Below are positions 1-64,000 of a DNA stretch of 64,000 bases, piece after piece. The stretch's first letter is position 1. Every line of letters begins with the position of its first letter. The notes under the pieces are model-generated. The model was not told the origin of the DNA, did not search any database, and saw only the letters and a program-made list of their open reading frames with translations. Origin of the DNA: Selenomonadales bacterium (lineage in GTDB: Bacteria; Bacillota; Negativicutes; Sporomusales; UBA7701). The stretch spans positions 1-64,000 of the forward strand of contig JARKNV010000012.1 in the NCBI GenBank assembly GCA_029976065.1, written 5' to 3'. The translations under genes and the position numbers were made by a program.

Positions 1-669
1 AACGCCCTCGAAGCCGCGCTCGTCCTCAAGGAAAAGCACGGCGGCAAGGTCACCGTCATCAGCATGGGACCGCCCCAGGCCAAAGACGCCCTCAAAGAAT
101 GCCTCGCCATGGGGGCCGACCAGGCCATCCTCGTCAGCGACCGCGCCTTCGGCGGCGCCGACACCCTAGCCACCAGCTACACCCTCGCGGCGGCCATCAG
201 AAAACTTGGCACAATCGACCTCGCCCTCTTCGGCAAACAAGCCATCGACGGCGACACCGCCCAGGTCGGCCCCGAAGTCGCCGAACACCTCGGCATCCCC
301 CAAGTCACCTACGTCGCCAAAGTCGACATCGACGGCAGCACCGCCCGCGTCGAGCGCGAACACGAAGACGGCTACGAAGTCATCGAAGTAGGCCTTCCCG
401 CCATGCTCACCTTCGTAAAATCCGCCAACGAGCCGCGCTACCCCACCGTCAAAGGCACCATGCGCGCCAACCGGGCCGAGATACCCGTCTGGACGCTCGC
501 CGACCTGCAAGTCGACGAAGCCAGGCTCGGCCTCAAAGGCTCGCCCACCCAAGTCCGCAAAATCTTCACCCCCAAACAGCGCACCCAGGGGGTACTCATC
601 GAAAAAGACACCGCCAAAGAAGCGGTTGCGGACCTCATCGCCAAACTGACAGAAGCGAAGATCGTCTAG
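1..669 (+). CDS. etfB: Electron transfer flavoprotein beta subunit (5' end outside window)
   Basis: This is the small subunit of the FAD-containing electron transfer flavoprotein, which passes electrons between acyl-CoA or lactate dehydrogenases and ferredoxin or quinone carriers. The frame is open from base 1, and the residues before the first internal Met (NALEAALVLKEKHGGKVTVI) fit the family, so about 40 N-terminal residues are missing. The conserved SMGPPQA segment, the DRAFGGADTLATSY region and the GKQAIDGDTAQVGPEVAEHL motif typical of EtfB are visible. The stop lies 14 bases before etfA, so the two genes form one transcription unit. The partner dehydrogenase, if linked, would be upstream of the window. 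Confidence 0.93.
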   Translation, partial: NALEAALVLKEKHGGKVTVISMGPPQAKDALKECLAMGADQAILVSDRAFGGADTLATSYTLAAAIRKLGTIDLALFGKQAIDGDTAQVGPEVAEHLGIPQVTYVAKVDIDGSTARVEREHEDGYEVIEVGLPAMLTFVKSANEPRYPTVKGTMRANRAEIPVWTLADLQVDEARLGLKGSPTQVRKIFTPKQRTQGVLIEKDTAKEAVADLIAKLTEAKIV

Positions 670-683
670 GGGGTAGCGAAACA

Positions 684-1883
684 ATGGCCATCAAAATAAT
701 CAAAGACAACTGCATCGGCTGCAGCGCCTGCGTCAGCGCCTGTCCCTTCGGCGCCATCGAAATGCAAGGCGACAACAAAGCCCACATCACCGACGCCTGC
801 ACCGCCTGCGGCGCCTGCGTCGACACCTGCCCGGTCAAAACCATCATCCGCGAAGAAGAAGCCAAAACCGTCGCCATCGACAAAAACGCCTACAAAGACG
901 TCTGGGTCTACATCGAACTAAACGAAGGCAAACCCCGCAACGTCGGCCTCGAACTTTTGGGCGAAGGCCGCAAACTCGCCGACGCCATGGGCCAGAAACT
1001 GGCCGCCGTCCTCCTCGGCGACGGCGTCGAAGCCATCGCCAAAGAAGCCTTCGCCGCCGGCGCCGACAAAATCTACCTCGTCGAAGGCCCCGAATACGCC
1101 CACTACAGCACCGACGCCTACACCATCGCCCTGGTCGACCTCATCGGCGCCTACAAACCCTCCGTCATCCTCCTCGGCGCCACCAACGACGGCCGCGACC
1201 TCGGGCCGCGCATCGCCTGCCGCGTCGGCACCGGCCTCACCGCCGACTGCACCGGCCTGGGCATCGACGAAGCCACCGGCCTCGTCGCCTGGACCCGTCC
1301 GGCCTTCGGCGGCAACATCATGGCCACCATCCTCTGCCCCGAACACCGGCCGCAGATGGGCACCGTCCGGCCGAAAGTCTTCAAGAAACCCGAACCCGAC
1401 TACGGCAAGAGCGGCGAAATCATCCGCGTTGCCAGCAAAGTCAAAGACGGCGACATCCGCACCAAACTCGTCGACGTCATCAAAGTCTGCACCGCCTCCT
1501 GCAACCTCGAAGAAGCGGAAATCATCGTCTCCGGCGGCCGCGGCCTGTGCAAGCCGGAAAACTTCTCGCTCGTCGAAGACCTCGCCAACGTACTCGGCGG
1601 AGCTGTCGGCGCCTCCCGCGCCGCCGTCGACGCCGGCTGGAAACCGGCCCTTCACCAGGTCGGCCAGACAGGCAAGACGGTCGGGCCCAAGATCTACTTC
1701 GCCTGCGGCATCTCCGGCGCCATCCAGCATCTGGCCGGCATGTCGTCGTCGGACATCGTCATCGCCGTCAACAAAGACCCCGACGCCCCCATCTTCAAAA
1801 TGGCCGACTACGGCATCGTCGGCGATGTCATGGAAGTCCTGCCGATACTCACCGAGGAGTTCAAGAAAATCAAGGCAAGCTAA
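684..1883 (+). CDS. etfA: Electron transfer flavoprotein alpha subunit with N-terminal 2[4Fe-4S] ferredoxin domain
   Basis: 399 residues. Residues 1-55 form a bacterial ferredoxin domain with two clusters (C10, C13, C16, C20 and C39, C42, C45, C49). The rest is EtfA, with an N-terminal alpha/beta domain and a C-terminal FAD-binding domain (GGRGL, then [19 protein letters not shown] and [11 protein letters not shown]). The ATG at 684 is chosen because it begins the ferredoxin domain and follows etfB closely; the longer open frame upstream is only an overlap with etfB. Ferredoxin-fused EtfA proteins are known from electron-bifurcating complexes such as caffeyl-CoA reductase CarCDE and lactate dehydrogenase/Etf of Acetobacterium. 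Membership of such a complex here is inferred. Confidence 0.94.
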
Positions 1884-1990
1884 CATATGATGGACGAAGG
1901 TAACCGACGCACCCGCTGATAAAAGGTGGAGATCGCACCTTGGTTGAACTTTAACCTATTGACGACGGTCCATTATATCATAGGTATTTT

Positions 1991-2006
1991 CAAGCCGATC
2001 GGCTTG
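1991..2006. promoter_or_regulatory. 16-bp perfect palindrome, candidate operator of the MFS gene
   Basis: CAAGCCGATCGGCTTG is perfectly symmetric. It lies just after a possible promoter (TTGACG at 1959-1964, 16 bp, TAGGTA at 1981-1986) and about 65 bp before the MFS start. The position suits a repressor site. No regulator for it is encoded next to it. Confidence 0.4.
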
Positions 2007-2070
2007 TTGGCGACTAAGCAGGGACGCCCGAATACTTCCTGTAAAACGTAGGATGCGAGGAGTGTATGCA

Positions 2071-3378
2071 ATGTCTGTATTGCCAGGTAGCTCAACGGAG
2101 GCTCAATATATCAAGCCTCAGTCGAATATTCGGTGGTCAGCGGTAGCACTCTGTTGTGGGATGATAACCATTTGTTATATTGACCGCGTGAACTTGGCGG
2201 TCACAGCCCCAACGTTGATGAAAGTTTTCAATTTGACTCCCGCCGAGATGGGAATATTGATGTCGGCGTTCTTCTGGTCGTACGTCCTTGTTATGATGCC
2301 GACGGGCTGGATGATCAATCGCTATGGGCCAAAAATCATCGGGTTCTGGTGCTGTTTGGTCTGGGGACTGGCAACGGTAGCGATGGCGGTTGTCACCGGT
2401 TTCAAATCAATGCTGGCGGTGCGCGTGGTGCTTGGTGTCACGGAATCGCCGGCATATCCGGTGAGCGCCAGGGTGGTGTCGGTGTGGGTGCCTGCCCGCG
2501 AACGCACTTTTTCATCGGCGGCTTTCGACAGTTGTTCGCGCATCGGCAACGCCATCGCGCCGCCGCTCGTTGTCTGGCTGACAATGACCTGGGGCTGGCA
2601 GGAATCATTTTTGATTACCGGCCTGATGGCGGTAGCGTATGCATTCGTTTGGAAGTTCAACTACCATGAGCCTGACGACCATCCGCGAGTCACGGAGTCG
2701 GAGCTCGCCTATATCCGCCAAAATGAAGTGGTAAGCACCGATGGAAAAGTCGAGAAACCCAAACCTATCCCGATTTTGCAGTTGTTCACGTACCGCCAGA
2801 TGATTCTGGTATGCATAGGAGCCTTTTGTTACTCTTATTACTGGACCAATTTCAACATGTGGATTCCGACGTATCTGGTCAAGGCCAAAGGCTTCGATAT
2901 GAAGGCCATGGGTATGGCGGCCATGGCGCCCTATATTGCCGGCGTTACCTTGGAGGTGCTGGGCGGCTACCTGATGGATGCCTGGCATCGGCGCGGGGCC
3001 TCGATCAACAAGCTGCGGCGCACCGGACTGGGGGTTTGCCTGCTGTTGGCCGCCGCCACCCTGTATATGGCCGTGCTCAGCAGCGACCCGGTAATGATCG
3101 TGGTATGGTTGACGGCATCCATGGGCATATTCTCCTTCGGGGCCGGGAACAAATGGTCGATTCCGAGCGATATCGCCCCCTATGGTCAGGGCGGCGGCGT
3201 GGCCAGCGTCATGAATATGGTCGGCAATATCGGTTCGATTATCGCGCCCGCTCTCACCGGCTATCTGGCCGGCGGCGCTCTGGGCTATAACGGCGGCTTC
3301 ATCGCCATGGCGGTGATTGTAGCCATTGGGTCTATAGCGTATATCTTTAACGATTACAGCCGGCTGGTTCCCAGATAA
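2071..3378 (+). CDS. MFS transporter, anion:cation symporter type
   Basis: 435 residues with about twelve hydrophobic segments. The N-terminal half has the layout of organic-acid carriers of the MFS ACS family: a DRVNLAVTAP stretch in the first membrane-segment region, PTGWMINRYGPK at the loop 2-3 signature, and ESPAYPVSARVVSVWVP. The family moves sugar acids and other carboxylates with protons or sodium. The ATG at 2071 is preferred to the one at 2053 because GCGAGGAG (2055-2062) sits at ribosome-binding distance from 2071 and would be inside the gene otherwise. The substrate cannot be read from the sequence; no catabolic enzyme lies in the same operon. Confidence 0.85.
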   Translation: MSVLPGSSTEAQYIKPQSNIRWSAVALCCGMITICYIDRVNLAVTAPTLMKVFNLTPAEMGILMSAFFWSYVLVMMPTGWMINRYGPKIIGFWCCLVWGLATVAMAVVTGFKSMLAVRVVLGVTESPAYPVSARVVSVWVPARERTFSSAAFDSCSRIGNAIAPPLVVWLTMTWGWQESFLITGLMAVAYAFVWKFNYHEPDDHPRVTESELAYIRQNEVVSTDGKVEKPKPIPILQLFTYRQMILVCIGAFCYSYYWTNFNMWIPTYLVKAKGFDMKAMGMAAMAPYIAGVTLEVLGGYLMDAWHRRGASINKLRRTGLGVCLLLAAATLYMAVLSSDPVMIVVWLTASMGIFSFGAGNKWSIPSDIAPYGQGGGVASVMNMVGNIGSIIAPALTGYLAGGALGYNGGFIAMAVIVAIGSIAYIFNDYSRLVPR

Positions 3379-3474
3379 TCCGGCGGCGGAAAGCTGCTTT
3401 GGCGAGAACTGATCGAGTTCGGCTCTCCGCCAAAGCAATTTTCATGAGATGCCGTGGGCGTTCAGGAGGAGACT

Positions 3475-4020
3475 ATGGATAGCGTGGCAATAGCCGTTGT
3501 CTTATTCGTAATAGCCGGTTTGGTTGCCGTCGGCCTGTTGGGCTACAAGCAGCAAAAAAAAGCCGCGGCAACTACGGCGGAAGTTGATCAAGACATTCTC
3601 GGCCAAAATCCGGGGGCCGAACTGCTCGGCCCAATAAGCTATCACGGCGGCTTCCCGCAGATGGCGAAGCCTTCGGTGCTGCAACTGGGGCTGACCGGGG
3701 ACGGCTTGATTCTCTACGATTACAAGGGCTGGTCAGGCAAGGTGCTTTGCCGGGACTGGCGCGGTATAGAGCGGTTTACCATTTTGGCAAAAGCCGATAC
3801 CACCGGAAAAAGTACGGTAATGCTGGGACCGCTGGTGCCGTATTTCTATAAAGATAAGCTGCGGTATTTTATTGCCATCAAATATATAGATATAAACAAC
3901 CAGGAAAATCATTTGCTTATCGAACCAGGCAGCGAAACGATGCAACAGGATATTTACGCAAGACTGTCCCGCGAAAGAGTGCGGGTCGTCCACGGCTGCG
4001 AGAGAGATAAAGTCGGGTGA
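3475..4020 (+). CDS. Membrane-anchored protein of unknown function
   Basis: 181 residues. Residues 4-24 form one hydrophobic segment followed by a basic KQQKK patch. This suggests an N-terminal anchor, with the remaining ~155 residues as one soluble domain rich in aromatic and charged residues (YDYKGWSGKVLCRDWRGIERF). I recognise no family. The ATG at 3475 is chosen because CAGGAGGAG lies just before it. It follows the MFS gene by 96 bases and may be co-transcribed. A palindromic terminator-like hairpin lies downstream. Confidence 0.6.
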   Translation: MDSVAIAVVLFVIAGLVAVGLLGYKQQKKAAATTAEVDQDILGQNPGAELLGPISYHGGFPQMAKPSVLQLGLTGDGLILYDYKGWSGKVLCRDWRGIERFTILAKADTTGKSTVMLGPLVPYFYKDKLRYFIAIKYIDINNQENHLLIEPGSETMQQDIYARLSRERVRVVHGCERDKVG

Positions 4021-4100
4021 AAGACCATTAAGCGCAACAAACTGATTACTTGGATTAGTGGCGCTGTACTAAAGCGAGACGGCGACCACGCGCTTCGCTG

Positions 4101-4138
4101 ATGCCCCCCATGCGCAAGAAGCTATGGGGGGCATGCTT
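4101..4138 (+). terminator. Rho-independent terminator after the 3475-4020 gene
   Basis: Perfect 11-bp arms (ATGCCCCCCAT at 4101-4111 and ATGGGGGGCAT at 4124-4134) flank a 12-base loop, followed by GCTTTT. It closes the MFS/orphan unit. Confidence 0.7.
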
Positions 4139-4209
4139 TTGATCGTCACGGATAAGCGGATAAAATGAAAGTGTTGTTTGCCGCTTTTTTTCTATATGTT
4201 TTTTAGCAG

Positions 4210-4350
4210 GTATTTGCAGACTGCCGTAAAATATTAGAACCAATCAGGTATCTCTCCTGGAGCGGTGCCCGCTCTGTAAGGGCAAGACGTGAAACGATCG
4301 GTGCAGATAACCTTTGGGCAAGGGCGGGGAATCCCCGCCTGTTGTTTTCT
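4210..4350 (+). promoter_or_regulatory. Possible leader RNA with a terminator hairpin ahead of the sigma-54 activator
   Basis: The 383 bases between the preceding gene and the GTG at 4404 contain no gene. After the terminator at 4101-4138 there is a stretch with several short complementary arms, then a tight G+C hairpin (GGCGGG and CCCGCC arms, 4323-4339) followed by TGTTGTTTTCT. A terminator placed before a start codon suggests attenuation. I could not match the upstream part to a known riboswitch class. Confidence 0.35.
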
Positions 4351-4403
4351 AAAAGGGAGTATTGCTGGCGGCTGGTTTGCTTGCAAGCAAGGAGGTTTTT
4401 CCG

Positions 4404-6458
4404 GTGAAAAGAGTTGTCGTCGTAAGCAGTTGGGAAAGAACGGCTAATACTATCAGACGGCAGTTGGAGAATTTGTTCGGGGATTTTATCGAGGTCGACT
4501 TTACCTCCATTGAGCGGGGCGTGCATTCGACCATACAAGCGGATTTGGTGTTAGTCGCGACAACCAAGGTGTCCAGTTATATAAGCAAATACGTCGCGGC
4601 TGGCACGTACGTGCTGGTAATGAAAAGGACCATAACCAGAGCCGGTTGGGATATGATTATGGCTATTCCTCCGCAAACCAAGGTTTTGTTGGTGAATGAT
4701 CTGCAGGAAAGCACTTATGAAACAATGGCATTATTGTACGAGCTGGGGGCCAAACATCTCGATCTGATTCCTTATTATCCGGGAGTGGAAGATTTTGAAC
4801 TGCCCCAAATTGCCATAACGCCTAATGAAGTCTCTCTGGTGCCGGCCAATGTGGAAAAAGTAATCAATATCGGGGATAGGGTCCTTGATGCGTATACTAT
4901 TAGCGACATTTTAACGAAGCTGGATCTTTTTAACAATAAAACCGCCAGACAACTGGCGTTTAAGTGTCTGGAAGATACAATCCCTTGCAATCCCAAATTA
5001 TTCGGCGGCCTGAATACCGTCATGGAAAGCAAGCAGCATTTGGAATTGGTGCTTGAAGTAGTGGATGAAGGGGTTATCGCCTATGACGAGGAAGGCAAGA
5101 TTATCATTTTTAACAAATTCGCCGAAAGGATTTTCCGCAATCCTCCCTGGAAGGTTAAAGGCACCTTATTGCAAGACTTTTTCTCCGATATATTGGATAA
5201 CATCCGCACTGCCGCCGAGGTAAAAGATGTTACCTTTACGATTAACGGGAACAATTATATTGTCAATAAATATCCGCTGTATCTGAAGGATCAGTATGTC
5301 GGCGGCGTAATAAGATTTAAGGAATATACCGAGATCGAGCGGTTGGAACAAAAAATACGACAGGAAACAAGAAACAAAGGGTATGTGGCCAAATATTCCT
5401 TTGCCGATATAATCGGCACCAGCCAGGCATTAATGGCAACCCGGGCGCTTGCGACAAAAATGGCCAAGGGCGATAGCACCATTTTAATCGAAGGCGAAAG
5501 CGGCACCGGCAAAGAGCTGTTTGCGCAGGCTATTCATAATGCGTCCTCCCGCAGGGATAATCCTTTCGTAGCCTTTAATTGCGCTTCAGTCCCGGACGCA
5601 TTGATTGAAAGCGAGCTTTTCGGCTATGAAGACGGCGCTTTTACCGGCGCCAGAAAGGGCGGCAAACCGGGATTATTCGAGCTGGCTAATCATGGCACGG
5701 TCTTTCTGGATGAAATAGGCGATATTTCCAAGAACATGCAGGCGAAACTGCTGAGAATATTACAGGAGAAGGAGATTGTAAGAATCGGGGGCTATGCCGT
5801 TAAACCCATTGACATAAGGGTTATTGCCGCTACCAACAGGAATCTGCGCGACCTGGTGGCCAAAGAGGACTTTCGGAAGGATTTATATTACCGCATAAAT
5901 GTTTTATTGCTGAGGGTGCCCTCTCTCAAGGAACGGCAAAGTGACATTTTACCGTTGATAAACTATTTTCTGGGTAAATACGGCGTCAACAGGATTATTG
6001 CCGAGGAAGTTCTGGCGGCCTTACAGTTGTACCCATGGCCGGGCAACATTCGGGAGCTGGAAAATTGCGTGGCTTATCTGGTTAATATGTCTGACGACAA
6101 GTGCATCGGTTCAAGAGATTTGCCGATAAGCATTTCCGATTACATCAATAGCCGGTCCGCCACCGGCACAACCGATGAGCAACCTTTTGACGCGGGTGAT
6201 TTCGGCGAAATGGGGCTGATTCTGACGGTTATTCATGAGGCGCAGCAGGGTGGCCGGACGATCGGGCGCGGCGAAATTTCCAAGCGGTTAAAAGCCTGTC
6301 AAGTCCACCTGACCGAACAAGAAGTGCGCAGCCGTTTGAAAAAGCTGGCCGCAACTCAATACATTTCCATAGGTAAAGGACGGGCCGGAACTAAATTGAC
6401 GGTGCGAGGAGAAAAGATGATCGCGATAAACGGGTTGAATGGGTTATTAAAAGAGTAA
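4404..6458 (+). CDS. Sigma-54-interacting transcriptional activator with N-terminal sensor and PAS domains
   Basis: 684 residues. Residues 1-200 resemble the N-terminal sensory region of PrpR-like activators. A PAS domain follows (about 215-310, VLEVVDEGVIAYDEEGKIIIFN), then an AAA+ domain with Walker A GESGTGKE, the sigma-54 contact loop GAFTGA and FLDEIGD as Walker B. The C-terminus lacks the usual Fis helix-turn-helix. It has a winged-helix-like stretch instead (GRGEISKRLKACQVHLTEQEVRSRLKKL). The GTG at 4404 is chosen because AAGGAGG (4389-4395) precedes it. It probably activates the next two genes from the -24/-12 promoter at 6613-6630. Confidence 0.88.
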   Translation: MKRVVVVSSWERTANTIRRQLENLFGDFIEVDFTSIERGVHSTIQADLVLVATTKVSSYISKYVAAGTYVLVMKRTITRAGWDMIMAIPPQTKVLLVNDLQESTYETMALLYELGAKHLDLIPYYPGVEDFELPQIAITPNEVSLVPANVEKVINIGDRVLDAYTISDILTKLDLFNNKTARQLAFKCLEDTIPCNPKLFGGLNTVMESKQHLELVLEVVDEGVIAYDEEGKIIIFNKFAERIFRNPPWKVKGTLLQDFFSDILDNIRTAAEVKDVTFTINGNNYIVNKYPLYLKDQYVGGVIRFKEYTEIERLEQKIRQETRNKGYVAKYSFADIIGTSQALMATRALATKMAKGDSTILIEGESGTGKELFAQAIHNASSRRDNPFVAFNCASVPDALIESELFGYEDGAFTGARKGGKPGLFELANHGTVFLDEIGDISKNMQAKLLRILQEKEIVRIGGYAVKPIDIRVIAATNRNLRDLVAKEDFRKDLYYRINVLLLRVPSLKERQSDILPLINYFLGKYGVNRIIAEEVLAALQLYPWPGNIRELENCVAYLVNMSDDKCIGSRDLPISISDYINSRSATGTTDEQPFDAGDFGEMGLILTVIHEAQQGGRTIGRGEISKRLKACQVHLTEQEVRSRLKKLAATQYISIGKGRAGTKLTVRGEKMIAINGLNGLLKE

Positions 6459-6500
6459 CTGGTTCAACCTATTCGCGATAAATTAACCTTTATTTAGGAC

Positions 6501-6535
6501 AATACAGGCCCGAGCGTGGGCCTGTATTTATTTTA
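6501..6535 (+). terminator. Rho-independent terminator of the sigma-54 activator gene
   Basis: Perfect 11-bp arms AATACAGGCCC (6501-6511) and GGGCCTGTATT (6518-6528) with a 6-base loop, followed by TATTTTA. It separates the regulator from its proposed target operon. Confidence 0.85.
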
Positions 6536-6612
6536 TCGCAAGGAGCCGCTTACCCCGATTAAAAGCATGCTTGCCATTATGGCGGCTTGCCGCTTTAGTA
6601 TTTGAAGCTGCT

Positions 6613-6630
6613 TTGGCATAGTATTTGCTT
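6613..6630 (+). promoter_or_regulatory. Sigma-54 (-24/-12) promoter of the 6663-9245 operon
   Basis: TTGGCATAGTATTTGCTT fits the consensus TGGCAC-N5-TTGC. GG is at 6615-6616 and GC at 6627-6628 with the required 10 bases between. The start of transcription would be near 6640, 23 bases before the ATG at 6663. The neighbouring activator carries the GAFTGA loop needed at such promoters. Confidence 0.75.
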
Positions 6631-6662
6631 TAAGAAAGGGAAGAAAAAAAGGGGGCGTTTAT

Positions 6663-7859
6663 ATGAGCAGCAAAGACAAATTTATATTCAGTGACGAATC
6701 GGCCAATCTTTATTTGGGTGACAGTGTGGATTTGGGATATTCGACAACGGAATCGTTTCCTATTTACCAGACCTCTTCTTATACTTTCCCGGATTTGAAA
6801 ACATCGCTCGAGGCCCGAAAAATAAAGGGTTACGTATATGGCAGGACCAATCACCCGAATTATACCAGTTTAAGCGAACTCGTGGCCCATATGGAAAAAG
6901 GGGAAGCGGCGTGGGTAGTGTCGTCCGGCATGTTTGCCATATTTATTAGTTTGATTACCTTGGTAAAAGCCGGCGATCACATCGTATGCAGCGCCAATTT
7001 ATACGGCGAAACCCATGAGATTTTAAAAAATTTATTAACTCAATATGGCCTGGAAACTACCTTTGTCGACTTTAACGATAAAACGGCGGTAGAACGGGCA
7101 ATACAACCCAATACCAAGCTGTTTTACGGTGAAGTTATCGCCAATCCTTTGACGATCTTGATGGATGTGGCCATGATAGCTGATATTGCCCATAAGGCTG
7201 ATTGCAAGCTGATTATTGATAACACTTTTTCCTCGCCTTATGTCATTAAGCCGTTAACGCTGGGCGCTGATCTGGTGATTAACAGTCTTACGAAGTACAT
7301 TAACGGTCACTTCGATGTTATCGGCGGAGCAATTGCAGCAAGTGAAGAGATTATTGACCGGGTCAGGTTCCTAAGCAAAATTTTCGGCGGTTGTTTAGCT
7401 CCGTTTGCTTGCTGGCTTGCGCTGCGCGGTGCCAGGACCTTCGATCTCAGGCTTGAAAAGCAAAATAAAAATGCCATTAAACTGGCCAAAGCGCTGGAAC
7501 AGAATCCGCTGGTCGCCAAGGTGCTCCACCCGAGTTTGGCAAGCCATCCGCAGCATGAACTGGCAAAGAGAATTTTCCGGAAAGATGCGTATGGAGCGAT
7601 GCTGAGCTTTAATTTGGAGGACGATTTAGAGCAAGCTGATAAATTTATAAAGTCCTTGAAGATGGTGGGATTTGCCAGCACCCTGGGCGGCTTTAGAACA
7701 ACGGTAGCCCATCCGTATTCTTCTTCGCATAAGGAATTGTCAGCCGAGGAGAAGGCTAAGACCGGTATTCATAACGGTACTATCAGGGTTTCGGTCGGCA
7801 TGGAAAACGCGGCTGACATCATACGGGATATTAGTGACGCGATCAAAGCAAGTAAATAG
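6663..7859 (+). CDS. Cys/Met-metabolism PLP enzyme, methionine gamma-lyase-like
   Basis: 398 residues of the trans-sulfuration (Cys/Met metabolism) family. The PLP lysine is K211 in SLTKYINGH. The YGRTNHPN motif lies at 59-66, and DNTFSSPYV holds the Asp that contacts PLP. The length equals that of methionine gamma-lyases, which cleave methionine to 2-oxobutyrate, methanethiol and ammonia. However, the position matching the active-site Cys116 of Pseudomonas methionine gamma-lyase (YGCT) is Glu here (YGET), so the substrate may differ. The ATG at 6663 has only a weak purine-rich ribosome site. It is co-transcribed with the Dcu-type carrier. Confidence 0.82.
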   Translation: MSSKDKFIFSDESANLYLGDSVDLGYSTTESFPIYQTSSYTFPDLKTSLEARKIKGYVYGRTNHPNYTSLSELVAHMEKGEAAWVVSSGMFAIFISLITLVKAGDHIVCSANLYGETHEILKNLLTQYGLETTFVDFNDKTAVERAIQPNTKLFYGEVIANPLTILMDVAMIADIAHKADCKLIIDNTFSSPYVIKPLTLGADLVINSLTKYINGHFDVIGGAIAASEEIIDRVRFLSKIFGGCLAPFACWLALRGARTFDLRLEKQNKNAIKLAKALEQNPLVAKVLHPSLASHPQHELAKRIFRKDAYGAMLSFNLEDDLEQADKFIKSLKMVGFASTLGGFRTTVAHPYSSSHKELSAEEKAKTGIHNGTIRVSVGMENAADIIRDISDAIKASK

Positions 7860-7862
7860 AAC

Positions 7863-7885
7863 GGCCAATCTACGTCAGATTGGCC
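7863..7885 (+). other. Intergenic hairpin between the PLP enzyme and the Dcu-type carrier
   Basis: Perfect 9-bp arms GGCCAATCT (7863-7871) and AGATTGGCC (7877-7885) with a 5-base loop and no T-tract. It starts just after the stop codon. It may stabilise or partly attenuate the transcript. Confidence 0.4.
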
Positions 7886-7925
7886 TTCCGGCGACCAGGG
7901 ATAATAAAAAGAAGGTGATGTTGAT

Positions 7926-9245
7926 ATGTTTTGGTTTGAGATCGGCATAATATTGGTCATGCTGTGCATAGGGGCCCGCATTGGCGGGCTCGGGCTGGGT
8001 ATGGCAGGCGGGTTGGGCATGACGATCCTGGTCTTTGGTCTTAAACTTACGCCGGCTTCTCCGCCGGTTAATGTCATTCTGATAATAGCTTCCGTCATTT
8101 TGGCGGCCAGTACCCTGCAAGCCGCAGGCGGGATGGACTATCTGGTTAGTCTGGCCGAAAAGCTGCTGAGGAAGAACCCGGGCAGAATTACTATCCTGGC
8201 GCCGTTAATCGCCTATGTGTTTTCCTTTATGACAGGCACCGGTTATGTCGTGTTCAGCTTGCTGCCGGTAATTGCCGAGGTCGCCCGCGAGTCGGGGGTA
8301 AGACCGGAAAGGCCTTTATCCATATCCGTGGTGGCCTCGCAACAGGCGCTTACCGGTAGCCCCATTTCCGCGGCGACGGCTGTTATGATCGGCTTAATGC
8401 TTTCGTTTAATATCGGCCTGGTCGATATTATGAAGGTGTGCGTACCCGCCACGCTGCTGGGGGTGCTGGCAGGCGCCCTGTATGCCAGCAGAATGGGCAA
8501 GGAATTAGAGAAAGATCCCGTGTATCTTGACCGCTTGGCTAAAGGCGAGGTTCCGCCGCTGGTTAAAGGCAGCTTAACCAGCAAGGAGTATTCCAAAGAA
8601 GCCAAGTTGTCGGTTATTCTGTTTGTGCTGGGTTCCATTTTGGTGGTATTATTCGGCTCTATCCCCGAATTGCGGCCGGTCCTGAAATATGCCGGCAAAA
8701 TGCAGTCGCTGCCGATGCCGAATGTAATTGAAATAGTAATGATGACGGTGGCGCTGATTATGGTTGTCGCCTGCAAGGTTAAAGTCGACAGAATCGCAGA
8801 AGGCTCGGTGTTTAGAGCCGGCATGATGGGAGTAATCATTGTTTTTGGGGTAGCCTGGATGAGCGATACGGTGGTGGATGCCAATACCGCGCTGATAAAA
8901 GGGGGTGTACAGGCGGTCGTTTCTCAATACCCCTGGCTGTTCGTTCTGGCCGTGTTCGCTGTTTCCGTGCTTACCGCCAGCCAGGCCGTAACTACGGCGG
9001 CGATGATGCCGCTGGGAATCGCCCTGGGTGTGCCGGCGGCGGTATTGGTAGGCATATTCCCGGCGGTATGCAGCTATTTCTTCTTGCCGACTTCGACGGC
9101 CATGGTGGCAAGTGTGGCCATCGACAGCACCGGAACTACCAGGATCGGCAAGTATGTTCTCAATCATAGTTATATGATGCCGGGTTTGGTTACGATGATT
9201 GTGTGTATAGGCGTAGGATTGACGTTAGCCAAGGTACTGCTTTAA
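7926..9245 (+). CDS. Anaerobic C4-dicarboxylate transporter, DcuA/DcuB family
   Basis: 439 residues and very hydrophobic, with ten or more membrane segments, matching DcuA/DcuB in length. Family landmarks are IGARIGGLGLGMAGGLG near the N-terminus, QAAGGMDYLV, AEKLLRKNPGRITILAP, FMTGTGYVVFSLLPVIAEVA and ALTGSPISAA. Dcu proteins exchange fumarate, aspartate, malate and succinate across the inner membrane under anaerobic conditions. Coupling to the PLP enzyme suggests import of its amino-acid substrate or export of its product. The AGAAGGTGAT before the ATG is a good ribosome site. Confidence 0.87.
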   Translation: MFWFEIGIILVMLCIGARIGGLGLGMAGGLGMTILVFGLKLTPASPPVNVILIIASVILAASTLQAAGGMDYLVSLAEKLLRKNPGRITILAPLIAYVFSFMTGTGYVVFSLLPVIAEVARESGVRPERPLSISVVASQQALTGSPISAATAVMIGLMLSFNIGLVDIMKVCVPATLLGVLAGALYASRMGKELEKDPVYLDRLAKGEVPPLVKGSLTSKEYSKEAKLSVILFVLGSILVVLFGSIPELRPVLKYAGKMQSLPMPNVIEIVMMTVALIMVVACKVKVDRIAEGSVFRAGMMGVIIVFGVAWMSDTVVDANTALIKGGVQAVVSQYPWLFVLAVFAVSVLTASQAVTTAAMMPLGIALGVPAAVLVGIFPAVCSYFFLPTSTAMVASVAIDSTGTTRIGKYVLNHSYMMPGLVTMIVCIGVGLTLAKVLL

Positions 9246-9273
9246 CCAGGAACAAGGAACTCGAACCATAGGG

Positions 9274-9303
9274 AAGGGCGGGAGAGATCCCGCCCTTTTT
9301 GTT
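9274..9303 (+). terminator. Rho-independent terminator after the Dcu-type gene
   Basis: Arms AAGGGCGGG (9274-9282) and CCCGCCCTT (9289-9297), a 6-base loop, then TTTGTTT. The roughly 230 bases from here to the next gene show nothing else I can support. Confidence 0.85.
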
Positions 9304-9538
9304 TATGCTTTAGCGAATATCCCCCTGCTATGCGGGGGCGGGGTTAAAATGGGCAACAGACGGTCATAGACAACAGGCGGTGGCGCTTTCGTTGCCCCAT
9401 CTACCGCGGCGAGCATAAACGGTGAGGGCTTAATCGGCGGGGACGCTACAAGACAGGCGATATTTTTTTGCTGGAATGGGGACGGATATAGCGGTAAAAT
9501 AGTTCTTGTGTGATTTGTTTCAGTTGAGGGGGAGCCGA

Positions 9539-10885
9539 ATGGATTTTGCGCAAGAGTACGGACGGAAGCTGACGACCGCGGAGCAGGCGGTGAAGGTGGT
9601 CAAAGCCGGGGATTGGGTGGATTACGGTTTTTGCCAGAATGTGTGTGTGGCTTTGGACAAGGCGCTGGCCGCCGAGAGGGGCCGGCTGCGGGATATAAAG
9701 GTGAGGGGCTGCCTGGCGATGCGTCCGCTGGCGATTCTCGAGGCCGACCCGAAGCGGGAGGTTTTTACGTATAACAGCTGGCATTTCGGCGGCTATGAGC
9801 GCAAGATGGCCGAACGCGGCCTGTGCAGCTTCATTCCGCTGCTGTACCGCAACATGCCGCTGTTTTACCGCAACGATATCGAGGTGGATGTCGCCATGCT
9901 GCAGGTCGCGCCGATGGACAGGCACGGCTATTTCAACTTTTCCGTGTCCAATTCGGCCAGCATGGCGATCGCCGAGAAGGCGAAGAAGGTCATCGTCGAG
10001 GTGAACGCCAACATGCCGCGCGCCCTCGGCGGGCAGGAAGAAGGCGTGCATATTTCCGCTGTCGATTACATCGTCGAGGGCGACAATCCCGCGCTTGTGG
10101 AGATATCGGCGGCCCAGCCGAGCGAGGCGGACAAAAAGGTCGCCCGCATGATCGTCGAGCAGATCGAGGACGGTTCGACCATCCAACTGGGAATCGGGGG
10201 CATGCCGAATTCGGTGGGGACGATGATCGCCGCTTCGGATCTGAAGGATCTGGGGATGCATACCGAGATGCTCGTCGACGCCTATCTGGCGATGCATAAG
10301 GCCGGCAAGCTGACCAACAGGCGCAAGACGGTGGATAAGGGGAAGGGGGCCTGGACGTTCGCCTCGGGGTCCAGGGAGCTGTATGACTGGATCGACGGCA
10401 ATCCCGGCCTGGCGGCTTATCCGGTGGATTACGTCAATAGCCCCGAGGTGATCGCCCGGCAGTACAAGATGGTTTCGGTGAACAATTGCCTCGGCGTGGA
10501 CCTGTTCGGGCAGGTTTCGGCGGAGTCGGCGGGAGTCAGGCATATCAGCGGCACCGGCGGGCAGGTGGATTTTCTCACCGGGGCGTACCAGGCGCCGGGG
10601 GGCAAGTGCTTCCTCTGCTTCACTTCGACCTATACGGATAAGAAGACGGGGGCGGTGAAGTCGCGGGTTATGCCGCAGCTGGCCGCGGGCGAGATCGTCA
10701 CCAGCCCCCGCAGCCAGGGGCATTATCTTGTCACCGAGTGGGGGATGGTCAACCTGGCCGGCCGCTCGACGTGGGAGCGGGCGGAGCTGATAATAAGCAT
10801 CGCTCATCCCGATTTCCGCGAGGAGCTGATCAGGAGAGCGGACGAGATGGGCATCTGGCGGTACAGCAACAAATTGCGCGGTTGA
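9539..10885 (+). CDS. Acetyl-CoA hydrolase/transferase family; butyryl-CoA:acetate or 4-hydroxybutyrate CoA-transferase
   Basis: 448 residues. It is collinear with clostridial butyryl-CoA:acetate and 4-hydroxybutyrate CoA-transferases, which move CoA between acyl groups and acetate through a glutamyl-CoA thioester. Landmarks are APMDRHGYFNFS, QLGIGGMPNSV and the CoA-loop motif SGTGGQVDFLTGA. The ATG at 9539 is chosen because GAGGGGGAG (9526-9534) lies just before it; an in-frame start at 9506 has no ribosome site. It stands alone between two terminators. It could finish butyrate formation with the acyl-CoA genes at 54-57 kb, which is an inference from function, not position. Confidence 0.87.
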   Translation: MDFAQEYGRKLTTAEQAVKVVKAGDWVDYGFCQNVCVALDKALAAERGRLRDIKVRGCLAMRPLAILEADPKREVFTYNSWHFGGYERKMAERGLCSFIPLLYRNMPLFYRNDIEVDVAMLQVAPMDRHGYFNFSVSNSASMAIAEKAKKVIVEVNANMPRALGGQEEGVHISAVDYIVEGDNPALVEISAAQPSEADKKVARMIVEQIEDGSTIQLGIGGMPNSVGTMIAASDLKDLGMHTEMLVDAYLAMHKAGKLTNRRKTVDKGKGAWTFASGSRELYDWIDGNPGLAAYPVDYVNSPEVIARQYKMVSVNNCLGVDLFGQVSAESAGVRHISGTGGQVDFLTGAYQAPGGKCFLCFTSTYTDKKTGAVKSRVMPQLAAGEIVTSPRSQGHYLVTEWGMVNLAGRSTWERAELIISIAHPDFREELIRRADEMGIWRYSNKLRG

Positions 10886-10898
10886 GAACAGCGGGATA

Positions 10899-10926
10899 AA
10901 ACCCCCTCCATACGGAGGGGGTTTTT
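10899..10926 (+). terminator. Rho-independent terminator of the CoA-transferase gene
   Basis: Arms AAACCCCCTCC (10899-10909) and GGAGGGGGTTT (10914-10924) with a 4-base loop and a trailing T-run. Confidence 0.87.
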
Positions 10927-10976
10927 GCGGATAAGCCTCGGCGTGGGGGAAAAAATAAGCTGAAGGGGAGAAGGGG

Positions 10977-11198
10977 GTGGGGTTAGTGGCTGTAAAGACG
11001 GGGCCGGCGCCGCACGAGTTGTTTGCGCTGCACGCGCTGCTGGCGGCGGAGGCGGCCGCCGCCCGGAAAATGCAGGCCAACATGGCGGCGGTCAGGGACC
11101 GGGAGCTGAAGCTGTTCATGCAGGACGCCGTCGCCGTGCGGCAGCGGCGGGCGAACAAGATTCGGCAGCTTATGGGCGGAGCCGGCATTTTGCATTAG
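10977..11198 (+). CDS. Small CotF-like spore coat protein (type B module only)
   Basis: 73 residues, almost wholly helical. The pattern APHELFALHALLAAE...MAAVRDRELKLFMQD resembles the helical repeat of CotF-family coat proteins of spore formers. Its sequence matches the C-terminal half of the next gene. A GTG start at 10977 follows GAAGGGGAG; a second GTG at 10986 is also possible. It is first of three consecutive genes of this kind and is probably made in the mother cell during sporulation. The family call rests on the pattern of helices and on the neighbours. Confidence 0.62.
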   Translation: MGLVAVKTGPAPHELFALHALLAAEAAAARKMQANMAAVRDRELKLFMQDAVAVRQRRANKIRQLMGGAGILH

Positions 11199-11209
11199 GA
11201 GGGGTTAGC

Positions 11210-11728
11210 GTGCCAATTGCGGAAACGGCGGCGGGCGCGATGGAGGACAGGACGGTCGCTTTCGAGCTCGCGCAGGATTGCAGGTTGTGCGTGACCGGTA
11301 TCGCCAAGGCGGTTAGCGAGGCCGGCGACACCCGGGTGCGCCAGTTTCTGACCGACGCTCTGGGCGAGGCGGTCGAGGAGCATTTCCGGCTGACGGATAT
11401 CATGGTTGACAAGGGGTGGGCCCAGCCCCGGGATGTGGAACAGCTGCTGCGGGAGGAGGCGATGCTGGCGGGGCAGCCGAATGACGAAACAGGCCGCGAA
11501 CGGGGCGGGGCACCGGCGGCCAATCCGGGCGGGCTTGCTCCCCACGAGGCGCTTGAGCTGCACGAGATTATCAGGAGCGAGGTCGTCGGCACGAAAAGGC
11601 TGAAGGCGGGCATGGCGCTGGTGCAGGACAACGAGCTGAGAGCGTTCATGCAGAATACGCTGCAGATGAAGAAGGACACGCTGACCGACTTCAAGCAGTT
11701 TTTTGCCGGGCAGGGGCAATTACATTGA
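11210..11728 (+). CDS. CotF-like spore coat protein with two different helical modules
   Basis: 172 residues. Residues 10-85 match the layout of the following gene (11741-12028), and residues 105-172 match the preceding small gene: APHEALELHEII...MALVQDNELRAFMQN against APHELFALHALL...MAAVRDRELKLFMQD. A low-complexity linker (about 86-104, Gly/Ala/Asn rich) joins the halves. The GTG at 11210 is supported by AGGAGGGG just upstream. It is probably a spore coat or spore-associated protein, in one operon with its neighbours. Confidence 0.65.
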   Translation: MPIAETAAGAMEDRTVAFELAQDCRLCVTGIAKAVSEAGDTRVRQFLTDALGEAVEEHFRLTDIMVDKGWAQPRDVEQLLREEAMLAGQPNDETGRERGGAPAANPGGLAPHEALELHEIIRSEVVGTKRLKAGMALVQDNELRAFMQNTLQMKKDTLTDFKQFFAGQGQLH

Positions 11729-11740
11729 GGAGGTGAGGGC

Positions 11741-12028
11741 ATGGGGCTCCTGGATATGCTGTCCGGCGGCGAGAACGCGCTCACCGAGTGCGATATCGCC
11801 GCGGATATGCTGAAGGATTCGAAGTATGCGGTGAGGCTGCTGGCCGAGGCGGTTACCGAGGTGAGGCATGCGGAGCTCAGGCAACTATTGTTCAAAAGGC
11901 TCAACGCGGCGGTGGATCATCATTACCAGCTTGCCGACCTGGTGATGAAGAAGGAGTGGTATAAGCCGTATCTGGTCCCCGAGCAAATCGCGCCGGATGT
12001 GCAGCTGTTCCGGGCGACGGGGCGGTAA
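11741..12028 (+). CDS. CotF-like spore coat protein (type A module only)
   Basis: 95 residues, helical. The ending MKKEWYKPYLVPEQIAPDVQ is the commonest signature of the spore coat CotF group in Clostridia and Negativicutes. The ribosome site AGGAGGTGAG precedes the ATG. It lies 12 bases after the previous gene and ahead of a long hairpin that ends the operon. Confidence 0.75.
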   Translation: MGLLDMLSGGENALTECDIAADMLKDSKYAVRLLAEAVTEVRHAELRQLLFKRLNAAVDHHYQLADLVMKKEWYKPYLVPEQIAPDVQLFRATGR

Positions 12029-12035
12029 GATGCCC

Positions 12036-12070
12036 GGACAAGGGCGGCCGGAAACCGGCCGCCCTTGTCC
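12036..12070. terminator. Long hairpin closing the CotF-like operon
   Basis: Perfect 16-bp arms (12036-12051 and 12055-12070, GGACAAGGGCGGCCGG and its complement) separated by AAA. There is no T-tract on the plus strand, so termination efficiency is uncertain. Confidence 0.6.
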
Positions 12071-12252
12071 GTGTTGGCGGCTTCGGGCCGGGACGCGGCG
12101 GGAAGGGCGGTAAGAAACGGGCTGCCGGCAATTGGGGCCGGCGGCCTTCGTATTGTCGCCGATGTCGGGCGACGGGCGAGGCGGGCTGGAGGGAAAAACA
12201 AATTTTGCCACGAATATATATGGGGGCATGGGTTGTCGTGGCGGAAAATGGC

Positions 12253-12278
12253 GAACAGGACACGGTCGTGTCCTGTTC
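12253..12278 (-). terminator. Probable terminator of the NrdD-tail-like gene
   Basis: Perfect 12-bp arms GAACAGGACACG and CGTGTCCTGTTC lie 35 bases beyond the minus-strand stop. On the minus strand the hairpin is followed by GCCATTTTCC. Confidence 0.55.
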
Positions 12279-12313
12279 GGGATATCTTAAGGGCGCAGGT
12301 TCAACGGGTGCGG

Positions 12314-12589
12314 TCAGCCGACGTGGACTTCGCGGTCCTTGCACTCGGCCCGCTTGGCGTCGTTGAACTGGTCGACCGTGCTCAGATAGCCGGTGATGCG
12401 GCGGACCCGGCGGATCGGCGATTTCTCGAGGCCGCGGATGATGACGCTTTCGCCGTCGAGGCTCAGTTCGATCGCACCGAGGGTTTTGTTGCGCTGGTTC
12501 CACAACCTGATTTCGTCGTGGACAAGGGTGACGATTTCTTCGTTGTTCAGAGCGGGGTCGGCGCTTACTTTAACTCCGTTTACTAACAT
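12314..12589 (-). CDS. Small protein related to the C-terminal tail of anaerobic ribonucleotide reductase
   Basis: 91 residues. The end RRITGYLSTVDQFNDAKRAE...DREVH closely follows the C-terminal segment of class III ribonucleoside-triphosphate reductase NrdD. The glycyl-radical site and the zinc-binding CxxC pairs of NrdD are absent. It has its own start and ribosome site (AGGAGGGC before ATG), so it looks like a free-standing gene and not a broken nrdD. Residues 1-50 (MLVNGVKVSADPALNNEEIV) are unlike NrdD. Its function is unknown; automated annotation would tend to name it anaerobic reductase. Confidence 0.65.
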   Translation of the reverse strand: MLVNGVKVSADPALNNEEIVTLVHDEIRLWNQRNKTLGAIELSLDGESVIIRGLEKSPIRRVRRITGYLSTVDQFNDAKRAECKDREVHVG

Positions 12590-12725
12590 GCAAAGCCCTC
12601 CTTTTTTTGATTATTATAGCAAAATTAAATAATCATTACTAGTGGATAATTGATGTTGTTTTTCCGTTAATAAATATGGGCGGTTTCCTTTACAATATAT
12701 ATCGAAAGGAAAGGGCAAAAACATT

Positions 12726-14618
12726 ATGATTCGAGAGCGGCGGAGCAAAGAAAAATTGTTGCAGTATTACCGGCGTTTTGTCGAGTATGGGTCGCTGGAC
12801 GCGAATGTCCATCCGTGGGTGGCCGAGTCTTGGCAGCGGAGCAGGGCGTGGGGTATTCCGCGCGATTCGCTCAGGCCGCCGGTGAAGCTGTCCAGGGAGG
12901 AGCTGGCGGAGCGGCGGGAGAAGCACCGCCACGCGCTGGATTTCCTGGAGGGGCTTTATCAGGAGGTGCGGGGGCACTTCAATATGTACAACCTCAGTTT
13001 GCTGTTGCTCGATAACGAGTGCTACGCGCTGAAGAATTACGCCCTGCCCTTTTTCCAGAAGTCGCCCGGCGAGGTGGAGGGCGCGCGGCTGACGGAGGAG
13101 GATATCGGCACGTCCAGCATCGCGATTGCGTATGAGCATAAGACGCCGTTTCTCGTGTTCGGTCCGGAGATGTGGATCGAGGACGGGCAGGCGGGGGACG
13201 CGGGCTCGGCGCCGGTGTTCCTGGACGGTAAGCTGCAGTATGTTTTGACGCTGGTTTCCACCCAGCAGGCCGATCTGCCGTCCGGGGCGCTGGAGACGCT
13301 GCTGCTGACGGTCAAGTATGTGATGGAGCACAATCTGGCGATGGCGGCCCGCCTGGAGGCGAAGCACGCCATCCTCGACGCGGTGCCGCTGGCGGCGTAT
13401 CATATCTTGCCAGGCGGCCGGGTGGCGTACGCCAACAAGTTGGGCCAAAACCGCCTCGCTCCCCACGGAGACGGCCAGGAGGGCCAGCTGCCGGATCTGG
13501 AGGAGGTTGTGCTGAATTATCGGCACACGCCGCTAGCCAAGGGGTTGCTGGGCATCCCGTCTTATAACAAGGAAGTGGTGTGGATAACGCCGCGCAAGAC
13601 GTACGAGGATCTGACGACGGTGCTGCCGCTGTACCGCGACGGCGAGGTGAGCGGCATCGCGGCGATTTCGCAGTCGATCGAGGATTTGAAGGTGCTGGAG
13701 GCCCACGCGGTCGGCTACGCGGCCCGTTACAGCCTGACCAGCCTCGAGGGCGATTCGCCCGTTTTCCGGGCGATGATCGAGAAGGCGGGCCGGGCGGCAC
13801 GCGGCGATCATCACGTGCTGCTGCAGGGCGAGTCGGGCACAGGCAAGCAGCGGCTGGCCCACGGCATCCATCATGGCGGGGCGCGCGCGGCCGGGCCGCT
13901 GATTACGGTGCGGTGCGGCGATATGCCGGCCGAGCTGCTGGCGAAGGAGCTGTTCGGCAGCGCGGGCGAGGCCGGTGAGGGCGGCCCGGGCAAGCTGGAG
14001 CTGGCCCGCGGCGGGACGCTGTTTATCGACGAGATCGAGAAGATGCCGCCGCCGCTGGCGGACAAGCTGGCGGCCGCGCTGGCCGCGGACCGGTTGCCGC
14101 AGCGCCCCGACCAGCCGCTGGATGTGAGGATTATCGCCGCCTGCGACGGCGATCTGAGGCGTTTGGCGGAGAAGGACAAGTTTCCTCTCGCCCTTTACGA
14201 AATGCTGTCGCGCCCGGTTATCCGGGTGCCTGCCCTGCGGGCCCGCCGCGAGGATATACCGCTGCTGACGAAGCATATTATTGCCGAACTCGCCGAGCAG
14301 CACGGGATGGGCGCCAAGGAGATGTCGCCCCAGGCGGTGGCGCTCCTCAAAGGCTACGAGTGGCCTGGGAATATCAAGCAGCTGCAGGCGGTCGTCGAGC
14401 AGGCCTTTTTCCGCACGACCGGCAGCGTTATCATGGCCGAGGCGGTGCATCTGCCGGGCGAAGCCGGTCCGGGCGAAGCCTGGAAGGAGGACCGCGAGGC
14501 GTTCGTGGCCGCGTGGCAGGCGGCCCGCGGCAATGTGAGCCGCCTGGCGGGGATGCTTGATGTGAGCCGGGTGACGCTGTACAGGTATATCAAGAAGTTC
14601 GGGTTGGAGAAGGAATAG
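12726..14618 (+). CDS. AcoR-type GAF/PAS/AAA+/Fis regulator lacking the GAFTGA loop
   Basis: 630 residues. The N-terminal region (about 25-205) has the AcoR/DhaR GAF layout (SWQRSRAWGI at the start, LTEEDIGTSSIAIA). A PAS-like segment follows (210-320), then AAA+ (about 340-560) with GESGTGKQ, FIDEIEKMP and the R-finger region, and a Fis-type helix-turn-helix at the end (GNVSRLAGMLDVSRVTLYRYIKKFG). Between ELFG and GKLELARGGT, where GAFTGA should be, the sequence is SAGEAGEGGP. The protein therefore probably does not remodel sigma-54 holoenzyme and may act like TyrR-type relatives. Its target is not evident. Confidence 0.87.
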   Translation: MIRERRSKEKLLQYYRRFVEYGSLDANVHPWVAESWQRSRAWGIPRDSLRPPVKLSREELAERREKHRHALDFLEGLYQEVRGHFNMYNLSLLLLDNECYALKNYALPFFQKSPGEVEGARLTEEDIGTSSIAIAYEHKTPFLVFGPEMWIEDGQAGDAGSAPVFLDGKLQYVLTLVSTQQADLPSGALETLLLTVKYVMEHNLAMAARLEAKHAILDAVPLAAYHILPGGRVAYANKLGQNRLAPHGDGQEGQLPDLEEVVLNYRHTPLAKGLLGIPSYNKEVVWITPRKTYEDLTTVLPLYRDGEVSGIAAISQSIEDLKVLEAHAVGYAARYSLTSLEGDSPVFRAMIEKAGRAARGDHHVLLQGESGTGKQRLAHGIHHGGARAAGPLITVRCGDMPAELLAKELFGSAGEAGEGGPGKLELARGGTLFIDEIEKMPPPLADKLAAALAADRLPQRPDQPLDVRIIAACDGDLRRLAEKDKFPLALYEMLSRPVIRVPALRARREDIPLLTKHIIAELAEQHGMGAKEMSPQAVALLKGYEWPGNIKQLQAVVEQAFFRTTGSVIMAEAVHLPGEAGPGEAWKEDREAFVAAWQAARGNVSRLAGMLDVSRVTLYRYIKKFGLEKE

Positions 14619-14675
14619 CAAAGCCAGGCCGCGTTTTGGCCGGTACTGCTGCGGGCGCTGGCAGCCGGCGGGCGG

Positions 14676-15710
14676 TTAATTTTCCGGCAGTTTCGGGAAA
14701 GCAAGGATGAAGGTGGCCCCTTTTCCTTCCTCGCTGCTGACGGTGATTTCGCCGCGGTGCTCTTCGACGATGCGCCGGCAGATGGCGAGGCCGAGACCGG
14801 TGCCGCTTTCCTTGGTGGTGTAGAAGGGCTTGAAGATTTCCGCCAGGACGGCGGCGGGCATGCCCTGGCCGGTGTCGGCGAGGGCGATGCGCACGGTCCG
14901 TTCGTCGGCGTCGGCGGTTATGGTGAGGGTGCCGCCGCCGGCCATGGCCTGGAAGGCGTTGCGGGAAAGGTTGACAAGCACTTCCTTGATTTTGTCGGCG
15001 TTGCCGTGGATGAGCAGCGGTTCGCCGGGCAGGCGGACGATGACGGTTATGCCGGCGAGGAGCGCTTCGCCGTACATGAGGCTTTGTACGTCGCGGATCA
15101 GCCGGCTGATGTCGACGGCGCCGAGCTTGGTTTCCCGCGTCCTGGCGAGGGTGAGGAAGTCGGACAGGATGCCGTCGATGTGGTTTATTTCTTCGGCGAT
15201 CAGCGTGCAGTAGTCCTGGGTCGTCTGGTCGGCCTGGCGGAGGGCACGGGCGCGCATGAGCTGAATAAAGCCGCTGATCGACGTCAGGGGGTTGCGGATT
15301 TCGTGGATGGCGCCGGCGGCGATTTCACCGATGCCGGCGAGGCTTTCCAGCTGCTCGATGCGGCGGCCGGCATCCGGAAGGCTGCGGGGTTCCCTGATGA
15401 TGATGAGCGTTCCGGCCGGGCTGCTGCCATCTCCGGGCAACGGCGCGGCGTCGACGGGCAGGGCGGCGGGGCGGCCTGCCACGGTTAGAAGGGCTTCTTC
15501 GCCGGTGAAGGCGCCGCCGGTGAGGAGCGGTGCGAGCGGGGCCAGGGCGGCGACGTCGGGGAGAAGGCGGCCGAGGACGGCCTGCCGGCGAAGGCCGAGC
15601 AGTTTTTCGGCGTGTTCATTGATGAGGAAGATGCGGCGGTCGGCGTCGACGGCGACTGCGGCGCACGGGACCGCATCGAGGGCAACCTGGAGGGCGGTCG
15701 GGATTTCCAC
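14676..15710 (-). CDS. PAS-domain sensor histidine kinase
   Basis: 344 residues with no membrane segment. A PAS domain (about 10-115) is followed by HisKA with the phosphoacceptor motif HEIRNPLTSISGFIQLM, then HATPase_c with the N box (NLSRNAFQAM), G1 DTGQGMP, the FKPFYTTKESGTGLGL stretch and ATFILAFP. The layout resembles soluble sporulation (KinA-type) and NtrB-type kinases. A GTG start at 15710 is chosen because AAAGGAGAG precedes it by the right distance; the in-frame ATGs at 15740 and 15731 lie upstream of or inside this site. No response regulator is adjacent. Confidence 0.85.
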   Translation of the reverse strand: MEIPTALQVALDAVPCAAVAVDADRRIFLINEHAEKLLGLRRQAVLGRLLPDVAALAPLAPLLTGGAFTGEEALLTVAGRPAALPVDAAPLPGDGSSPAGTLIIIREPRSLPDAGRRIEQLESLAGIGEIAAGAIHEIRNPLTSISGFIQLMRARALRQADQTTQDYCTLIAEEINHIDGILSDFLTLARTRETKLGAVDISRLIRDVQSLMYGEALLAGITVIVRLPGEPLLIHGNADKIKEVLVNLSRNAFQAMAGGGTLTITADADERTVRIALADTGQGMPAAVLAEIFKPFYTTKESGTGLGLAICRRIVEEHRGEITVSSEEGKGATFILAFPKLPEN

Positions 15711-15865
15711 CGGAATCTCTCCTTTCACCATTTGCGGCATTGGTTATTATTCGCGGTCAATCTGGAATTTCCTGTAAAAATTCGTTATATTTTACTTTTT
15801 TTTACAATAAATTAATTTGCTGGATGGGGGGCTGCGCTCCCCGGCCAGCGGGCGGGGGATTGGTC

Positions 15866-16501
15866 GTGCGGTTGCGGAAAAAGCCGGGGATAAGGGAAGC
15901 TTTGCTGGAGTTTGCAGGTATTGTCGTCGCGCCGCGCCCGGGCGGAGGCTGGGCCGGGGAGTTCGGCCGGCCGGCTCCGCTGCATGTGGAGCTGGGGGTC
16001 GGCAAGGGGACTTTTATCAGTGAGCTGGCGGCTAGGGAGCCGGGGTTCGATTTCGTGGGCATCGAGGCGCAGCCCGAGGTGCTGTACCAGGCGGCGAAAA
16101 AGGTGATGGCGCGCGAGGTGCGGAATGTCCGCCTGCTCGATTTCGACGTGAGCGGCATTGTCGATATTTTCGCGCCCGGCGAGGTGAGCCGCTTGTATAT
16201 CAATTTTTGCGATCCGTGGCCGAAGAAGCGTCACGCCAAGCGCCGCCTGACCGACGGCCGGTTTCTGGAAAAGTACCGGGCGATCTTGGTTGCGGGGGGC
16301 GAGCTTTTTTTCAAGACCGATAACGCGGCTTTGTTCGCATTTTCCCTGGAGGAGTTCGCGCAGGCGGGCCTCGAGGTGCGGAACGTGACGTCCGACCTGC
16401 CGGCCGGCGGGGCTGCCGGGGAGGATGTTATGACCGAGTACGAGCAGCGGTTTCGGGCACTGGGGTTAAGGATCAACCGTTGCGAGGTGGTTTTTCCATA
16501 G
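15866..16501 (+). CDS. trmB: tRNA (guanine-N7-)-methyltransferase
   Basis: 211 residues. The enzyme methylates G46 of tRNA with S-adenosylmethionine. The N-terminus MRLRKKPGIREALLEF, the SAM-binding ELGVGKGTFI, the FVGIEAQPEVL segment and the INFCDPWPKKRHAKRRL motif are characteristic, and NVTSDL and MTEYEQRF follow near the C-terminus. The GTG at 15866 gives the standard family N-terminus and has GCGGGGGAT before it; the open frame running up to 15740 is not expected to be translated. Confidence 0.93.
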   Translation: MRLRKKPGIREALLEFAGIVVAPRPGGGWAGEFGRPAPLHVELGVGKGTFISELAAREPGFDFVGIEAQPEVLYQAAKKVMAREVRNVRLLDFDVSGIVDIFAPGEVSRLYINFCDPWPKKRHAKRRLTDGRFLEKYRAILVAGGELFFKTDNAALFAFSLEEFAQAGLEVRNVTSDLPAGGAAGEDVMTEYEQRFRALGLRINRCEVVFP

Positions 16502-16512
16502 TTATGTAAAGC

Positions 16513-16542
16513 TTAACAAAATCGACGGCCGTGGCATACAAT
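16513..16542 (+). promoter_or_regulatory. Vegetative-type promoter of the DUF2935 gene
   Basis: TTAACA (16513-16518), an 18-base spacer and TACAAT (16537-16542) lie 38 bases before the start codon at 16581. Confidence 0.55.
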
Positions 16543-16580
16543 GTAGTAGCGAAAAAACTGGCAATTGGGGGATTGTTACT

Positions 16581-17666
16581 ATGCCACGGCCCAAGGTTGT
16601 GAATGACAAACGCCAGCCCGTGCCGCCGCTGAACGCCGAGGAGCTCAAGTTCCAGCTGCGGATAATGGAAGAGCATGCCGAGTTTATTAAGGCGGGCCTG
16701 CCTTGCGATAACGCCGTCCTGATCGGCGAGGCCGAGAACTTCCAGCAGGAGTATGCTTCGCTCCGGGACCGGGCCGAGCGGGTGCAGAGCCAGCGGCAGT
16801 TCGCGGAGCTTGTGGACGATGCCCAGGCCGTCACGACCGATTTTTATCGCTATAAGCGCCGGCTGCTGCATATGGCGCTGACGTGCCAGCTGCAGGGGAA
16901 CAATTTCGCGCTGCTGCTCGATCATATGTCGCGCGAGGCGGAGTACTTTCTTTTGCTGCTGGCCGCACTGGGCAGCGGGCGGCAGCTGTACCAGGCGGCG
17001 GGGGCGCGCGAGGTGGCATTTTGGCTGCGGCTGATGGCTGATCATGCGGCCTTCATCGTGCACCGCCTCGATCCGTCGGAGCGGACGCTGCAGGAGACGG
17101 CCTGCGAGTTTGCCGCGGAGTTCGACAGCCTGTATTTGCAGGGCCGCGATTTTGTGAGCATGCTGCGGGGCGAGACGGATGAGGTGCCTTCGTTCCGCCG
17201 GTTTATGCAGGATGTCCGGGTGTCGACGATACGGCTGCGGGATTTCACGCGGGCAGCCGAGACGCTGATAGCGGAGTGCCGGCTGGTGGGTCTGATACCG
17301 GCGCTGCTGGCCGATCATATGCGGCGGGAGGCGGATCACTTCCTGCTGGTGCTGGCGATTTTGGAGAAGGCCACTTTCGTTCCGTTCGCCGAGGACGGGG
17401 AGCCCGAGTGCATAAGCCTGGACGAGGCGATGGTGATGTTTGGCAACCCGGGAGGGGCGGTGGCGGTGGCCGCCGAGGAGATTGCCGACGGGGCGGGGCT
17501 TGATTACGAGGATGAGGACGAGGAGGATTACGACGACCGGGAGCCGGAGCCGCCGCCGCCGCCGGTAAAACCGGCCGAGCCGCCGGGACCGAAGGCGCCG
17601 CCGGCCAAAGGGGAAAAGTACAAGTGGAGCGGTAAGTGGCCCCGGCCGTTGGGGTCGCTGGAATAG
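16581..17666 (+). CDS. DUF2935 protein with acidic, proline-rich tail
   Basis: 361 residues. Two helical DUF2935 repeats are visible: residues 15-140 (ELKFQLRIMEEHAEFIKAGLP...LLDHMSREAEYFL) and 147-285 (VAFWLRLMADHAAFIVHRLDP...LLADHMRREADHFL). Each carries the His- and Glu-rich pattern that suggests metal binding in this ferritin-like fold. The tail from about 310 is acidic (DYEDEDEEDYDDREPEPPPP) and then Pro/Lys rich, probably disordered. The family is common in spore formers and its role is unknown. It has its own promoter and terminator. Confidence 0.8.
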   Translation: MPRPKVVNDKRQPVPPLNAEELKFQLRIMEEHAEFIKAGLPCDNAVLIGEAENFQQEYASLRDRAERVQSQRQFAELVDDAQAVTTDFYRYKRRLLHMALTCQLQGNNFALLLDHMSREAEYFLLLLAALGSGRQLYQAAGAREVAFWLRLMADHAAFIVHRLDPSERTLQETACEFAAEFDSLYLQGRDFVSMLRGETDEVPSFRRFMQDVRVSTIRLRDFTRAAETLIAECRLVGLIPALLADHMRREADHFLLVLAILEKATFVPFAEDGEPECISLDEAMVMFGNPGGAVAVAAEEIADGAGLDYEDEDEEDYDDREPEPPPPPVKPAEPPGPKAPPAKGEKYKWSGKWPRPLGSLE

Positions 17667-17671
17667 CGCAA

Positions 17672-17701
17672 GAAGAACCCCTGGAGAGGGGTTCTTTTGT
17701 T
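17672..17701 (+). terminator. Rho-independent terminator of the DUF2935 gene
   Basis: Arms AAGAACCCCT (17672-17681) and AGGGGTTCTT (17686-17695), loop GGAG, then TTGTTT. Confidence 0.85.
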
Positions 17702-17780
17702 TGGCGGGGCAGTTTTCGTGACAAACCTCGCTTCCGCGTATGGCTGCCAGGGGCGGCCTGCTCCGCCACGGCGGGGGGCG

Positions 17781-18737
17781 CTAGTCGATTATCGCCAGCG
17801 GACTGAGGAGTTCGCGGCTGCAGACGGTGAAGGCCAGCGGCCGGCGGTTGACGAGGTCGATGAGGCACAGGTCGGCGTTGGCGTTGCTGGTGGCTACGGC
17901 GAAGCGGCCGTCGGCGGTGAGGCAGAGGCGGGAGACGGAGCGTCCCAGGGCGATGGTGCCGGTGACGGCGCCGGCGACGAGGTCGACGACGGCGACGGCG
18001 GCGCTGTCTTCGCAGGCTACGTAGGCGGTCTGCCCGTCGGCCGAGGCGGCATGGACGGGGTAGACCGGGTAGCCGGCGGCGCAGCGTGAGCACTGGATGT
18101 GGATGACGACGGGCGGGGCGCTGCCTGCCGCCGGCAGGACGAGGAGGCCTTCGCCGCTGAAGGGGCCGGCGGTGAAGGGTATGAGCAGGCGGCCGGCGAC
18201 GGCGGTGAGGCCGGTGGGAACGCCGCCGAGGCGGCAGGTGCGGAGGAGCTCGCCGGCGGGGGAGTAGACGGCTGCCAGGCCGCCGCCGCCGGTTTCCCAT
18301 ACGCCATGGATTTCGCCGGCGACGACGGCGAGGCCGGCGCAGGCGCCGGTGTCGGGCGGCTTGCTCCAGGCGGAGCAGGTGGCGACGGCGAGGTCGAGGG
18401 CGTGAAGGACGCCGGCCGGATCGGTGATATAGGCGGTGAGCCGGTCGGCGGCGAGGGCGAACTGGACGGGGTGGGGCAGGGGAAGGGGCTGGGCGGATGG
18501 TTCGGCCGCCCTGGCCGCGAGGTCGATTTGGCAAAGGCCGCCCCACCCGGAGTGGCCGGCGAGGGTAACATAGGCTTGGCGGGAGGCAGGGGCGGCGATG
18601 AGGTCGATGGCCGCGAAACCCTGCGGGAGGGGGAATTCGGCGAGGATTTCGCCGCTGGGGCCGTCGGCGAGGAGGAGGGCGTGGCCGGCGGCGTCGAGGA
18701 GGAGGAGGGTAAAGGGGGTGACGGCGGTGGCGGGCAT
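17781..18737 (-). CDS. YVTN/NHL-type beta-propeller protein
   Basis: 318 residues, without a clear signal peptide. Repeated blades of about 40-45 residues with VAVVDLVAGAVTGTIALG, LCLTADGRFAVATSNANADLCLIDL and HALDLAVATCSAW are typical of YVTN beta-propellers. GGAGGTGAT precedes the ATG. Such propellers usually bind proteins or ligands; no enzymatic motif is visible. Two Cys in CSRCAAGYP could be structural or bind metal. It is transcribed alone, divergent from the ftsW/rodA-type gene. Confidence 0.7.
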   Translation of the reverse strand: MPATAVTPFTLLLLDAAGHALLLADGPSGEILAEFPLPQGFAAIDLIAAPASRQAYVTLAGHSGWGGLCQIDLAARAAEPSAQPLPLPHPVQFALAADRLTAYITDPAGVLHALDLAVATCSAWSKPPDTGACAGLAVVAGEIHGVWETGGGGLAAVYSPAGELLRTCRLGGVPTGLTAVAGRLLIPFTAGPFSGEGLLVLPAAGSAPPVVIHIQCSRCAAGYPVYPVHAASADGQTAYVACEDSAAVAVVDLVAGAVTGTIALGRSVSRLCLTADGRFAVATSNANADLCLIDLVNRRPLAFTVCSRELLSPLAIID

Positions 18738-18863
18738 GTATGTATCACCTCCGGGAATCGGTAGTATATATTATTCGCGTGGGGGCAAAAAGCGATATTG
18801 GGCGGCCCGGCGGTTTCTGGTATAATGGGGACGAGATGTATTCCGGCGGAAGGAGGGTGCGGC

Positions 18864-20042
18864 GTGCGCAGGGTTCCCGTTCCGTGGGCCAGCCCCGGCG
18901 AGGCGGTTTTCTATATCGTGCTGATATTGTTCGCCATTGGCACGATTAATGTGTTCAGCGCCAGTTTCGTCCTGGCCGGGCAGCTTTTGAACGACAGCTA
19001 TTTTTTCCTGAAAAGGCACTTGTTCGCTTTTCTGATCGGGATGATTGGCCTGGCGGTGACCGCGCGCCTCGATTACCGCCGGTTGGTGCGGTTCCTGCCG
19101 GTGCTGGTGGCGGCGGTGCTGGCGATGCTGGTGGCGGTGCATTTTGGCGGCGTCGACGCCAACGGTGCCCGGCGGTGGCTGAAGCTGGGCGTGAAGTTCC
19201 AGCCGTCGGAGTTCGCCAAGCTGGCGGCTATTTTGATGACAGCCGCGTATATCGGACCGCTCTTGGAAAAGGGCCGGCGGGTGACGATTTTTTCCTGGCC
19301 GGTGATTGTTACCGGCGTGATGGGTTTTCTTGTTCTCAAGCAGCCGGATATGGGAACGGCGGTGGTGATCGTCGGCCTGAGCCTGATCCTGTATTTGCCC
19401 AGCGGCATTCCCAAGCGGCAGGTGTATGGACTGATGTTCGGCGCGGCGATGGGGACGGTGTATCTGGTTTATGCGGCTGCGTACCGGGCGGAGCGCATTC
19501 TGGCCTGGCTCGATCCGTGGTCGTACGAGCAGACGAGCGGTTACCAGACGGTCCAGGCGCTGATGGCGATAGGGTCGGGGAGTGTTTTCGGCGCCGGGTT
19601 GGGGGTGGGGGCGAGCAAGTTTCATTATCTGCCTGAAGCCCATACCGACTTCGCGTTCGCGGTGCTGTGCCAGGAGATGGGGTTTGCGGGCGCGGCCCTG
19701 GTGCTGCTGCTGTTCGGCCTGCTGGCCTGGTACGGCATCAAGATTACCCTGCACGCCCGCGACGGGTTCGGGATGATGGCGGCCGCCGGGGCGACCTTTC
19801 TCATCGTCGGCCAGGCGGTGGGCAATATCGCGATGGTGTCCGGCCTGCTGCCGGTTACGGGGATTCCGTTGCCGTTCATCAGTTTCGGCGGCACGTCGCT
19901 GGTGGTGAATATGCTGGCGACCGGCCTGCTGATAAGCATCGGCCGCCTGGGCGGGAAGACGGCCGAGCCGGCCGGGGAGGGCGGCCCGGAGAAGGAGAGT
20001 ACGCGGCTGAAGCTGGTGAACCGACGGTTGGGCAGGAAGTAA
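18864..20042 (+). CDS. SEDS peptidoglycan glycosyltransferase (FtsW/RodA/SpoVE family)
   Basis: 392 residues with about ten membrane segments. SEDS proteins polymerise lipid II together with a class B penicillin-binding protein. Family landmarks are NGARRWLKLG, FQPSEFAKLAAI, KQPDMGTAVVI, GYQTVQALMAIGSGSVFGAGLG, HTDFAFAVLCQEMGF and GLLPVTGIPLPFISFGGTSL. The GTG at 18864 is supported by AAGGAGGG just before it. The gene is isolated from division and mreBCD genes, so whether it acts in division, elongation or the spore cortex cannot be decided. Confidence 0.9.
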   Translation: MRRVPVPWASPGEAVFYIVLILFAIGTINVFSASFVLAGQLLNDSYFFLKRHLFAFLIGMIGLAVTARLDYRRLVRFLPVLVAAVLAMLVAVHFGGVDANGARRWLKLGVKFQPSEFAKLAAILMTAAYIGPLLEKGRRVTIFSWPVIVTGVMGFLVLKQPDMGTAVVIVGLSLILYLPSGIPKRQVYGLMFGAAMGTVYLVYAAAYRAERILAWLDPWSYEQTSGYQTVQALMAIGSGSVFGAGLGVGASKFHYLPEAHTDFAFAVLCQEMGFAGAALVLLLFGLLAWYGIKITLHARDGFGMMAAAGATFLIVGQAVGNIAMVSGLLPVTGIPLPFISFGGTSLVVNMLATGLLISIGRLGGKTAEPAGEGGPEKESTRLKLVNRRLGRK

Positions 20043-20055
20043 ATACGAAACACAG

Positions 20056-20236
20056 GCGAACGTTCAGAAGCCCTGAGATGCGAGGCGCTCCGAGGACGCG
20101 AAGCGACGACGGCCCCGGATGGGCCTAGTGCCGGGCGCGCCATGGAAGGCGACAGCGCCCGCCCGCGTACTTTTTGGTACGCTAGCAAGCGCCCGGAGGA
20201 GCAACGACGCAGATCGGGGCTTATCAACGTTCGCCG
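20056..20236. repeat. 181-bp intergenic element bounded by inverted repeats
   Basis: GGCGAACGTT at 20056-20065 and AACGTTCGCC at 20227-20236 are perfect 10-bp inverted repeats. Between them are further short arms: GGCCCCGGATGGGCC near 20112, and GCGTAC/GTACGC around a T-rich loop near 20166. It has no credible gene. It may be a structured RNA or a small palindromic repeat family; its copy number cannot be seen from this window. Confidence 0.45.
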
Positions 20237-20297
20237 ATGTTTAGCCTTCCGGGTATGGTGGCATACTGCTTGTAAGATGCCTACGGGGGGCGAGCTT

Positions 20298-20576
20298 ATG
20301 CTGTGGCTTATCCGTCTGGGGGCCTACGCCCTCGGCGGCGCCGTTATCTGGAGCGTTCTGCAGGACGCGGCGGGGCCGGCCGGGTATTTTCCCGGGGGCC
20401 GGCACCTGGCGCTTGACGCCGACAACGGCATGATTTTCGGGGTGTGCGCCGGTCTAAGCCGGTATACGGGGCTGGATGCGACGTTCATCCGCCTGGTGTG
20501 GGCGCTGGCCGGCCTGTACCGGGGCGCGGGCATAGCGCTTTATCTGCTGGCTTTTTTGCTGATGCCGTTGAGCTGA
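20298..20576 (+). CDS. PspC-domain membrane protein
   Basis: 92 residues. A hydrophobic N-terminus (MLWLIRLGAYALGGAVIWSV) precedes a PspC domain with the signature NGMIFGVCAGLSRYTGLDATFIRLVWAL and a second membrane segment ending LLAFLLMPLS. PspC domains occur in phage-shock envelope-stress proteins, but short single-domain forms in Firmicutes are uncharacterised. The ATG at 20298 is chosen because GGGGGGCGAG lies upstream; an upstream in-frame ATG would translate the inverted-repeat element. Confidence 0.77.
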   Translation: MLWLIRLGAYALGGAVIWSVLQDAAGPAGYFPGGRHLALDADNGMIFGVCAGLSRYTGLDATFIRLVWALAGLYRGAGIALYLLAFLLMPLS

Positions 20577-20694
20577 TAGATATTACCGGGGGCTGACCTT
20601 TACGGGCGGCTCTATTTTTTTGCGCCTGTTGTGACGTTGCCGGCCAGATTCACATAAAATGTAGTAGGTTTATCAATAAGGAGGGTGAGTCGGC

Positions 20695-20961
20695 TTGGAT
20701 AGAGAGATGAGGCCCAAGTGGTACGAGGAAGCGATGATGGCGGACGTGCCGGTCATGAAGAAGGATATGATGACGAAAGACGATTGCATGGATAAGGAAA
20801 CGAACGAGAATACCGGGGACTTATTTCCCATCCCCCCGGGGATGATGGCGCACGCTTACGTTCCCTGGCAGTGCTACGACAAGGCGTTTTCGCCGTGCGA
20901 GGCGCTGATGAGGGGCACGCTTTTCCCTGAGCTTTGGGGTGCATACCCTATCCCCGAATAA
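20695..20961 (+). CDS. cotJA: Spore coat associated protein CotJA
   Basis: 88 residues. The C-terminal half (DLFPIPPGMMAHAYVPWQCY, then EALMRGTLFPEL) is the CotJA signature. CotJA is made in the mother cell and is needed with CotJC for coat incorporation in Bacillus. The N-terminal 40 residues are Met/Asp/Lys rich and variable. A TTG start at 20695 is preferred because AAGGAGGGTGAG lies just before it; ATG at 20707 is the alternative. CATAAAAT near 20653 resembles a sigma-E -10 element (CATACAAT). Confidence 0.87.
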   Translation: MDREMRPKWYEEAMMADVPVMKKDMMTKDDCMDKETNENTGDLFPIPPGMMAHAYVPWQCYDKAFSPCEALMRGTLFPELWGAYPIPE

Positions 20962-20983
20962 CGGCGACGGAGGTGAAAGATTC

Positions 20984-21241
20984 ATGGATTGCGCAAAACA
21001 GTTTGCCATGCTGAAAAAAATCCAGGAGATGGAGTTCGTGGCGGTGGAGTTGAACCTGTACCTGGATACCCACCCCTGCGACGAGGACGCCATCAACGAT
21101 TACAACTGCGCGGTGGAAGTGCTGAAAAAAATGCGGAAGGATTACGAAGGCGAATTCGGCCCGCTGTTCAACTTCGGCTGGGGCGGTTTTTCGGGACACC
21201 CGTGGCAATGGGCCGAGGGCCCCTGGCCCTGGGAAATTTAA
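20984..21241 (+). CDS. cotJB: Spore coat protein CotJB
   Basis: 85 residues. LKKIQEMEFVAVELNLYLDTHP and DAINDYNCAVEVLKKMRKDYE match CotJB, and the Trp/Gly-rich tail (GWGGFSGHPWQWAEGPWPWE) is usual. The ATG at 20984 has GGAGGTGAAAG upstream. It is the middle gene of the cotJABC operon. Confidence 0.92.
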   Translation: MDCAKQFAMLKKIQEMEFVAVELNLYLDTHPCDEDAINDYNCAVEVLKKMRKDYEGEFGPLFNFGWGGFSGHPWQWAEGPWPWEI

Positions 21242-21264
21242 TGATGTGAGGGAGCAATGACGAT

Positions 21265-21861
21265 ATGTGGATATATGAAAAGAAGCTTGAGCATCCGGTG
21301 CGGGTAAGCCGGCCGGACGTGAAGTTCGCGAAGATGGTCATTACTCAGTACGGCGGCCCGGACGGGGAGCTGTCGGCCTCGCTCCGCTATCTCAATCAGC
21401 GGTATTCCATGCCGACGGATAACGCCAAGGCCCTTTTGACGGATATCGGCACCGAGGAAATGGCACATATGGAGATGATTGCGGCGCTGGTATTCAAGCT
21501 GGTGGACGGCGCGTGCTGCGAAGATTTCAAGGCGGTCGGCTGGGAAGGGCAGTTCACGCAGCATAATCACGGCCTGTTCTGGACGGACGCGAACGGCATT
21601 CCCTGGTCGGCGAAATATATCGCCTGCCTGGGCGACCCGATCACCGACCTGACGGAGGATATGGCGGCCGAGCAGAAGGCCAGGACTACCTATGAGCATC
21701 TGATCGCCTGTACGGACGACGAGTGCGTGAAGGACACGCTCCGCTTCCTGTGGCAACGTGAGGTGGTCCATTTCCAACGGTTCGGCGAGATGCTGAACAC
21801 GGTGCAGGAGTGGATGGCCAACAGCAAAAACTGCTGGATGGGACACCGGACGGAGAAGTGA
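21265..21861 (+). CDS. cotJC: Spore coat manganese-catalase-like protein CotJC
   Basis: 198 residues, matching the ferritin-like Mn-catalase family. Di-metal ligand candidates are visible in GTEEMAHMEMI (Glu, Glu, His) and in AAEQKARTTYEHLI with QREVVHFQRF. CotJC is a coat component that may remove peroxide during spore maturation. Operon context with cotJA and cotJB supports the call. Confidence 0.93.
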   Translation: MWIYEKKLEHPVRVSRPDVKFAKMVITQYGGPDGELSASLRYLNQRYSMPTDNAKALLTDIGTEEMAHMEMIAALVFKLVDGACCEDFKAVGWEGQFTQHNHGLFWTDANGIPWSAKYIACLGDPITDLTEDMAAEQKARTTYEHLIACTDDECVKDTLRFLWQREVVHFQRFGEMLNTVQEWMANSKNCWMGHRTEK

Positions 21862-21870
21862 CGGGGCGAA

Positions 21871-21904
21871 GGAAAACAGCGGCGCAAGGCCGCTGTTTTT
21901 GCGT
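21871..21904 (+). terminator. Rho-independent terminator of cotJABC
   Basis: The hairpin ACAGCGGC-GCAAG-GCCGCTGT with flanking A and T runs lies 10 bases after the stop. The same hairpin sequence recurs at 38988-39016 and 50281-50308. Confidence 0.9.
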
Positions 21905-22067
21905 TATGAGAATATATACTTGCTGCTGGTGCCAGAGAGGAAACATTTTTCGTTTGCAATACCCGGGTGAATCGCGGTCAACGGTGACGTGGCCGATAAT
22001 AACTGACTTCGTGTCATGGAAATCTACGAGCCGCGCGGCAAACGAGAAGCCCCAGCAGGAGTGCCTT

Positions 22068-23375
22068 TTAATTATTAACCCTCAAATTGACGAATTTCGG
22101 TGCGACGAGTTCCGGCAGTTTCAGGGAGACAGAAACGCTAAACGTCCGTTGATCGAAGGAGATCAGGCACTGCCCCTGGTATTTGGCGGCCAGGGTTTTC
22201 ACGCTTGCAAGGCCGATACCGTCGCCGGTACTTCTTTTTGAAGAAATAAATCCGCCGGGCTGATACTGCAGGTGGCCGTTAAACGAATTTGCAGTTTTAA
22301 TTACAAGATAGCCTTTGGCTAATATAGCCTTTATATCGATAAATCGCGCTTCGGAGCCTGTCATTTTATCACAGGCTTCGATGGCGTTTTCCAGGCAGTT
22401 GCCGATAATGACGCACAGGTCCAGATCATCAATGCCCAGATTATCAGGGATATTTAGATTAACGTTGACATCAATGGCTTGTTGCTTGGCCAGTTTTAAG
22501 TAGTGGCAGATGAGCGCGTCGGCGGACTGGTTGCGGCATACGGTGGGAATATGGCTGTCATCGTAGTTATTGCAGAGCTTGTTCAGATATTCTTGGGCCG
22601 CTGCCGCCTCTTTTTTGCCTAAGAACTCCGAGATTGTCACCAGATGATGGCGCAAGTCGTGGCGGGTTGCTTTGGCGGCAGTGATGCTGTCGCTTAGATT
22701 GCGATAATGATCGCGCTGCAGGGCCAGCTGCTTCTCCAGCAACTGCTGGCGCTTGGTCCTGTCGATGGATATGGCGATCAGGTAATAAGCAATGGAAATG
22801 ATGATGGTCGATAATACGAGGGGAATGAAAATGGACAGCAAGTAGGTTCTTTGTACCGCGTAGAAAGCGAGCAATATGAAGGATAGGAACGGAAACATTG
22901 TAAAAATGGGATTCTGGAGATTGATGATCTCGAGGATGTTTCTGACATGGGGTGTGATATGTTTTCTTATTAGCGGTATAGATGCCAGTTCCAGCAGTTG
23001 GCCTGCCAAAACTAAACCGCCCACCATATGGCCAAAGACTATTTGCTCTAGAAACAGAGCGATAAGAAAGTTAAACAGGGATAACGAAGTGACCATGAAT
23101 AGCACAAAAAATTTAGCATTAAGCGTTTCTTTGAAAATCAGGGCAATGGGAACAAAATACAATATGGTCAGCATGTGGCCGATTAAGAAGGTGTCGAGAC
23201 CTGTGGGCGTCAAAAGGAGGCGCGCAAGGTACTGGGCAACCCATGTACCGGCATAGGCGATAATTTGAAACCAAAGAGGCCGCTTGGGAGTTAAGAAGGA
23301 GTAAGTAAGCCAAATATTCGAGATAAGGAAGATTGCCCGGCTTATATTGATTAAAAGCAGGGTGGAATCTGCCAT
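22068..23375 (-). CDS. GHKL-domain (AgrC-like) membrane sensor histidine kinase
   Basis: 435 residues. About six membrane segments occupy residues 1-200, a coiled helix 205-235, and the phosphoacceptor region RHDLRHHLVTISEFL has H239. The ATPase part has the N box NCLENAIEACD and G box GDGIGLASVKTLAAKYQG. This is the AgrC/LytS-type kinase class, whose partners are LytTR response regulators. The only LytTR regulator in the window is at 33098-33817, about 10 kb away. GGAGGAAATC precedes the ATG. It probably senses an extracellular signal; no peptide-pheromone gene was recognised. Confidence 0.87.
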   Translation of the reverse strand: MADSTLLLINISRAIFLISNIWLTYSFLTPKRPLWFQIIAYAGTWVAQYLARLLLTPTGLDTFLIGHMLTILYFVPIALIFKETLNAKFFVLFMVTSLSLFNFLIALFLEQIVFGHMVGGLVLAGQLLELASIPLIRKHITPHVRNILEIINLQNPIFTMFPFLSFILLAFYAVQRTYLLSIFIPLVLSTIIISIAYYLIAISIDRTKRQQLLEKQLALQRDHYRNLSDSITAAKATRHDLRHHLVTISEFLGKKEAAAAQEYLNKLCNNYDDSHIPTVCRNQSADALICHYLKLAKQQAIDVNVNLNIPDNLGIDDLDLCVIIGNCLENAIEACDKMTGSEARFIDIKAILAKGYLVIKTANSFNGHLQYQPGGFISSKRSTGDGIGLASVKTLAAKYQGQCLISFDQRTFSVSVSLKLPELVAPKFVNLRVNN

Positions 23376-23438
23376 ATGATTTCCTCCATTGAAGAAGATT
23401 AATATAGTTAACGCTTAGTTAAATAGAAGCGGGTTGCC

Positions 23439-23476
23439 ATGGACCATGCGACGACAGGACGCATGGTCCATTATTT
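23439..23476 (+). terminator. Orphan terminator-like hairpin upstream of the LytTR-type promoter
   Basis: Perfect 12-bp arms ATGGACCATGCG and CGCATGGTCCAT with a 9-base loop, then TATTTT. No plus-strand gene precedes it. The same sequence context follows the response regulator gene at 33832-33867, so it may be a copied piece of that terminator. Confidence 0.5.
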
Positions 23477-23480
23477 TCGT

Positions 23481-23547
23481 CAATTTTCCTCAAAAACCTG
23501 CAAATTTTTCCTGGTGGAATGATACATTCCTGACGGGTTTGTATAAT
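23481..23547 (+). promoter_or_regulatory. Putative LytTR-regulated promoter (site 1)
   Basis: CAATTTTCC (23481-23489) is followed by AAATTTTTCC ending at 23511, with the TTTTCC cores 22 bp apart. A TATAAT -10 box lies at 23542-23547, 30 bp downstream. LytTR-domain regulators such as AgrA bind paired direct repeats of this spacing next to the -35 region. It would drive the 23654-27308 operon. Confidence 0.6.
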
Positions 23548-23653
23548 GTTCGCGAGGAGTAAACGTGCTGAGCAGGCTATTGACCGACTATATGAAAATG
23601 CCGCCGGAGGAATTGGAAGGCTTCCCGGCAGGCAATAAGAAGGAGAATGGTTT

Positions 23654-25369
23654 ATGAAAAGATTATCCAGACGGACATTCATCAAAACCGGTCTGGCCGG
23701 GGCGGCGCTGGTGGCGTGCGGCGCGCTTCTTCCCGGCGCCAAGTGGCTGCTTCGCCCGGTGGGGGCCGCACCGGGTTTCCAGACAACGGTCGAGCGTACG
23801 ATCGTTCCCGTTCCCGTGCCGGCCGCTGCGCCGAAGATTCTGCCGTCAGAGGCCGCTAAATACGCCCAGTATGGCTACAGCGCCTGGCGGTTCGCCGAAG
23901 GGCTCGGTTATGAAAAGCGGTTGGACCTCATGCCCGCCGCGTACACCGGCAAAGCGGTCACTAAGACGGCAAAGCTTTTGCGGTTCTTTACGATAGCCGA
24001 CATCCATATCTCCGACAAGGAAACTCCTGCCCAAGCGGTTTTTTACGGCTACAAAGGCGGGGTTTCCTCGGGATATTCGCCGGTTATGCTGTATACCACC
24101 CATGTTCTGGACGCCGCCGTCCGGACGATCAACGAGATTCATAAGCAAAATCCCCTTGATTTCGGAATCTCCCTGGGCGACACCTGCAACAGCACGCAGT
24201 ACAACGAGCTGCGCTGGTATGTCGATGTGCTCGACGGCCGGGTCATCACCCCGAGCTCGGGTAATCACGCCGGCGCCGCTACCATCGATTATCAGAAACC
24301 TTACAAGGCGGCGGGGCTTGACAAGTCCATCCCCTGGTATCAGACGCTCGGTAACCACGATCATTTCTGGATGGGGTTCATGCCGCCGAACGATTATATT
24401 CGCCAGAGTCTCGTCGGCGAGGAAATAGTCAACCTGGGCAATCTGTTCGCCGATCCCCGCGGCCTTGACAGCCGGGGTTTTTACATGGGCGCGATCGACG
24501 GGTCGACGCCTTATGGGGAGGTTATCGGCGCAGGCCCGGCCAAAGATTTTCCGATTCCCCCGAAGGTGGCGGCCGCCGATCCGGACCGCCGCTCGCTTTC
24601 GAAAAAGGAGTGGATGGGCGAATTTTTTAAAACGTCCTCCAAGCCGGTCGGCCACGGTTTCAGCCAGGCCAACGTCGATAAAGATTTTGCCTGTTACAGC
24701 TTCGAACCGAAGGCGGGGCTGCCGGTCAAGGTCATCGTGCTCGACGATACCCAAAGGAACGACGACCCCAACAATCCCGCTTCTCTCGGCTACGGGCACT
24801 GCTCTGTCGACAAGGAACGCTATGTCTGGCTGGTGAGCGAGCTTGAAAAGGGCCAGGCTGAAGGCAAGCTTATGATTATCGCCGCTCACATCCCGATCGG
24901 CGTCGAAGCGGGGAATTCCATGATGGCTTGGAGCAAAGACGCTTATGTGTCGGAGGGAGAGTTCTTTGCCAAGCTTCACGAATACCCGAATCTCGTCGCG
25001 TGGGTAGCGGGCCATCGCCATATCAATACAGTCACCGCGTTTGCGTCGCCTGATCCGGACCGTCCCGAACTCGGCTTCTGGCAGGTCGAAACCGCGTCGC
25101 TGCGTGATTTCCCCCAACAGTTGCGCACGTTCGAGATCGTCCGCAACAGCGATAATACGATTTCGATTTTTGTAACCAACATCAATCCGACCGTCGAAGA
25201 GGGATCGCCGGCGGCGATATCGCGCGCTTATGCTGTCGGGGCTCAGCAGGTATTCAACAATAAGCTGCCTTTTCTGCCTTCCGGAGCGTACAATGCCGAG
25301 CTTGTCAAGCAATTGAGCCCGGAAATGCAGGCGAAGCTTCAAGGCTGCGGCACGCCGATGCAAGTATGA
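23654..25369 (+). CDS. Tat-exported calcineurin-like metallophosphoesterase
   Basis: 571 residues. The Tat signal SRRTFIKTG is followed by a hydrophobic stretch and Ala-rich cleavage region (1-40). Metallophosphoesterase motifs appear in order: ADIHIS (D-x-H), GDTCNS (GD), GNHDHF (GNHD), AAHIPI and AGHRHINT (GHxH). It resembles the large TAT-dependent phosphoesterase group known as TIGR03768. It should act in the periplasm on a phosphate ester not identified here. GAAGGAG precedes the ATG. It overlaps the next gene by four bases and heads an operon of three exported proteins. Confidence 0.87.
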
Positions 25370-26295
25370 GGCGAATGCTCTTTGCTGTTCTCCTACTGGC
25401 GTGCTGCCTGATGCCGGGGATGCGGACGGCCCAGGCCACGGAAGGCGCCTCAAGCCATTACTTCCCCGGTTCTTCGACCACCTTCGCCGTCGCCGTGCCG
25501 CCTGCTCCCGGATTCATGGCGGTCAGCCAGATGTTGTATTACAGCGGGAAGGCCAGCACGGCCGTACTGCGAGGCCATGTCCATCTGGATCTGAAAGCCG
25601 ATGCTTTTTACGATTATATCGGGGGCTTCTACACATTCGATAAGCCCGTACTCGGCAGCCGGCTGCAGATAGGTATGGCTGTTCCCGTGGGGCATATGGG
25701 CGTACGCGCGAATGCCGGGACGCCTTTCCATACCATCAAGGCAGCGGACAGCAAGACCGATATCGGCGATGCGATGATTTCGGCCGCCTTGTATTGGGGG
25801 AAAGGCGATTTCCATTATAAGCTTGTCGAGTCGGTCTTTGTTCCGACAGGCGGGTACGCTGCCGGCAACCTCGCCAGCGTCGGCAGGAACTACTGGAGTT
25901 TTGACACCTCCTTGGCCATAACGTGGCTGAATGCCAAGACAGGGACCGAAATCTCCGTCACCCCCGGCATCATGTTCAACACGACGAACTCCGTCACTAA
26001 TTACAAGTCGGGGAATGAGTTCCACGTCGACTTCGTGGCGAACCAATTCTTTACGCCCAATTTTGCCGTGGGTCTCCACGGCTATTACTACCGCCAAGTG
26101 TCGGGTGACAGCGGCAGGGGCGCCGTGCTCGGCAGCTTCGCGGGCGAGTCTTCCGGTATTGGGCCGGCCCTTCTGTGGACGCCCAAGGCTGGCAAGGGGA
26201 AGCTTTCGGTGATCGCCAAGTGGATCCACGACCTCAGCCAGAAGAACCGCCTGCACGGCGATTACGGGCAACTTACCGTAGGATATAAGTTCTGA
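25366..26295 (+). CDS. Outer-membrane beta-barrel protein, phenol-degradation MetA-type
   Basis: 309 residues. A signal peptide ends near QATEG (residues 24-27). The remainder is alternating beta strands and ends in Phe (GQLTVGYKF), as outer-membrane barrels do. The pattern ([50 protein letters not shown]) is that of the Phenol_MetA_deg family, probable channels for small organic compounds. The start ATG overlaps the previous stop (ATGA), so translation is probably coupled. It shows the organism has an outer membrane. Confidence 0.8.
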
Positions 26296-26312
26296 GTGTA
26301 AGGAGAAGAGTT

Positions 26313-27308
26313 ATGAAGAATATGGTTGTGAAGAGCCTTCTTGTCCTGCTGCTGCTTGCAAACACGGCCTTTGCCGCCGCGCCTGCCGATCCGCTGCCAT
26401 CCTGGAACGACACCGCCACCAAGAAGGCAATCGTCACCTTTGTCGGGGAAGTGACCCGGCCGGGTTCGCCGCGCTTTGTCCCGGCCGCGGAGCGTATCGC
26501 CGCCTTCGACAATGACGGTACGCTGTGGGCCGAGCAGCCGATGTATTTCCCGGAAGCTTTTGTGTTCGACCGTATCAGGGCGCTGGCGCCGCAGCACCCC
26601 GAATGGCAGGGTAAACAGCCGTTCAAGGCTGTGTTGGCGGGCGATCTGAAGACGATTTATGCCGGCGGCGATCAGACCTTGCTCGAACTTATTAACGCCA
26701 CGCATGACGGCTACACCACGGAAGAGTTCGCCCAAACCGTCAAGGACTGGGCGGCAACGGCCAGGCATCCGATAAGCGGTCGATTGTATACGGAAATGGC
26801 TTATCGACCCATGCGCGAATTGCTTGATTACTTGCGGGCCAACGGGTTTAAGACCTTCATCGTGTCCGGAGGCTGGGCCGATTTCATGCGCCCCTGGACG
26901 GAAAGGGTCTATGGCATCCCTCCCGAGCAGGTAATCGGCAGCAGTAACAAGACGGAGTTCAAGCTGCGCGACGGCAAGCCGGTGATCGTATTTTTACCGG
27001 CGATCGGTTTCATAGATGACGGTGCGGGCAAAGCGATCGGCATCGAACGGTACATCGGCCGCCGTCCCATCGCCGCCTTCGGCAATTCTGACGGCGATCT
27101 GCAAATGCTCCAGTGGACGATGGACGGCGAAGGCGCGCGGTTCGCGCTTCTCGTCCACCACACCGACGCCGAACGCGAATGGGCCTATGACCGCGCATCC
27201 TCCTTCGGCCGCCTTGATAAGGCGCTGGACGAAGCGCTGGCGAAAGGTTGGACGGTTGTCGATATGAAGGAGGATTGGAAGAGCATCTACGTGTTCGAGA
27301 AGAGGTAA
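26313..27308 (+). CDS. Periplasmic HAD-family phosphatase
   Basis: 331 residues. A Sec signal peptide covers residues 1-22 (ending NTAFAAAP). The HAD motif I is AAFDNDGTLW with nucleophile D66 and acid D68. Motif II is TFIVSGG, and the late motifs are IGFIDDGAGK and AAFGNSDGDLQML. This is the exported HAD class that dephosphorylates small phosphate esters. It is third in the operon with the Tat phosphoesterase and the barrel, pointing to phosphate release or recycling outside the inner membrane. Confidence 0.85.
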   Translation: MKNMVVKSLLVLLLLANTAFAAAPADPLPSWNDTATKKAIVTFVGEVTRPGSPRFVPAAERIAAFDNDGTLWAEQPMYFPEAFVFDRIRALAPQHPEWQGKQPFKAVLAGDLKTIYAGGDQTLLELINATHDGYTTEEFAQTVKDWAATARHPISGRLYTEMAYRPMRELLDYLRANGFKTFIVSGGWADFMRPWTERVYGIPPEQVIGSSNKTEFKLRDGKPVIVFLPAIGFIDDGAGKAIGIERYIGRRPIAAFGNSDGDLQMLQWTMDGEGARFALLVHHTDAEREWAYDRASSFGRLDKALDEALAKGWTVVDMKEDWKSIYVFEKR

Positions 27309-27340
27309 CGAATTTACAACTATAGGGTTGCCGTTTTTGC

Positions 27341-27407
27341 CAATTTTCCCGAAAATATTGCAGAAGTTCCTTGTCGTGATGAAAGAACCAAGCTGCTAAT
27401 ATAGAAT
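27341..27407 (+). promoter_or_regulatory. Putative LytTR-regulated promoter (site 2)
   Basis: CAATTTTCC (27341-27349) and GAAGTTCC ending at 27370 have their TTCC cores 21 bp apart. TATAGAAT begins at 27400, 29 bp downstream, the same geometry as at 23481 and 33870. It lies before the secreted protein at 27495. Confidence 0.55.
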
Positions 27408-27494
27408 GAAACCAGTTACCGTAATTTGTCAAATAGCGCCGATGATTGTATGACTGAAGGCCGCGAGGCAATAAAACTCAAGGAGGAATAAGCG

Positions 27495-29015
27495 ATGATT
27501 TTTTCTGGGGGAACTATGTTTAGAATTGCCCTGTCACTGATTCTGGCGCTTAGTGTTTTATCAGGTCCCGTGGCGGCGGCGGATGGCCAGGCGCCCACAC
27601 CGCCAACGGCGACGTCGGTGGCGCTGAACACTTATGGAAGTTTACCGATGGTCGTTTTAAATTTGACGCAATCGCCGATAAATATGAACCTTTCGTTCAA
27701 TGCCCCGAACGGCTACGCGACAACGGGCTGGCCGGTATCTCTGCCCATAGCTGCAGGGCTGCCGGGAGTTTATTATCTCAATGGCACTCAAACGGCTACG
27801 TTTGCCAATATCCTTACGCCAAATCTCACTCCTTCGAATAACGGCAATTTCTCGCTGAACCCGATAGCTACTTTGGATTCGCAAAACAATGCCACCTTTA
27901 GCAAGAATTCTGGCTGGGCGAGTATGTTCACCGTTTTTCCCTCCTGGACCTTAAGTGGAATGCACAAGCAAGTCCAGTTCGTGAAACTGGGCAACGAGCT
28001 CAATAATCAGGGAGCAGCAGCCTACAACTCCGAAGTGCTCACCGGCTATCCCAGCAGCAATGCCAAAAACATCACTTCAAACACGGGTGCTGTGAGCGCG
28101 AATGTTCTCAATGCGGGACAGGCTGCTACCGCCACCCTAAAGATGAACCTGCTGAATCCAAACGGAACAGTGCAGGCCGCTTATGACATTAATATCAATA
28201 GCTTAGGCGGGGGCACGTCCGGCAGCGTTGCCATCCCCCAGTCGGGGTTCTCGATATTGCATGCTTTGCATACTGCGGCTGATATCCTGGCCGATGGCAA
28301 GACGGCAATAGAAGGCGACCCGCTGGCGATAATCGATTTAATCGACGGCATAGGGGAAACAGTTGACGGAATCGTCACCGCTGTTTCCAATGCCAATAGT
28401 ACGAATGTCAATGTTACCACCGACAAGGCTTATCCGGCAACATCCAAGGGAATCAACGTCACGGCCAAGGCGGATGCTGCCAGCTTCCCCAGCGGGGCGA
28501 CCCTCACCGCCTATGCGGGCGACAGCCAGTCGCTGATGTATGAGGTTCAAGGCCCTGCCAACCAGCAGCTGCCGCTGACCCAGCAAAACGCCGTATTCGT
28601 CACCACCTGGCGGCAGTCACCACAAAACAATTATGGGATAAATTTGCCGAACGGCGCGGATATACTGTTCGTCGTCGTGCTGAATCAGGGCGTTTACGCC
28701 TCGAACCAGGTGCAGCAGTATATCAATAATAATGCCCCGACGCAAATGGCAGGCGGCGCCAAATACCAGCCTACCAAGGCCCAGGCCCAGGAATCGGCAA
28801 AAATTCTCGAGATTATGACGGCGATTGCCAAGAAGAATCCGCAGGATGCGAAACTGATTATCGAGCTTTTCGGCGTTCGCGGCAAGCACGACCAGGTGAA
28901 GAATGACCCCGCCGCGATGAAGAACCTGGGTGTTCAGTTAAAAACCGTTTTGGAAAAATATAAAAATGAGCTGCCGGCTGTCGGGCAATACCTCACAAAA
29001 CTGGCCCAGAAATAA
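27495..29015 (+). CDS. Secreted protein of unknown function
   Basis: 506 residues. A signal peptide (about 1-29, ending GPVAAADG) precedes a mature protein rich in Asn, Thr, Ala and Gly, with no recognised motif. Its middle contains ILHALHTAADILADGKTAIEG and a helical DLIDGIGETVDGIVTAV. The C-terminus is helical and basic (KILEIMTAIAKKNPQDAKLI...LKTVLEKYKNELP). AAGGAGGAA precedes the ATG. A possible N-terminal remnant of a paralogue lies at 38128-38268. It is followed after 35 bases by another unknown secreted protein, so the two are probably co-expressed. Confidence 0.72.
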   Translation: MIFSGGTMFRIALSLILALSVLSGPVAAADGQAPTPPTATSVALNTYGSLPMVVLNLTQSPINMNLSFNAPNGYATTGWPVSLPIAAGLPGVYYLNGTQTATFANILTPNLTPSNNGNFSLNPIATLDSQNNATFSKNSGWASMFTVFPSWTLSGMHKQVQFVKLGNELNNQGAAAYNSEVLTGYPSSNAKNITSNTGAVSANVLNAGQAATATLKMNLLNPNGTVQAAYDININSLGGGTSGSVAIPQSGFSILHALHTAADILADGKTAIEGDPLAIIDLIDGIGETVDGIVTAVSNANSTNVNVTTDKAYPATSKGINVTAKADAASFPSGATLTAYAGDSQSLMYEVQGPANQQLPLTQQNAVFVTTWRQSPQNNYGINLPNGADILFVVVLNQGVYASNQVQQYINNNAPTQMAGGAKYQPTKAQAQESAKILEIMTAIAKKNPQDAKLIIELFGVRGKHDQVKNDPAAMKNLGVQLKTVLEKYKNELPAVGQYLTKLAQK

Positions 29016-29050
29016 TCAGGGAAAATAAACGATAAAGCGAGGAAACGCCA

Positions 29051-29998
29051 ATGTTAAAAAGAAAAATCCTGCTTTGTTCGCTGGTGTTGCTGCTGACGGT
29101 ATTGGGCAGCGCGGCTTTTGCCGCCGCTCCCGCCGCCCCCTATGCCAACATAATCGCCTATAATGAAATGGCTCCGGGATGGCCGAATACAAAGAGTAAT
29201 CCAGAAGTCTCCCCACTGGGCGTGCTGGATATCATCAACATGACACCCTGGGATATATCGATTGGTTCCGGGCTGGGTAAACCCATGCTTACCGGGATGA
29301 CAACCGGGTCGTTTAACGGGTTCTGGCTGGCCGGCATTCACAAGCCAACCGCCAACGCCAACAATTTCGGCGGCAGCGCCGCCTATCATTCCTATCAGGT
29401 GGCGCTGAACAATCTGAACAACGGCTGGGCGCTGAAAAACGAGGTGAAATCCGGTTACTCGCAGCCACTGTGGTACGATTCGGTACCGCTCGTATTTAAC
29501 AGCAATACTTTTGCCCAGGGCGGAAATACCGCGGCCCTGGATTTTATCGTTACCTCCAGTGTGGGGTTTGACACGCCTTATGCAGGGAATACCGAGAACT
29601 ATGCGGCAACCGCCCTCAGCTTCGGCGACGGCACCAATAATTACGGCTTCGAAACCCACGACACCATGGTCTACGCCAACAACTGGAAAAACACGACGCA
29701 TTTCCTTATGATTCAGGGGCTGGGGACAAATGCCAATAGCTGGAAGCCGATAGTCAAAAACCTCGGTGGATTTTGGAACATTCAACCAGGCGCGGACGGC
29801 TCCGCAAAAGGCACACCAGTGCCGATGCCGGCCTATCTGAATGTTTCCGGCCTGGCTTATCCTAATTTTTCGGCCGTGGCCGGCGGTGCGCCAGGGCTTG
29901 ATTTGGTTGTTATTATCCAGGCCGGCGGTTATGCCGATATGCAGCTCATATTCCTGGCGGTGCCGAGCAGCAACAACGGTTTCTTAAAAGGGCTGTAA
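29051..29998 (+). CDS. Secreted protein of unknown function
   Basis: 315 residues with a clean signal peptide (1-25, ending AAFAAAP). The mature part is rich in Asn, Gly, Tyr and Trp and probably all beta (TPWDISIGSGLGKPMLTGMT, KPTANANNFGGSAAYHSYQV). It shows no known motif. The pattern could fit an extracellular beta-sandwich or sugar-binding protein, but that is only an impression. It shares style and position with the previous gene. Confidence 0.7.
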   Translation: MLKRKILLCSLVLLLTVLGSAAFAAAPAAPYANIIAYNEMAPGWPNTKSNPEVSPLGVLDIINMTPWDISIGSGLGKPMLTGMTTGSFNGFWLAGIHKPTANANNFGGSAAYHSYQVALNNLNNGWALKNEVKSGYSQPLWYDSVPLVFNSNTFAQGGNTAALDFIVTSSVGFDTPYAGNTENYAATALSFGDGTNNYGFETHDTMVYANNWKNTTHFLMIQGLGTNANSWKPIVKNLGGFWNIQPGADGSAKGTPVPMPAYLNVSGLAYPNFSAVAGGAPGLDLVVIIQAGGYADMQLIFLAVPSSNNGFLKGL

Positions 29999-30023
29999 TC
30001 GCAGAGCAGCAGCCGAAAAGCCG

Positions 30024-30076
30024 ATTTGCCAACACAGGTTCCGCTCCGCTGGTGAGGGAACGCTGTGTTGGCAAAT
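30024..30076. other. Long intergenic stem-loop before the second phosphoesterase
   Basis: Perfect 14-bp arms ATTTGCCAACACAG (30024-30037) and CTGTGTTGGCAAAT (30063-30076) are extended inward by GTTCC/GGAAC. There is no T-tract, so it is not a typical terminator. It may control read-through or mRNA stability between 29998 and 30116. Confidence 0.5.
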
Positions 30077-30115
30077 TGCCGTACCCGGAGATATGTGCAG
30101 AAGAGGGGAAGTTAC

Positions 30116-31207
30116 ATGGCTAATAATCAATCCTTGTGGGAGTTGCTGCAACAGCGAGAGTTGCCCCGGCGCAGTTTTATCAAAACATGCGTTGCCATGA
30201 CCGGGTTATTGGGGGCGTCGCCGGCTATGCTGCCGAAGGTCATCGCGCAGGCGGAAACAAGCCCCGGTACGGAAAACGCGCAAATCTGGACATTCGCCAT
30301 GATCAGCGATACCCATGATAGTAACATGGTAAGCACCAAGACCGGGGTTACCGCTTATCTGACGCCCGTCATAAATTATATTGTCGACGAACAGCCTGAT
30401 TTCGTTTTACAAACAGGCGATTTGGTCACCGGAGCGCATACGCTGATGACTTCACCGGCGTTTAGACAATATGATATGCAATATGCCGCTTATAAGCAGG
30501 TAACCGCCCTTCTGGGCCGCGCGAATATCCCTTTATTCGCGATCCGCGGCAACCACGATTATGGCCTCCATAATGAAGATGCGGCATTGAACAAGGCGTA
30601 TATGGCGGAAATAGCCGGCAGTATGCCGAAAAACGGCCCGCCGGAGGCAACCGGATTATCCTACAGTTTCGTTCACAATAAAATAAAGTTCATTATGCTC
30701 GACCAATACGTTAATGCGGCCAACGGCATCGTCACCCTGCCCATGGAGTGGCTAAAGAGCGAACTGCAAAACAGGCAAGGGGTGGACCATATCTTCGTCA
30801 TGGGCCATAGCCCGGCTTTTACGCCCGATATTACCGCGAGCGCCAAAATAGCGCAATTTAATCTGTTTGACCAGACTAGCCTGCGCGATCAATTTTGGAA
30901 ACTGCTGACCGATAATCGTGTGACCGCTTACCTTTCCGGGCACGAGCATCTTTACTTCCGCGGCATGGTTGACAGGCTGCCGCAAATCGTTATCGGCGAC
31001 TTGGGGTCAAGCGCCGGCTATAATCCGGCTACCGTGGACAGGCGGATGGCGGGTGTGTTGCCGACGACTCCCGTACCGCAGGCGGAGTGCCGGCCCGGGT
31101 ATGGCATTTTCACGGTGGACGGCAGCAAGCATTCGATTGCGGTCACGGTGTACTTGTTGGATCAGAATAACAAGAAGTATGTTTATGACACGTATTTGCT
31201 AAGTTGA
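30116..31207 (+). CDS. Tat-exported calcineurin-like metallophosphoesterase (second copy)
   Basis: 363 residues. A Tat-type signal PRRSFIKTC lies at residues 17-25, followed by a hydrophobic segment and cleavage near IAQAE. Metallophosphoesterase motifs are ISDTHDSN, QTGDLV, RGNHDYG, MGHSPAF and SGHEHLYF. It is only distantly similar to the 23654 protein and much shorter, so it is a second enzyme type and not a recent duplicate. The ATG at 30116 is chosen because AGAGGGGAAG precedes it. It is co-directional and close (10 bases) to the next membrane-protein gene. Confidence 0.87.
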   Translation: MANNQSLWELLQQRELPRRSFIKTCVAMTGLLGASPAMLPKVIAQAETSPGTENAQIWTFAMISDTHDSNMVSTKTGVTAYLTPVINYIVDEQPDFVLQTGDLVTGAHTLMTSPAFRQYDMQYAAYKQVTALLGRANIPLFAIRGNHDYGLHNEDAALNKAYMAEIAGSMPKNGPPEATGLSYSFVHNKIKFIMLDQYVNAANGIVTLPMEWLKSELQNRQGVDHIFVMGHSPAFTPDITASAKIAQFNLFDQTSLRDQFWKLLTDNRVTAYLSGHEHLYFRGMVDRLPQIVIGDLGSSAGYNPATVDRRMAGVLPTTPVPQAECRPGYGIFTVDGSKHSIAVTVYLLDQNNKKYVYDTYLLS

Positions 31208-31217
31208 AGGAGTAATT

Positions 31218-31778
31218 ATGCAGCACACGGTGGCAATCATCATAATAGTCGTGCTGGCGGTGCTCAGAGTTTACCGGCATGCCCGGGGTGAACTCGGATT
31301 CCGGAAGTTCGCGAAATGGCGCGCGTTTTTGAGAATAGCGCTGATGACCGGTCTGGGGGTTGGTTTGCTGGCCGCCGGGTACGCGAATCCTGTGCGGTAC
31401 ATCTTCGATGGTCTCGGCATTTTGGCAGGGTCTATTATTGCCTGTTATTCGCTGCGCACGTCGGTGTTCGAGTGGCGTGGCAACGACTGGTTCTACCGCC
31501 AGAATCAATGGATCGGCAAGTGCATGCTTGTACTGCTCGCCGGCCGCATCGTCCACAAAGGCTATGAGGATATCGTCGCCCTGGTCAGTGCGGCTGCCAA
31601 TGGGCCATTCACGCAGAATGTACCGTTGGCCGAGTATACGCGCGACCCGTCTTTAACGGGTATTATGTATTTAGTGATCGCATACTACATTGTCTTCTAT
31701 ACGCTCCTCATTCGGAAGGAGCAACAGATGGCGCTTATGGAAAGAGTGCCGGATGCCGGTCAGAACCGGTGCCAGTAG
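31218..31778 (+). CDS. Multi-pass membrane protein, possibly CcdC/DUF1453-like
   Basis: 186 residues with four or more hydrophobic segments (about 3-16, 41-57, 64-80, 100-116, 143-163). The stretch GFRKFAKWRAFLRIALM and later YSLRTSVFEWRGNDWFYRQNQWIG recall CcdC-type proteins, but I am not certain. GAAGGAGTAATT precedes the ATG. The C-terminal end overlaps tail-to-tail with the minus-strand barrel gene by 19 bases. Confidence 0.6.
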   Translation: MQHTVAIIIIVVLAVLRVYRHARGELGFRKFAKWRAFLRIALMTGLGVGLLAAGYANPVRYIFDGLGILAGSIIACYSLRTSVFEWRGNDWFYRQNQWIGKCMLVLLAGRIVHKGYEDIVALVSAAANGPFTQNVPLAEYTRDPSLTGIMYLVIAYYIVFYTLLIRKEQQMALMERVPDAGQNRCQ

Positions 31779-32887
31779 GTGATACGCGCGAATCTTTCGG
31801 GATAAGGACCCGGGCCATAGATTTGGTAAAGAGCGGATGGGAATTCGTAGCGGCCGGACTTATAATACACCTCCACCATTTCCTGCTTGTTGATGGAGTG
31901 CTGGAAGTTGATGTAGTGCGCCCTGGGGGCCAGAGTGGACATTCCGGTCCCCGCCAGAAAGGGGACGGAAATAAGTCCGACTTTCAGGACATTATTGCGA
32001 TCCATTTTATACGCGAGCTGATAAACGGACGACTTGATCGTGCCGGCAGGAAAGGTGGCCAACACCGGCGCCGGCAGACCGCTGACGAAGGGATCGTTCT
32101 TTGTCCAGGCGACTTCGCAGGCAAAGCTGACCTTCGGCACAATATTTTCGTAACTGAGGTTCACTTCGGTGTAGTTGGCGGTTTTAGAACCCCAGTTGAG
32201 GGCGGCGTCGGCGTTGTTTTTATAGGCGTAGTATGCGCCGACAGTTATGTTTTTGTCAGCCGCATAATAGACGCCCGCGGACCATACCTTATTCCGATAA
32301 TTTCTTGGGGTGTTGTTGTCGACCTGACTGGCATACAAACCTTTATAAGTCATTTTGCCTTGTTTGGTTGACATGCTGACACCGTAAACATTCGAATCGC
32401 CGACCGTCAGCGTGGTATCGGCCAACATTCCCAGGGGACCCAGCTTCAAATCCTGGCGGCCGATTTTCGCGTTGGTGGCCCGATTGGCGTACGACAGGCC
32501 ATACATGTCGAGATAGCTTACCCACTTGTCGCCGCCCTTGATATACCTCGACTGGTCGGCAGTGAAAACATTAGGGTGTTGGGCAAAATTCTGGTCGACC
32601 CGGGCATAGGCTGCCCAGTTCCGGTCAAGCTGCAGCCGCATATTAAGCCAGAGTGTTTCGTTAAAGTCGGTTTTATTTCTAACATATACGACTTTCTGGT
32701 TTTTGAAGAATTGGACCCGGTCCGGCAATGCGTCAAGTAGCCGGAAGTCAAGGACATAGAGACCTGTTATCTGCAGTTCGCGGGAAACCGGTGTCTCGTT
32801 ACCCGCAAAAGCTGGCCGGGCGAACAAACTACTGATTAGGGCCAAGCTAATCAGCATAACGCTGACGATCGTAGGTCTTTGAAGCAT
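31760..32887 (-). CDS. Outer-membrane porin-like beta-barrel
   Basis: 375 residues. A signal peptide ends near ARPAFAG (residues 23-29). The mature protein consists of short amphipathic strands and ends with Phe (RITYWHRF), the outer-membrane insertion signature. Strands such as WAAYARVDQNFAQHP, VGAYYAYKNNADAALNWG and HYINFQHSINKQEMVEVYYKSGRYEF are typical porin repeats. It is probably a general or phosphate-compound channel serving the exported phosphatases. It is transcribed divergently from the LytTR regulator. Confidence 0.77.
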   Translation of the reverse strand: MLQRPTIVSVMLISLALISSLFARPAFAGNETPVSRELQITGLYVLDFRLLDALPDRVQFFKNQKVVYVRNKTDFNETLWLNMRLQLDRNWAAYARVDQNFAQHPNVFTADQSRYIKGGDKWVSYLDMYGLSYANRATNAKIGRQDLKLGPLGMLADTTLTVGDSNVYGVSMSTKQGKMTYKGLYASQVDNNTPRNYRNKVWSAGVYYAADKNITVGAYYAYKNNADAALNWGSKTANYTEVNLSYENIVPKVSFACEVAWTKNDPFVSGLPAPVLATFPAGTIKSSVYQLAYKMDRNNVLKVGLISVPFLAGTGMSTLAPRAHYINFQHSINKQEMVEVYYKSGRYEFPSALYQIYGPGPYPERFARITYWHRF

Positions 32888-33097
32888 TTTTTCCCACCCT
32901 AATTGTTTCGATCAGTTTTTCGTTTTTCAGTGGCAAATATAGCAAGGAGAATGTGCTATGGCGGAATATTCGCAGCATGGCAGACAATTTAGGGCACATA
33001 TAGTACAATTATGGTAGTTTCCGGCATATTATCCTCGATTATCAGTCGCTTCGGAGACCGGGTGTGCGGATATTCCCGCAGGAGGGAGGAGAAGAAC

Positions 33098-33817
33098 ATT
33101 TTTGTCATCGCGGTATGCGACGATGATGGTGCCGACAGGACGGATATTTGCAAAGCTTTGGAGACCTATCTGCAAACCAGGGGCGTCGACGGGAAGGTAT
33201 TCGGTTATGACAGTGCCGAGAAGTTATATTCGGCGCTTGAGAGCAAAAAACTAAAGTTTGACATAATATTACTGGATATACTCATGGGCGACATGGATGG
33301 GATGACATGCGCGCGGTTGATCCGCCGGCAGGACAAGCTGGCTAGAATTGTTTTTTTAACCAGTTCCCCGGATTACGTTTATGATGGTTATGAGGTCAAC
33401 GCCACGGCTTATCTGTTAAAGCCGCTCGGTGCCGACAAACTGGCCGCGGTTTTGGACAAAACGATTGCCCAGGCAGAGGACGTGGCCAGAGAAAGCATCG
33501 CGATCACCAGCGGCGGTGCAATCCAAAGGATACCTATCAAGGATATCCTGTACGTGGAAAGCATGAAGAATAAGGTTATTATCGCCTTGGTCCAGGGCGA
33601 AAGGTTGAATGTCTACACTTCGCTGGACGGATTCGAGCAGGCCCATCGCTCGCCTATGTGGATAAGAGCTCATAAGAGCTATGTTGTCAATTTCTTGTAT
33701 ATCGAGCAGTACGCCAGCGACAGGTTTGTCCTGAGGGACGGCACGGTGATACCAATCAGCCGGGTCTATAAGGATAAAGCCCGAGAATGCTTTTTCACTC
33801 TTCTCCATAACCAATGA
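33098..33817 (+). CDS. LytTR-family response regulator
   Basis: 239 residues from an ATT start. The receiver domain (1-120) has the acidic pocket CDDD, phosphoacceptor D60 (LLDILMGDMDG), and the conserved Lys in YLLKPL. A LytTR DNA-binding domain follows (about 135-239: IPIKDILYVESMKNKVIIAL, MWIRAHKSYVVNFLYIE, ISRVYKDKARE). ATT at 33098 is preferred because the only strong ribosome site (AGGAGGGAGGAG, 33080-33091) is placed for it and the resulting MFVIAVCDDD is the usual family start. GTG at 33062 and ATG at 33011 are in-frame alternatives. The likely partner kinase is at 22068-23375. Confidence 0.85.
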   Translation: MFVIAVCDDDGADRTDICKALETYLQTRGVDGKVFGYDSAEKLYSALESKKLKFDIILLDILMGDMDGMTCARLIRRQDKLARIVFLTSSPDYVYDGYEVNATAYLLKPLGADKLAAVLDKTIAQAEDVARESIAITSGGAIQRIPIKDILYVESMKNKVIIALVQGERLNVYTSLDGFEQAHRSPMWIRAHKSYVVNFLYIEQYASDRFVLRDGTVIPISRVYKDKARECFFTLLHNQ

Positions 33818-33831
33818 GGAAAGTTAGTGCA

Positions 33832-33867
33832 GGCCATGTGTCACACGACGCATGGCCCTTTTATTTC
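33832..33867 (+). terminator. Terminator of the LytTR regulator gene
   Basis: Arms GGCCATG (33832-33838) and CATGGCC (33851-33857) are followed by CTTTTATTT. The sequence around it resembles that at 23439-23480. Confidence 0.65.
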
Positions 33868-33869
33868 GT

Positions 33870-33935
33870 CAATTTTCCCTAAAAACCTGCTCCTTTTCCC
33901 GGGGCGTTTGATAATTTATGGCTTTTTTTTATTAT
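33870..33935 (+). promoter_or_regulatory. Putative LytTR-regulated promoter (site 3)
   Basis: CAATTTTCC (33870-33878) and CCTTTTCC ending at 33899 have TTTTCC cores 21 bp apart. TATTAT at 33930-33935 begins 30 bp downstream of the second repeat, as at site 1. It precedes the DUF3089/secretin operon. Confidence 0.6.
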
Positions 33936-34020
33936 TAAATTGGAGAAAGAATTTTGTCGAAAAAAATGATTGTTGGCGAAAGAGTCAAGATGACTGATCA
34001 CAAACCGGAGGAGGCGGGAA

Positions 34021-34995
34021 ATGAGCGCCAAGCAAGTAGTAATGATCGTGGTTTGGGCCAGCTTGTTCAGCATGATGGCAACGGCGCGGGCCGACGATAA
34101 TCAGGCCACCGATTATTCGAAACCGGAGCATTGGTTGTCTTTATCGGTGGTGATCGACAAGAAGGTGGATGTTTTCTACCTCTATCCGACTTCCTGGCAC
34201 AAGGTGTCTCCTGATGAGCCGGGCATCTGCAGCATCGAAAACCCGACGATGCTGGCCGGCGCAAAGGTATCCTACGGCAAGCAGGCCACCGCCTTCGCGC
34301 CGGTGGGGAATGTGTACGCGCCGTACTACCGGCAAATTGACTTATCGCCGGTCGACCGGGAAAAACGCGTCGGCGGCATACCGACCCAGGACGCGGTGGC
34401 GGCCTTCGACTATTATATCAAGCACTTCAACCGCGGCCGCCCGTTCATCTTGGCCGGGCATTCCCAGGGCTCGAACGTGCTCTGCAACCTGCTGGCCGGC
34501 TACCTGAAGGATCATCCGGAGGTGTACGCCAGGATGATTGCCGCTTATGTCATCGGTTATTCGGTCACCGAGTCGTACCTTGCCGCGAATCCGCATCTGA
34601 AGTTCGCCGCGGGACCGGACGACACGGGCGTGATTGTTTCCTACAACACGGAGGCGCCGGATGTCGCCGCCGGCACCAATCCGGTTACGTTGCCCGGCGG
34701 CATCGCCATAAACCCGATTACCTGGACCAGGGACGAGACCCCGGCGCCGGCTGCGGAAAACATGGGCTCAATAATGCCCGCCGGCGGCGTGTTTGTACCG
34801 GTAATGAATTATGCCGACGCCAGAGTGGACAAAACCAAAGGCGTGGTGATCTGCAGCACCGCCGACGAGGACAAGCTATCCCCGCCGCTGGCAGAGTTGA
34901 GAGGCGTCTACCACAGCTACGACTATCCTTTCTATTACTACAATATTCGGCAAAACGCCGCGAACAGGGTCGAACATTTCTGGAACAAGCGATGA
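34021..34995 (+). CDS. Exported DUF3089 alpha/beta-hydrolase
   Basis: 324 residues. A signal peptide lies at 1-25 (ending TARADDN). The nucleophile elbow is AGHSQGSNV, and the DUF3089 hallmarks VDVFYLYPTSW, AFAPVGNVYAPYYRQ and QDAVAAFDYYIKHFNRGRPFILAGHSQG are present. The family is lipase/esterase-like and its substrates are unknown. The ribosome site GGAGGAGGCGGGAA precedes the ATG. It is first of the operon behind LytTR site 3. Confidence 0.85.
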   Translation: MSAKQVVMIVVWASLFSMMATARADDNQATDYSKPEHWLSLSVVIDKKVDVFYLYPTSWHKVSPDEPGICSIENPTMLAGAKVSYGKQATAFAPVGNVYAPYYRQIDLSPVDREKRVGGIPTQDAVAAFDYYIKHFNRGRPFILAGHSQGSNVLCNLLAGYLKDHPEVYARMIAAYVIGYSVTESYLAANPHLKFAAGPDDTGVIVSYNTEAPDVAAGTNPVTLPGGIAINPITWTRDETPAPAAENMGSIMPAGGVFVPVMNYADARVDKTKGVVICSTADEDKLSPPLAELRGVYHSYDYPFYYYNIRQNAANRVEHFWNKR

Positions 34996-35075
34996 GGAAA
35001 CCTTTTGCCGGAGACCAGCGCAGGCCTTGCACTGACGCTGCGGGTCGGCGACACAATTCGGGGAGTAGGTAATTT

Positions 35076-36242
35076 ATGAGGTTGCCGTTGGCCCAAAAGA
35101 TTGTTCGAGTTTATGCTGCTGCGAGCGTGCTGTTTTTCTTGAGCGTTGGCGGGATTGCGCTTGCCGAGCCCGCCGGCGCCGCTGACCCTGCCGGAGCTCC
35201 TGCGGAGGCGCTGGCCGCCGATGTCGCCGGTTATCGTCTGGTCAACGGCGTCGTTATTCTGCCGATAATGCCCGGCAATGAGACGGTTGTTCAGGGGCTT
35301 TTGCCGTCGCTGGCCCAGGATCCGGATTTTCAGGGGATCAGTATGACCTTGTTTACTCCGGTCGGGACAAAACCGCGGATTTTGCTGTCAGGCAATCAGG
35401 GTGAAGACAGGCTTCGGTATGCGGCCGAGAAACTGAAGACCATCATAAGCAAGCTGGGCAAGCCCCACCGCTTGGTGGTTGCCGCCTACTTGCGGGAGAT
35501 AACGATTGAAAATGACGATACGGCGGGCCTGTCGTGGTTTCCCAATGGCGTGCAGGGCGGTCTGACTACGGGGATAACGACGGCGTATACCAGGCAATGG
35601 AATAGCAATGGGGGGACGCCCCCCAGCTTGAATAAGCAGCCCACGATAACGAAGAGCACCAGCGGTTACACGGTCGGACTGACTAATCCGGCAAATGTGA
35701 CAGCGAGCCTGACGAAAGCGATGTCGAAGGGCAAGGTCATTGTCGGCAGCGAGATCAACATTGTCAATGGCACCACGGCCGAGATCAAGAATGATGATTC
35801 GATGCCTGTTCCCCTAACTTCGAATGGCGTCGTTACCTTCAATACCCAGGTTATCAGCAGTGATGTAAAGATAACGCCGACAATAGTGAAGTTTAACGCC
35901 GACAAACCGGAGGAAAGCATTGTCCGCCTCGACGTAGTCGTGCAGCTGAGCGTGCCTACGGATACGGTGACCTTCAGCGGCGGTTCTTCAGCCCTGCAAT
36001 ATACCGTGCAAACGTTAACTTCCACTCTCTATACGAAGGCCAATAACGAAAGGATTATCGGCGGGCTGTTCGCGAGCGATGCCTGGATCAAATCCACCAG
36101 CGGCATTCCGATATTGATGAATGTTCCGATAGTGAAGTATTTGTTTTCTTCCCAAACGGTCAGCCTGCAGCATTCGGCGTCGATTCTGACCCTCGCGGTC
36201 CGCATTCTGCCAGTAACCAAGGGAGATGGTTATGATTATTGA
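35076..36242 (+). CDS. Compact secretin-domain protein (paralogue 1)
   Basis: 388 residues. A signal peptide is followed by one small N-type domain (about 52-130: VILPIMPGNETVVQGL, ILLSGNQGEDRLRYAAEKLKTI). Then comes the whole secretin domain: RLVVAAYLREITIEND, KVIVGSEINIVNGTTAEI, SSDVKITPTIVKF, ERIIGGLFASD, GIPILMNVPIVKYLFSSQTV and LTLAVRILP. PilQ and GspD have two or more N domains and 550-700 residues. No type II, III or IV pilus genes are nearby. It probably forms an outer-membrane channel; alone or with its paralogue is unknown. Confidence 0.8.
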   Translation: MRLPLAQKIVRVYAAASVLFFLSVGGIALAEPAGAADPAGAPAEALAADVAGYRLVNGVVILPIMPGNETVVQGLLPSLAQDPDFQGISMTLFTPVGTKPRILLSGNQGEDRLRYAAEKLKTIISKLGKPHRLVVAAYLREITIENDDTAGLSWFPNGVQGGLTTGITTAYTRQWNSNGGTPPSLNKQPTITKSTSGYTVGLTNPANVTASLTKAMSKGKVIVGSEINIVNGTTAEIKNDDSMPVPLTSNGVVTFNTQVISSDVKITPTIVKFNADKPEESIVRLDVVVQLSVPTDTVTFSGGSSALQYTVQTLTSTLYTKANNERIIGGLFASDAWIKSTSGIPILMNVPIVKYLFSSQTVSLQHSASILTLAVRILPVTKGDGYDY

Positions 36243-37350
36243 CAGATACACCGGCCGGGTCGTCACTAAAATGCTGCTGATGGCGGCGGCAGCGTTGCTG
36301 CTCATCGGCGCATATGCCCCCCCGGCTTACGCCGAAGGCGATAACGCGGACATAGCGGTGGAAAATGGCACGGTAATGCTGCCGGTGGTGCACGGCAACG
36401 CGCCGGCGGTGACCAACCTGCTGACCTACCTGCAGCAAATGCCGGAGTTTACGGGCATGTCGGTGTCGCTGTTGCAGCCGAAGGGCGCCCCGGCGATGGT
36501 GCTGCTGTCAGGGGCGGATGAATCTCAACTGCGAAGCGCGGCCGCCAAGCTGCAGACGCTGCTGGCGGAAGTGGGCCGGCCGCACTTGCTGATAATTTCC
36601 GCCTATCTGCGCGAGCTGGATATGACTAATAACCAGTCGACAGGTATCGACTGGTCGTCGCTCACCGGCAATATGACTTACGGCGTCAGTTCGTGGCAGC
36701 GTTCGGTCGGCGGCAGTACCCATCAATTTTTTCCCAATATAGGGCAGTGGGTGAAGACGGTGCAGGGGTCGGTCACCGATACACTGACGGCAGGGGTGCC
36801 GGCGCCGACGAGCGGCGCGATGGGCTTCAACGCCCAACTGACAAAATCACTGTCCAAGAGCAGGGTCATCATGGGCAGCAATGTGTACACGCCCAACGGC
36901 ATTCAAGGCGAATTGCTCAGTCAAACGGTCGTGCCGCTGCAGACGACCGACAGCAACGGGAATGCAACCCTGACCTCGCAGACGATCAGCAGCGATGTAA
37001 AAATTACTCCCACCATCGTGAAATATGATGCCGATAAGCCGGCCGAAAGCGTCGTCAAGCTTGATGTATACATGCAGATGGCGCTGGTTACCGGCAGTGT
37101 CCAGGTAGGGCAGCAGTCTGCCAAAGAATTTTCCACCAAGACGCTGACGACCACCGGGCTCGTCAGCGCTGACAGCAGCGTCTATGTCGCCGGTGTTTTC
37201 GCCGGCGACACCGAAACGCGGTCGGTCAACGGCATCCCGATATTGATGAAGATACCCTTTCTTAAGTATTTATTCAGCCAGGAAACTAAGCAATTGACCC
37301 ATAAGGTCGGCGTGCTGACCGTTTCGGTACGCATTCTGCCGGAGCAGTAG
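36232..37350 (+). CDS. Compact secretin-domain protein (paralogue 2)
   Basis: 372 residues. It is collinear with the preceding gene through the N-type domain (VMLPVVHGNAPAVTNLL, MVLLSGADESQLRSAAAKLQTL) and the secretin domain (HLLIISAYLRELDM, SSDVKITPTIVKYDADKPAES, GIPILMKIPFLKYLFSQET, LTVSVRILPEQ). The ATG at 36232 is chosen because AAGGGAGAT precedes it; an ATG at 36226 is inside this site. It overlaps paralogue 1 by 11 bases, so the two are translationally coupled. Sequence divergence shows an old duplication, which would suit a hetero-oligomeric channel. Confidence 0.8.
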   Translation: MIIDRYTGRVVTKMLLMAAAALLLIGAYAPPAYAEGDNADIAVENGTVMLPVVHGNAPAVTNLLTYLQQMPEFTGMSVSLLQPKGAPAMVLLSGADESQLRSAAAKLQTLLAEVGRPHLLIISAYLRELDMTNNQSTGIDWSSLTGNMTYGVSSWQRSVGGSTHQFFPNIGQWVKTVQGSVTDTLTAGVPAPTSGAMGFNAQLTKSLSKSRVIMGSNVYTPNGIQGELLSQTVVPLQTTDSNGNATLTSQTISSDVKITPTIVKYDADKPAESVVKLDVYMQMALVTGSVQVGQQSAKEFSTKTLTTTGLVSADSSVYVAGVFAGDTETRSVNGIPILMKIPFLKYLFSQETKQLTHKVGVLTVSVRILPEQ

Positions 37351-37386
37351 ACCTGTATTTACGCCTACATGAGCGGGGGTAAGAGG

Positions 37387-38079
37387 ATGCCTGTGACAAA
37401 ATGGTTTAAGCGAGACTGGCGTTTGCTGTTGGCTGTCGCCGCAATGGTTGCCGTTATTGTCTGCGGCTTGGCGGCCCAGGGTGTTTATGCAGCGGAGAAG
37501 GGGCAGGAGGAGCAAAAAAAGGTTTTGCCGCCTACCCTGGCCGTGACGCTTGAGGACGAGGACGGTCAGCCGATCAGCGGCGTTGAGGTTCATGCCATGC
37601 CAGGCAATCTGGCCGGCAAGGAGAAAGCGCGGGCCCGGACGGATGAAAAAGGTAAAGCGGTGTTCAAGCATTTAAAGAGCGGCGCGTATTATTTCTACGC
37701 CAATGTCGCAGCGCTCCGCAGCCATGATGGATACGATTTCCCGGCGATAATCAAGGAGACCAAAAGCTATGTCTCCCACTATATTTCGGAGACCAAACGG
37801 TTCGATCTCAGTGAAGACGCCGAGTGCACCTTGACGATCAAAAGAAGCAACTATATCATGCTCGAAACTTTTCTCGACGTGTATAAACCCGACAAAATCG
37901 TGCTGATGAGCAAAAAGCGGGGCGTCGGCCAGAACATCGCCATAGGATCGAACGACTTTATCCAGCTTTATCTGCCGATGGGCGAGAAGTATCAGATGGT
38001 TACGGTTAAGGACGGCGATTTCGATTCGTGGATTATCGAATTTTATGCCCATGAACGGCTGCGCATCGAGCTGCTGTAG
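37387..38079 (+). CDS. Exported protein with carboxypeptidase-regulatory-like Ig fold
   Basis: 230 residues. A membrane segment or signal peptide lies near 9-34. Residues 45-100 have the CarboxypepD_reg pattern (LAVTLEDEDGQPISGVEVHAM, ARTDEKGKAVFKHLKSGAYYF), a beta-sandwich seen in many surface proteins. The rest is unassigned. ATG at 37387 has GGGGGTAAG upstream; ATG at 37369 has none. It is the last intact gene of the DUF3089/secretin operon and may be an accessory periplasmic or surface component. Confidence 0.65.
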   Translation: MPVTKWFKRDWRLLLAVAAMVAVIVCGLAAQGVYAAEKGQEEQKKVLPPTLAVTLEDEDGQPISGVEVHAMPGNLAGKEKARARTDEKGKAVFKHLKSGAYYFYANVAALRSHDGYDFPAIIKETKSYVSHYISETKRFDLSEDAECTLTIKRSNYIMLETFLDVYKPDKIVLMSKKRGVGQNIAIGSNDFIQLYLPMGEKYQMVTVKDGDFDSWIIEFYAHERLRIELL

Positions 38080-38082
38080 CTC

Positions 38083-38268
38083 TTGTTCCCGTCAGGGTCG
38101 GCATTAGCCGAATTAGCCGAAAGGCTGCAATATAACATCGTCTTGTCTCTTGTGCTGGTGCTGAGCGTTTTTTCGGGCGCGGGGGCACGGGCCGACGGCA
38201 CGCCGCCGTCGCCGGCATCGGCGGTAGCGCTTTACAAAAAGAGCACTTTTCCATTCTTTATACAATAG
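38083..38268 (+). pseudogene. Possible 5' remnant of a paralogue of the 27495-29015 secreted protein
   Basis: The frame read from 38083 contains SLVLVLSVFSGAGARADG and then VALYKKSTFP. This parallels SLILALSVLSGPVAAADG and VALNTYGSLP at the N-terminus of the 27495 protein. There is no ribosome site or good start codon, and the frame stops at 38268 inside the end of the convergent carbonic anhydrase gene. It looks like a truncated gene start. Because signal peptides resemble each other by chance, confidence is moderate. Confidence 0.4.
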
Positions 38269-38801
38269 ATTGCGCCATGAATTTGCAGTCCTTCGGTTAC
38301 AATGGCTCTTCGAAGAATGGGGCTGGCTGCCAACTTGTGAATAGCCAGACAGACATTTTCAATGATAGCGTTTGATGTTATATCGCCGCATTGTGTTTCA
38401 GCCAGTTGTACAGCGGGCAGGATAGCTTGGACGACCGCCGCTATTTGACCGGGTTGCGGCTCGCCTGCCACTGCTGCCTTGACCGCGCCGCAGTCCTGAT
38501 GACCCAGCACCACGATGAGTCTCACGCCAAGATATTCAACCGCATATTCGATACTGCCAAGAGTAACGTTATCCACCGCTTGTCCGGCGGTTCTTACGAC
38601 AAACAGATCGCCCAGTCCTTGGTCAAATATGATTTCAGGGGGAACCCGTGAATCTGAGCAGCCAAATATTACGGCGAAAGGATATTGTCCTTCGGCAAGC
38701 TCCCGTCTTCTATCGTGATCTGTGTTTACATATGCGTATCTCTCGGTTACAAAACGCATGTTGCCATAAAATAGCTTTTTTAATGCTTGGTCAGCATTCA
38801 T
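38232..38801 (-). CDS. Beta-class carbonic anhydrase
   Basis: 189 residues. It interconverts CO2 and bicarbonate. Zinc ligands and catalytic pair are C48, D50 and R52 in GCSDSR, and H101 and C104 in GHQDCGAVKAA. The ATG at 38801 is chosen because AAGGAGAGG lies upstream on the minus strand; a start at 38828 would precede that site. It stands alone, convergent with the secretin operon. Confidence 0.92.
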   Translation of the reverse strand: MNADQALKKLFYGNMRFVTERYAYVNTDHDRRRELAEGQYPFAVIFGCSDSRVPPEIIFDQGLGDLFVVRTAGQAVDNVTLGSIEYAVEYLGVRLIVVLGHQDCGAVKAAVAGEPQPGQIAAVVQAILPAVQLAETQCGDITSNAIIENVCLAIHKLAASPILRRAIVTEGLQIHGAIYCIKNGKVLFL

Positions 38802-38856
38802 CTGCTTTTTTCCTCTCCTTAATTTCAAGTGAGGCGATCCATAGCTTAAGCGGATT

Positions 38857-39016
38857 TTGACAATACGCTTTATACATAATATGTAGACGTATGCCGGGGT
38901 GCTCCTGGCGTAACGAGTGCGTCAGGAGCATTCGGTCTAAACCGGGTATTGAAAGAGGGGCACAAGCTGGAGAAATGAGGGGCGGAGGAAAAACAGCGGC
39001 GGAGGCCGCTGTTTTT
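38857..39016 (+). ncRNA. Candidate small RNA with its own promoter and terminator
   Basis: TTGACA (38857-38862), 17 bases and TATGTA (38880-38885) form a good promoter pointing to the right. It is followed by a hairpin with GCTCCTG and CAGGAGC arms (38901-38929) and a strong terminator (ACAGCGGC-GGAG-GCCGCTGT then a T-run, 38988-39016). The transcript would be about 125 bases. No open frame with a ribosome site lies within it. Confidence 0.45.
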
Positions 39017-39062
39017 GCGTTTTGGGGGGGGAAATGAATATTGCGAATATGGCCGGTGGGTA

Positions 39063-39091
39063 TTGACCGGCGGAAAAGTCTGTGGTATAGT
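39063..39091 (+). promoter_or_regulatory. Promoter of the nif operon leader
   Basis: TTGACC (39063-39068), a 17-base spacer and TATAGT (39086-39091) give a near-consensus vegetative promoter. The start site would be near 39098, about 350 bases before nifH. No -24/-12 element of the NifA/sigma-54 type is visible in this gap. Confidence 0.7.
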
Positions 39092-39108
39092 AACGACAAT
39101 ATTAAGAA

Positions 39109-40277
<1,169 letters not shown>

Positions 40278-40301
40278 TGAGAGTGAAGGGAGACGAGGAT
40301 A

Positions 40302-40628
40302 ATGCTACTGATTCGCGCGATCGTCAGGCCGGAGAAGAAGGATGAGGTATTGTCCGAGTTATCGCGGGCCGGTTTCCACGCCGCCACCGTTATCGACGTC
40401 GTCGGCCGCGGCAAGCAGAAGGGCATCAAGATCGGCGGCATCGTGTACGACGAGATTCCCAAGTCCCTCATCCTCATGGCTATCCGCGACGAGGATAAGG
40501 ACGACGTTATCCGCACGGTGCTGAGTGTGGCGAAAACGAGCGAGAAAGGCGCCTATGGCGACGGCAAGGTGTTCGTCAGCCCGCTGGAGGAGGCGTACAC
40601 CATCTCCAGCGGCGCCAAGGGCCTGTAG
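40302..40628 (+). CDS. nifI1: Nitrogenase regulatory PII-like protein NifI1
   Basis: 108 residues. A PII (GlnB) family protein of the NifI1 subgroup, which with NifI2 binds and switches off dinitrogenase in response to ammonium, through 2-oxoglutarate and ATP levels. MLLIRAIVRPEKKDEVL and DVVGRGKQKGIK with GDGKVFVSPLEEAY are typical. Placement between nifH and nifD is diagnostic for the archaeal and clostridial arrangement. Confidence 0.95.
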   Translation: MLLIRAIVRPEKKDEVLSELSRAGFHAATVIDVVGRGKQKGIKIGGIVYDEIPKSLILMAIRDEDKDDVIRTVLSVAKTSEKGAYGDGKVFVSPLEEAYTISSGAKGL

Positions 40629-40639
40629 GGGGGCTGGCG

Positions 40640-41056
40640 ATGAAGGAGATAATCGCGGTCATCCGCATGAATAGGACCAACGCGATGAAACGGGCGCTGG
40701 TCGAGGCCGGAGTGGTCGGCTTTACGGCCACCAGGGTACTGGGCCGGGGCAAGCTGGTCGACGATCCGGCGGTGATCGCCGAACGGCGGGAGCGGCTGCT
40801 GGCCCTGGCCGGCGACGAGGTCGTCGAGCCGGCCGAGACGGAGCAGCTTGTCGACGGCTTTCTCGACGGCTCGCGGCTGTTCCCCCGCCGGCTGTTCACG
40901 ATCATGGCCCACGACGGGGATGTGCCCCGCATCGTGGACGCGATCATGAAAGCAAATCGCACCACCAACAAGGTGGGCGACGGCAAGATTTTCGTCCTGC
41001 CCGTTCTCGACGCCGTCCGCGTGCGCACCGGCGAGGCCGGCGACGCCGCTCTGTAA
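40640..41056 (+). CDS. nifI2: Nitrogenase regulatory PII-like protein NifI2
   Basis: 138 residues. The larger partner of NifI1; MKEIIAVIRMNRTNAMKRALVEAG, RVLGRGK and VGDGKIFVLPVLDAVRVRTGE are family landmarks. A longer T-loop region (about 40-82, ERRERLLALAGDEVVEPAET) distinguishes it from NifI1. It starts 11 bases after nifI1. Confidence 0.95.
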   Translation: MKEIIAVIRMNRTNAMKRALVEAGVVGFTATRVLGRGKLVDDPAVIAERRERLLALAGDEVVEPAETEQLVDGFLDGSRLFPRRLFTIMAHDGDVPRIVDAIMKANRTTNKVGDGKIFVLPVLDAVRVRTGEAGDAAL

Positions 41057-41074
41057 GAAAAGGAGGTATGGAAG

Positions 41075-42688
41075 ATGGCCATGACTCTGGAAGAAATCGG
41101 CGAACTGCTTGCCAAGTATCCGGCGAAGGTGGAGAAAAACCGCAAGAAGCACATCGTCGTCAAGGATTCGTCGGCCGGCCGGCAGGAGATAGAAGCGAAC
41201 ACCCGCACCATCCCGGGCATCATCACCAACCGCGGCTGCGCCTATGCCGGCTGCAAGGGCGTGGTCCTCGGCCCGCTCAAGGATATGGTCCACATCACCC
41301 ACGGGCCGATCGGCTGCGCGTTCTATACCTGGGGCGCCCGCCGCAACAAGGCGAGGTCGGAGGACCCCGGGCAGAATTTCATGAATTATTGCGTTTCCAC
41401 CGACATGCAGGAGAGCGACATCGTGTTCGGCGGCGAGAAGAAGCTGGCCAAGGTGATCGACGAGGTGGCGGAGATTTTCAGGCCCAAGGCGATTACCGTA
41501 TCGGCCACCTGCCCGGTCGGCCTGATCGGCGACGATATCAACGCCGTGGCCAAGGCGGCCGAGGAGCGGCTGGGCATCCCGGTGCTGGCGTTCAGCTGCG
41601 AGGGCTACAAAGGGGTGAGCCAGTCGGCCGGCCACCATATCGCCAACAACGGCCTGATGGATAGGGTGATCGGCGCCGGCGACCGCGAGGCGGCTCCCGG
41701 CAAGTACCCGATCAACATCCTCGGCGAGTACAACATCGGCGGTGACAGCTGGGAGATCGAGAGGGTTCTCGACGAAATCGGCTATACGGTGGTGTCGGTA
41801 ATGACGGGCGACGGCTCCTACGAGGAGCTCAAGAACGCCCACACCGCCGAGCTCAATCTCGTGCAGTGCCACCGCTCGATCAACTATATAGCCGGCATGC
41901 TGGAGACTAAGTACGGCACGCCGTGGCTGAAGGTCAACTTCATCGGCCTGAAGGCCACCGCCGAGTCGCTGCGCAACATGGCCCGCTACTTCGACGACCC
42001 GGACCTCACCGCCCGGACGGAGGAGGTCATCGCCCGCGAGCTCGCCCGGGTGGAGCCGCAGATGGAGCAATACCGCAAGCTGTGCGAGGGCAAGACGGCC
42101 TTCTGCTTCGTGGGCGGCTCCCGCGGCCACCATTACCAGGGCCTGTTCGCCGAGCTGGGCATCGACACGGTGCTGGCCGGCTACGAGTTCGCCCACCGCG
42201 ACGATTACGAGGGGCGGGAGGTCATCCCGGAGATCAAGACGGACGCCGATTCGAAGAACATCCCCGATCTCCATGTGACCGCCGACGAGCGCCGTTTCCG
42301 CCTCAAGCTGTCGCCGGAGAGGATGGCGGAGCTGCAGAGGCACATTCCCCTCAGCTACTACGCCGGCATGCACGTCGACATGGCGGACGGCACGGTCATG
42401 GTCGACGACCTCAACCACTACGAGACGGAGGAGTTCATCAAGCTGCTGAAGCCGGATATCTTCGCCTCCGGCATCAAGGATAAGTATGTTGTGCAGAAGA
42501 TGGGCATCCCGGCTAAGCAGCTGCACTCCTACGACTACAGCGGCCCTTACGCCGGCTTCGGCGGCGCGGTGAATTTCGCCCGCGACGTGAGCATGGGCTT
42601 CGTGTCGCCGACCTGGAACTTCATCGTTCCCCCCTGGAAGGAAGAGCCGCTTTTGACCGGCTCGGTAACCGAGGAAGGAGTGGCCTGA
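41075..42688 (+). CDS. nifD: Nitrogenase molybdenum-iron protein alpha chain
   Basis: 537 residues. P-cluster ligands are C55 (RGCAYAG), C81 (GPIGC) and C146 (ATCPVGLIGDD). FeMo-cofactor ligands are C265 (VQCHRS) and H484 (LHSYDYSGPYAGF), with GVSQSAGHH beneath the cofactor. The roughly 50-residue insertion near 380-435 is the clostridial feature seen in Clostridium pasteurianum NifD. These residues and the presence of nifE, nifN and nifV support a Mo-type and not a V or Fe-only enzyme. AGGAGGTATGGAAG precedes the ATG. Confidence 0.96.
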   Translation: MAMTLEEIGELLAKYPAKVEKNRKKHIVVKDSSAGRQEIEANTRTIPGIITNRGCAYAGCKGVVLGPLKDMVHITHGPIGCAFYTWGARRNKARSEDPGQNFMNYCVSTDMQESDIVFGGEKKLAKVIDEVAEIFRPKAITVSATCPVGLIGDDINAVAKAAEERLGIPVLAFSCEGYKGVSQSAGHHIANNGLMDRVIGAGDREAAPGKYPINILGEYNIGGDSWEIERVLDEIGYTVVSVMTGDGSYEELKNAHTAELNLVQCHRSINYIAGMLETKYGTPWLKVNFIGLKATAESLRNMARYFDDPDLTARTEEVIARELARVEPQMEQYRKLCEGKTAFCFVGGSRGHHYQGLFAELGIDTVLAGYEFAHRDDYEGREVIPEIKTDADSKNIPDLHVTADERRFRLKLSPERMAELQRHIPLSYYAGMHVDMADGTVMVDDLNHYETEEFIKLLKPDIFASGIKDKYVVQKMGIPAKQLHSYDYSGPYAGFGGAVNFARDVSMGFVSPTWNFIVPPWKEEPLLTGSVTEEGVA

Positions 42689-42689
42689 A

Positions 42690-44078
42690 ATGCTTGACGC
42701 AACCCCCAAGGAATTAAAAGATCGCACCAGCGGCGGCATGATCAATCCCGCCAAGACCTGCCAGCCCATCGGCGCCATGTATGCCGCCCTGGGGGTGCAC
42801 GGCTGCCTGCCCCACAGCCACGGGTCGCAGGGCTGCTGCTCGTTCCACCGCATGCACCTCACCCGCCATTTCCGCGACCCGATCATGGCTTCGACCAGTT
42901 CTTTCACCGAGGGCGCGTCGGTATTCGGCGGCGGGGCCAACCTGAAGACGGCGATCAAGAACATCTTCCAGATTTACAATCCCGACATCATCGCCGTCCA
43001 CACCACCTGCCTGACCGAGACGATCGGCGACGATATCCCCAGCATCATCAAGGACGCCGAAATCCCGGAGGGCAAGACGGTCTTTCACGCCAACACCCCC
43101 AGCTATCAGGGCTCACATATCACCGGTTTTTCCAACATGACCAAGGCGATGGTGAATTACTTCGCCGAGGCGGCCGCCGCCATCAAGAAGGAGCAGGTCA
43201 ACCTCATCCCCGGGTTCGTCAATCCCGGCGATATGCGGGAGATCAAGCGCATCGCTCAGCTGATGGGCGCTCCCTTCATCATGTTCCCCGACACCAGCGG
43301 CGTCGTCGATACGCCGATGACCGGCGAGTTCGTGATGTACCCCAAGGGCGGCACGACGCTGGCCGCTTTGGCCGACAGCGGCAACAGCAAGCTGACCGTG
43401 GCTCTCGGGCGGTTCGCCTCCAGCGACGCCGCCGCGGCGCTGGCCAAGAAATGCAAGGTGCCGGCCGTCACCCTCAAGACGCCGGTCGGCATCAAGGCCA
43501 CCGATGCCCTGGTGATGGCGCTGCGGCGGGCGTTCGCCCAGGAGGTGCCGTGGGAGCTTGAGGAGGAGCGCGGTCAGCTGGTCGATATCATGACAGACAC
43601 CCATTTCCACTTCCACGGCAAGCGGGTGGCCATCTTCGGCGATCCCGACATCGTCACCGGCCTGACGGAATTCGCCGTCAGTCTCGGCATGGCGCCCGCG
43701 CATGTCCTCACCGGCACGCCGGGCGGCGCCATCGGCTCGGATGTCGGCAGTTTCGAGGAGGATATCGCCGAGATCGTCGGCCAGGCCGGCCACAAGGCCA
43801 ACATCAAGGCGGGCGGCGACCTCTTCACTCTCCACCAGTGGCTCAAGAACGAACCGGTCGACCTGCTGATCGGCAACACGTACGGCAAGTATATCGCCAG
43901 GGCGGAAGACATTCCCTTCGTCCGCGTCGGCTTTCCCGTTCTCGACCGTAGCGTCCATTCCTATCTGCCGGTCGTGGGTTACCGCGGGGCGATGCGGCTG
44001 GTGGAGATGATCGCCGGCGCGCTGCTCGACCGCCAGGACCGCGACGCGGCCGACGAGGATTTCGAACTGGTAATGTGA
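42690..44078 (+). CDS. nifK: Nitrogenase molybdenum-iron protein beta chain
   Basis: 462 residues, the short clostridial form without the N-terminal extension of proteobacterial NifK. P-cluster ligands are in KTCQPIGAMYA, HGSQGCCSFHRMH and HTTCLTETIGDD. It starts one base after the nifD stop, consistent with equal production of the two subunits. Confidence 0.96.
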   Translation: MLDATPKELKDRTSGGMINPAKTCQPIGAMYAALGVHGCLPHSHGSQGCCSFHRMHLTRHFRDPIMASTSSFTEGASVFGGGANLKTAIKNIFQIYNPDIIAVHTTCLTETIGDDIPSIIKDAEIPEGKTVFHANTPSYQGSHITGFSNMTKAMVNYFAEAAAAIKKEQVNLIPGFVNPGDMREIKRIAQLMGAPFIMFPDTSGVVDTPMTGEFVMYPKGGTTLAALADSGNSKLTVALGRFASSDAAAALAKKCKVPAVTLKTPVGIKATDALVMALRRAFAQEVPWELEEERGQLVDIMTDTHFHFHGKRVAIFGDPDIVTGLTEFAVSLGMAPAHVLTGTPGGAIGSDVGSFEEDIAEIVGQAGHKANIKAGGDLFTLHQWLKNEPVDLLIGNTYGKYIARAEDIPFVRVGFPVLDRSVHSYLPVVGYRGAMRLVEMIAGALLDRQDRDAADEDFELVM

Positions 44079-44148
44079 CCAGGCTGCCCTAAAGCTCGCC
44101 TGAGTTAACGGCAAATACCGCGACCGCGGGAAAAGGGAGTGACAGATC

Positions 44149-45516
44149 ATGGCGCAGGCTGCTGCGATCGACGGGAGACAGGATTATATCACCACCAAGG
44201 GCCGGCAGATAAGCCGCCTCAAGTGCGACGACGACAGCATCGCCGGCGCCGTCAGCCAGCGGGCCTGCGTCTACTGCGGGGCCCGCGTCGTCCTCAACCC
44301 CATAACCGACGCCGTCCATCTGGTGCACGGCCCGATCGGCTGCGCCAGCTATACCTGGGATATCCGCGGCAGCCTCACCAGCGGCGCCGACCTGTACCGC
44401 AACAGTTTTTCCACCGACCTCCAGGAGCGGGACATTATTTTCGGCGGCGAGAAGAAGCTGGCCGCGGCCATCGACGAACTTGTCGCCAAGTACAGCCCCA
44501 AGCTGGTCTTTATATACGCGACCTGCATCGTCGGCGTGATCGGCGACGACCTGGAGGCGGTGGCCAGGGCGGCGGCGAGCCGCCACGGCATCGAGGTCAT
44601 CCCCGTGCAGTCGAGCGGCTTCGCCGGCAACAAGGCCGCCGGCTACCGGGCGGCCTGCGACGCGCTGTTCCGTCTCGTGGCGCCGGGCACGGCGGCGGAG
44701 GCGGCAGGCGTCGGCAAGGATATGAGCATCAATTATCTGGGCGATTTCAACCTGGCCGGCGAGGCGTGGATTATCCGCGACTATCTGGCGCAGATCGGCG
44801 TGGAGATAAACACCGTCTTCACCGGCGACGCCAGCTACGGCGAGCTCAAGAAAGCCACCCGCGCCCGCCTGAACGTCATGCAGTGCGCCGGCTCGATGGC
44901 CTATCTGGCCGGCCGGCTGGAGGAAGCCTACGGCATCCCCTCTATGCGCGTTTCCTTCCTGGGGCTGGCCGACACCGCCGATTCCCTTCGCCGTATCGCC
45001 GCCGCTATGGGCGGCGGGAGCCTGAGCGAGCGGGCCGAGGAGCTGATCGTCCGCGAGACGGCCAGGGTCCGGCCGGTTATCGACGGCTACCGGGCCAAGC
45101 TGGCCGGCCGGAAGGCGGCCGTCTACGTGGGCGGGGGCTTCAAAGCCATCTCGCTCATCAAGCAGTTCCGCGAGCTGGGGATCGAGGTGGTGATGGTTGG
45201 CACCCAGACCGGCCGCAAGGAGGAGTATGAGACCATCGACAGCCTGGTGGCCGACGGCACCGTCATCCTCGACGACGCCAACCCAGCGGAGCTGGAGCGG
45301 TTCATGACCGACCAGGGGGCCGACCTGCTGGTGGGCGGGGTCAAGGAACGGCCGCTGGCCTACAAGCTCGGCAAGGCTTTCATCGATCACAACCACGACC
45401 GCAAGCACCCCCTTTCCGGGTTCATCGGCGCCGTCAATTTCGCCGCCGAGGTTTATACGACCCTCTGCTCGCCGGTCTGGCGGCAGGTGAAGACAGGAGG
45501 AGATTTGAATGGCTGA
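44149..45516 (+). CDS. nifE: FeMo-cofactor scaffold protein NifE
   Basis: 455 residues. With NifN it forms the scaffold on which the NifB cofactor is matured with molybdenum and homocitrate. Cluster ligands lie in RACVYCGARVVLNP, HGPIGCASYTWDIRG and ATCIVGVIGDD. The FeMo-cofactor His of NifD is not conserved, as expected. It overlaps nifN by 8 bases. Confidence 0.94.
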   Translation: MAQAAAIDGRQDYITTKGRQISRLKCDDDSIAGAVSQRACVYCGARVVLNPITDAVHLVHGPIGCASYTWDIRGSLTSGADLYRNSFSTDLQERDIIFGGEKKLAAAIDELVAKYSPKLVFIYATCIVGVIGDDLEAVARAAASRHGIEVIPVQSSGFAGNKAAGYRAACDALFRLVAPGTAAEAAGVGKDMSINYLGDFNLAGEAWIIRDYLAQIGVEINTVFTGDASYGELKKATRARLNVMQCAGSMAYLAGRLEEAYGIPSMRVSFLGLADTADSLRRIAAAMGGGSLSERAEELIVRETARVRPVIDGYRAKLAGRKAAVYVGGGFKAISLIKQFRELGIEVVMVGTQTGRKEEYETIDSLVADGTVILDDANPAELERFMTDQGADLLVGGVKERPLAYKLGKAFIDHNHDRKHPLSGFIGAVNFAAEVYTTLCSPVWRQVKTGGDLNG

Positions 45517-46906
45517 ATTGCAGACGGCAAAAAGCGTCAGCGAAAACCCCTGCCATATGTGCATGCCGATCGGCGGCATTCTGCCCCTCAAGGGGGTGGA
45601 AGGGTCGATGGTGCTGATCCACGGGTCCCAGGGCTGCAGCACGTATATGCGCCGCGCGATCGCCGAGCATTTTAACGAGCCCGTCGACGTCGCCTCCTCG
45701 GCCCTCAACGAGAAGGGCACCGTCTACGGCGGCGGGGAAAACCTGAAGAAGGCCCTCGACAACGTCCGCAAAGTCTATAACCCGCGGCTGGTCGGTATCC
45801 TCACCACCTGCCTGGCCGAGACGATCGGCGAGGATGTCGAGCGGCTGGCGGCCGAATACCTGGCCGAACGCGGCCTGGACGATCTGACCCTTGTGCCGGT
45901 GAGCACCCCCGGCTACGGCGGCAGCCAGGCCGACGGCTATTACCTGACCCTGCGGCAGATCGTCGCTTCCCTGGCCGAACAGACGCCGCGGCACAACAGG
46001 ATTAATATCATCGCCGCCAACGTCAGCCCGGCCGACCTCCGCGAGATCAAGCGCCTGCTGGCGGCGATGGGTGTAGAGTACACGCTGCTGCCCGACTTTG
46101 CCGACACCCTCGACCGCCCGTATGCCGAGCAGTATACCAAGATGCCGCCCGGGGGAACGCGGCTGGCGGATATCCGGGCCATGGCCGGGGCGGCGGCGAC
46201 CATCGAAATGGGGGTAACGGTGCCGCCGGCCCTTTCTCCGGGCCAACTGTTGGCCGACGAATACGGCGTCGCTCTCCACCGGCTGCCTATCCCCATAGGA
46301 GTGGCGGGCACCGACCTCTTTCTCAGGACGCTGCGGGAAATCAGCGGCCGGAAGGTGCCGGCCAGTCTGCTGGAGGAACGGGGCCGGCTGCTGGATGCGA
46401 TGATCGATTCCCATAAGCATAACTTCACCGGCCGCGGCGTCATTTTCGGCGAGCCGGAAATGGTGTACGCCGTGACGCGGACCTGCCTGGAAAACGGCAT
46501 CTGGCCGACGGTGGTGGCGGCGGGCGGGGCCGGCGACGAGGCGGCCGCCCTTTTCAAGGCCGCTCTGGCCGAGTCGCCGGAGCCGAGCTACTTTTTGAGC
46601 GAAACGGATTTCGCCGAGATTCGTTTCCGCAGCGCCGCGGCGGGGGTCAACGTCGCCGTCGGCCCCTCCGACGGCCGTTATCTGAGCGAGCGGGAGGGCA
46701 TTCCGCTTGTACGGCTGGGCTTCCCGATCCTCGACCGTATCGGCGGCCAGCGCATCCTCTCGGTCGGCTACACCGGGACGGCGAACCTCCTCGACCGCAT
46801 CACCAATACGCTGCTCGACGCCAAGCATCATTCCTACCGCACCAAGCTTTTCGACGAATTCTACAAAGGCCGCCGGCTGCACGTGGCCCCGGCCCCAGCG
46901 AGGTGA
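45509..46906 (+). CDS. nifN: FeMo-cofactor scaffold protein NifN
   Basis: 465 residues. Ligand motifs are NPCHMCMPIGGILPLKG, HGSQGCSTYMRR and TTCLAETIGEDV. AGGAGGAGATTTGA precedes the ATG at 45509. In Clostridium pasteurianum NifN and NifB are one fused protein; here they are separate genes with nifB beginning at or next to the nifN stop. Confidence 0.94.
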   Translation: MAELQTAKSVSENPCHMCMPIGGILPLKGVEGSMVLIHGSQGCSTYMRRAIAEHFNEPVDVASSALNEKGTVYGGGENLKKALDNVRKVYNPRLVGILTTCLAETIGEDVERLAAEYLAERGLDDLTLVPVSTPGYGGSQADGYYLTLRQIVASLAEQTPRHNRINIIAANVSPADLREIKRLLAAMGVEYTLLPDFADTLDRPYAEQYTKMPPGGTRLADIRAMAGAAATIEMGVTVPPALSPGQLLADEYGVALHRLPIPIGVAGTDLFLRTLREISGRKVPASLLEERGRLLDAMIDSHKHNFTGRGVIFGEPEMVYAVTRTCLENGIWPTVVAAGGAGDEAAALFKAALAESPEPSYFLSETDFAEIRFRSAAAGVNVAVGPSDGRYLSEREGIPLVRLGFPILDRIGGQRILSVGYTGTANLLDRITNTLLDAKHHSYRTKLFDEFYKGRRLHVAPAPAR

Positions 46907-46911
46907 GAAAA

Positions 46912-48126
46912 TTGGATGCCGACCGCCATCCCTGCTACTCGGCGGACGCTCAGCACAAGTTCGCCCGTCTCCATCTGCCGGTGGCGCCGGCCTGCAATAT
47001 CAGCTGCAACTATTGCAGCCGCAAGTACGACTGTGTCAACGAAAGCCGGCCGGGGGTGACCAGCGAGGTGTTGTCGCCGGCGGAAGCCGGAGCGAAATTC
47101 GCCCTGGTGAGGGAGAAAATCACCGACCTGAGCGTCGTGGGCATCGCCGGGCCGGGGGACGCGCTGGCCAACTGGCCCCGGACGCGCGAGACGCTGGAAA
47201 TAATCCGGGCGGCGGACCCCGGGATCATTTTCTGCCTGTCGACCAACGGGCTGCTGCTGCCCGAGTACGCCCAGGAAATCATCGGCCTCGGCGTCCGCCA
47301 TGTGACGGTGACGGTGAACTGCGTCGACCCGGATATCGGCGCCGCCATTTACCGCCAGGTGACATACAAGGGGGAAGCCTACAGCGGCCGGGCTGGCGCC
47401 GAGCTGCTGATGGCCAGGCAGCTCGCCGGCATCACCGCCCTGGTGGCGGGCGGGGTACTTGTCAAGGTGAACATCGTCATGATCGGCGGCGTCAACGACC
47501 GGCATATCCCGGCGGTCGTCAAGACGGTCAAGGAGCTCGGCGTATTCATGACCAATATAATGCCGATGATTCCCGCGCCGGGGAGCGCCTTCGAGTATTT
47601 GCCCCAGACGAGCATGAAGGAGGTGGCGGCGATGCGGGACCTCTGCCAGCTGGATATCCGCCAGATGCGCCATTGCCGCCAGTGCCGGGCCGACGCCGTC
47701 GGGCTGCTGGCCGAGGACCGTTCGGCCGAGTTCGGCCGGGGCTGCCGGTGCGCCGTCGCGCCGCCGTCTGCGCCGCGGCCGTATAAGATCGCCGTGGCTT
47801 CCCGGCACGGGCGCCTGGTGGATCTCCATTTCGGCCAGGCCGAGGAATTCCTCGTTTATCTGACGACCGACCGCGGGTTCGAGCTGGTGGGCACCAGGCG
47901 GGTGGCCAGGTACTGCGGCGGGCCGGCCGATTGCGGCGAAGCGGACAATAAGGAGGCGGTCATCGGCCTCCTGGGGGACTGCGACGCCGTCCTGTCGATG
48001 CGCATCGGCCGGCTGGCGGCCGAGCGCCTTCGCCGCCACGGCATAATGAGCGTCGAGGCCTGCTTCACCGTCGAGGACGGGCTGGAGCGGGCGGTGGCCG
48101 CGCTACGGCAGGAAAAGTGCAGCTAA
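46912..48126 (+). CDS. nifB: Radical SAM cofactor biosynthesis protein NifB with NifX-like C-terminal domain
   Basis: 404 residues. It fuses [4Fe-4S] units and inserts carbide to make the NifB cofactor. Radical SAM Cys are in CNISCNYCSRKYDCVNESRPG, with GIAGPGDALAN downstream. CRQCRADAVGLL holds further cluster ligands. The C-terminal 110 residues (YKIAVASRHGRLVDLHFGQA) are a NifX/NafY-type cofactor-binding domain. A TTG start at 46912 is preferred since GAGGTGAG lies six bases before; GTG at 46903, overlapping the nifN stop, is the alternative. Confidence 0.93.
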   Translation: MDADRHPCYSADAQHKFARLHLPVAPACNISCNYCSRKYDCVNESRPGVTSEVLSPAEAGAKFALVREKITDLSVVGIAGPGDALANWPRTRETLEIIRAADPGIIFCLSTNGLLLPEYAQEIIGLGVRHVTVTVNCVDPDIGAAIYRQVTYKGEAYSGRAGAELLMARQLAGITALVAGGVLVKVNIVMIGGVNDRHIPAVVKTVKELGVFMTNIMPMIPAPGSAFEYLPQTSMKEVAAMRDLCQLDIRQMRHCRQCRADAVGLLAEDRSAEFGRGCRCAVAPPSAPRPYKIAVASRHGRLVDLHFGQAEEFLVYLTTDRGFELVGTRRVARYCGGPADCGEADNKEAVIGLLGDCDAVLSMRIGRLAAERLRRHGIMSVEACFTVEDGLERAVAALRQEKCS

Positions 48127-48140
48127 AGGAGAGAGCAGCG

Positions 48141-48449
48141 ATGAAAAAGCCCGAGTATCACATCTTTGTGTGCACCAGTTCGCGTATCGGCGGCGTCCAG
48201 AAGGGCTTCTGCCATACCAGAGGCGGCGTGGACATCATGGCCAGGTTTCTGGAGGAGATCGAGGAGCGGGAGCTGGGCGGGCAGGTTTTCGTGACCAATA
48301 CCGGCTGTTTCGGCATCTGCGAGAAGGGACCGGTCGTCGTCGTACACCCCGGCAATGTCTGGTACGGGTCGGTGACTCCCGCCGACGTGGCGGAAATCCT
48401 CGACAACCATATCGAAGGCGGCCGGGTGGTCGAGCGGCTGGCCATCTAG
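48141..48449 (+). CDS. Thioredoxin-like [2Fe-2S] ferredoxin (Shethna type)
   Basis: 102 residues. Cluster Cys candidates are HIFVCTSS, GFCHTRGG and NTGCFGICEKGP, the pattern of the clostridial 2Fe-2S ferredoxin and the Azotobacter Shethna II protein, which protects or reduces nitrogenase. The ATG at 48141 follows AAAGGAGAGAGCAGCG; an in-frame start at 48117 would lie inside nifB. Its place in the nif operon supports a nitrogenase-related role. Confidence 0.9.
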   Translation: MKKPEYHIFVCTSSRIGGVQKGFCHTRGGVDIMARFLEEIEERELGGQVFVTNTGCFGICEKGPVVVVHPGNVWYGSVTPADVAEILDNHIEGGRVVERLAI

Positions 48450-48470
48450 CCTAGGAAGGAGGGGACAATT

Positions 48471-49145
48471 ATGGCGCGGGAGGTAGCGGTATTCCTTGAC
48501 AACAACGGCCGGACCGGAGCGCTCGGCGAGCCGGGGCGGGTATGCGTCTACCGTCGCCGGCAGAAGACGTGGACAGTGGCGCGGGAGACCGAGTTCACGC
48601 TGACCGGCGAGGGGGGGCTGAAGGGGTTGCGCCGCCAGCTCGGCGGACTGCTGGCCTTCCTCGGCGAGTGCCGCATCTTTGTGGCCCGCTCCCTGTCAGG
48701 AGTGCCTTATTACGAGTTGGAGAAAGCGGGCTTCAATATCTGGGAGCAGGACGGCGAGCCGCTCGCCTACCTGGAAGAGGTCTGGGCCGGGGAGGAGCGG
48801 GAGAGGACGGCGACAAGCGCGCCGCCCCCCGCCTCGGTGCCGCTCGGGCCGAGCGAAAAGGCTCCCGGGCATTATTACATTTCGCTGAAGGAGATTCAGG
48901 CTAGGAACGCCGGCATCACCAGCAAGCACGTTTTGCAGCCCTTCCTCCGCCAGGGGCGGTTCGCCGTTCTGGAGGTCGTATGCGACCATTTGCCGCCCTG
49001 GCTGGAACTGGACCTTGCGTCCGGGGCTTTTTCCTGGACGAGCGAAAAAGTGGGCGAACGGGAGACGCGCATTATCATCAAGGCCGGCAGGGAGGTGAGG
49101 GACGATGGGCAAGCTTTTGCCGGGCAAGGCGGTGTATGTTGTTGA
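48471..49145 (+). CDS. AnfO-family nitrogenase accessory protein
   Basis: 224 residues. The first 110 residues (MAREVAVFLDNNGRTGALGEPG, GLRRQLGGLLAFLGECRIFVARSLSG, AGFNIWEQDGEPLAYLEEVW) match AnfO, first known beside Fe-only nitrogenase genes. A Pro/Ala-rich linker (about 110-130) leads to a second conserved part (YYISLKEIQARNAGITSKHVLQPFL). The first part has the look of a cofactor-binding NifX-like fold. No anfHDGK genes are present here. It overlaps nifV by 41 bases. Confidence 0.82.
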   Translation: MAREVAVFLDNNGRTGALGEPGRVCVYRRRQKTWTVARETEFTLTGEGGLKGLRRQLGGLLAFLGECRIFVARSLSGVPYYELEKAGFNIWEQDGEPLAYLEEVWAGEERERTATSAPPPASVPLGPSEKAPGHYYISLKEIQARNAGITSKHVLQPFLRQGRFAVLEVVCDHLPPWLELDLASGAFSWTSEKVGERETRIIIKAGREVRDDGQAFAGQGGVCC

Positions 49146-50256
49146 TACGACGCTGCGGGACGGCGAGCAGGCGGCGGGCGTGGCCTTCGACAAGGCCGAG
49201 AAGCTGACCATCGCCCGGCTGCTCGACGCGGTGGGCGTCGACCAGATCGAGGCCGGAACGCCGGCCATGGGGGGCGAGGAGGCCGAGGCCGTCAGGATGA
49301 TTGCTGCCGCCGGGCTGAAGGCGAGCGTTATGGCCTGGTGCCGGGCGACTGTTGATGACATCGCGGCGGCCGTCGCCTGCGGGGTGGACGCCGTTGAGAT
49401 ATCGAGCCCCGTTTCCGATTTGCATATCCGCGACAAGCTCGGGGTATCGCAGGCGGTGGTGCTGGTGAATACCGTTACGGCGGTGGCATACGCCCGTAAG
49501 CACGGCTTGTATATCTCGGTCGGCATGGAGGATGCCTCGCGGGCCGACGACGCTTTCCTGCTGGAGTACATCCGCGCGGTTACGGCGGCCGGCGCCCGGC
49601 GGGTAAGGTACTGCGACACGGTGGGGATTCTCGATCCCCTGACGATGGCCGCCCGGGTCGAGCGTTTGCGCCGGGAGACGTGGACGGAGATCGAAGTCCA
49701 CGCCCACAACGATTTCGGGATGGCCACCGCCAACACGGTCGCCGCCTGCCGGGCGGGCGCCCGCTTCCTGGACGTGACGGTCAACGGCCTGGGGGAGCGG
49801 GCCGGCAACGCCGCCCTGGAGGAGGTGGTGATGTTCCTGCGCCACAGCGAAACCGCCACAGGCTATGATCAGCAGGGCCTGCAAAGGCTCTGCCAGTACG
49901 TCGCCGGCGCGGCGCGGCGGGAGATCCCCGCCTGGAAGCCGGTCGTGGGCCAGGCGATCTTCCACCACGAGTCGGGCATCCATGCCGACGGGGTGCTGAA
50001 GAATCCTGCGCTGTACGAGCCTTATGATCCGGCCGAAGTGGGGCTGGAACGGCGGATCGTCATCGGCAAGCATTCCGGCAAGGCGGCGCTGCTGCATAAG
50101 AGCCGGGAGCTCGGTCTGCAGCTGGATGAGGAGGCGCTGGCTTCCGTGGCGACGGGCATAAAAAGGACGGTGCTTAAAGTCAAGCGGGCGCTTACCGACG
50201 ACGAGATCCGGGAGGTCGCCGGCACGGCTTTGGGGAAGATGCCCGTGTGCGGCTAG
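49105..50256 (+). CDS. nifV: Homocitrate synthase
   Basis: 383 residues. It condenses acetyl-CoA with 2-oxoglutarate to homocitrate, the organic ligand of FeMo-cofactor. Motifs are VDTTLRDGEQAAGVAF (metal and substrate site), EVHAHNDFGMATANT with the metal-binding His pair, GLGERAGNAALEEV and HHESGIHADGVLKN. It is the last gene of the nif operon and ends before a terminator. Confidence 0.93.
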   Translation: MGKLLPGKAVYVVDTTLRDGEQAAGVAFDKAEKLTIARLLDAVGVDQIEAGTPAMGGEEAEAVRMIAAAGLKASVMAWCRATVDDIAAAVACGVDAVEISSPVSDLHIRDKLGVSQAVVLVNTVTAVAYARKHGLYISVGMEDASRADDAFLLEYIRAVTAAGARRVRYCDTVGILDPLTMAARVERLRRETWTEIEVHAHNDFGMATANTVAACRAGARFLDVTVNGLGERAGNAALEEVVMFLRHSETATGYDQQGLQRLCQYVAGAARREIPAWKPVVGQAIFHHESGIHADGVLKNPALYEPYDPAEVGLERRIVIGKHSGKAALLHKSRELGLQLDEEALASVATGIKRTVLKVKRALTDDEIREVAGTALGKMPVCG

Positions 50257-50280
50257 AATGGAGGAGTAGCGACACAGGGA

Positions 50281-50308
50281 AAACAGCGGCGGCGGCCGCT
50301 GTTTTTTG
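50281..50308 (+). terminator. Rho-independent terminator of the nif operon
   Basis: ACAGCGGC and GCCGCTGT arms with loop GGCG, preceded by an A-run and followed by TTTTTT. It is nearly identical to the hairpins at 21871 and 38988. Confidence 0.9.
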
Positions 50309-50372
50309 CATGGGGAGGGTTCTTTGCCGACGATGGCGAATACCGCTAGGAACAGGAAAGGGGTAATATTCA

Positions 50373-50648
50373 ATGGCGGATTTTGTCACGGGGCAGCTTA
50401 TGGCGGCCGTCGGCGTGATGCTTTCCGACGGCTTTTTCGTTGCCGTCATGCTTTTGCTTATCGGGCGGTATATGAACTCCTGGCTGGCGCGCTACGCCAG
50501 CGGCGTCGTATTCGCGGGGATTCTCTGTTCGTTTCTCGAACGGCCGGAGGAGAGTTACGCGGCGTATCTTTTGGCCGGGTTCCTGTGGGTTGCCCTGGGG
50601 CAGCTTGCGGTGGCGGTGCTAAAAGCGGCGAAAGCCCGCCGCGGATAG
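50373..50648 (+). CDS. Small membrane protein of unknown function
   Basis: 91 residues with three hydrophobic segments (about 8-30, 43-54 and 64-83). It has no recognised motif. GAAAGGGGTAATATTCA precedes the ATG. It sits between the nif terminator and the iclR-type gene on the same strand. Confidence 0.6.
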   Translation: MADFVTGQLMAAVGVMLSDGFFVAVMLLLIGRYMNSWLARYASGVVFAGILCSFLERPEESYAAYLLAGFLWVALGQLAVAVLKAAKARRG

Positions 50649-50754
50649 GCGGGGAGGATTTTTGCCGGGGCGGCAGGGAAGACGCGGTAAATCTTGAATT
50701 AAGACAATATGACGGCCAGCGTCGCAATACGACGGAGAAAGGGGAGGTGCCACC

Positions 50755-51528
50755 GTGGCAGACAAGCAGGCCCCGTTGGTAAAATCGGCAGCCCGCACTC
50801 TCGACATCATCGGCTTTATCGCCAAGAGCGCCAAGCCCCCGAATTTTACGGCCATCCTGCACCAGCTCGACATCCCGAAGAGTTCGCTGTCGCTGCTGCT
50901 GCACGAGCTCGTCAACAACGACTACCTCGATTACGACCCGGACACCAGGGCTTATTACCCGGGGCTGAAGCTTATCCAGATAAGCGCCAGCTGCATCAAC
51001 AACACCAACATCTCCCGGGAGATCGCCCTGGGGATCAAGAAGCTGAGCGACGAGTTCGGCGAGACGACCCACGCCGGCATCCTCGACGGGCGGCATATCG
51101 TCTATATCGCCAAGCACCACGGCTCGCGGGACGTCAGCGTGGTGGCCACGATCGGCTACCGCATTCCGGCCCACGCGACGGCGATCGGCAAGGTGCTGCT
51201 GGCGACGCTGCCGGCCGCGGAGCTGAAGGCCCGTTTCGGCGGCGAGCAGCTGGAACGCTATACCGACAATACGATCACCGATTTCTCCGCCCTCATGGCC
51301 GAGCTGAACAAGGTGGCGACGCAGGGTTACGCGCTCGACGACCAGGAGATCATCCCGGGCGGCATCTGCGTGGCCGCGCCGATTCTCGACAAGACGAACA
51401 GGACGGTGGCGGCGATCAGCGTGACGATGGCGGCCAGCCGGGCGTGGGAAGGCGGTATGATGGCCGCGCTGGTGGACAAGGTTCGCGCGATGGCCGACCA
51501 TGTTTCGATGCGGCTGGGGAAGGTTTGA
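50755..51528 (+). CDS. IclR-family transcriptional regulator
   Basis: 257 residues. An N-terminal winged helix (about 8-70: VKSAARTLDIIGFIAKSAKPPNFTAI, IPKSSLSLLLHELVNNDYL) is followed by the IclR effector domain (IPAHATAIGKVLLATLP, GYALDDQEIIPGGICVAAPI, AAISVTMAASRA). A GTG start at 50755 has GGGGAGGTGCCACC upstream. It probably controls the following iorA operon through the palindromes at 51627-51661. Confidence 0.9.
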   Translation: MADKQAPLVKSAARTLDIIGFIAKSAKPPNFTAILHQLDIPKSSLSLLLHELVNNDYLDYDPDTRAYYPGLKLIQISASCINNTNISREIALGIKKLSDEFGETTHAGILDGRHIVYIAKHHGSRDVSVVATIGYRIPAHATAIGKVLLATLPAAELKARFGGEQLERYTDNTITDFSALMAELNKVATQGYALDDQEIIPGGICVAAPILDKTNRTVAAISVTMAASRAWEGGMMAALVDKVRAMADHVSMRLGKV

Positions 51529-51626
51529 GTGTTCGCCGGCCGGCCGGCGGGAGTTTTTTGCGCCCGTAGGCAGGAAAAAGAGCACGGCACCAAGAATACA
51601 CGGAAGTGTAACAGCAGTTTTATTTT

Positions 51627-51661
51627 GTTCGTAATATTGAACTAAGTTCATAATAATGAAC
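51627..51661. promoter_or_regulatory. Tandem operator for the IclR-type regulator
   Basis: Two 16-bp GTTC-N8-GAAC palindromes, GTTCGTAATATTGAAC (51627-51642) and GTTCATAATAATGAAC (51646-51661), agree at 14 of 16 positions and start 19 bp apart. They lie 61 bp before iorA. Tandem sites suit the tetrameric IclR family. Confidence 0.65.
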
Positions 51662-51722
51662 AAAACGGCTGCGGGCACGACCCGTATGACACTGTTGCGA
51701 GCTTGAAAAGGGAGGAAAACGG

Positions 51723-53537
51723 ATGCAAAAAGAGTTTATGCTGGGCAACGAGGCAATCGCCCGGGGCGCGGCGGAGGCCGGGGTCAGGGTTGTCGCCGGC
51801 TACCCGGGGACGCCGGCGACCGAGATCGTCGACCTGTGCGGAAGCTATCCGGAGGTTTACGCCGAGTGGTCGGCGAACGAGAAGCACGCCTTCGAGGTGG
51901 CGACGGCCGCGTCGCTGACCAATCAGCGGGCGATGGCGGTCATGAAGCACAATGGCACGAATGCCGCGACCGACTTTCTGATGCATGTGAATTTCACCGG
52001 GGTAAGGGCCGGGCTGGTGCTGATCACCGCCGACGACCCGGGCGGCCTGTCGTCGCAGTGCGAGGAGGATACGCGCATCCTCGTGCATAATTACGCCCAC
52101 CTGCCGATGTTCGACCCGTCGAGCGTGCAGGAGGCCTATGCGATGACCAGGGCGGCGTTCGAGTTGTCGGAGAAAACCGAGCTTGTTTTCGCCCTCCGCC
52201 CGGTGATGCGCATCAACCACGCCGGCGGCCTGGTCGAGACGGGCGAGCTGGCGGCGCAAAGCCGGCCGGCGGAGTTCGTCATCGACCGCAAGCGGTTCGT
52301 GATGTCGGCGGTGGTGGAGAAGGAGTCGGGCGGCGAGCTGCGGCCGAAAATGCGGCACCGCTGGCTGAACGCCAAGCAGGCCGAGCTGAAGGCGCTGATG
52401 GAGGAGTCGCCCTTCAACCATGTCGAGAAGGCGCCGGGGGAGACCGGCTTCATCGGCTGCGGCATCGGCTACGCGTTTCTCAAGGAGGCGGAGCGCATCC
52501 ACGGCGCGAAGCTGCCCATCCTCAAGCTTTCGACCCTGCCGCTGCCGGAGGGCAAGGTGCTCGATTTCGTCCGCGGCCTGAAGCGGGTGGTGGTGTTCGA
52601 AGAGGTCGAGCCGGTTGTCGAGAATTTGCTCAAGCAGCTGTGCTTCGAGCATAAGATCGTGCTGGAGGTGCTGGGCCGCAGCGGCTATCTGCCGAAGGAA
52701 GGCGAGCTGTCGGCCAACCTGGTGCTGACGGCGGTGGAGGCGGCTTTGGCCGGCCGGCCGTATCCCGACCCCGCGGCCGGCAAGTATGTGCCGGCGCGCA
52801 CCCGGACCCAGTGTTCCGGCTGCAGCCACCGCGGGCTGCTGGTGGCGCTGAAGGAGGTCGTGGGCAAGAACGGCGGCGTGGTGACGGGCGATATCGGCTG
52901 CCACGATGCCGGCACGTTCGAGCCGATGAACCTGCAGGCGACCATTTACTGTATGGGGTCGTCCATCCCGATGGCCTACGGCATCAAAAAGGCCGGCTTC
53001 GCGAAGCCGGTGTACGCGCTGATCGGCGATTCGACCTTTTTCCACAACGGCCTGACCGGCCTGGCGAGCGCTATTTACAACGGCGGCGACATCACGGTGG
53101 TGGTCGCCTACAATTCGACGACGGCGATGACCGGCTTCCAGCCCCATCCCGGCAGCGCCAACAACCTCAACCAGCCGGTGGCGCCGATCGATCCCGGCGC
53201 GGTGGCGGCGGCGATGGGCGCCAAGGTTTTCCGCTGCAATCCTTACAATGTCGAGGAGACGGCCAAGGTGATCAGCGAGGCCACGGCGGAGCAGGGCGTG
53301 AAGGTGGTTGTGGCCGAGGCGCTGTGCTACCTGAAGTTCGGCCGCGAGGGCCGGCTGTCGTTCACGCCGCGGACGGTGAAGGTGGATGAGGCGGTCTGCA
53401 ACGGCTGCGGCCTGTGTGTGCGGACGTTCGGCTGCCCGGCGATCACGCTCGCGGACGGCAAGGCGGTTATCGAGCCGAGCGCCTGCAACGGTTGCGCGGT
53501 GTGCGTATCGGTATGCAAAAGGGGGGCGATGAAATGA
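51723..53537 (+). CDS. iorA: Indolepyruvate:ferredoxin oxidoreductase alpha subunit
   Basis: 604 residues. The enzyme oxidatively decarboxylates aryl (and other) 2-oxoacids to acyl-CoA, reducing ferredoxin, with thiamine diphosphate. LGNEAIARGAAEAGVRVVAGYPGTPATEIVD starts the pyrimidine domain. CSGCSHRGLLVALKEVV and GDIGCHDAGTFEPMN mark the thiamine diphosphate domain. The C-terminus holds two [4Fe-4S] sites (CNGCGLCVRTFGCPA and CNGCAVCVSVCKRGA). GGGAGGAAAACGG precedes the ATG. Confidence 0.92.
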   Translation: MQKEFMLGNEAIARGAAEAGVRVVAGYPGTPATEIVDLCGSYPEVYAEWSANEKHAFEVATAASLTNQRAMAVMKHNGTNAATDFLMHVNFTGVRAGLVLITADDPGGLSSQCEEDTRILVHNYAHLPMFDPSSVQEAYAMTRAAFELSEKTELVFALRPVMRINHAGGLVETGELAAQSRPAEFVIDRKRFVMSAVVEKESGGELRPKMRHRWLNAKQAELKALMEESPFNHVEKAPGETGFIGCGIGYAFLKEAERIHGAKLPILKLSTLPLPEGKVLDFVRGLKRVVVFEEVEPVVENLLKQLCFEHKIVLEVLGRSGYLPKEGELSANLVLTAVEAALAGRPYPDPAAGKYVPARTRTQCSGCSHRGLLVALKEVVGKNGGVVTGDIGCHDAGTFEPMNLQATIYCMGSSIPMAYGIKKAGFAKPVYALIGDSTFFHNGLTGLASAIYNGGDITVVVAYNSTTAMTGFQPHPGSANNLNQPVAPIDPGAVAAAMGAKVFRCNPYNVEETAKVISEATAEQGVKVVVAEALCYLKFGREGRLSFTPRTVKVDEAVCNGCGLCVRTFGCPAITLADGKAVIEPSACNGCAVCVSVCKRGAMK

Positions 53538-54133
53538 AGTTCGATTTAGTGATCGCCGGCGTCGGCGGCCAGGGGAACATCCTCGCCTCCCAGGTCGTCG
53601 CCAAATGCGCGATGGACGCCGGTTACAACGTCGTTAACACCGAGACGAAGGGCGCGGCCCAGCGAGGCGGGTCGGTGCTGTCCCACGTAAGGATCGCCGA
53701 CGGCGAGATTTTCTCGCCGCTGGTGCCGGCGGGGCAGGCGGACGTGCTGCTCGGCTTCGAGCCGCTGGAGGCGCTGCGTTATATCGGCCTGCTGAGCAAG
53801 CAGGGCACCTTCGTCATCAATACCGCGCCGGTGCCGACCATCCTCGCCAATATGAAGGTGGACGAGTACCCGAGCACCGAGCAGGTCACGGCGACGATCG
53901 GGGAGAAAGGCCTCAACGGCCATTTTCTCAACGCTACCAAGGCAGCCAAGGACCTCGGCAACGTGCTTTTGACCAACGTGGTGATGCTGGGGGCGTTTTC
54001 GGCGGTGAGCGATATTTTGCCGCCCGACGTCATCCTGAAGAAGTTGTTGACGATGGTGGACGAGAAATTTCACGCCGACGACAGCCGCGCGTTCGCGGTC
54101 GGCCGCGGCCTGATAGCAAGTAAGGAGTGGTAA
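53534..54133 (+). CDS. iorB: Indolepyruvate:ferredoxin oxidoreductase beta subunit
   Basis: 199 residues, the gamma-domain partner of IorA. MKFDLVIAGVGGQGNILASQVVA, NTETKGAAQRGGSVLSHVRI and GFEPLEALRY are family landmarks. The ATG at 53534 overlaps the iorA stop (ATGA), so translation is coupled; the longer open frame upstream lies within iorA. Confidence 0.92.
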   Translation: MKFDLVIAGVGGQGNILASQVVAKCAMDAGYNVVNTETKGAAQRGGSVLSHVRIADGEIFSPLVPAGQADVLLGFEPLEALRYIGLLSKQGTFVINTAPVPTILANMKVDEYPSTEQVTATIGEKGLNGHFLNATKAAKDLGNVLLTNVVMLGAFSAVSDILPPDVILKKLLTMVDEKFHADDSRAFAVGRGLIASKEW

Positions 54134-54134
54134 C

Positions 54135-55592
54135 ATGGCGCTGATGACAGCGGAACAGTATGAGCAGAGCCTGCGCAAGATGCGGTTCAACCTGTACCTG
54201 CTCGGGGAGAAGGTCGAAAATCCGGTCGATCACCCGGTCATCCGTCCGTCGCTGAATGCGGTGAAGATGACGTACGAGCTGGCCCACGACCCGGCCCACG
54301 CGGAGCTGATGACAGCGACTTCGAGCCTCACGGGGCGGAAGATCAACCGCTTCGCGCATCTCCACCAGAGTGCCGACGACTTGGTGAAGAAGGTGAAGAT
54401 GCAGCGGCTGCTGGGCCAGAAAACGGCGTCGTGCTTCCAGCGCTGCGTGGGCATGGATGCGATCAACGCCGTCGAGAGCGTGACCTTCGAGATGGATCAG
54501 GCGCTGGGCACGCAATATCATGAACGGTTCATCAATTTTGTCACCATGGTCCAGGACGGGGACTTGACGGTCGACGGGGCGATGACCGACCCGAAGGGCG
54601 ACCGCAGCCTGCCGCCCCATAAGCAGGCCGACCCCGACCTTTTCCTGCGGATAGTGGAGAAGCGGGCCGACGGCATCGTGGTCCGCGGAGCGAAGTGCCA
54701 CCAGACGGGGGCGCTCAATTCCCACTGGATTCTGGTGATGCCGACGATCAGCATGGGCGAGGAGGACGCCGATTACGCGGTGTGCTTCGCCGTGCCCGCG
54801 GATGCCGCCGGCATAACCTATATCTACGGCCGCCAGTCGTGCGACACCCGCAAGCTGGAGGGCGGCGACATCGACACAGGCAACAGCACGTTCGGCGGCC
54901 ACGAATCGCTGGTGATTTTCGAGGATGTGTTCGTGCCGTGGAAGGATGTGTTCATGTGCGGCGAGTATCGCTTCAGCGGCGCGCTGGTGGAGCGGTTCGC
55001 CGGTTATCACCGCCAGAGCTACGGCGGCTGCAAGGTGGGGGTGGGCGACGTGCTGATCGGCGCCGCCGCGCTGGCCGCCGAGTACAACGGCGCGGCCAAG
55101 GCTTCGCACGTCAAGGATAAGCTGATCGAGATGGTTCATCTCAACGAGACGCTGTATGCCTGCGGCATCGCCTGCTCGGCCGCCGGGGCGCGCACCGCCT
55201 CGGGGACGTACCTGATCGATATGCTGTTGGCCAATGTCTGCAAGCAGAACGTGACCCGCTTCCCGTACGAGATCGCCCGCCTGGCCGAGGATATCGCCGG
55301 CGGCCTGTTCGTGACCATGCCGTCGGAGAAGGATTTCCGCCATCCGGAGCTCGGCCCGAAGATCGAGAAGTACCTGGGAGCCACGGCGGGCGTGCCCACC
55401 GAGCATCGCCTGCGCATTCTCCGGCTGGTGGAGAATCTCACGCTGGGGACGGCGGCCGTCGGTTACCGGACAGAGTCGATGCACGGCGCCGGCTCGCCCC
55501 AGGCGCAGCGGATCATGATCGCCCGTCAGGGCAATCTCGAGGCCAAGAAGGAGCTGGCGAAGAAGATCGCCGGCATACCCGGCAAGGATTGA
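54135..55592 (+). CDS. 4-hydroxybutyryl-CoA dehydratase/vinylacetyl-CoA isomerase family enzyme
   Basis: 485 residues. The family uses FAD and a [4Fe-4S] cluster to remove water from 4-hydroxybutyryl-CoA through a ketyl radical, giving crotonyl-CoA. The cluster ligands known from Clostridium aminobutyricum AbfD (C99, C103, H292, C299) are matched by C100, C104 (SCFQRCVGM), H292 and C299 (YHRQSYGGCK). This separates it from the flavin monooxygenases of the same superfamily, which lack them. It starts one base after the iorB stop. The true substrate may be another acyl-CoA. Confidence 0.87.
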   Translation: MALMTAEQYEQSLRKMRFNLYLLGEKVENPVDHPVIRPSLNAVKMTYELAHDPAHAELMTATSSLTGRKINRFAHLHQSADDLVKKVKMQRLLGQKTASCFQRCVGMDAINAVESVTFEMDQALGTQYHERFINFVTMVQDGDLTVDGAMTDPKGDRSLPPHKQADPDLFLRIVEKRADGIVVRGAKCHQTGALNSHWILVMPTISMGEEDADYAVCFAVPADAAGITYIYGRQSCDTRKLEGGDIDTGNSTFGGHESLVIFEDVFVPWKDVFMCGEYRFSGALVERFAGYHRQSYGGCKVGVGDVLIGAAALAAEYNGAAKASHVKDKLIEMVHLNETLYACGIACSAAGARTASGTYLIDMLLANVCKQNVTRFPYEIARLAEDIAGGLFVTMPSEKDFRHPELGPKIEKYLGATAGVPTEHRLRILRLVENLTLGTAAVGYRTESMHGAGSPQAQRIMIARQGNLEAKKELAKKIAGIPGKD

Positions 55593-55635
55593 GCCCTGCA
55601 TAACGCCAAGCGAAATTGAGGATGGAGGAAGAACA

Positions 55636-56775
55636 ATGCGTTTTGAGTTGACCGAAGATCAGGCGATGATGCAGAAGATGGTCCGCGAATTCGCCGAGAA
55701 GCAGATCGCGCCGGGCGCGGCCGAGCGGGACGAGAACGAGAAGCCGGACCGCGCGCTCCTCGACGCCATCGGCGAGCTCGGCCTGAACGGCATCTGCTTC
55801 CCCGAGAAGTACGGCGGCGCCGACGGCGACTACCTCGGCTATATTCTGGCCGCCGAAGAGATTTGCAAGGCCGACGCCGGCATCGGCGTGTCCTACATGG
55901 CGACCGTGTCGCTGTGCTCGTGGCCGATTTTCGCCTACGGCACCGAGGAGCAGAAGCAGAAATACCTCGTGCCGATGGTCGCGGGCAAGAAGGTCGGCGC
56001 CTTCGCCCTCACCGAGCCGAACGCCGGCACTGACGCCGCCTCCCAGCAGACGGTGGCCGTCGACCAGGGCGACCATTACCTCCTGAACGGCAGCAAGATT
56101 TTCATCACCAACGGCGGCGAGGCCGAGATCAACGTCGTGTTCGCGATGACCGACAAGACTAAGGGTGTCAAGGGAATCAGCGCCTTTATCCTCGAGAAGG
56201 GCATGCCCGGCTTCACCTTCGGCAAGAAGGAGCACAAGATGGGCATCCGTTCTTCGCAGACCCAGGAGCTTATTTTCCAGGACGTGAAGGTGCCCAAGGA
56301 GAACCTGCTCGGCAAGGAAGGCGATGGCTTCAAGATCGCCATGACGACCCTCGACGGCGGCCGCATCGGTATCGCTACCCAGGGGCTGGGCATCGCCCAG
56401 GCGGCCCTCGACCACGCCGTCAAGTATTCCAAGGAGCGGGTGCAGTTCGGCAAGCCGATTGCCGTCAACCAGGCGATCGCCTTCATGCTGGCCGACATGG
56501 CGGTGAAGGTGGACTGCGCCAGGCTGATGACCTACCGGGCGGCCTACAACAAGCAGGCCGGGCTGCCGTATTCCAAGGAGGCGGCGATGGCCAAACTGTA
56601 CGCCTCCGATATCGCCATGGAGGTGGCCACCGACGCGGTGCAGGTTTTCGGCGGCTACGGCTATAGCCGCGAGTACCCGGTGGAGCGGCTGATGCGCGAC
56701 GCCAAGATCGCCCAGATATATGAAGGCACCAACCAGGTGCAGCGGATGGTTATCTCCGGCGCAATTCTCCGCTAA
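55636..56775 (+). CDS. Acyl-CoA dehydrogenase, butyryl-CoA dehydrogenase type
   Basis: 379 residues. An FAD enzyme that interconverts acyl-CoA and enoyl-CoA. Motifs are FALTEPNAGTDA, KIFITNGGEAE, GKPIAVNQAIAFMLADMA, QVFGGYGYSREYPVERLMRDA and the catalytic base E363 in IYEGTNQVQR. GATGGAGGAAGAACA precedes the ATG. It would accept the crotonyl-CoA made by the preceding enzyme and use an Etf such as that at 1-1883. Confidence 0.9.
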   Translation: MRFELTEDQAMMQKMVREFAEKQIAPGAAERDENEKPDRALLDAIGELGLNGICFPEKYGGADGDYLGYILAAEEICKADAGIGVSYMATVSLCSWPIFAYGTEEQKQKYLVPMVAGKKVGAFALTEPNAGTDAASQQTVAVDQGDHYLLNGSKIFITNGGEAEINVVFAMTDKTKGVKGISAFILEKGMPGFTFGKKEHKMGIRSSQTQELIFQDVKVPKENLLGKEGDGFKIAMTTLDGGRIGIATQGLGIAQAALDHAVKYSKERVQFGKPIAVNQAIAFMLADMAVKVDCARLMTYRAAYNKQAGLPYSKEAAMAKLYASDIAMEVATDAVQVFGGYGYSREYPVERLMRDAKIAQIYEGTNQVQRMVISGAILR

Positions 56776-56796
56776 GGCAAGAAAGGAGATTAAGTT

Positions 56797-57213
56797 ATGG
56801 TGCAGGATATCCCGTTCGCCGCCGTGAAGGTCGGCGACAAAGCGAGCATGACCAAGACGGTGAGCGAGTTCGACGTCTATACCTTCGCCGGCGTTACCGG
56901 CGACTTCAATCCGGTGCACGTCGATAAGGAGTTCGCCAAGCAGACGATGTTCAAGGAGCGGATCGCCCACGGCATGCTGTCGGCGGGGTTCATCTCGGCC
57001 GTGCTCGGCACCGCCCTGCCGGGGGCCAACACCATCTACATGGGCCAAGAGCTTTCGTTCCGGGCGCCGGTGAAGATCGGCGATACGGTGACAGCCACGG
57101 TCGAGTGCATCGAGAAGATCGAGGCCAAGAACCGGCTGATTTTCCGGACGACGGTGACCAACCAGGACGGCGTGCTGGTGGTTGACGGCAAGGCGACGAT
57201 GCTCAAGAAGTAA
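56797..57213 (+). CDS. MaoC/PhaJ-type (R)-specific enoyl-CoA hydratase
   Basis: 138 residues with a single hot-dog domain. The catalytic Asp/His pair is in GVTGDFNPVHVD, and the stretch RIAHGMLSAGFISAVLG follows. It hydrates trans-2-enoyl-CoA to (R)-3-hydroxyacyl-CoA. It is the last gene of the iorAB/dehydratase/dehydrogenase operon. Confidence 0.88.
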   Translation: MVQDIPFAAVKVGDKASMTKTVSEFDVYTFAGVTGDFNPVHVDKEFAKQTMFKERIAHGMLSAGFISAVLGTALPGANTIYMGQELSFRAPVKIGDTVTATVECIEKIEAKNRLIFRTTVTNQDGVLVVDGKATMLKK

Positions 57214-57240
57214 CGGAGAGTCCCGGCGCGGCCGGAGGAA

Positions 57241-57290
57241 AATATGCGTCGCCGGCGGCAGGAATTTGCCGTCGGCGACGCATATTATTA
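57241..57290. terminator. Long hairpin closing the acyl-CoA operon
   Basis: 20-bp arms (57241-57260 and 57267-57286) with one G-U type mismatch and loop GGAATT are followed by ATTATG. It lacks a strong T-tract but is the only terminator-like structure after the MaoC gene. Confidence 0.6.
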
Positions 57291-57332
57291 TGTAGGAACA
57301 ACGACCGCCGGGGCGAGAGGAGACAAGGGAAC

Positions 57333-58112
57333 GTGAAGGTTGCGCTGCTGCAGATGGATATCGCGCTCGGCGACGTGGCCGCCAACCGCCGCAAGGCCGG
57401 GGCGATGCTGGCCGAGGGGCTGGCGCGGGGGGCGAGGCTGTTCGTGCTGCCGGAGCTGTGGACGACAGGCTACAAGCTGGCGGAAATCGCCACGCTGGCC
57501 GAGCCTGAGGGCGGGCCGACGCTGGCGATGCTGACGGCGTTCGCCCGCGAGCACGGGGTGGAGGTCATCAGCGGCTCGATCGCCGAGGCGCGGGACGGCA
57601 AGGTTTATAATACCTGCTACGCCATCGACGCCGACGGCGAAGTTGTCGCGAAGTACAGCAAGATCCACCTCATCGGCCTGATGGCGGAGGACCGCTACCT
57701 GGCGCCCGGCGACAGCAAGGCGCTTTTCGAGCTGAGCTTCGGGCCGGCGGGAATGATAATCTGCTACGACCTGCGATTCACCGAACTGCCGCGGGCTCTG
57801 GCCCTCGCCGGCTGCCGGACGCTGTTCGTGCCGGCGGAGTGGCCGGCGTCGCGGGGCGCGCACTGGCGGGCGCTTAATGTCGCCCGGGCGATCGAAAATC
57901 AGCTGTTCGTCATTGCCGTCAACCGCGTCGGCCGCGACGAGCACAACATATTTTTCGGCCATTCGCTGGCCGTCGACCCGTGGGGCGAGGTGCTGGCGGA
58001 AGGGTCGGCCGACGGCGAGGAGGTCGTTGTCGCCGATGTCGATTTTGCCGCCGGGGAGGAGATACGGCGGCGGATGCCGGTGTTTGCCGACCGCCGGCCG
58101 CAGTGCTATTAA
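57333..58112 (+). CDS. Carbon-nitrogen hydrolase (nitrilase superfamily), omega-amidase-like
   Basis: 259 residues. The catalytic triad is E41 (LPELWTTGY), K111 (YSKIHLIG) and C145 (ICYDLRFTELPR). The family hydrolyses small amides; the RFTELPRALAL and PAEWPASRGAHWRAL motifs are those of omega-amidase-type members acting on 2-oxoglutaramate or 2-oxosuccinamate. A GTG start at 57333 is supported by GAGAGGAGA upstream. It has no obvious operon partner. Confidence 0.85.
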   Translation: MKVALLQMDIALGDVAANRRKAGAMLAEGLARGARLFVLPELWTTGYKLAEIATLAEPEGGPTLAMLTAFAREHGVEVISGSIAEARDGKVYNTCYAIDADGEVVAKYSKIHLIGLMAEDRYLAPGDSKALFELSFGPAGMIICYDLRFTELPRALALAGCRTLFVPAEWPASRGAHWRALNVARAIENQLFVIAVNRVGRDEHNIFFGHSLAVDPWGEVLAEGSADGEEVVVADVDFAAGEEIRRRMPVFADRRPQCY

Positions 58113-58214
58113 AGGCTGGCGGGCAGTGACTTTGTGAAATAAAGATTTTATTGCCGGGCGCAGGAAAACAACGGCCGGCAGCGAACGGATTCATTAGCAT
58201 AATATTGGGAATGA

Positions 58215-58410
58215 AGGCCGCGGGAGAGACCGCGCGGGCGGCGCCGAAGGAGTAAAACCTTTGTCAAACTCTCAGGCAAAAGGACCATGGCCGGACCAGA
58301 CTCTGGAGAGTGCGCCATCGGGCGCCGCCGAAGGAGAACCCTCACGGGTGAATCTCTCAGGTAAAAAGGACAGAGACAAAGGAGCGACGCTCTTTTGCCT
58401 CTGCTTTTTT
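58215..58410 (+). promoter_or_regulatory. Tandem glycine riboswitch controlling the gcv operon
   Basis: Two aptamers are recognisable by their conserved cores. The first runs from GGAGAGACC (58223) through CGCCGAAGGAG and CTCTCAGGCAAAAGGAC. The second runs from CTCTGGAGAG (58301) through CGCCGAAGGAG and TCTCAGGTAAAAAGGACAGAG (to 58375). The expression platform is a terminator stem (58371-58403) followed by seven T. It precedes gcvT by 140 bases, in which I see nothing else. Confidence 0.95.
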
Positions 58411-58550
58411 TATTCTGCCGGAAACACCGCCGCGGCGGTGTTGCGGAGGGAAGCGGAGCGCCGCGGGAGGGTCCCCGGGAGTCGCGCGGAGCTTAATAAT
58501 TATCGGGACGCGGAGAGAGCCTAAGTAATATCAGGGAGGGATAAAAAGAC

Positions 58551-59654
58551 ATGGCCGAGAAGACGCCTTTGTACGAGACTCACCTCAAGTACGGCGGCAA
58601 GATCATGGAGTTCGGCGGCTGGCTGCTGCCGGTGCAGTACGGCGGCATCCTCGCCGAGCACCGGGCGGTGCGCGAGCAGGCGGGCCTGTGCGACGTGTCC
58701 CACATGGGGGAGGTGTCGGTGAAGGGGCCGGACGCGCTGGCCTACCTGCAGAAGGTGGTGACCAACGACGTGGCCAGGATGGCCGACACCCAGGTGCAGT
58801 ATTCGCCGATGTGCTACCAGGACGGCGGGACGGTGGACGATTTGCTCATCTACCGCTACGGGCCGGAGGATTACCTGCTGGTTATCAACGCCGCCAATAT
58901 CGCCAAGGACTGGGAATGGTTCCAGAGCAACAGCGCGGGCTTCGACGTGCAGCTCGCCAACCTGTCGGCGGAAACGGCCGAGCTGGCGCTGCAGGGGCCG
59001 GCGGCGCCGGCCATCCTGGCGAAGCTGATGGATGCGCCGGTCGCTGACCTCGGCTATTACTGGTTTTTGCCGGCGGCCGAGGTGGCCGGCCGGCGGGTGA
59101 TGGTGTCGCGCACGGGGTATACGGGCGAGGACGGGTTCGAGATATATTGCCGGCCCGAGGACGCGGCCTCCCTGTGGGAGGCGGTCATGGCGGCCGGGGC
59201 GCCGTACGGGCTTGCGCCGGCCGGCCTGGGCTGCCGCGACACGCTGCGGTTCGAGGCTTGCATGCCGCTGTACGGCCACGAGTTGTCGGCGGTGATTTCG
59301 CCGGTGGAGGCGGGGCTGACCCGCTTCGTGAACCTCGACAAGGGGGATTTCAACGGCCGGGCGGTGCTGGCCGCCCAACAGCAGGCCGGACCGCAACGGA
59401 AGCTCGCCGGCTTCGCGCTGACCGAGCGCGGCGTGGCCAGGGCGGAGTACCCGGTGGTGGCCGACGGCCGGCGGATCGGCACGGTGACGACCGGGTCGTA
59501 CGCGCCGACGCTGGATAAAAACCTCGGCATGGCGCTGGTGGAAGCCGGGTATGCCAAGCCGGGCGCCAAGTTTGCCGTCGAGATCCGCGGCAAGAATATC
59601 GCCGCGGAGGTTATTCCCAGACCATTTTACAAAAGAGAGGGGAAAAAAGGATGA
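58551..59654 (+). CDS. gcvT: Aminomethyltransferase (glycine cleavage T protein)
   Basis: 367 residues. It transfers the methylene group from aminomethyl-lipoyl GcvH to tetrahydrofolate and releases ammonia. Landmarks are [56 protein letters not shown] and [37 protein letters not shown] precedes the ATG. It is the first gene of the operon behind the glycine riboswitch. Confidence 0.95.
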
Positions 59655-60040
59655 ATATTCCGCAGGAGCTTAAGTATTCCAGCGAGCACGAATGGGTCAG
59701 GGTGGAAGGCAACAAGGCGACGGTGGGCATCACCGATTTCGCCCAGCACCAGCTTGGGGACGTGGTATTCGTCGAGGTGCCGACGGCCGGTGCGGCCGTG
59801 ACCGCCGGCCAGGGCTTTTCGGTGGTCGAGTCGGTGAAGGCGGTGTCGGACATTTACGCCCCGGTTTCCGGCAAGGTGGTGTCGGTCAACGACGCGCTGA
59901 CCGACACCCCGGAGCTGGTCAACAGCGATCCCTACGGCGACGGGTGGATCGCCGTCATCGAGCTGAGCGACCCGGGCGAGCTCGACAGCCTGCTCGACGC
60001 CGCCGGGTACGAAAAGCTTACGGCGGAGGGAGGCCATTAG
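59651..60040 (+). CDS. gcvH: Glycine cleavage system H protein
   Basis: 129 residues. The lipoyl carrier of the glycine cleavage complex; the lipoylated lysine is K63 in [33 protein letters not shown] and [10 protein letters not shown] are family landmarks. The ATG overlaps the gcvT stop (ATGA). Confidence 0.96.
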
Positions 60041-60041
60041 C

Positions 60042-61388
60042 ATGACCAGGAGTTACCTGCCGCATACCGACGGCGACCGGCGGGCCATGCTGGCCGCGAT
60101 TGGCGTCGGGTCGACGCAGGAACTGTTCGCCGATGTGCCGGCGGATATGCGCCTTAACCGGCCGCTGGCGCTGCCGGCGGCGCTGGCCGAGCCGGAGCTG
60201 GCCCGCCATCTTCAGGCCCTGGCGGCCAGGAACGCCAGCCTGGCCGAGTATGCCTGCTTCCTGGGGGCCGGCGCGTACGACCATTATGTGCCGAGCGTGG
60301 TCGACCACGTGATCGCCCGTTCGGAATTTTACACCGCCTATACGCAGTACCAGCCGGAGATTTCCCAGGGTTATCTCCAGGCGTTGTGGGAATATCAGAG
60401 CATGATCTGCGCGATCACCGGCATGGAGGTGGCCAACGCGTCGCTCTATGACGGCGGCACGGCTCTGGCCGAGGCGGCGATGATGGCCTGCACGGCGACC
60501 GGGCGGCGCGAGGTCGTGGTGGCGCGGACGGTCCATCCCCATTTCCGGACCATTCTCGGCACATACGCCGTCGACCGCGCCATCGCCGTGAAGGAGGCGC
60601 CGTATGCGGACGGCGCGACGGCCGCCGCCGACCTCGGGTCTCTTGTGGGGCCGGCGACGGCGGCGGTGATTATCCAGACGCCCAACTTCTTCGGCTGCCT
60701 GGAGGATGTGGCGGCGGCCGCCGAACTGGCCCACGCCGCGGGCGCCCTGCTGATCGCGGTCGCCGATCCGGTGTCCCTGGGGGTGCTCGAGGCCCCGGGC
60801 GCCCTCGGCGCCGACGTGGTCGTCGGCGAGGGGCAGCCGCTCGGGCTGGCTGTTTCGTACGGCGGGCCGTACCTGGGCTTTTTCGCCACGACCGAGAAGC
60901 TGATGCGCCGCATGCCCGGCCGTATCGTCGGCCAGACGACCGACTTTGAGGGCACCCGCGGCTTCGTATTGACCATCCAGGCCCGCGAGCAGCATATCCG
61001 TCGCGAGAAGGCGACGTCCAACATCTGCTCGAACGAGGCGTTGTGTTCGCTGGCGGCGGCGGTGTACATGACTGCGGTCGGCCGCGCGGGCTTCCGCGAG
61101 GTGGCTGAGCTGTGCCTGAAGAAGGCCCATTACGCGTACGGTGAACTGACGAAACGCGCGGGCTGCCGGCCGGTGTTCGGCGCCCCGTTCTTCAAGGAGT
61201 TCGCCGTGCGCTGCGCCAAACCGGTGGCGGCAATCAACGCCGCCTTTTACAAGGAGAAGATCATCGGCGGACTCGACCTGGGTACCTATTACCCCGAACT
61301 GGCCGGCTGCATGCTGGTGTGCGTGACCGAAAAACGCACGGCGGCGGAGATTGACCGCCTGGTGCGGATTGTGGAGGCGGTATCATGA
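60042..61388 (+). CDS. gcvPA: Glycine dehydrogenase (decarboxylating) subunit 1
   Basis: 448 residues. The alpha half of the split P protein, which decarboxylates glycine with PLP in complex with Gcv[49 protein letters not shown]-like [20 protein letters not shown] and [14 protein letters not shown] are characteristic. It overlaps gcvPB by four bases. Confidence 0.95.
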
Positions 61389-62842
61389 GAAAGGCCAAGG
61401 CGCTTATTTTCGAGCTGGGCCAGCCCGGCCGCCGGGCGGTCGACTTGCCGGCCTGCGACGTCCCCGCCCCCGCTGCGTCCGACCTCATCCCCGCGGCTTT
61501 CCGGCGCAAGACGCCGGCCGCGCTGCCCGAGGTCAGCCAGCTGGAGCTGATGCGCCACTATACCGCCCTGTCGCAGCGCAATTTCGGCGTCGATTCGGGC
61601 TTTTACCCCCTCGGCTCGTGCACGATGAAATACAACCCGAAAATCAACGAGGATGCCTGCCGCCTGAGCGGCTTCGCCGCCCTTCACCCCCTCCAGGACG
61701 AGGCGACGGCGCAGGGCGCGCTGGAGCTGCTGGCGGCGATGGAGGGCTACCTGGCGGAGATCGCCGGCATGGACGCGGTGACGATGCAGCCGGCGGCCGG
61801 CGCCCACGGCGAGCTGACGGGCATCAAGCTCATCCGCGCCTATCACCGCCACCGCGGCGAGGACGCCGTCCGGACCAAGGTGATCGTCCCCGATTCGGCC
61901 CACGGCACCAATCCCGCCACCGCCGCGGTGTGCGGGCTGGAGATCGTCGAGATCAAGTCCCACCCGGACGGCGCCGTCGACCTCGAGGCGTTGCGGGCCG
62001 CCGTCGGCCCCGATACTGCGGCCCTGATGCTGACCAACCCCAGCACGCTGGGGCTGTTCGAGAAAAACATCGGCGAGGTGGCCGCCATCGTCCACGGCGC
62101 CGGCGGCCTGCTGTACTACGACGGTGCGAACGCCAACGCCATCATGGGCATTTCCCGCCCCGGCGACATGGGCTTCGACGTCATCCACTTCAACCTCCAC
62201 AAGACGTTCGCCACGCCGCACGGCGGCGGCGGTCCCGGCTCGGGGCCCGTGGGGGTGAAGAAGGACCTTATCCCCTTCCTGCCGTCGCCGGTGATCGTGG
62301 CCGAGGGCGGCAGATACCGCCTCAATCACGACCGGCCGCTGTCGATCGGCAAGGTGCAGTCCTTCTACGGCAACTTCGGTGTGATCGTCCGCGCCTACGC
62401 CTACATCCGGGCGATGGGCCCCGACGGGCTGAAGGCGGCCAGCGAGGACGCCGTGCTGAACGCCCACTACTGCCTGAGCCGTCTGAAGGAGAAGTTTCAT
62501 TCGCCCTTCGACCGCTTCTGCATGCACGAGTGCGTGCTGACCTCGAAAAATCAGAAGCCCTATGGCGTCAGGACGCTGGATATCGCCAAACGGCTCCTCG
62601 ACTACGGCTACCACCCGCCGACCATCTATTTCCCGCTGATCGTCGAGGAGGCGCTGATGATCGAGCCGACCGAAACGGAAGGCAAAGAGACGCTGGACGA
62701 TTTCATCGCCGTGATGTTGAAGATTGCCGCCGAGGCCGAGACCGACGCCGACCAGGTGAAAAACGCCCCCGTCACCACCGTGGTCGGGAGGCTCGACGAG
62801 GCGACCGCCGCCCGCAAGCCCGTGGTGCGATGGAAGCCTTAG
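61385..62842 (+). CDS. gcvPB: Glycine dehydrogenase (decarboxylating) subunit 2
   Basis: 485 residues. The beta half of the P protein with the PLP lysine K273 in [35 protein letters not shown] and [13 protein letters not shown] are typical. The GcvPA/GcvPB split is the usual form in Firmicutes and archaea. It overlaps the downstream radical SAM gene by 13 bases. Confidence 0.95.
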
Positions 62843-63693
62843 ACCGCCTGGCGGCGAAGTGCTGGGAAATAAGGGAGGCAAATTTCCGTCCCGAGATTGT
62901 CTGGTCGTACCCGGCGCAGACGACGGCGGTGAGCGTGACCGGCGGCGAGTGCGGTCTTGACTGCGCCCACTGCGGCGGGGTGTACCTGAAGAGGATGACG
63001 CCCCTGGCGGCGGTGAGCCGCCACGGCGAAGAGCTGGGGCCGAGCTGCCTGATCAGCGGCGGCTGCACGTCCGGCGGCAGGGTGCCGCTGGCCGCGCACA
63101 CCGCCCGGCTGGCGGCGCTGAAGCCCGGCCGCCGGTTCAACATCCATACCGGCCTGGTCGACGAGGCCGACATTGCGGTCATCGCCCCGCTGGCCGACAA
63201 GGTGTCGTTCGATTTCGTGGGCGACGACGCTACTATCCGCGAGGTTCTCGGCCTCAACCGGACGGTGGCCGATTACGTCGCCTGCTACCGGAAGCTGCGG
63301 GAGTGCTGCCAGGTGGCGCCGCATGTCTGCATTGGCCTGCACGGCGGTGAGATCCGCGGCGAGCACCAGGCGTTGGCGCTGCTCAGGATGCTGGGCGCCG
63401 ACAGCCTGACGCTGATCGTGTTCACGCCCACCAAGGGCACGCGCTACGCCGACCGCAAGCCGCCCGCCCTTGAAGAGACGCTGGCGGTTATCGCCGCCGC
63501 CCGGGAGCTGTTTCCGGCCATACCCCTCCGCCTCGGCTGCATGCGGCCGGGGGGCCGCTACCGCGAAACCCTCGACAAGGCGGCGGTGCGGCTGGGGATC
63601 AACGCGATCGTGAATCCTACGCGCGCGGCGGTCAGGCTGGCCGAAAGCCTTGGCCTGGCCGGCGTGGGGCGGGGGGAGTGCTGCGTGTTATGA
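62830..63693 (+). CDS. Radical SAM protein, candidate lipoyl synthase component (LipS-like)
   Basis: 287 residues. The SAM cluster motif is [10 protein letters not shown] (CxxxCxxC). [48 protein letters not shown] and [10 protein letters not shown] follow in a TIM-barrel pattern, ending in a Cys pair (GECCVL). The ATG at 62830 overlaps the gcvPB stop, so it belongs to the gcv operon. Two-protein lipoyl synthases LipS1/LipS2 are known, and GcvH needs lipoate, which suggests this role. No LipA-type gene with its own Cys pattern is in the window. Confidence 0.72.
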
Positions 63694-64000
63694 AATTATG
63701 GAAGCTTTCGGCAGGGACGGACGCCATTGTCGCCGGGCGGAAGACGCGGAGCGACGCGCCGCCGAGTACGGCCTACGTGATGCTGGGCGAGAGATGCCGC
63801 AACAATTGCCGCTTTTGCACCCAGGCCCGCGAGAGCGGCGCCGGGGCGAACATGCTGTCGCGCGTCACCTGGCCGGGGACGGCCGCGGCCGAAGCAATCG
63901 CCGGCATCGACACCGCTTATGTTGCCGGCAGGCTCAAACGGGCCTGCCTGCAGGTGGTCGACAACGGCGGCGTGGCGACGGCTGCTGCTGCGGTGGCATC
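63690..64000 (+). CDS. Second radical SAM protein, candidate LipS partner (3' end outside window)
   Basis: About 103 codons are visible. The start ATG overlaps the previous stop (ATGA). The cluster motif CRNNCRFCTQARES (CxxxCxxC) lies at about residues 37-44, after AYVMLGERC. It is co-transcribed with the preceding radical SAM gene. Together they match the gene pair expected for LipS1/LipS2, but the missing part prevents a firm call. Confidence 0.7.
   Translation, partial: MKLWKLSAGTDAIVAGRKTRSDAPPSTAYVMLGERCRNNCRFCTQARESGAGANMLSRVTWPGTAAAEAIAGIDTAYVAGRLKRACLQVVDNGGVATAAAAVA

Follow-up and report, generated by a model that had tools for sequence, protein, structure and literature searches.

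The three sites W1, W2 and W3, found in the 64,000-nucleotide stretch of DNA analysed here (the window), are most likely operators of the adjoining two-component system, a GHKL kinase and a LytTR regulator. The design shared by the sites recurs in relatives that carry the regulator gene and is therefore very probably the switch of that regulator. The system, the sites, their promoters and the gene sets that follow them are:

22068..23375, minus strand: GHKL (HATPase_c_5) membrane histidine kinase, the proposed partner
33098..33817, plus strand: LytTR response regulator (receiver and LytTR domains; PF04397, E 8.6e-16), the proposed binding protein
23481..23511, plus strand: site W1, direct repeat CAATTTTCC / AATTTTTCC, period 22, spacer 13 bp
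27341..27370, plus strand: site W2, direct repeat with copy 1 CAATTTTCC, period 21, spacer 12 bp
33870..33899, plus strand: site W3, direct repeat with copy 1 CAATTTTCC, period 21, spacer 12 bp
23519..23547, plus strand: promoter of W1, ATGATA-17-TATAAT, -10-like box TATAAT at 23542
27379..27407, plus strand: promoter of W2, ATGAAA-17-TAGAAT, -10-like box TAGAAT at 27402
33908..33935, plus strand: promoter of W3, TTGATA-16-TATTAT, -10-like box TATTAT at 33930
23654..27308, plus strand: unit 1, TIGR03768 metallophosphoesterase, Phenol_MetA_deg outer-membrane protein, HAD phosphatase
27495..31778, plus strand: unit 2, two no-family proteins (506 and 315 aa), second metallophosphoesterase, hydrophobic 186-aa protein
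34021..38079, plus strand: unit 3, DUF3089 protein, two secretin-domain proteins, CarboxypepD_reg-like protein (below the family cut-off)

All three sites were located where the initial annotation had placed them, at 23481, 27341 and 33870. Each repeat unit is 9 bp long, and the second copy follows 21-22 bp on as had been claimed, closing with TTCC at 23511 (W1), 27370 (W2) and 33899 (W3). By eye, the repeat core CA(A/G)TT resembles the broad LytTR consensus only partially. The -35/-10 pairs were located by a consensus scan. A weak -35 begins 7, 8 and 8 bp past the repeats of W1, W2 and W3, and the -10-like box starts 30, 31 and 30 bp after the end of copy 2, within one base of the 29-30 bp first given. 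W1 sits between the kinase and mpe1, 106 bp from the start codon of the divergent kinase. The regulator and the kinase had been called the only ones of their type in the window and were said to flank the sites. Their uniqueness was borne out, as one of the four LytTR matches of the genome falls in the window, with the other three outside it, and tblastn gave no second similar kinase there. Flanking is a loose description: the kinase is left of all three sites, but W3 is to the right of the regulator. The kinase is a multi-pass protein with six hydrophobic stretches in a simple hydropathy script. Among the 60 of 85 matches listed in a PDB sequence search with the regulator, receiver domains were the chief kind, and ComE (4cbv) was among those listed, over residues 57-223. 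The three gene sets encode exported and outer-membrane proteins and presumably form operons; on reading, the 506- and 315-aa proteins have signal-peptide-like N-termini.

The site pattern is far above chance. A composite of copy 1, 17-18 bp, TTCC, 30-32 bp and TANNNT matched three times in the window and never in 400 first-order Markov simulations. Since this composite was defined after the sites were known, a held-out profile gives a fairer test. By chance, 0.8 copies of CAATTTTCC are to be expected in 64 kb, so the single word is weak evidence, and a loose two-part pattern (up to 2 mismatches) also matched three unrelated places. The 21-mer CAATTTTCCNNNAAANNNTGC has exactly three copies genome-wide, all within the window. 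One-mismatch matches at C10:29383 and C35:157197 were rejected as extra sites, as neither has a second copy. The held-out profile, R1, was trained on eight sites from three relatives (A1-A3, M1, M2, B1-B3); the training set excluded the window sites, B4 and C1/D1. In the genome it ranked W1 first (E 1.8e-12), W3 second (1.4e-9) and W2 third (0.016), followed by a candidate at 0.137; W2 would not be convincing alone. Many unrelated genome-wide hits, the outcome that the initial annotation had set against its own reading, were thus not seen, and a chance origin was rejected on the simulations and the held-out profile. Profile R2, built from every clade-I site except B4 (16 of 17), yielded W1-W3 alone below E 0.08, and further regulon members elsewhere in the genome were rejected on this result; a first look for them had scored 150 of 805 candidates.

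The repeats and the promoter position were also examined over a set of 22 sites, 17 of clade I and five of clade II, which leaves out the second L035 site and G023:C62. In the 17 clade-I sites, the self-match at shift 21 was 5.88 of 9 compared with 2.71 in 5000 shuffles (sd 0.31, maximum 3.82). Shift 21 was the clear maximum, and secondary self-matches occurred at shifts 12 and 20 (4.5 and 4.4 of 9), with 3.5 at shift 10; the shuffle control applies to shift 21. All 17 sites have G at -2 and +19, indicating that the repeat extends beyond nine bases. The spacer equals the repeats in conservation, and this conservation together with the secondary self-matches goes beyond a simple two-repeat model. 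Conservation in these sites is 1.0-1.5 bits per position in the operator and about 0.5 in the 30 bp downstream and the 17 bp upstream. The best -10 (4/6 or better) lies 29-32 bp downstream at 19 of the 22 sites, compared with a mean of 5.3 and a maximum of 11 in 2000 shuffles. Ties were resolved in favour of the tested gap for real and shuffled sequences, a choice that makes the shuffle mean higher. The misses are M2, C1 and B4, a site near a porin gene of G025 that has no -10.

The sites remain linked to the kinase-regulator pair across several rearrangements. In G025:C3 a single site heads one long run that includes unit 1, the secretins and unit 2, whereas the window has three runs with three sites, and L010 has three different runs with three sites. 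S. malonica and G025:C9 have one site each for mpe1 and DUF3089. Of 380 class genomes, seven have strong sites (E<1e-6), and six of these seven carry an orthologous regulator, compared with 11 of 380 overall (P 8e-10); with the training genomes excluded, the regulator is present in 3 of 4 site genomes versus 8 of 377 genomes (P 2.5e-5), both P values ignoring the relatedness of the genomes. L010 and G096 were treated as one organism, as were L011 and G011, and each organism enters the genome tallies once. A strong site was found in one of the 369 class genomes without the orthologue, and class-wide absences are soft because the scans, run under stricter filters, scored few candidates in each genome: 7 in the protein search and 12 with R1. 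The regulator is present in G116 with no convincing site, and an unlinked mpe1-OMP pair of G023 has no site. Weak R1 matches (E 4e-4 to 9e-4) were seen in six genomes lacking the regulator (G013, G118, G205, G271, G280 and G289), where rough E-values predict 0.4; in G013 and G271 the stretch fetched contained none of the cluster genes of the window. G024 has a strong site before homologues of orf506 and orf315 and no close regulator orthologue; a LytTR-type regulator, 27% identical, lies near a kinase that is 35% identical. A c-di-GMP-I riboswitch starts at 9969, 20 bp past the -10 of this site (L081:9949), which places the transcription start after the site. In one genome, the sensor half of the kinase is fused to a diguanylate cyclase. 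Where the regulators are 56-59% identical, four of five genomes have a shifted site, CAATTTCACC, whose spacer is 11 bp, and the matching sites of this diverged sub-clade are ahead of surface-protein genes. In this sub-clade, site and regulator change in parallel.

The sites could instead be operators of another factor, either a different LytTR protein or an OmpR/PhoB-type regulator reading 10-11 bp repeats, while the neighbouring regulator controls something else; we regard this as improbable. The genome does hold three other LytTR matches and G024 does have a site without the orthologue, but G024 is the one such genome in 369, and the linkage of sites and pair through several rearrangements and the parallel shift of site and regulator in the sub-clade speak against another factor. 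Phosphatases are among the targets, as in phosphate regulons, and the scores at shifts 10 and 12 give the spacer a weak likeness to a third repeat unit, yet the clear maximum is at shift 21. Pho-type 11-bp tandem repeats were rejected on that maximum, though shift 12 is not negligible.

Upstream of the sites, the following features were found:

23439..23471, plus strand: CCATG-type hairpin before W1, -21.5 kcal/mol, not scored by a strict terminator scan
33832..33857, plus strand: terminator hairpin after the regulator gene and directly before W3, -20.7 kcal/mol
23416..23547, plus strand: apparent scar, 111/133 alignment with L031 from its regulator-gene stop codon to its -10 box

No plus-strand gene is directly ahead of the W1 hairpin, which is probably the remnant of a regulator's terminator, and from 23416 onward the sequence resembles a scar left by a regulator gene formerly there. 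A stable hairpin followed by T-rich sequence precedes seven of the eight sites folded; folding gave no stable hairpin ahead of W2. When the sequences were read, a CCATG hairpin was directly upstream at 13 of 22 sites (W1, W3, A2, M1, M2, B1, B2, B3, H1, C1, D1, I1 and J1), hairpins of another type were at A3 and F2, and none was read directly before W2, A1, B4, E1, F1, F3 and J2. The hairpin common to W1 and W3, and W1 as the apparent leftover of an older regulator-site junction, would fit a recent duplication of a promoter stretch whose repeats have no regulatory role. Such an origin is very unlikely, since the operator is more conserved than its flanks, the site fronts other genes in other genomes, and W2 has diverged and has no stable hairpin yet keeps the same geometry. 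An element acting as RNA, with the hairpin and following sequence terminating or attenuating transcription of the upstream gene, would suit the hairpins and T-rich runs but is scarcely credible, because the repeats lie between hairpin and -10 and thus outside the leader, no stable hairpin precedes W2, and the start in G024 falls after the site.

With the sites read as operators of the adjoining pair, the kinase would sense a signal and phosphorylate the regulator. A regulator dimer would then bind the direct-repeat pair, whose copies are spaced by two helical turns and end 7-8 bp ahead of the weak -35, and recruit RNA polymerase to the three runs of envelope and export genes. An A-run conserved in the spacer may aid DNA bending; a CTGC is likewise conserved. 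The CCATG hairpin at 13 of 22 sites suggests that terminator, operator and promoter may be copied as one cassette. Tentatively, the regulon might grow by insertion of copies of this cassette, made up of the CCATG hairpin terminator, the LytTR operator and the weak promoter, before new surface-protein genes: those for metallophosphoesterases and secretins in one set, and for autotransporter-like, inverse-autotransporter and TPS exoproteins in others. In view of the riboswitch after the G024 site and the diguanylate cyclase fusion, the circuit might also be wired to cyclic di-GMP.

A LytTR regulatory system (LRS) has a LytTR regulator and an inhibitory membrane protein instead of a kinase and a receiver. 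Here, the receiver domain is present and a kinase gene is linked, and the pairing of a multi-pass membrane GHKL kinase with a LytTR response regulator is that of the agr type. S. aureus AgrA has a GHKL partner kinase, and its repeat sequence is different from that of W1-W3. The autoregulation of agr-type systems and LRS was not seen, as no R1 or R2 match precedes the regulator in its genome; W1, by its place between kinase and mpe1, may nevertheless act on the kinase. AgrA is likewise a LytTR response regulator, and its dimer binds two direct repeats upstream of P2 and P3, promoters with suboptimal -35/-10 spacing (excerpt of PMC4227749). The present system differs in its envelope and export targets, in the absence of an autoregulatory site and in AgrB (PF04647), which gave no match in the genome (88% complete; control positive in 1 of 14 genomes, below the cut-off). 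LytTR promoters of S. mutans, including those of HdrR/BrsR, are alike in two 9-bp direct repeats placed 4-11 bp ahead of the -35, with a spacer mostly of 12 bp and in a minority 11 or 13 (excerpt of PMC6193735). W1-W3 are within this layout, with spacers of 13, 12 and 12 bp and -35 gaps of 7, 8 and 8 bp, and the repeats have low sequence conservation between systems (same excerpt). HdrR/BrsR pair a regulator with an inhibitory membrane protein and autoactivate their own operon (same excerpt), whereas the system here has a receiver domain, a GHKL kinase, no site before the regulator and a conserved spacer. RcoM and CoxC also use evenly spaced LytTR direct repeats at the promoter, but with three 8-bp repeats, TTCNNGCA (RcoM1) and TTNNNGCN (CoxC), and the CoxC operator overlaps the -35 and represses (excerpt of PMC11347149). 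The LytTR-type reading of a three-promoter regulon, proposed in the initial annotation, is supported by the held-out profile, the geometry of published promoters and the co-occurrence with the regulator across genomes.

The class that holds Sporomusa consists of bacteria with an outer membrane. Among the literature records listed, no title or abstract described such a regulon. For this class, the sites provide a LytTR two-component system with a candidate operator sequence, and they name envelope genes that are probably under its control. Copying of the terminator-operator-promoter cassette is a plausible route of regulon growth, and the way regulator and site have changed in parallel in the 56-59% sub-clade is a natural experiment in DNA recognition by LytTR domains.

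The word CAATTTTCC forms copy 1 of a direct repeat at all three sites of the window (W1, W2, and W3), and a TTCC-ending copy 2 comes 21 or 22 bp on, as the initial annotation had claimed. The sites lie among the following features:

22068-23375, - strand, GHKL membrane histidine kinase (the kinase)
23481, site W1
27341, site W2
33098-33817, + strand, LytTR response regulator (the regulator)
33832-33857, ordinary terminator hairpin after the regulator gene
33870, site W3

The start of a -10-like hexamer is 30, 31, and 30 bp beyond copy 2 at W1, W2, and W3, respectively; the 29-30 bp stated earlier is correct to within one base. An independent consensus scan placed the start of a weak -35 element 7, 8, and 8 bp beyond copy 2. 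The composite pattern occurred three times in the window versus zero times in 400 simulated windows, and its 21-base core has exactly three copies in the genome searched (3.42 Mb, 82 contigs, 88% complete), all inside the window. The three-site finding is correct, and the claim of LytTR-type promoters defining a regulon is well supported up to the step of binding.

LytTR promoters are described, in the available part of the source, as two 9-bp repeats with spacers mostly of 12 bp, some of 11 or 13 bp, lying 4-11 bp (with a bias to 10) upstream of the -35 element (PMC6193735). Compared with these promoters as described there, the window sites have spacers of 13, 12, and 12 bp and 7-8 bp to the -35 element. 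The combination of GHKL kinase and LytTR response regulator is shared with agr, whereas AgrB was not found in the genome itself (a search with a weak control) and the autoregulatory site is absent. W1-W3 thus match LytTR promoters in design and very likely are such promoters, but by the tests made the system is neither agr nor LRS. In another genome (L098:4780-6015, G013:C110), one protein joins the kinase's membrane sensor half (residues 1-239, 52% identity) to a GGDEF diguanylate cyclase domain in place of the GHKL domain.

A genome-wide matrix scan had been proposed as a check. We fetched the neighborhoods of the regulator's relatives, mapped homologous genes, read the intergenic gaps, and trained a profile, R1, on eight sites taken from three relatives; no window site was among them. 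R1 put the three window sites at ranks 1, 2, and 3 in the genome (E 1.8e-12, 1.4e-9, and 0.016), and the next match had E 0.137. W2, at E 0.016, is clearly the weakest and is unconvincing alone. A second profile, trained with the window sites included, brought up nothing new in this genome under E 0.08.

Among 380 genomes of the class, with few candidates scored per genome, the regulator (E<=1e-50) was present in 11 and strong sites (E<1e-6) in seven, six of which have the regulator (hypergeometric P 8e-10, kinship among genomes ignored). Three of the co-occurrence genomes had supplied the R1 training sites; without them, three of four site genomes have the regulator versus eight regulator genomes of 377 (P 2.5e-5, kinship again ignored). 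In G024, the exception, no close regulator orthologue was found, and the site precedes a stray orf506-orf315 pair. Six further regulator-less genomes show weak R1 matches (E 4e-4 to 9e-4). Five of the 11 regulator genomes have no strong R1 site, and their regulators are 56-59% identical to that of the window. A shifted site with an 11-bp spacer, in outline TTTCGCCAATTTCACC-AAAAA-CCTGC-NN-TTTTCC, lies downstream of the regulator in G023, G017, G105, and G112; none was found in G116, whose regulator belongs to the 56-59% group.

In the 17 sites of window type (clade I), copy 1 and the word lying 21 bp further on agree at 5.88 of 9 positions, versus 2.71 in shuffles. G is invariant at -2 and at +19, so in outline the repeat unit covers at least GY-N3-TTTTCC. 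Information per position is alike in the spacer and copy 1 (1.50 and 1.52 bits), 0.98 bits in copy 2, and 0.48 bits in the downstream stretch. Within the spacer, three A's are invariant, at positions 12-14 counted from the first base of copy 1. Since DNA bending is reported for AgrA in the part of the source available (PMC4227749), a bending aid would be a reasonable reading of these A's. When the five shifted (clade II) sites are included, the best -10 falls 29-32 bp downstream at 19 of 22 sites. G024 has a LytTR-type site, TATAAT, and a c-di-GMP-I riboswitch in series (L081:9883-10051, G024:C71) before the orf506/orf315 homologues. There, the -10 starts 20 bp before the riboswitch, independent evidence that transcription begins downstream of the operator. 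The window itself carries a glycine riboswitch aptamer (58211-58297, Rfam RF00504).

By family, the window targets are metallophosphoesterases (one TIGR03768), a Phenol_MetA_deg protein, an HAD phosphatase, a DUF3089 protein, two short secretin-domain proteins, a CarboxypepD_reg-like protein, and two proteins without family. The last two, of 506 and 315 aa (27495-29998), had no Pfam or NCBIfam match, and their homologues are paired in all four loci where seen (window, G025, L010, and G024). The tandem secretin-domain proteins (388 and 374 aa, 35076-37350), beside the DUF3089 protein, fall far short of the cut-offs set for the PilQ, GspD, and YscC models. Elsewhere, an inverse autotransporter (G112) and a TPS exoprotein (G111) are among the targets; target proteins of 884 and 885 aa, which have no Pfam match, may be autotransporter-like by reading. 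Judged from family names and N-termini, the targets look like they share a theme of export, outer membrane, and ester or phosphate hydrolysis.

The target genes are ordered differently among relatives, and a site still precedes each run of them. G025:C3 has the kinase, regulator, and site followed by a single long run (mpe1-OMP-HAD-secretins-CarboxypepD_reg-like protein-orf506-orf315-mpe2-membrane protein), which corresponds to three runs with three sites in the window. Sites precede sec1, orf506, and DUF3089-mpe1 in L010 (G096), and mpe1 and DUF3089 in Sporomusa malonica and G025:C9. Two cases run counter to this tidy picture: an unlinked mpe1-OMP pair in G023 with no site found by the R1 scan, and a G025 site near a porin gene without a recognizable -10. 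The latter (L049:7115-7144, G025:C3) is well kept, upstream of the porin gene, and oriented away from it. R1 had no match in front of the regulator gene in any of 20 different sources scanned. Since W1 and A1, a site in a relative, both separate the kinase from a divergent target, they may also affect the kinase.

Of the 22 sites, 13 have immediately before them a CCATG...CATGG-type hairpin that leads into T-rich sequence (by reading; six of these were folded). The ordinary terminator that follows the regulator gene (33832-33857) is one such hairpin. The W1 hairpin has no + strand gene directly upstream. From 23416, the window aligns with locus L031 (111 of 133), starting at the regulator stop codon and running past the hairpin and site as far as the -10 box. 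We infer an older order of kinase-regulator-site-mpe1, from which the regulator gene departed while its terminator and the site remained; the change may also have run the other way. The 17 bp at 23399-23415, which separate the kinase-side flank from what is left of the regulator's stop codon, are unmatched and probably mark the rearrangement junction. In G017, such a hairpin-site module also stands at a second place, before the gene for the 884-aa protein, and in G023:C62 (L130:3165-3239) a hairpin, a diverged site, and TATAAT precede another gene. The G023:C62 sequence after TATAAT resembles, by reading, a LuxR-type helix-turn-helix.

The papers listed in the literature searches showed no earlier description of this regulon, which does not prove that none exists. 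The regulon is new but its kind is known, and two features stand out as unusual: the conserved spacer and the apparent copying of a terminator-operator-promoter cassette.
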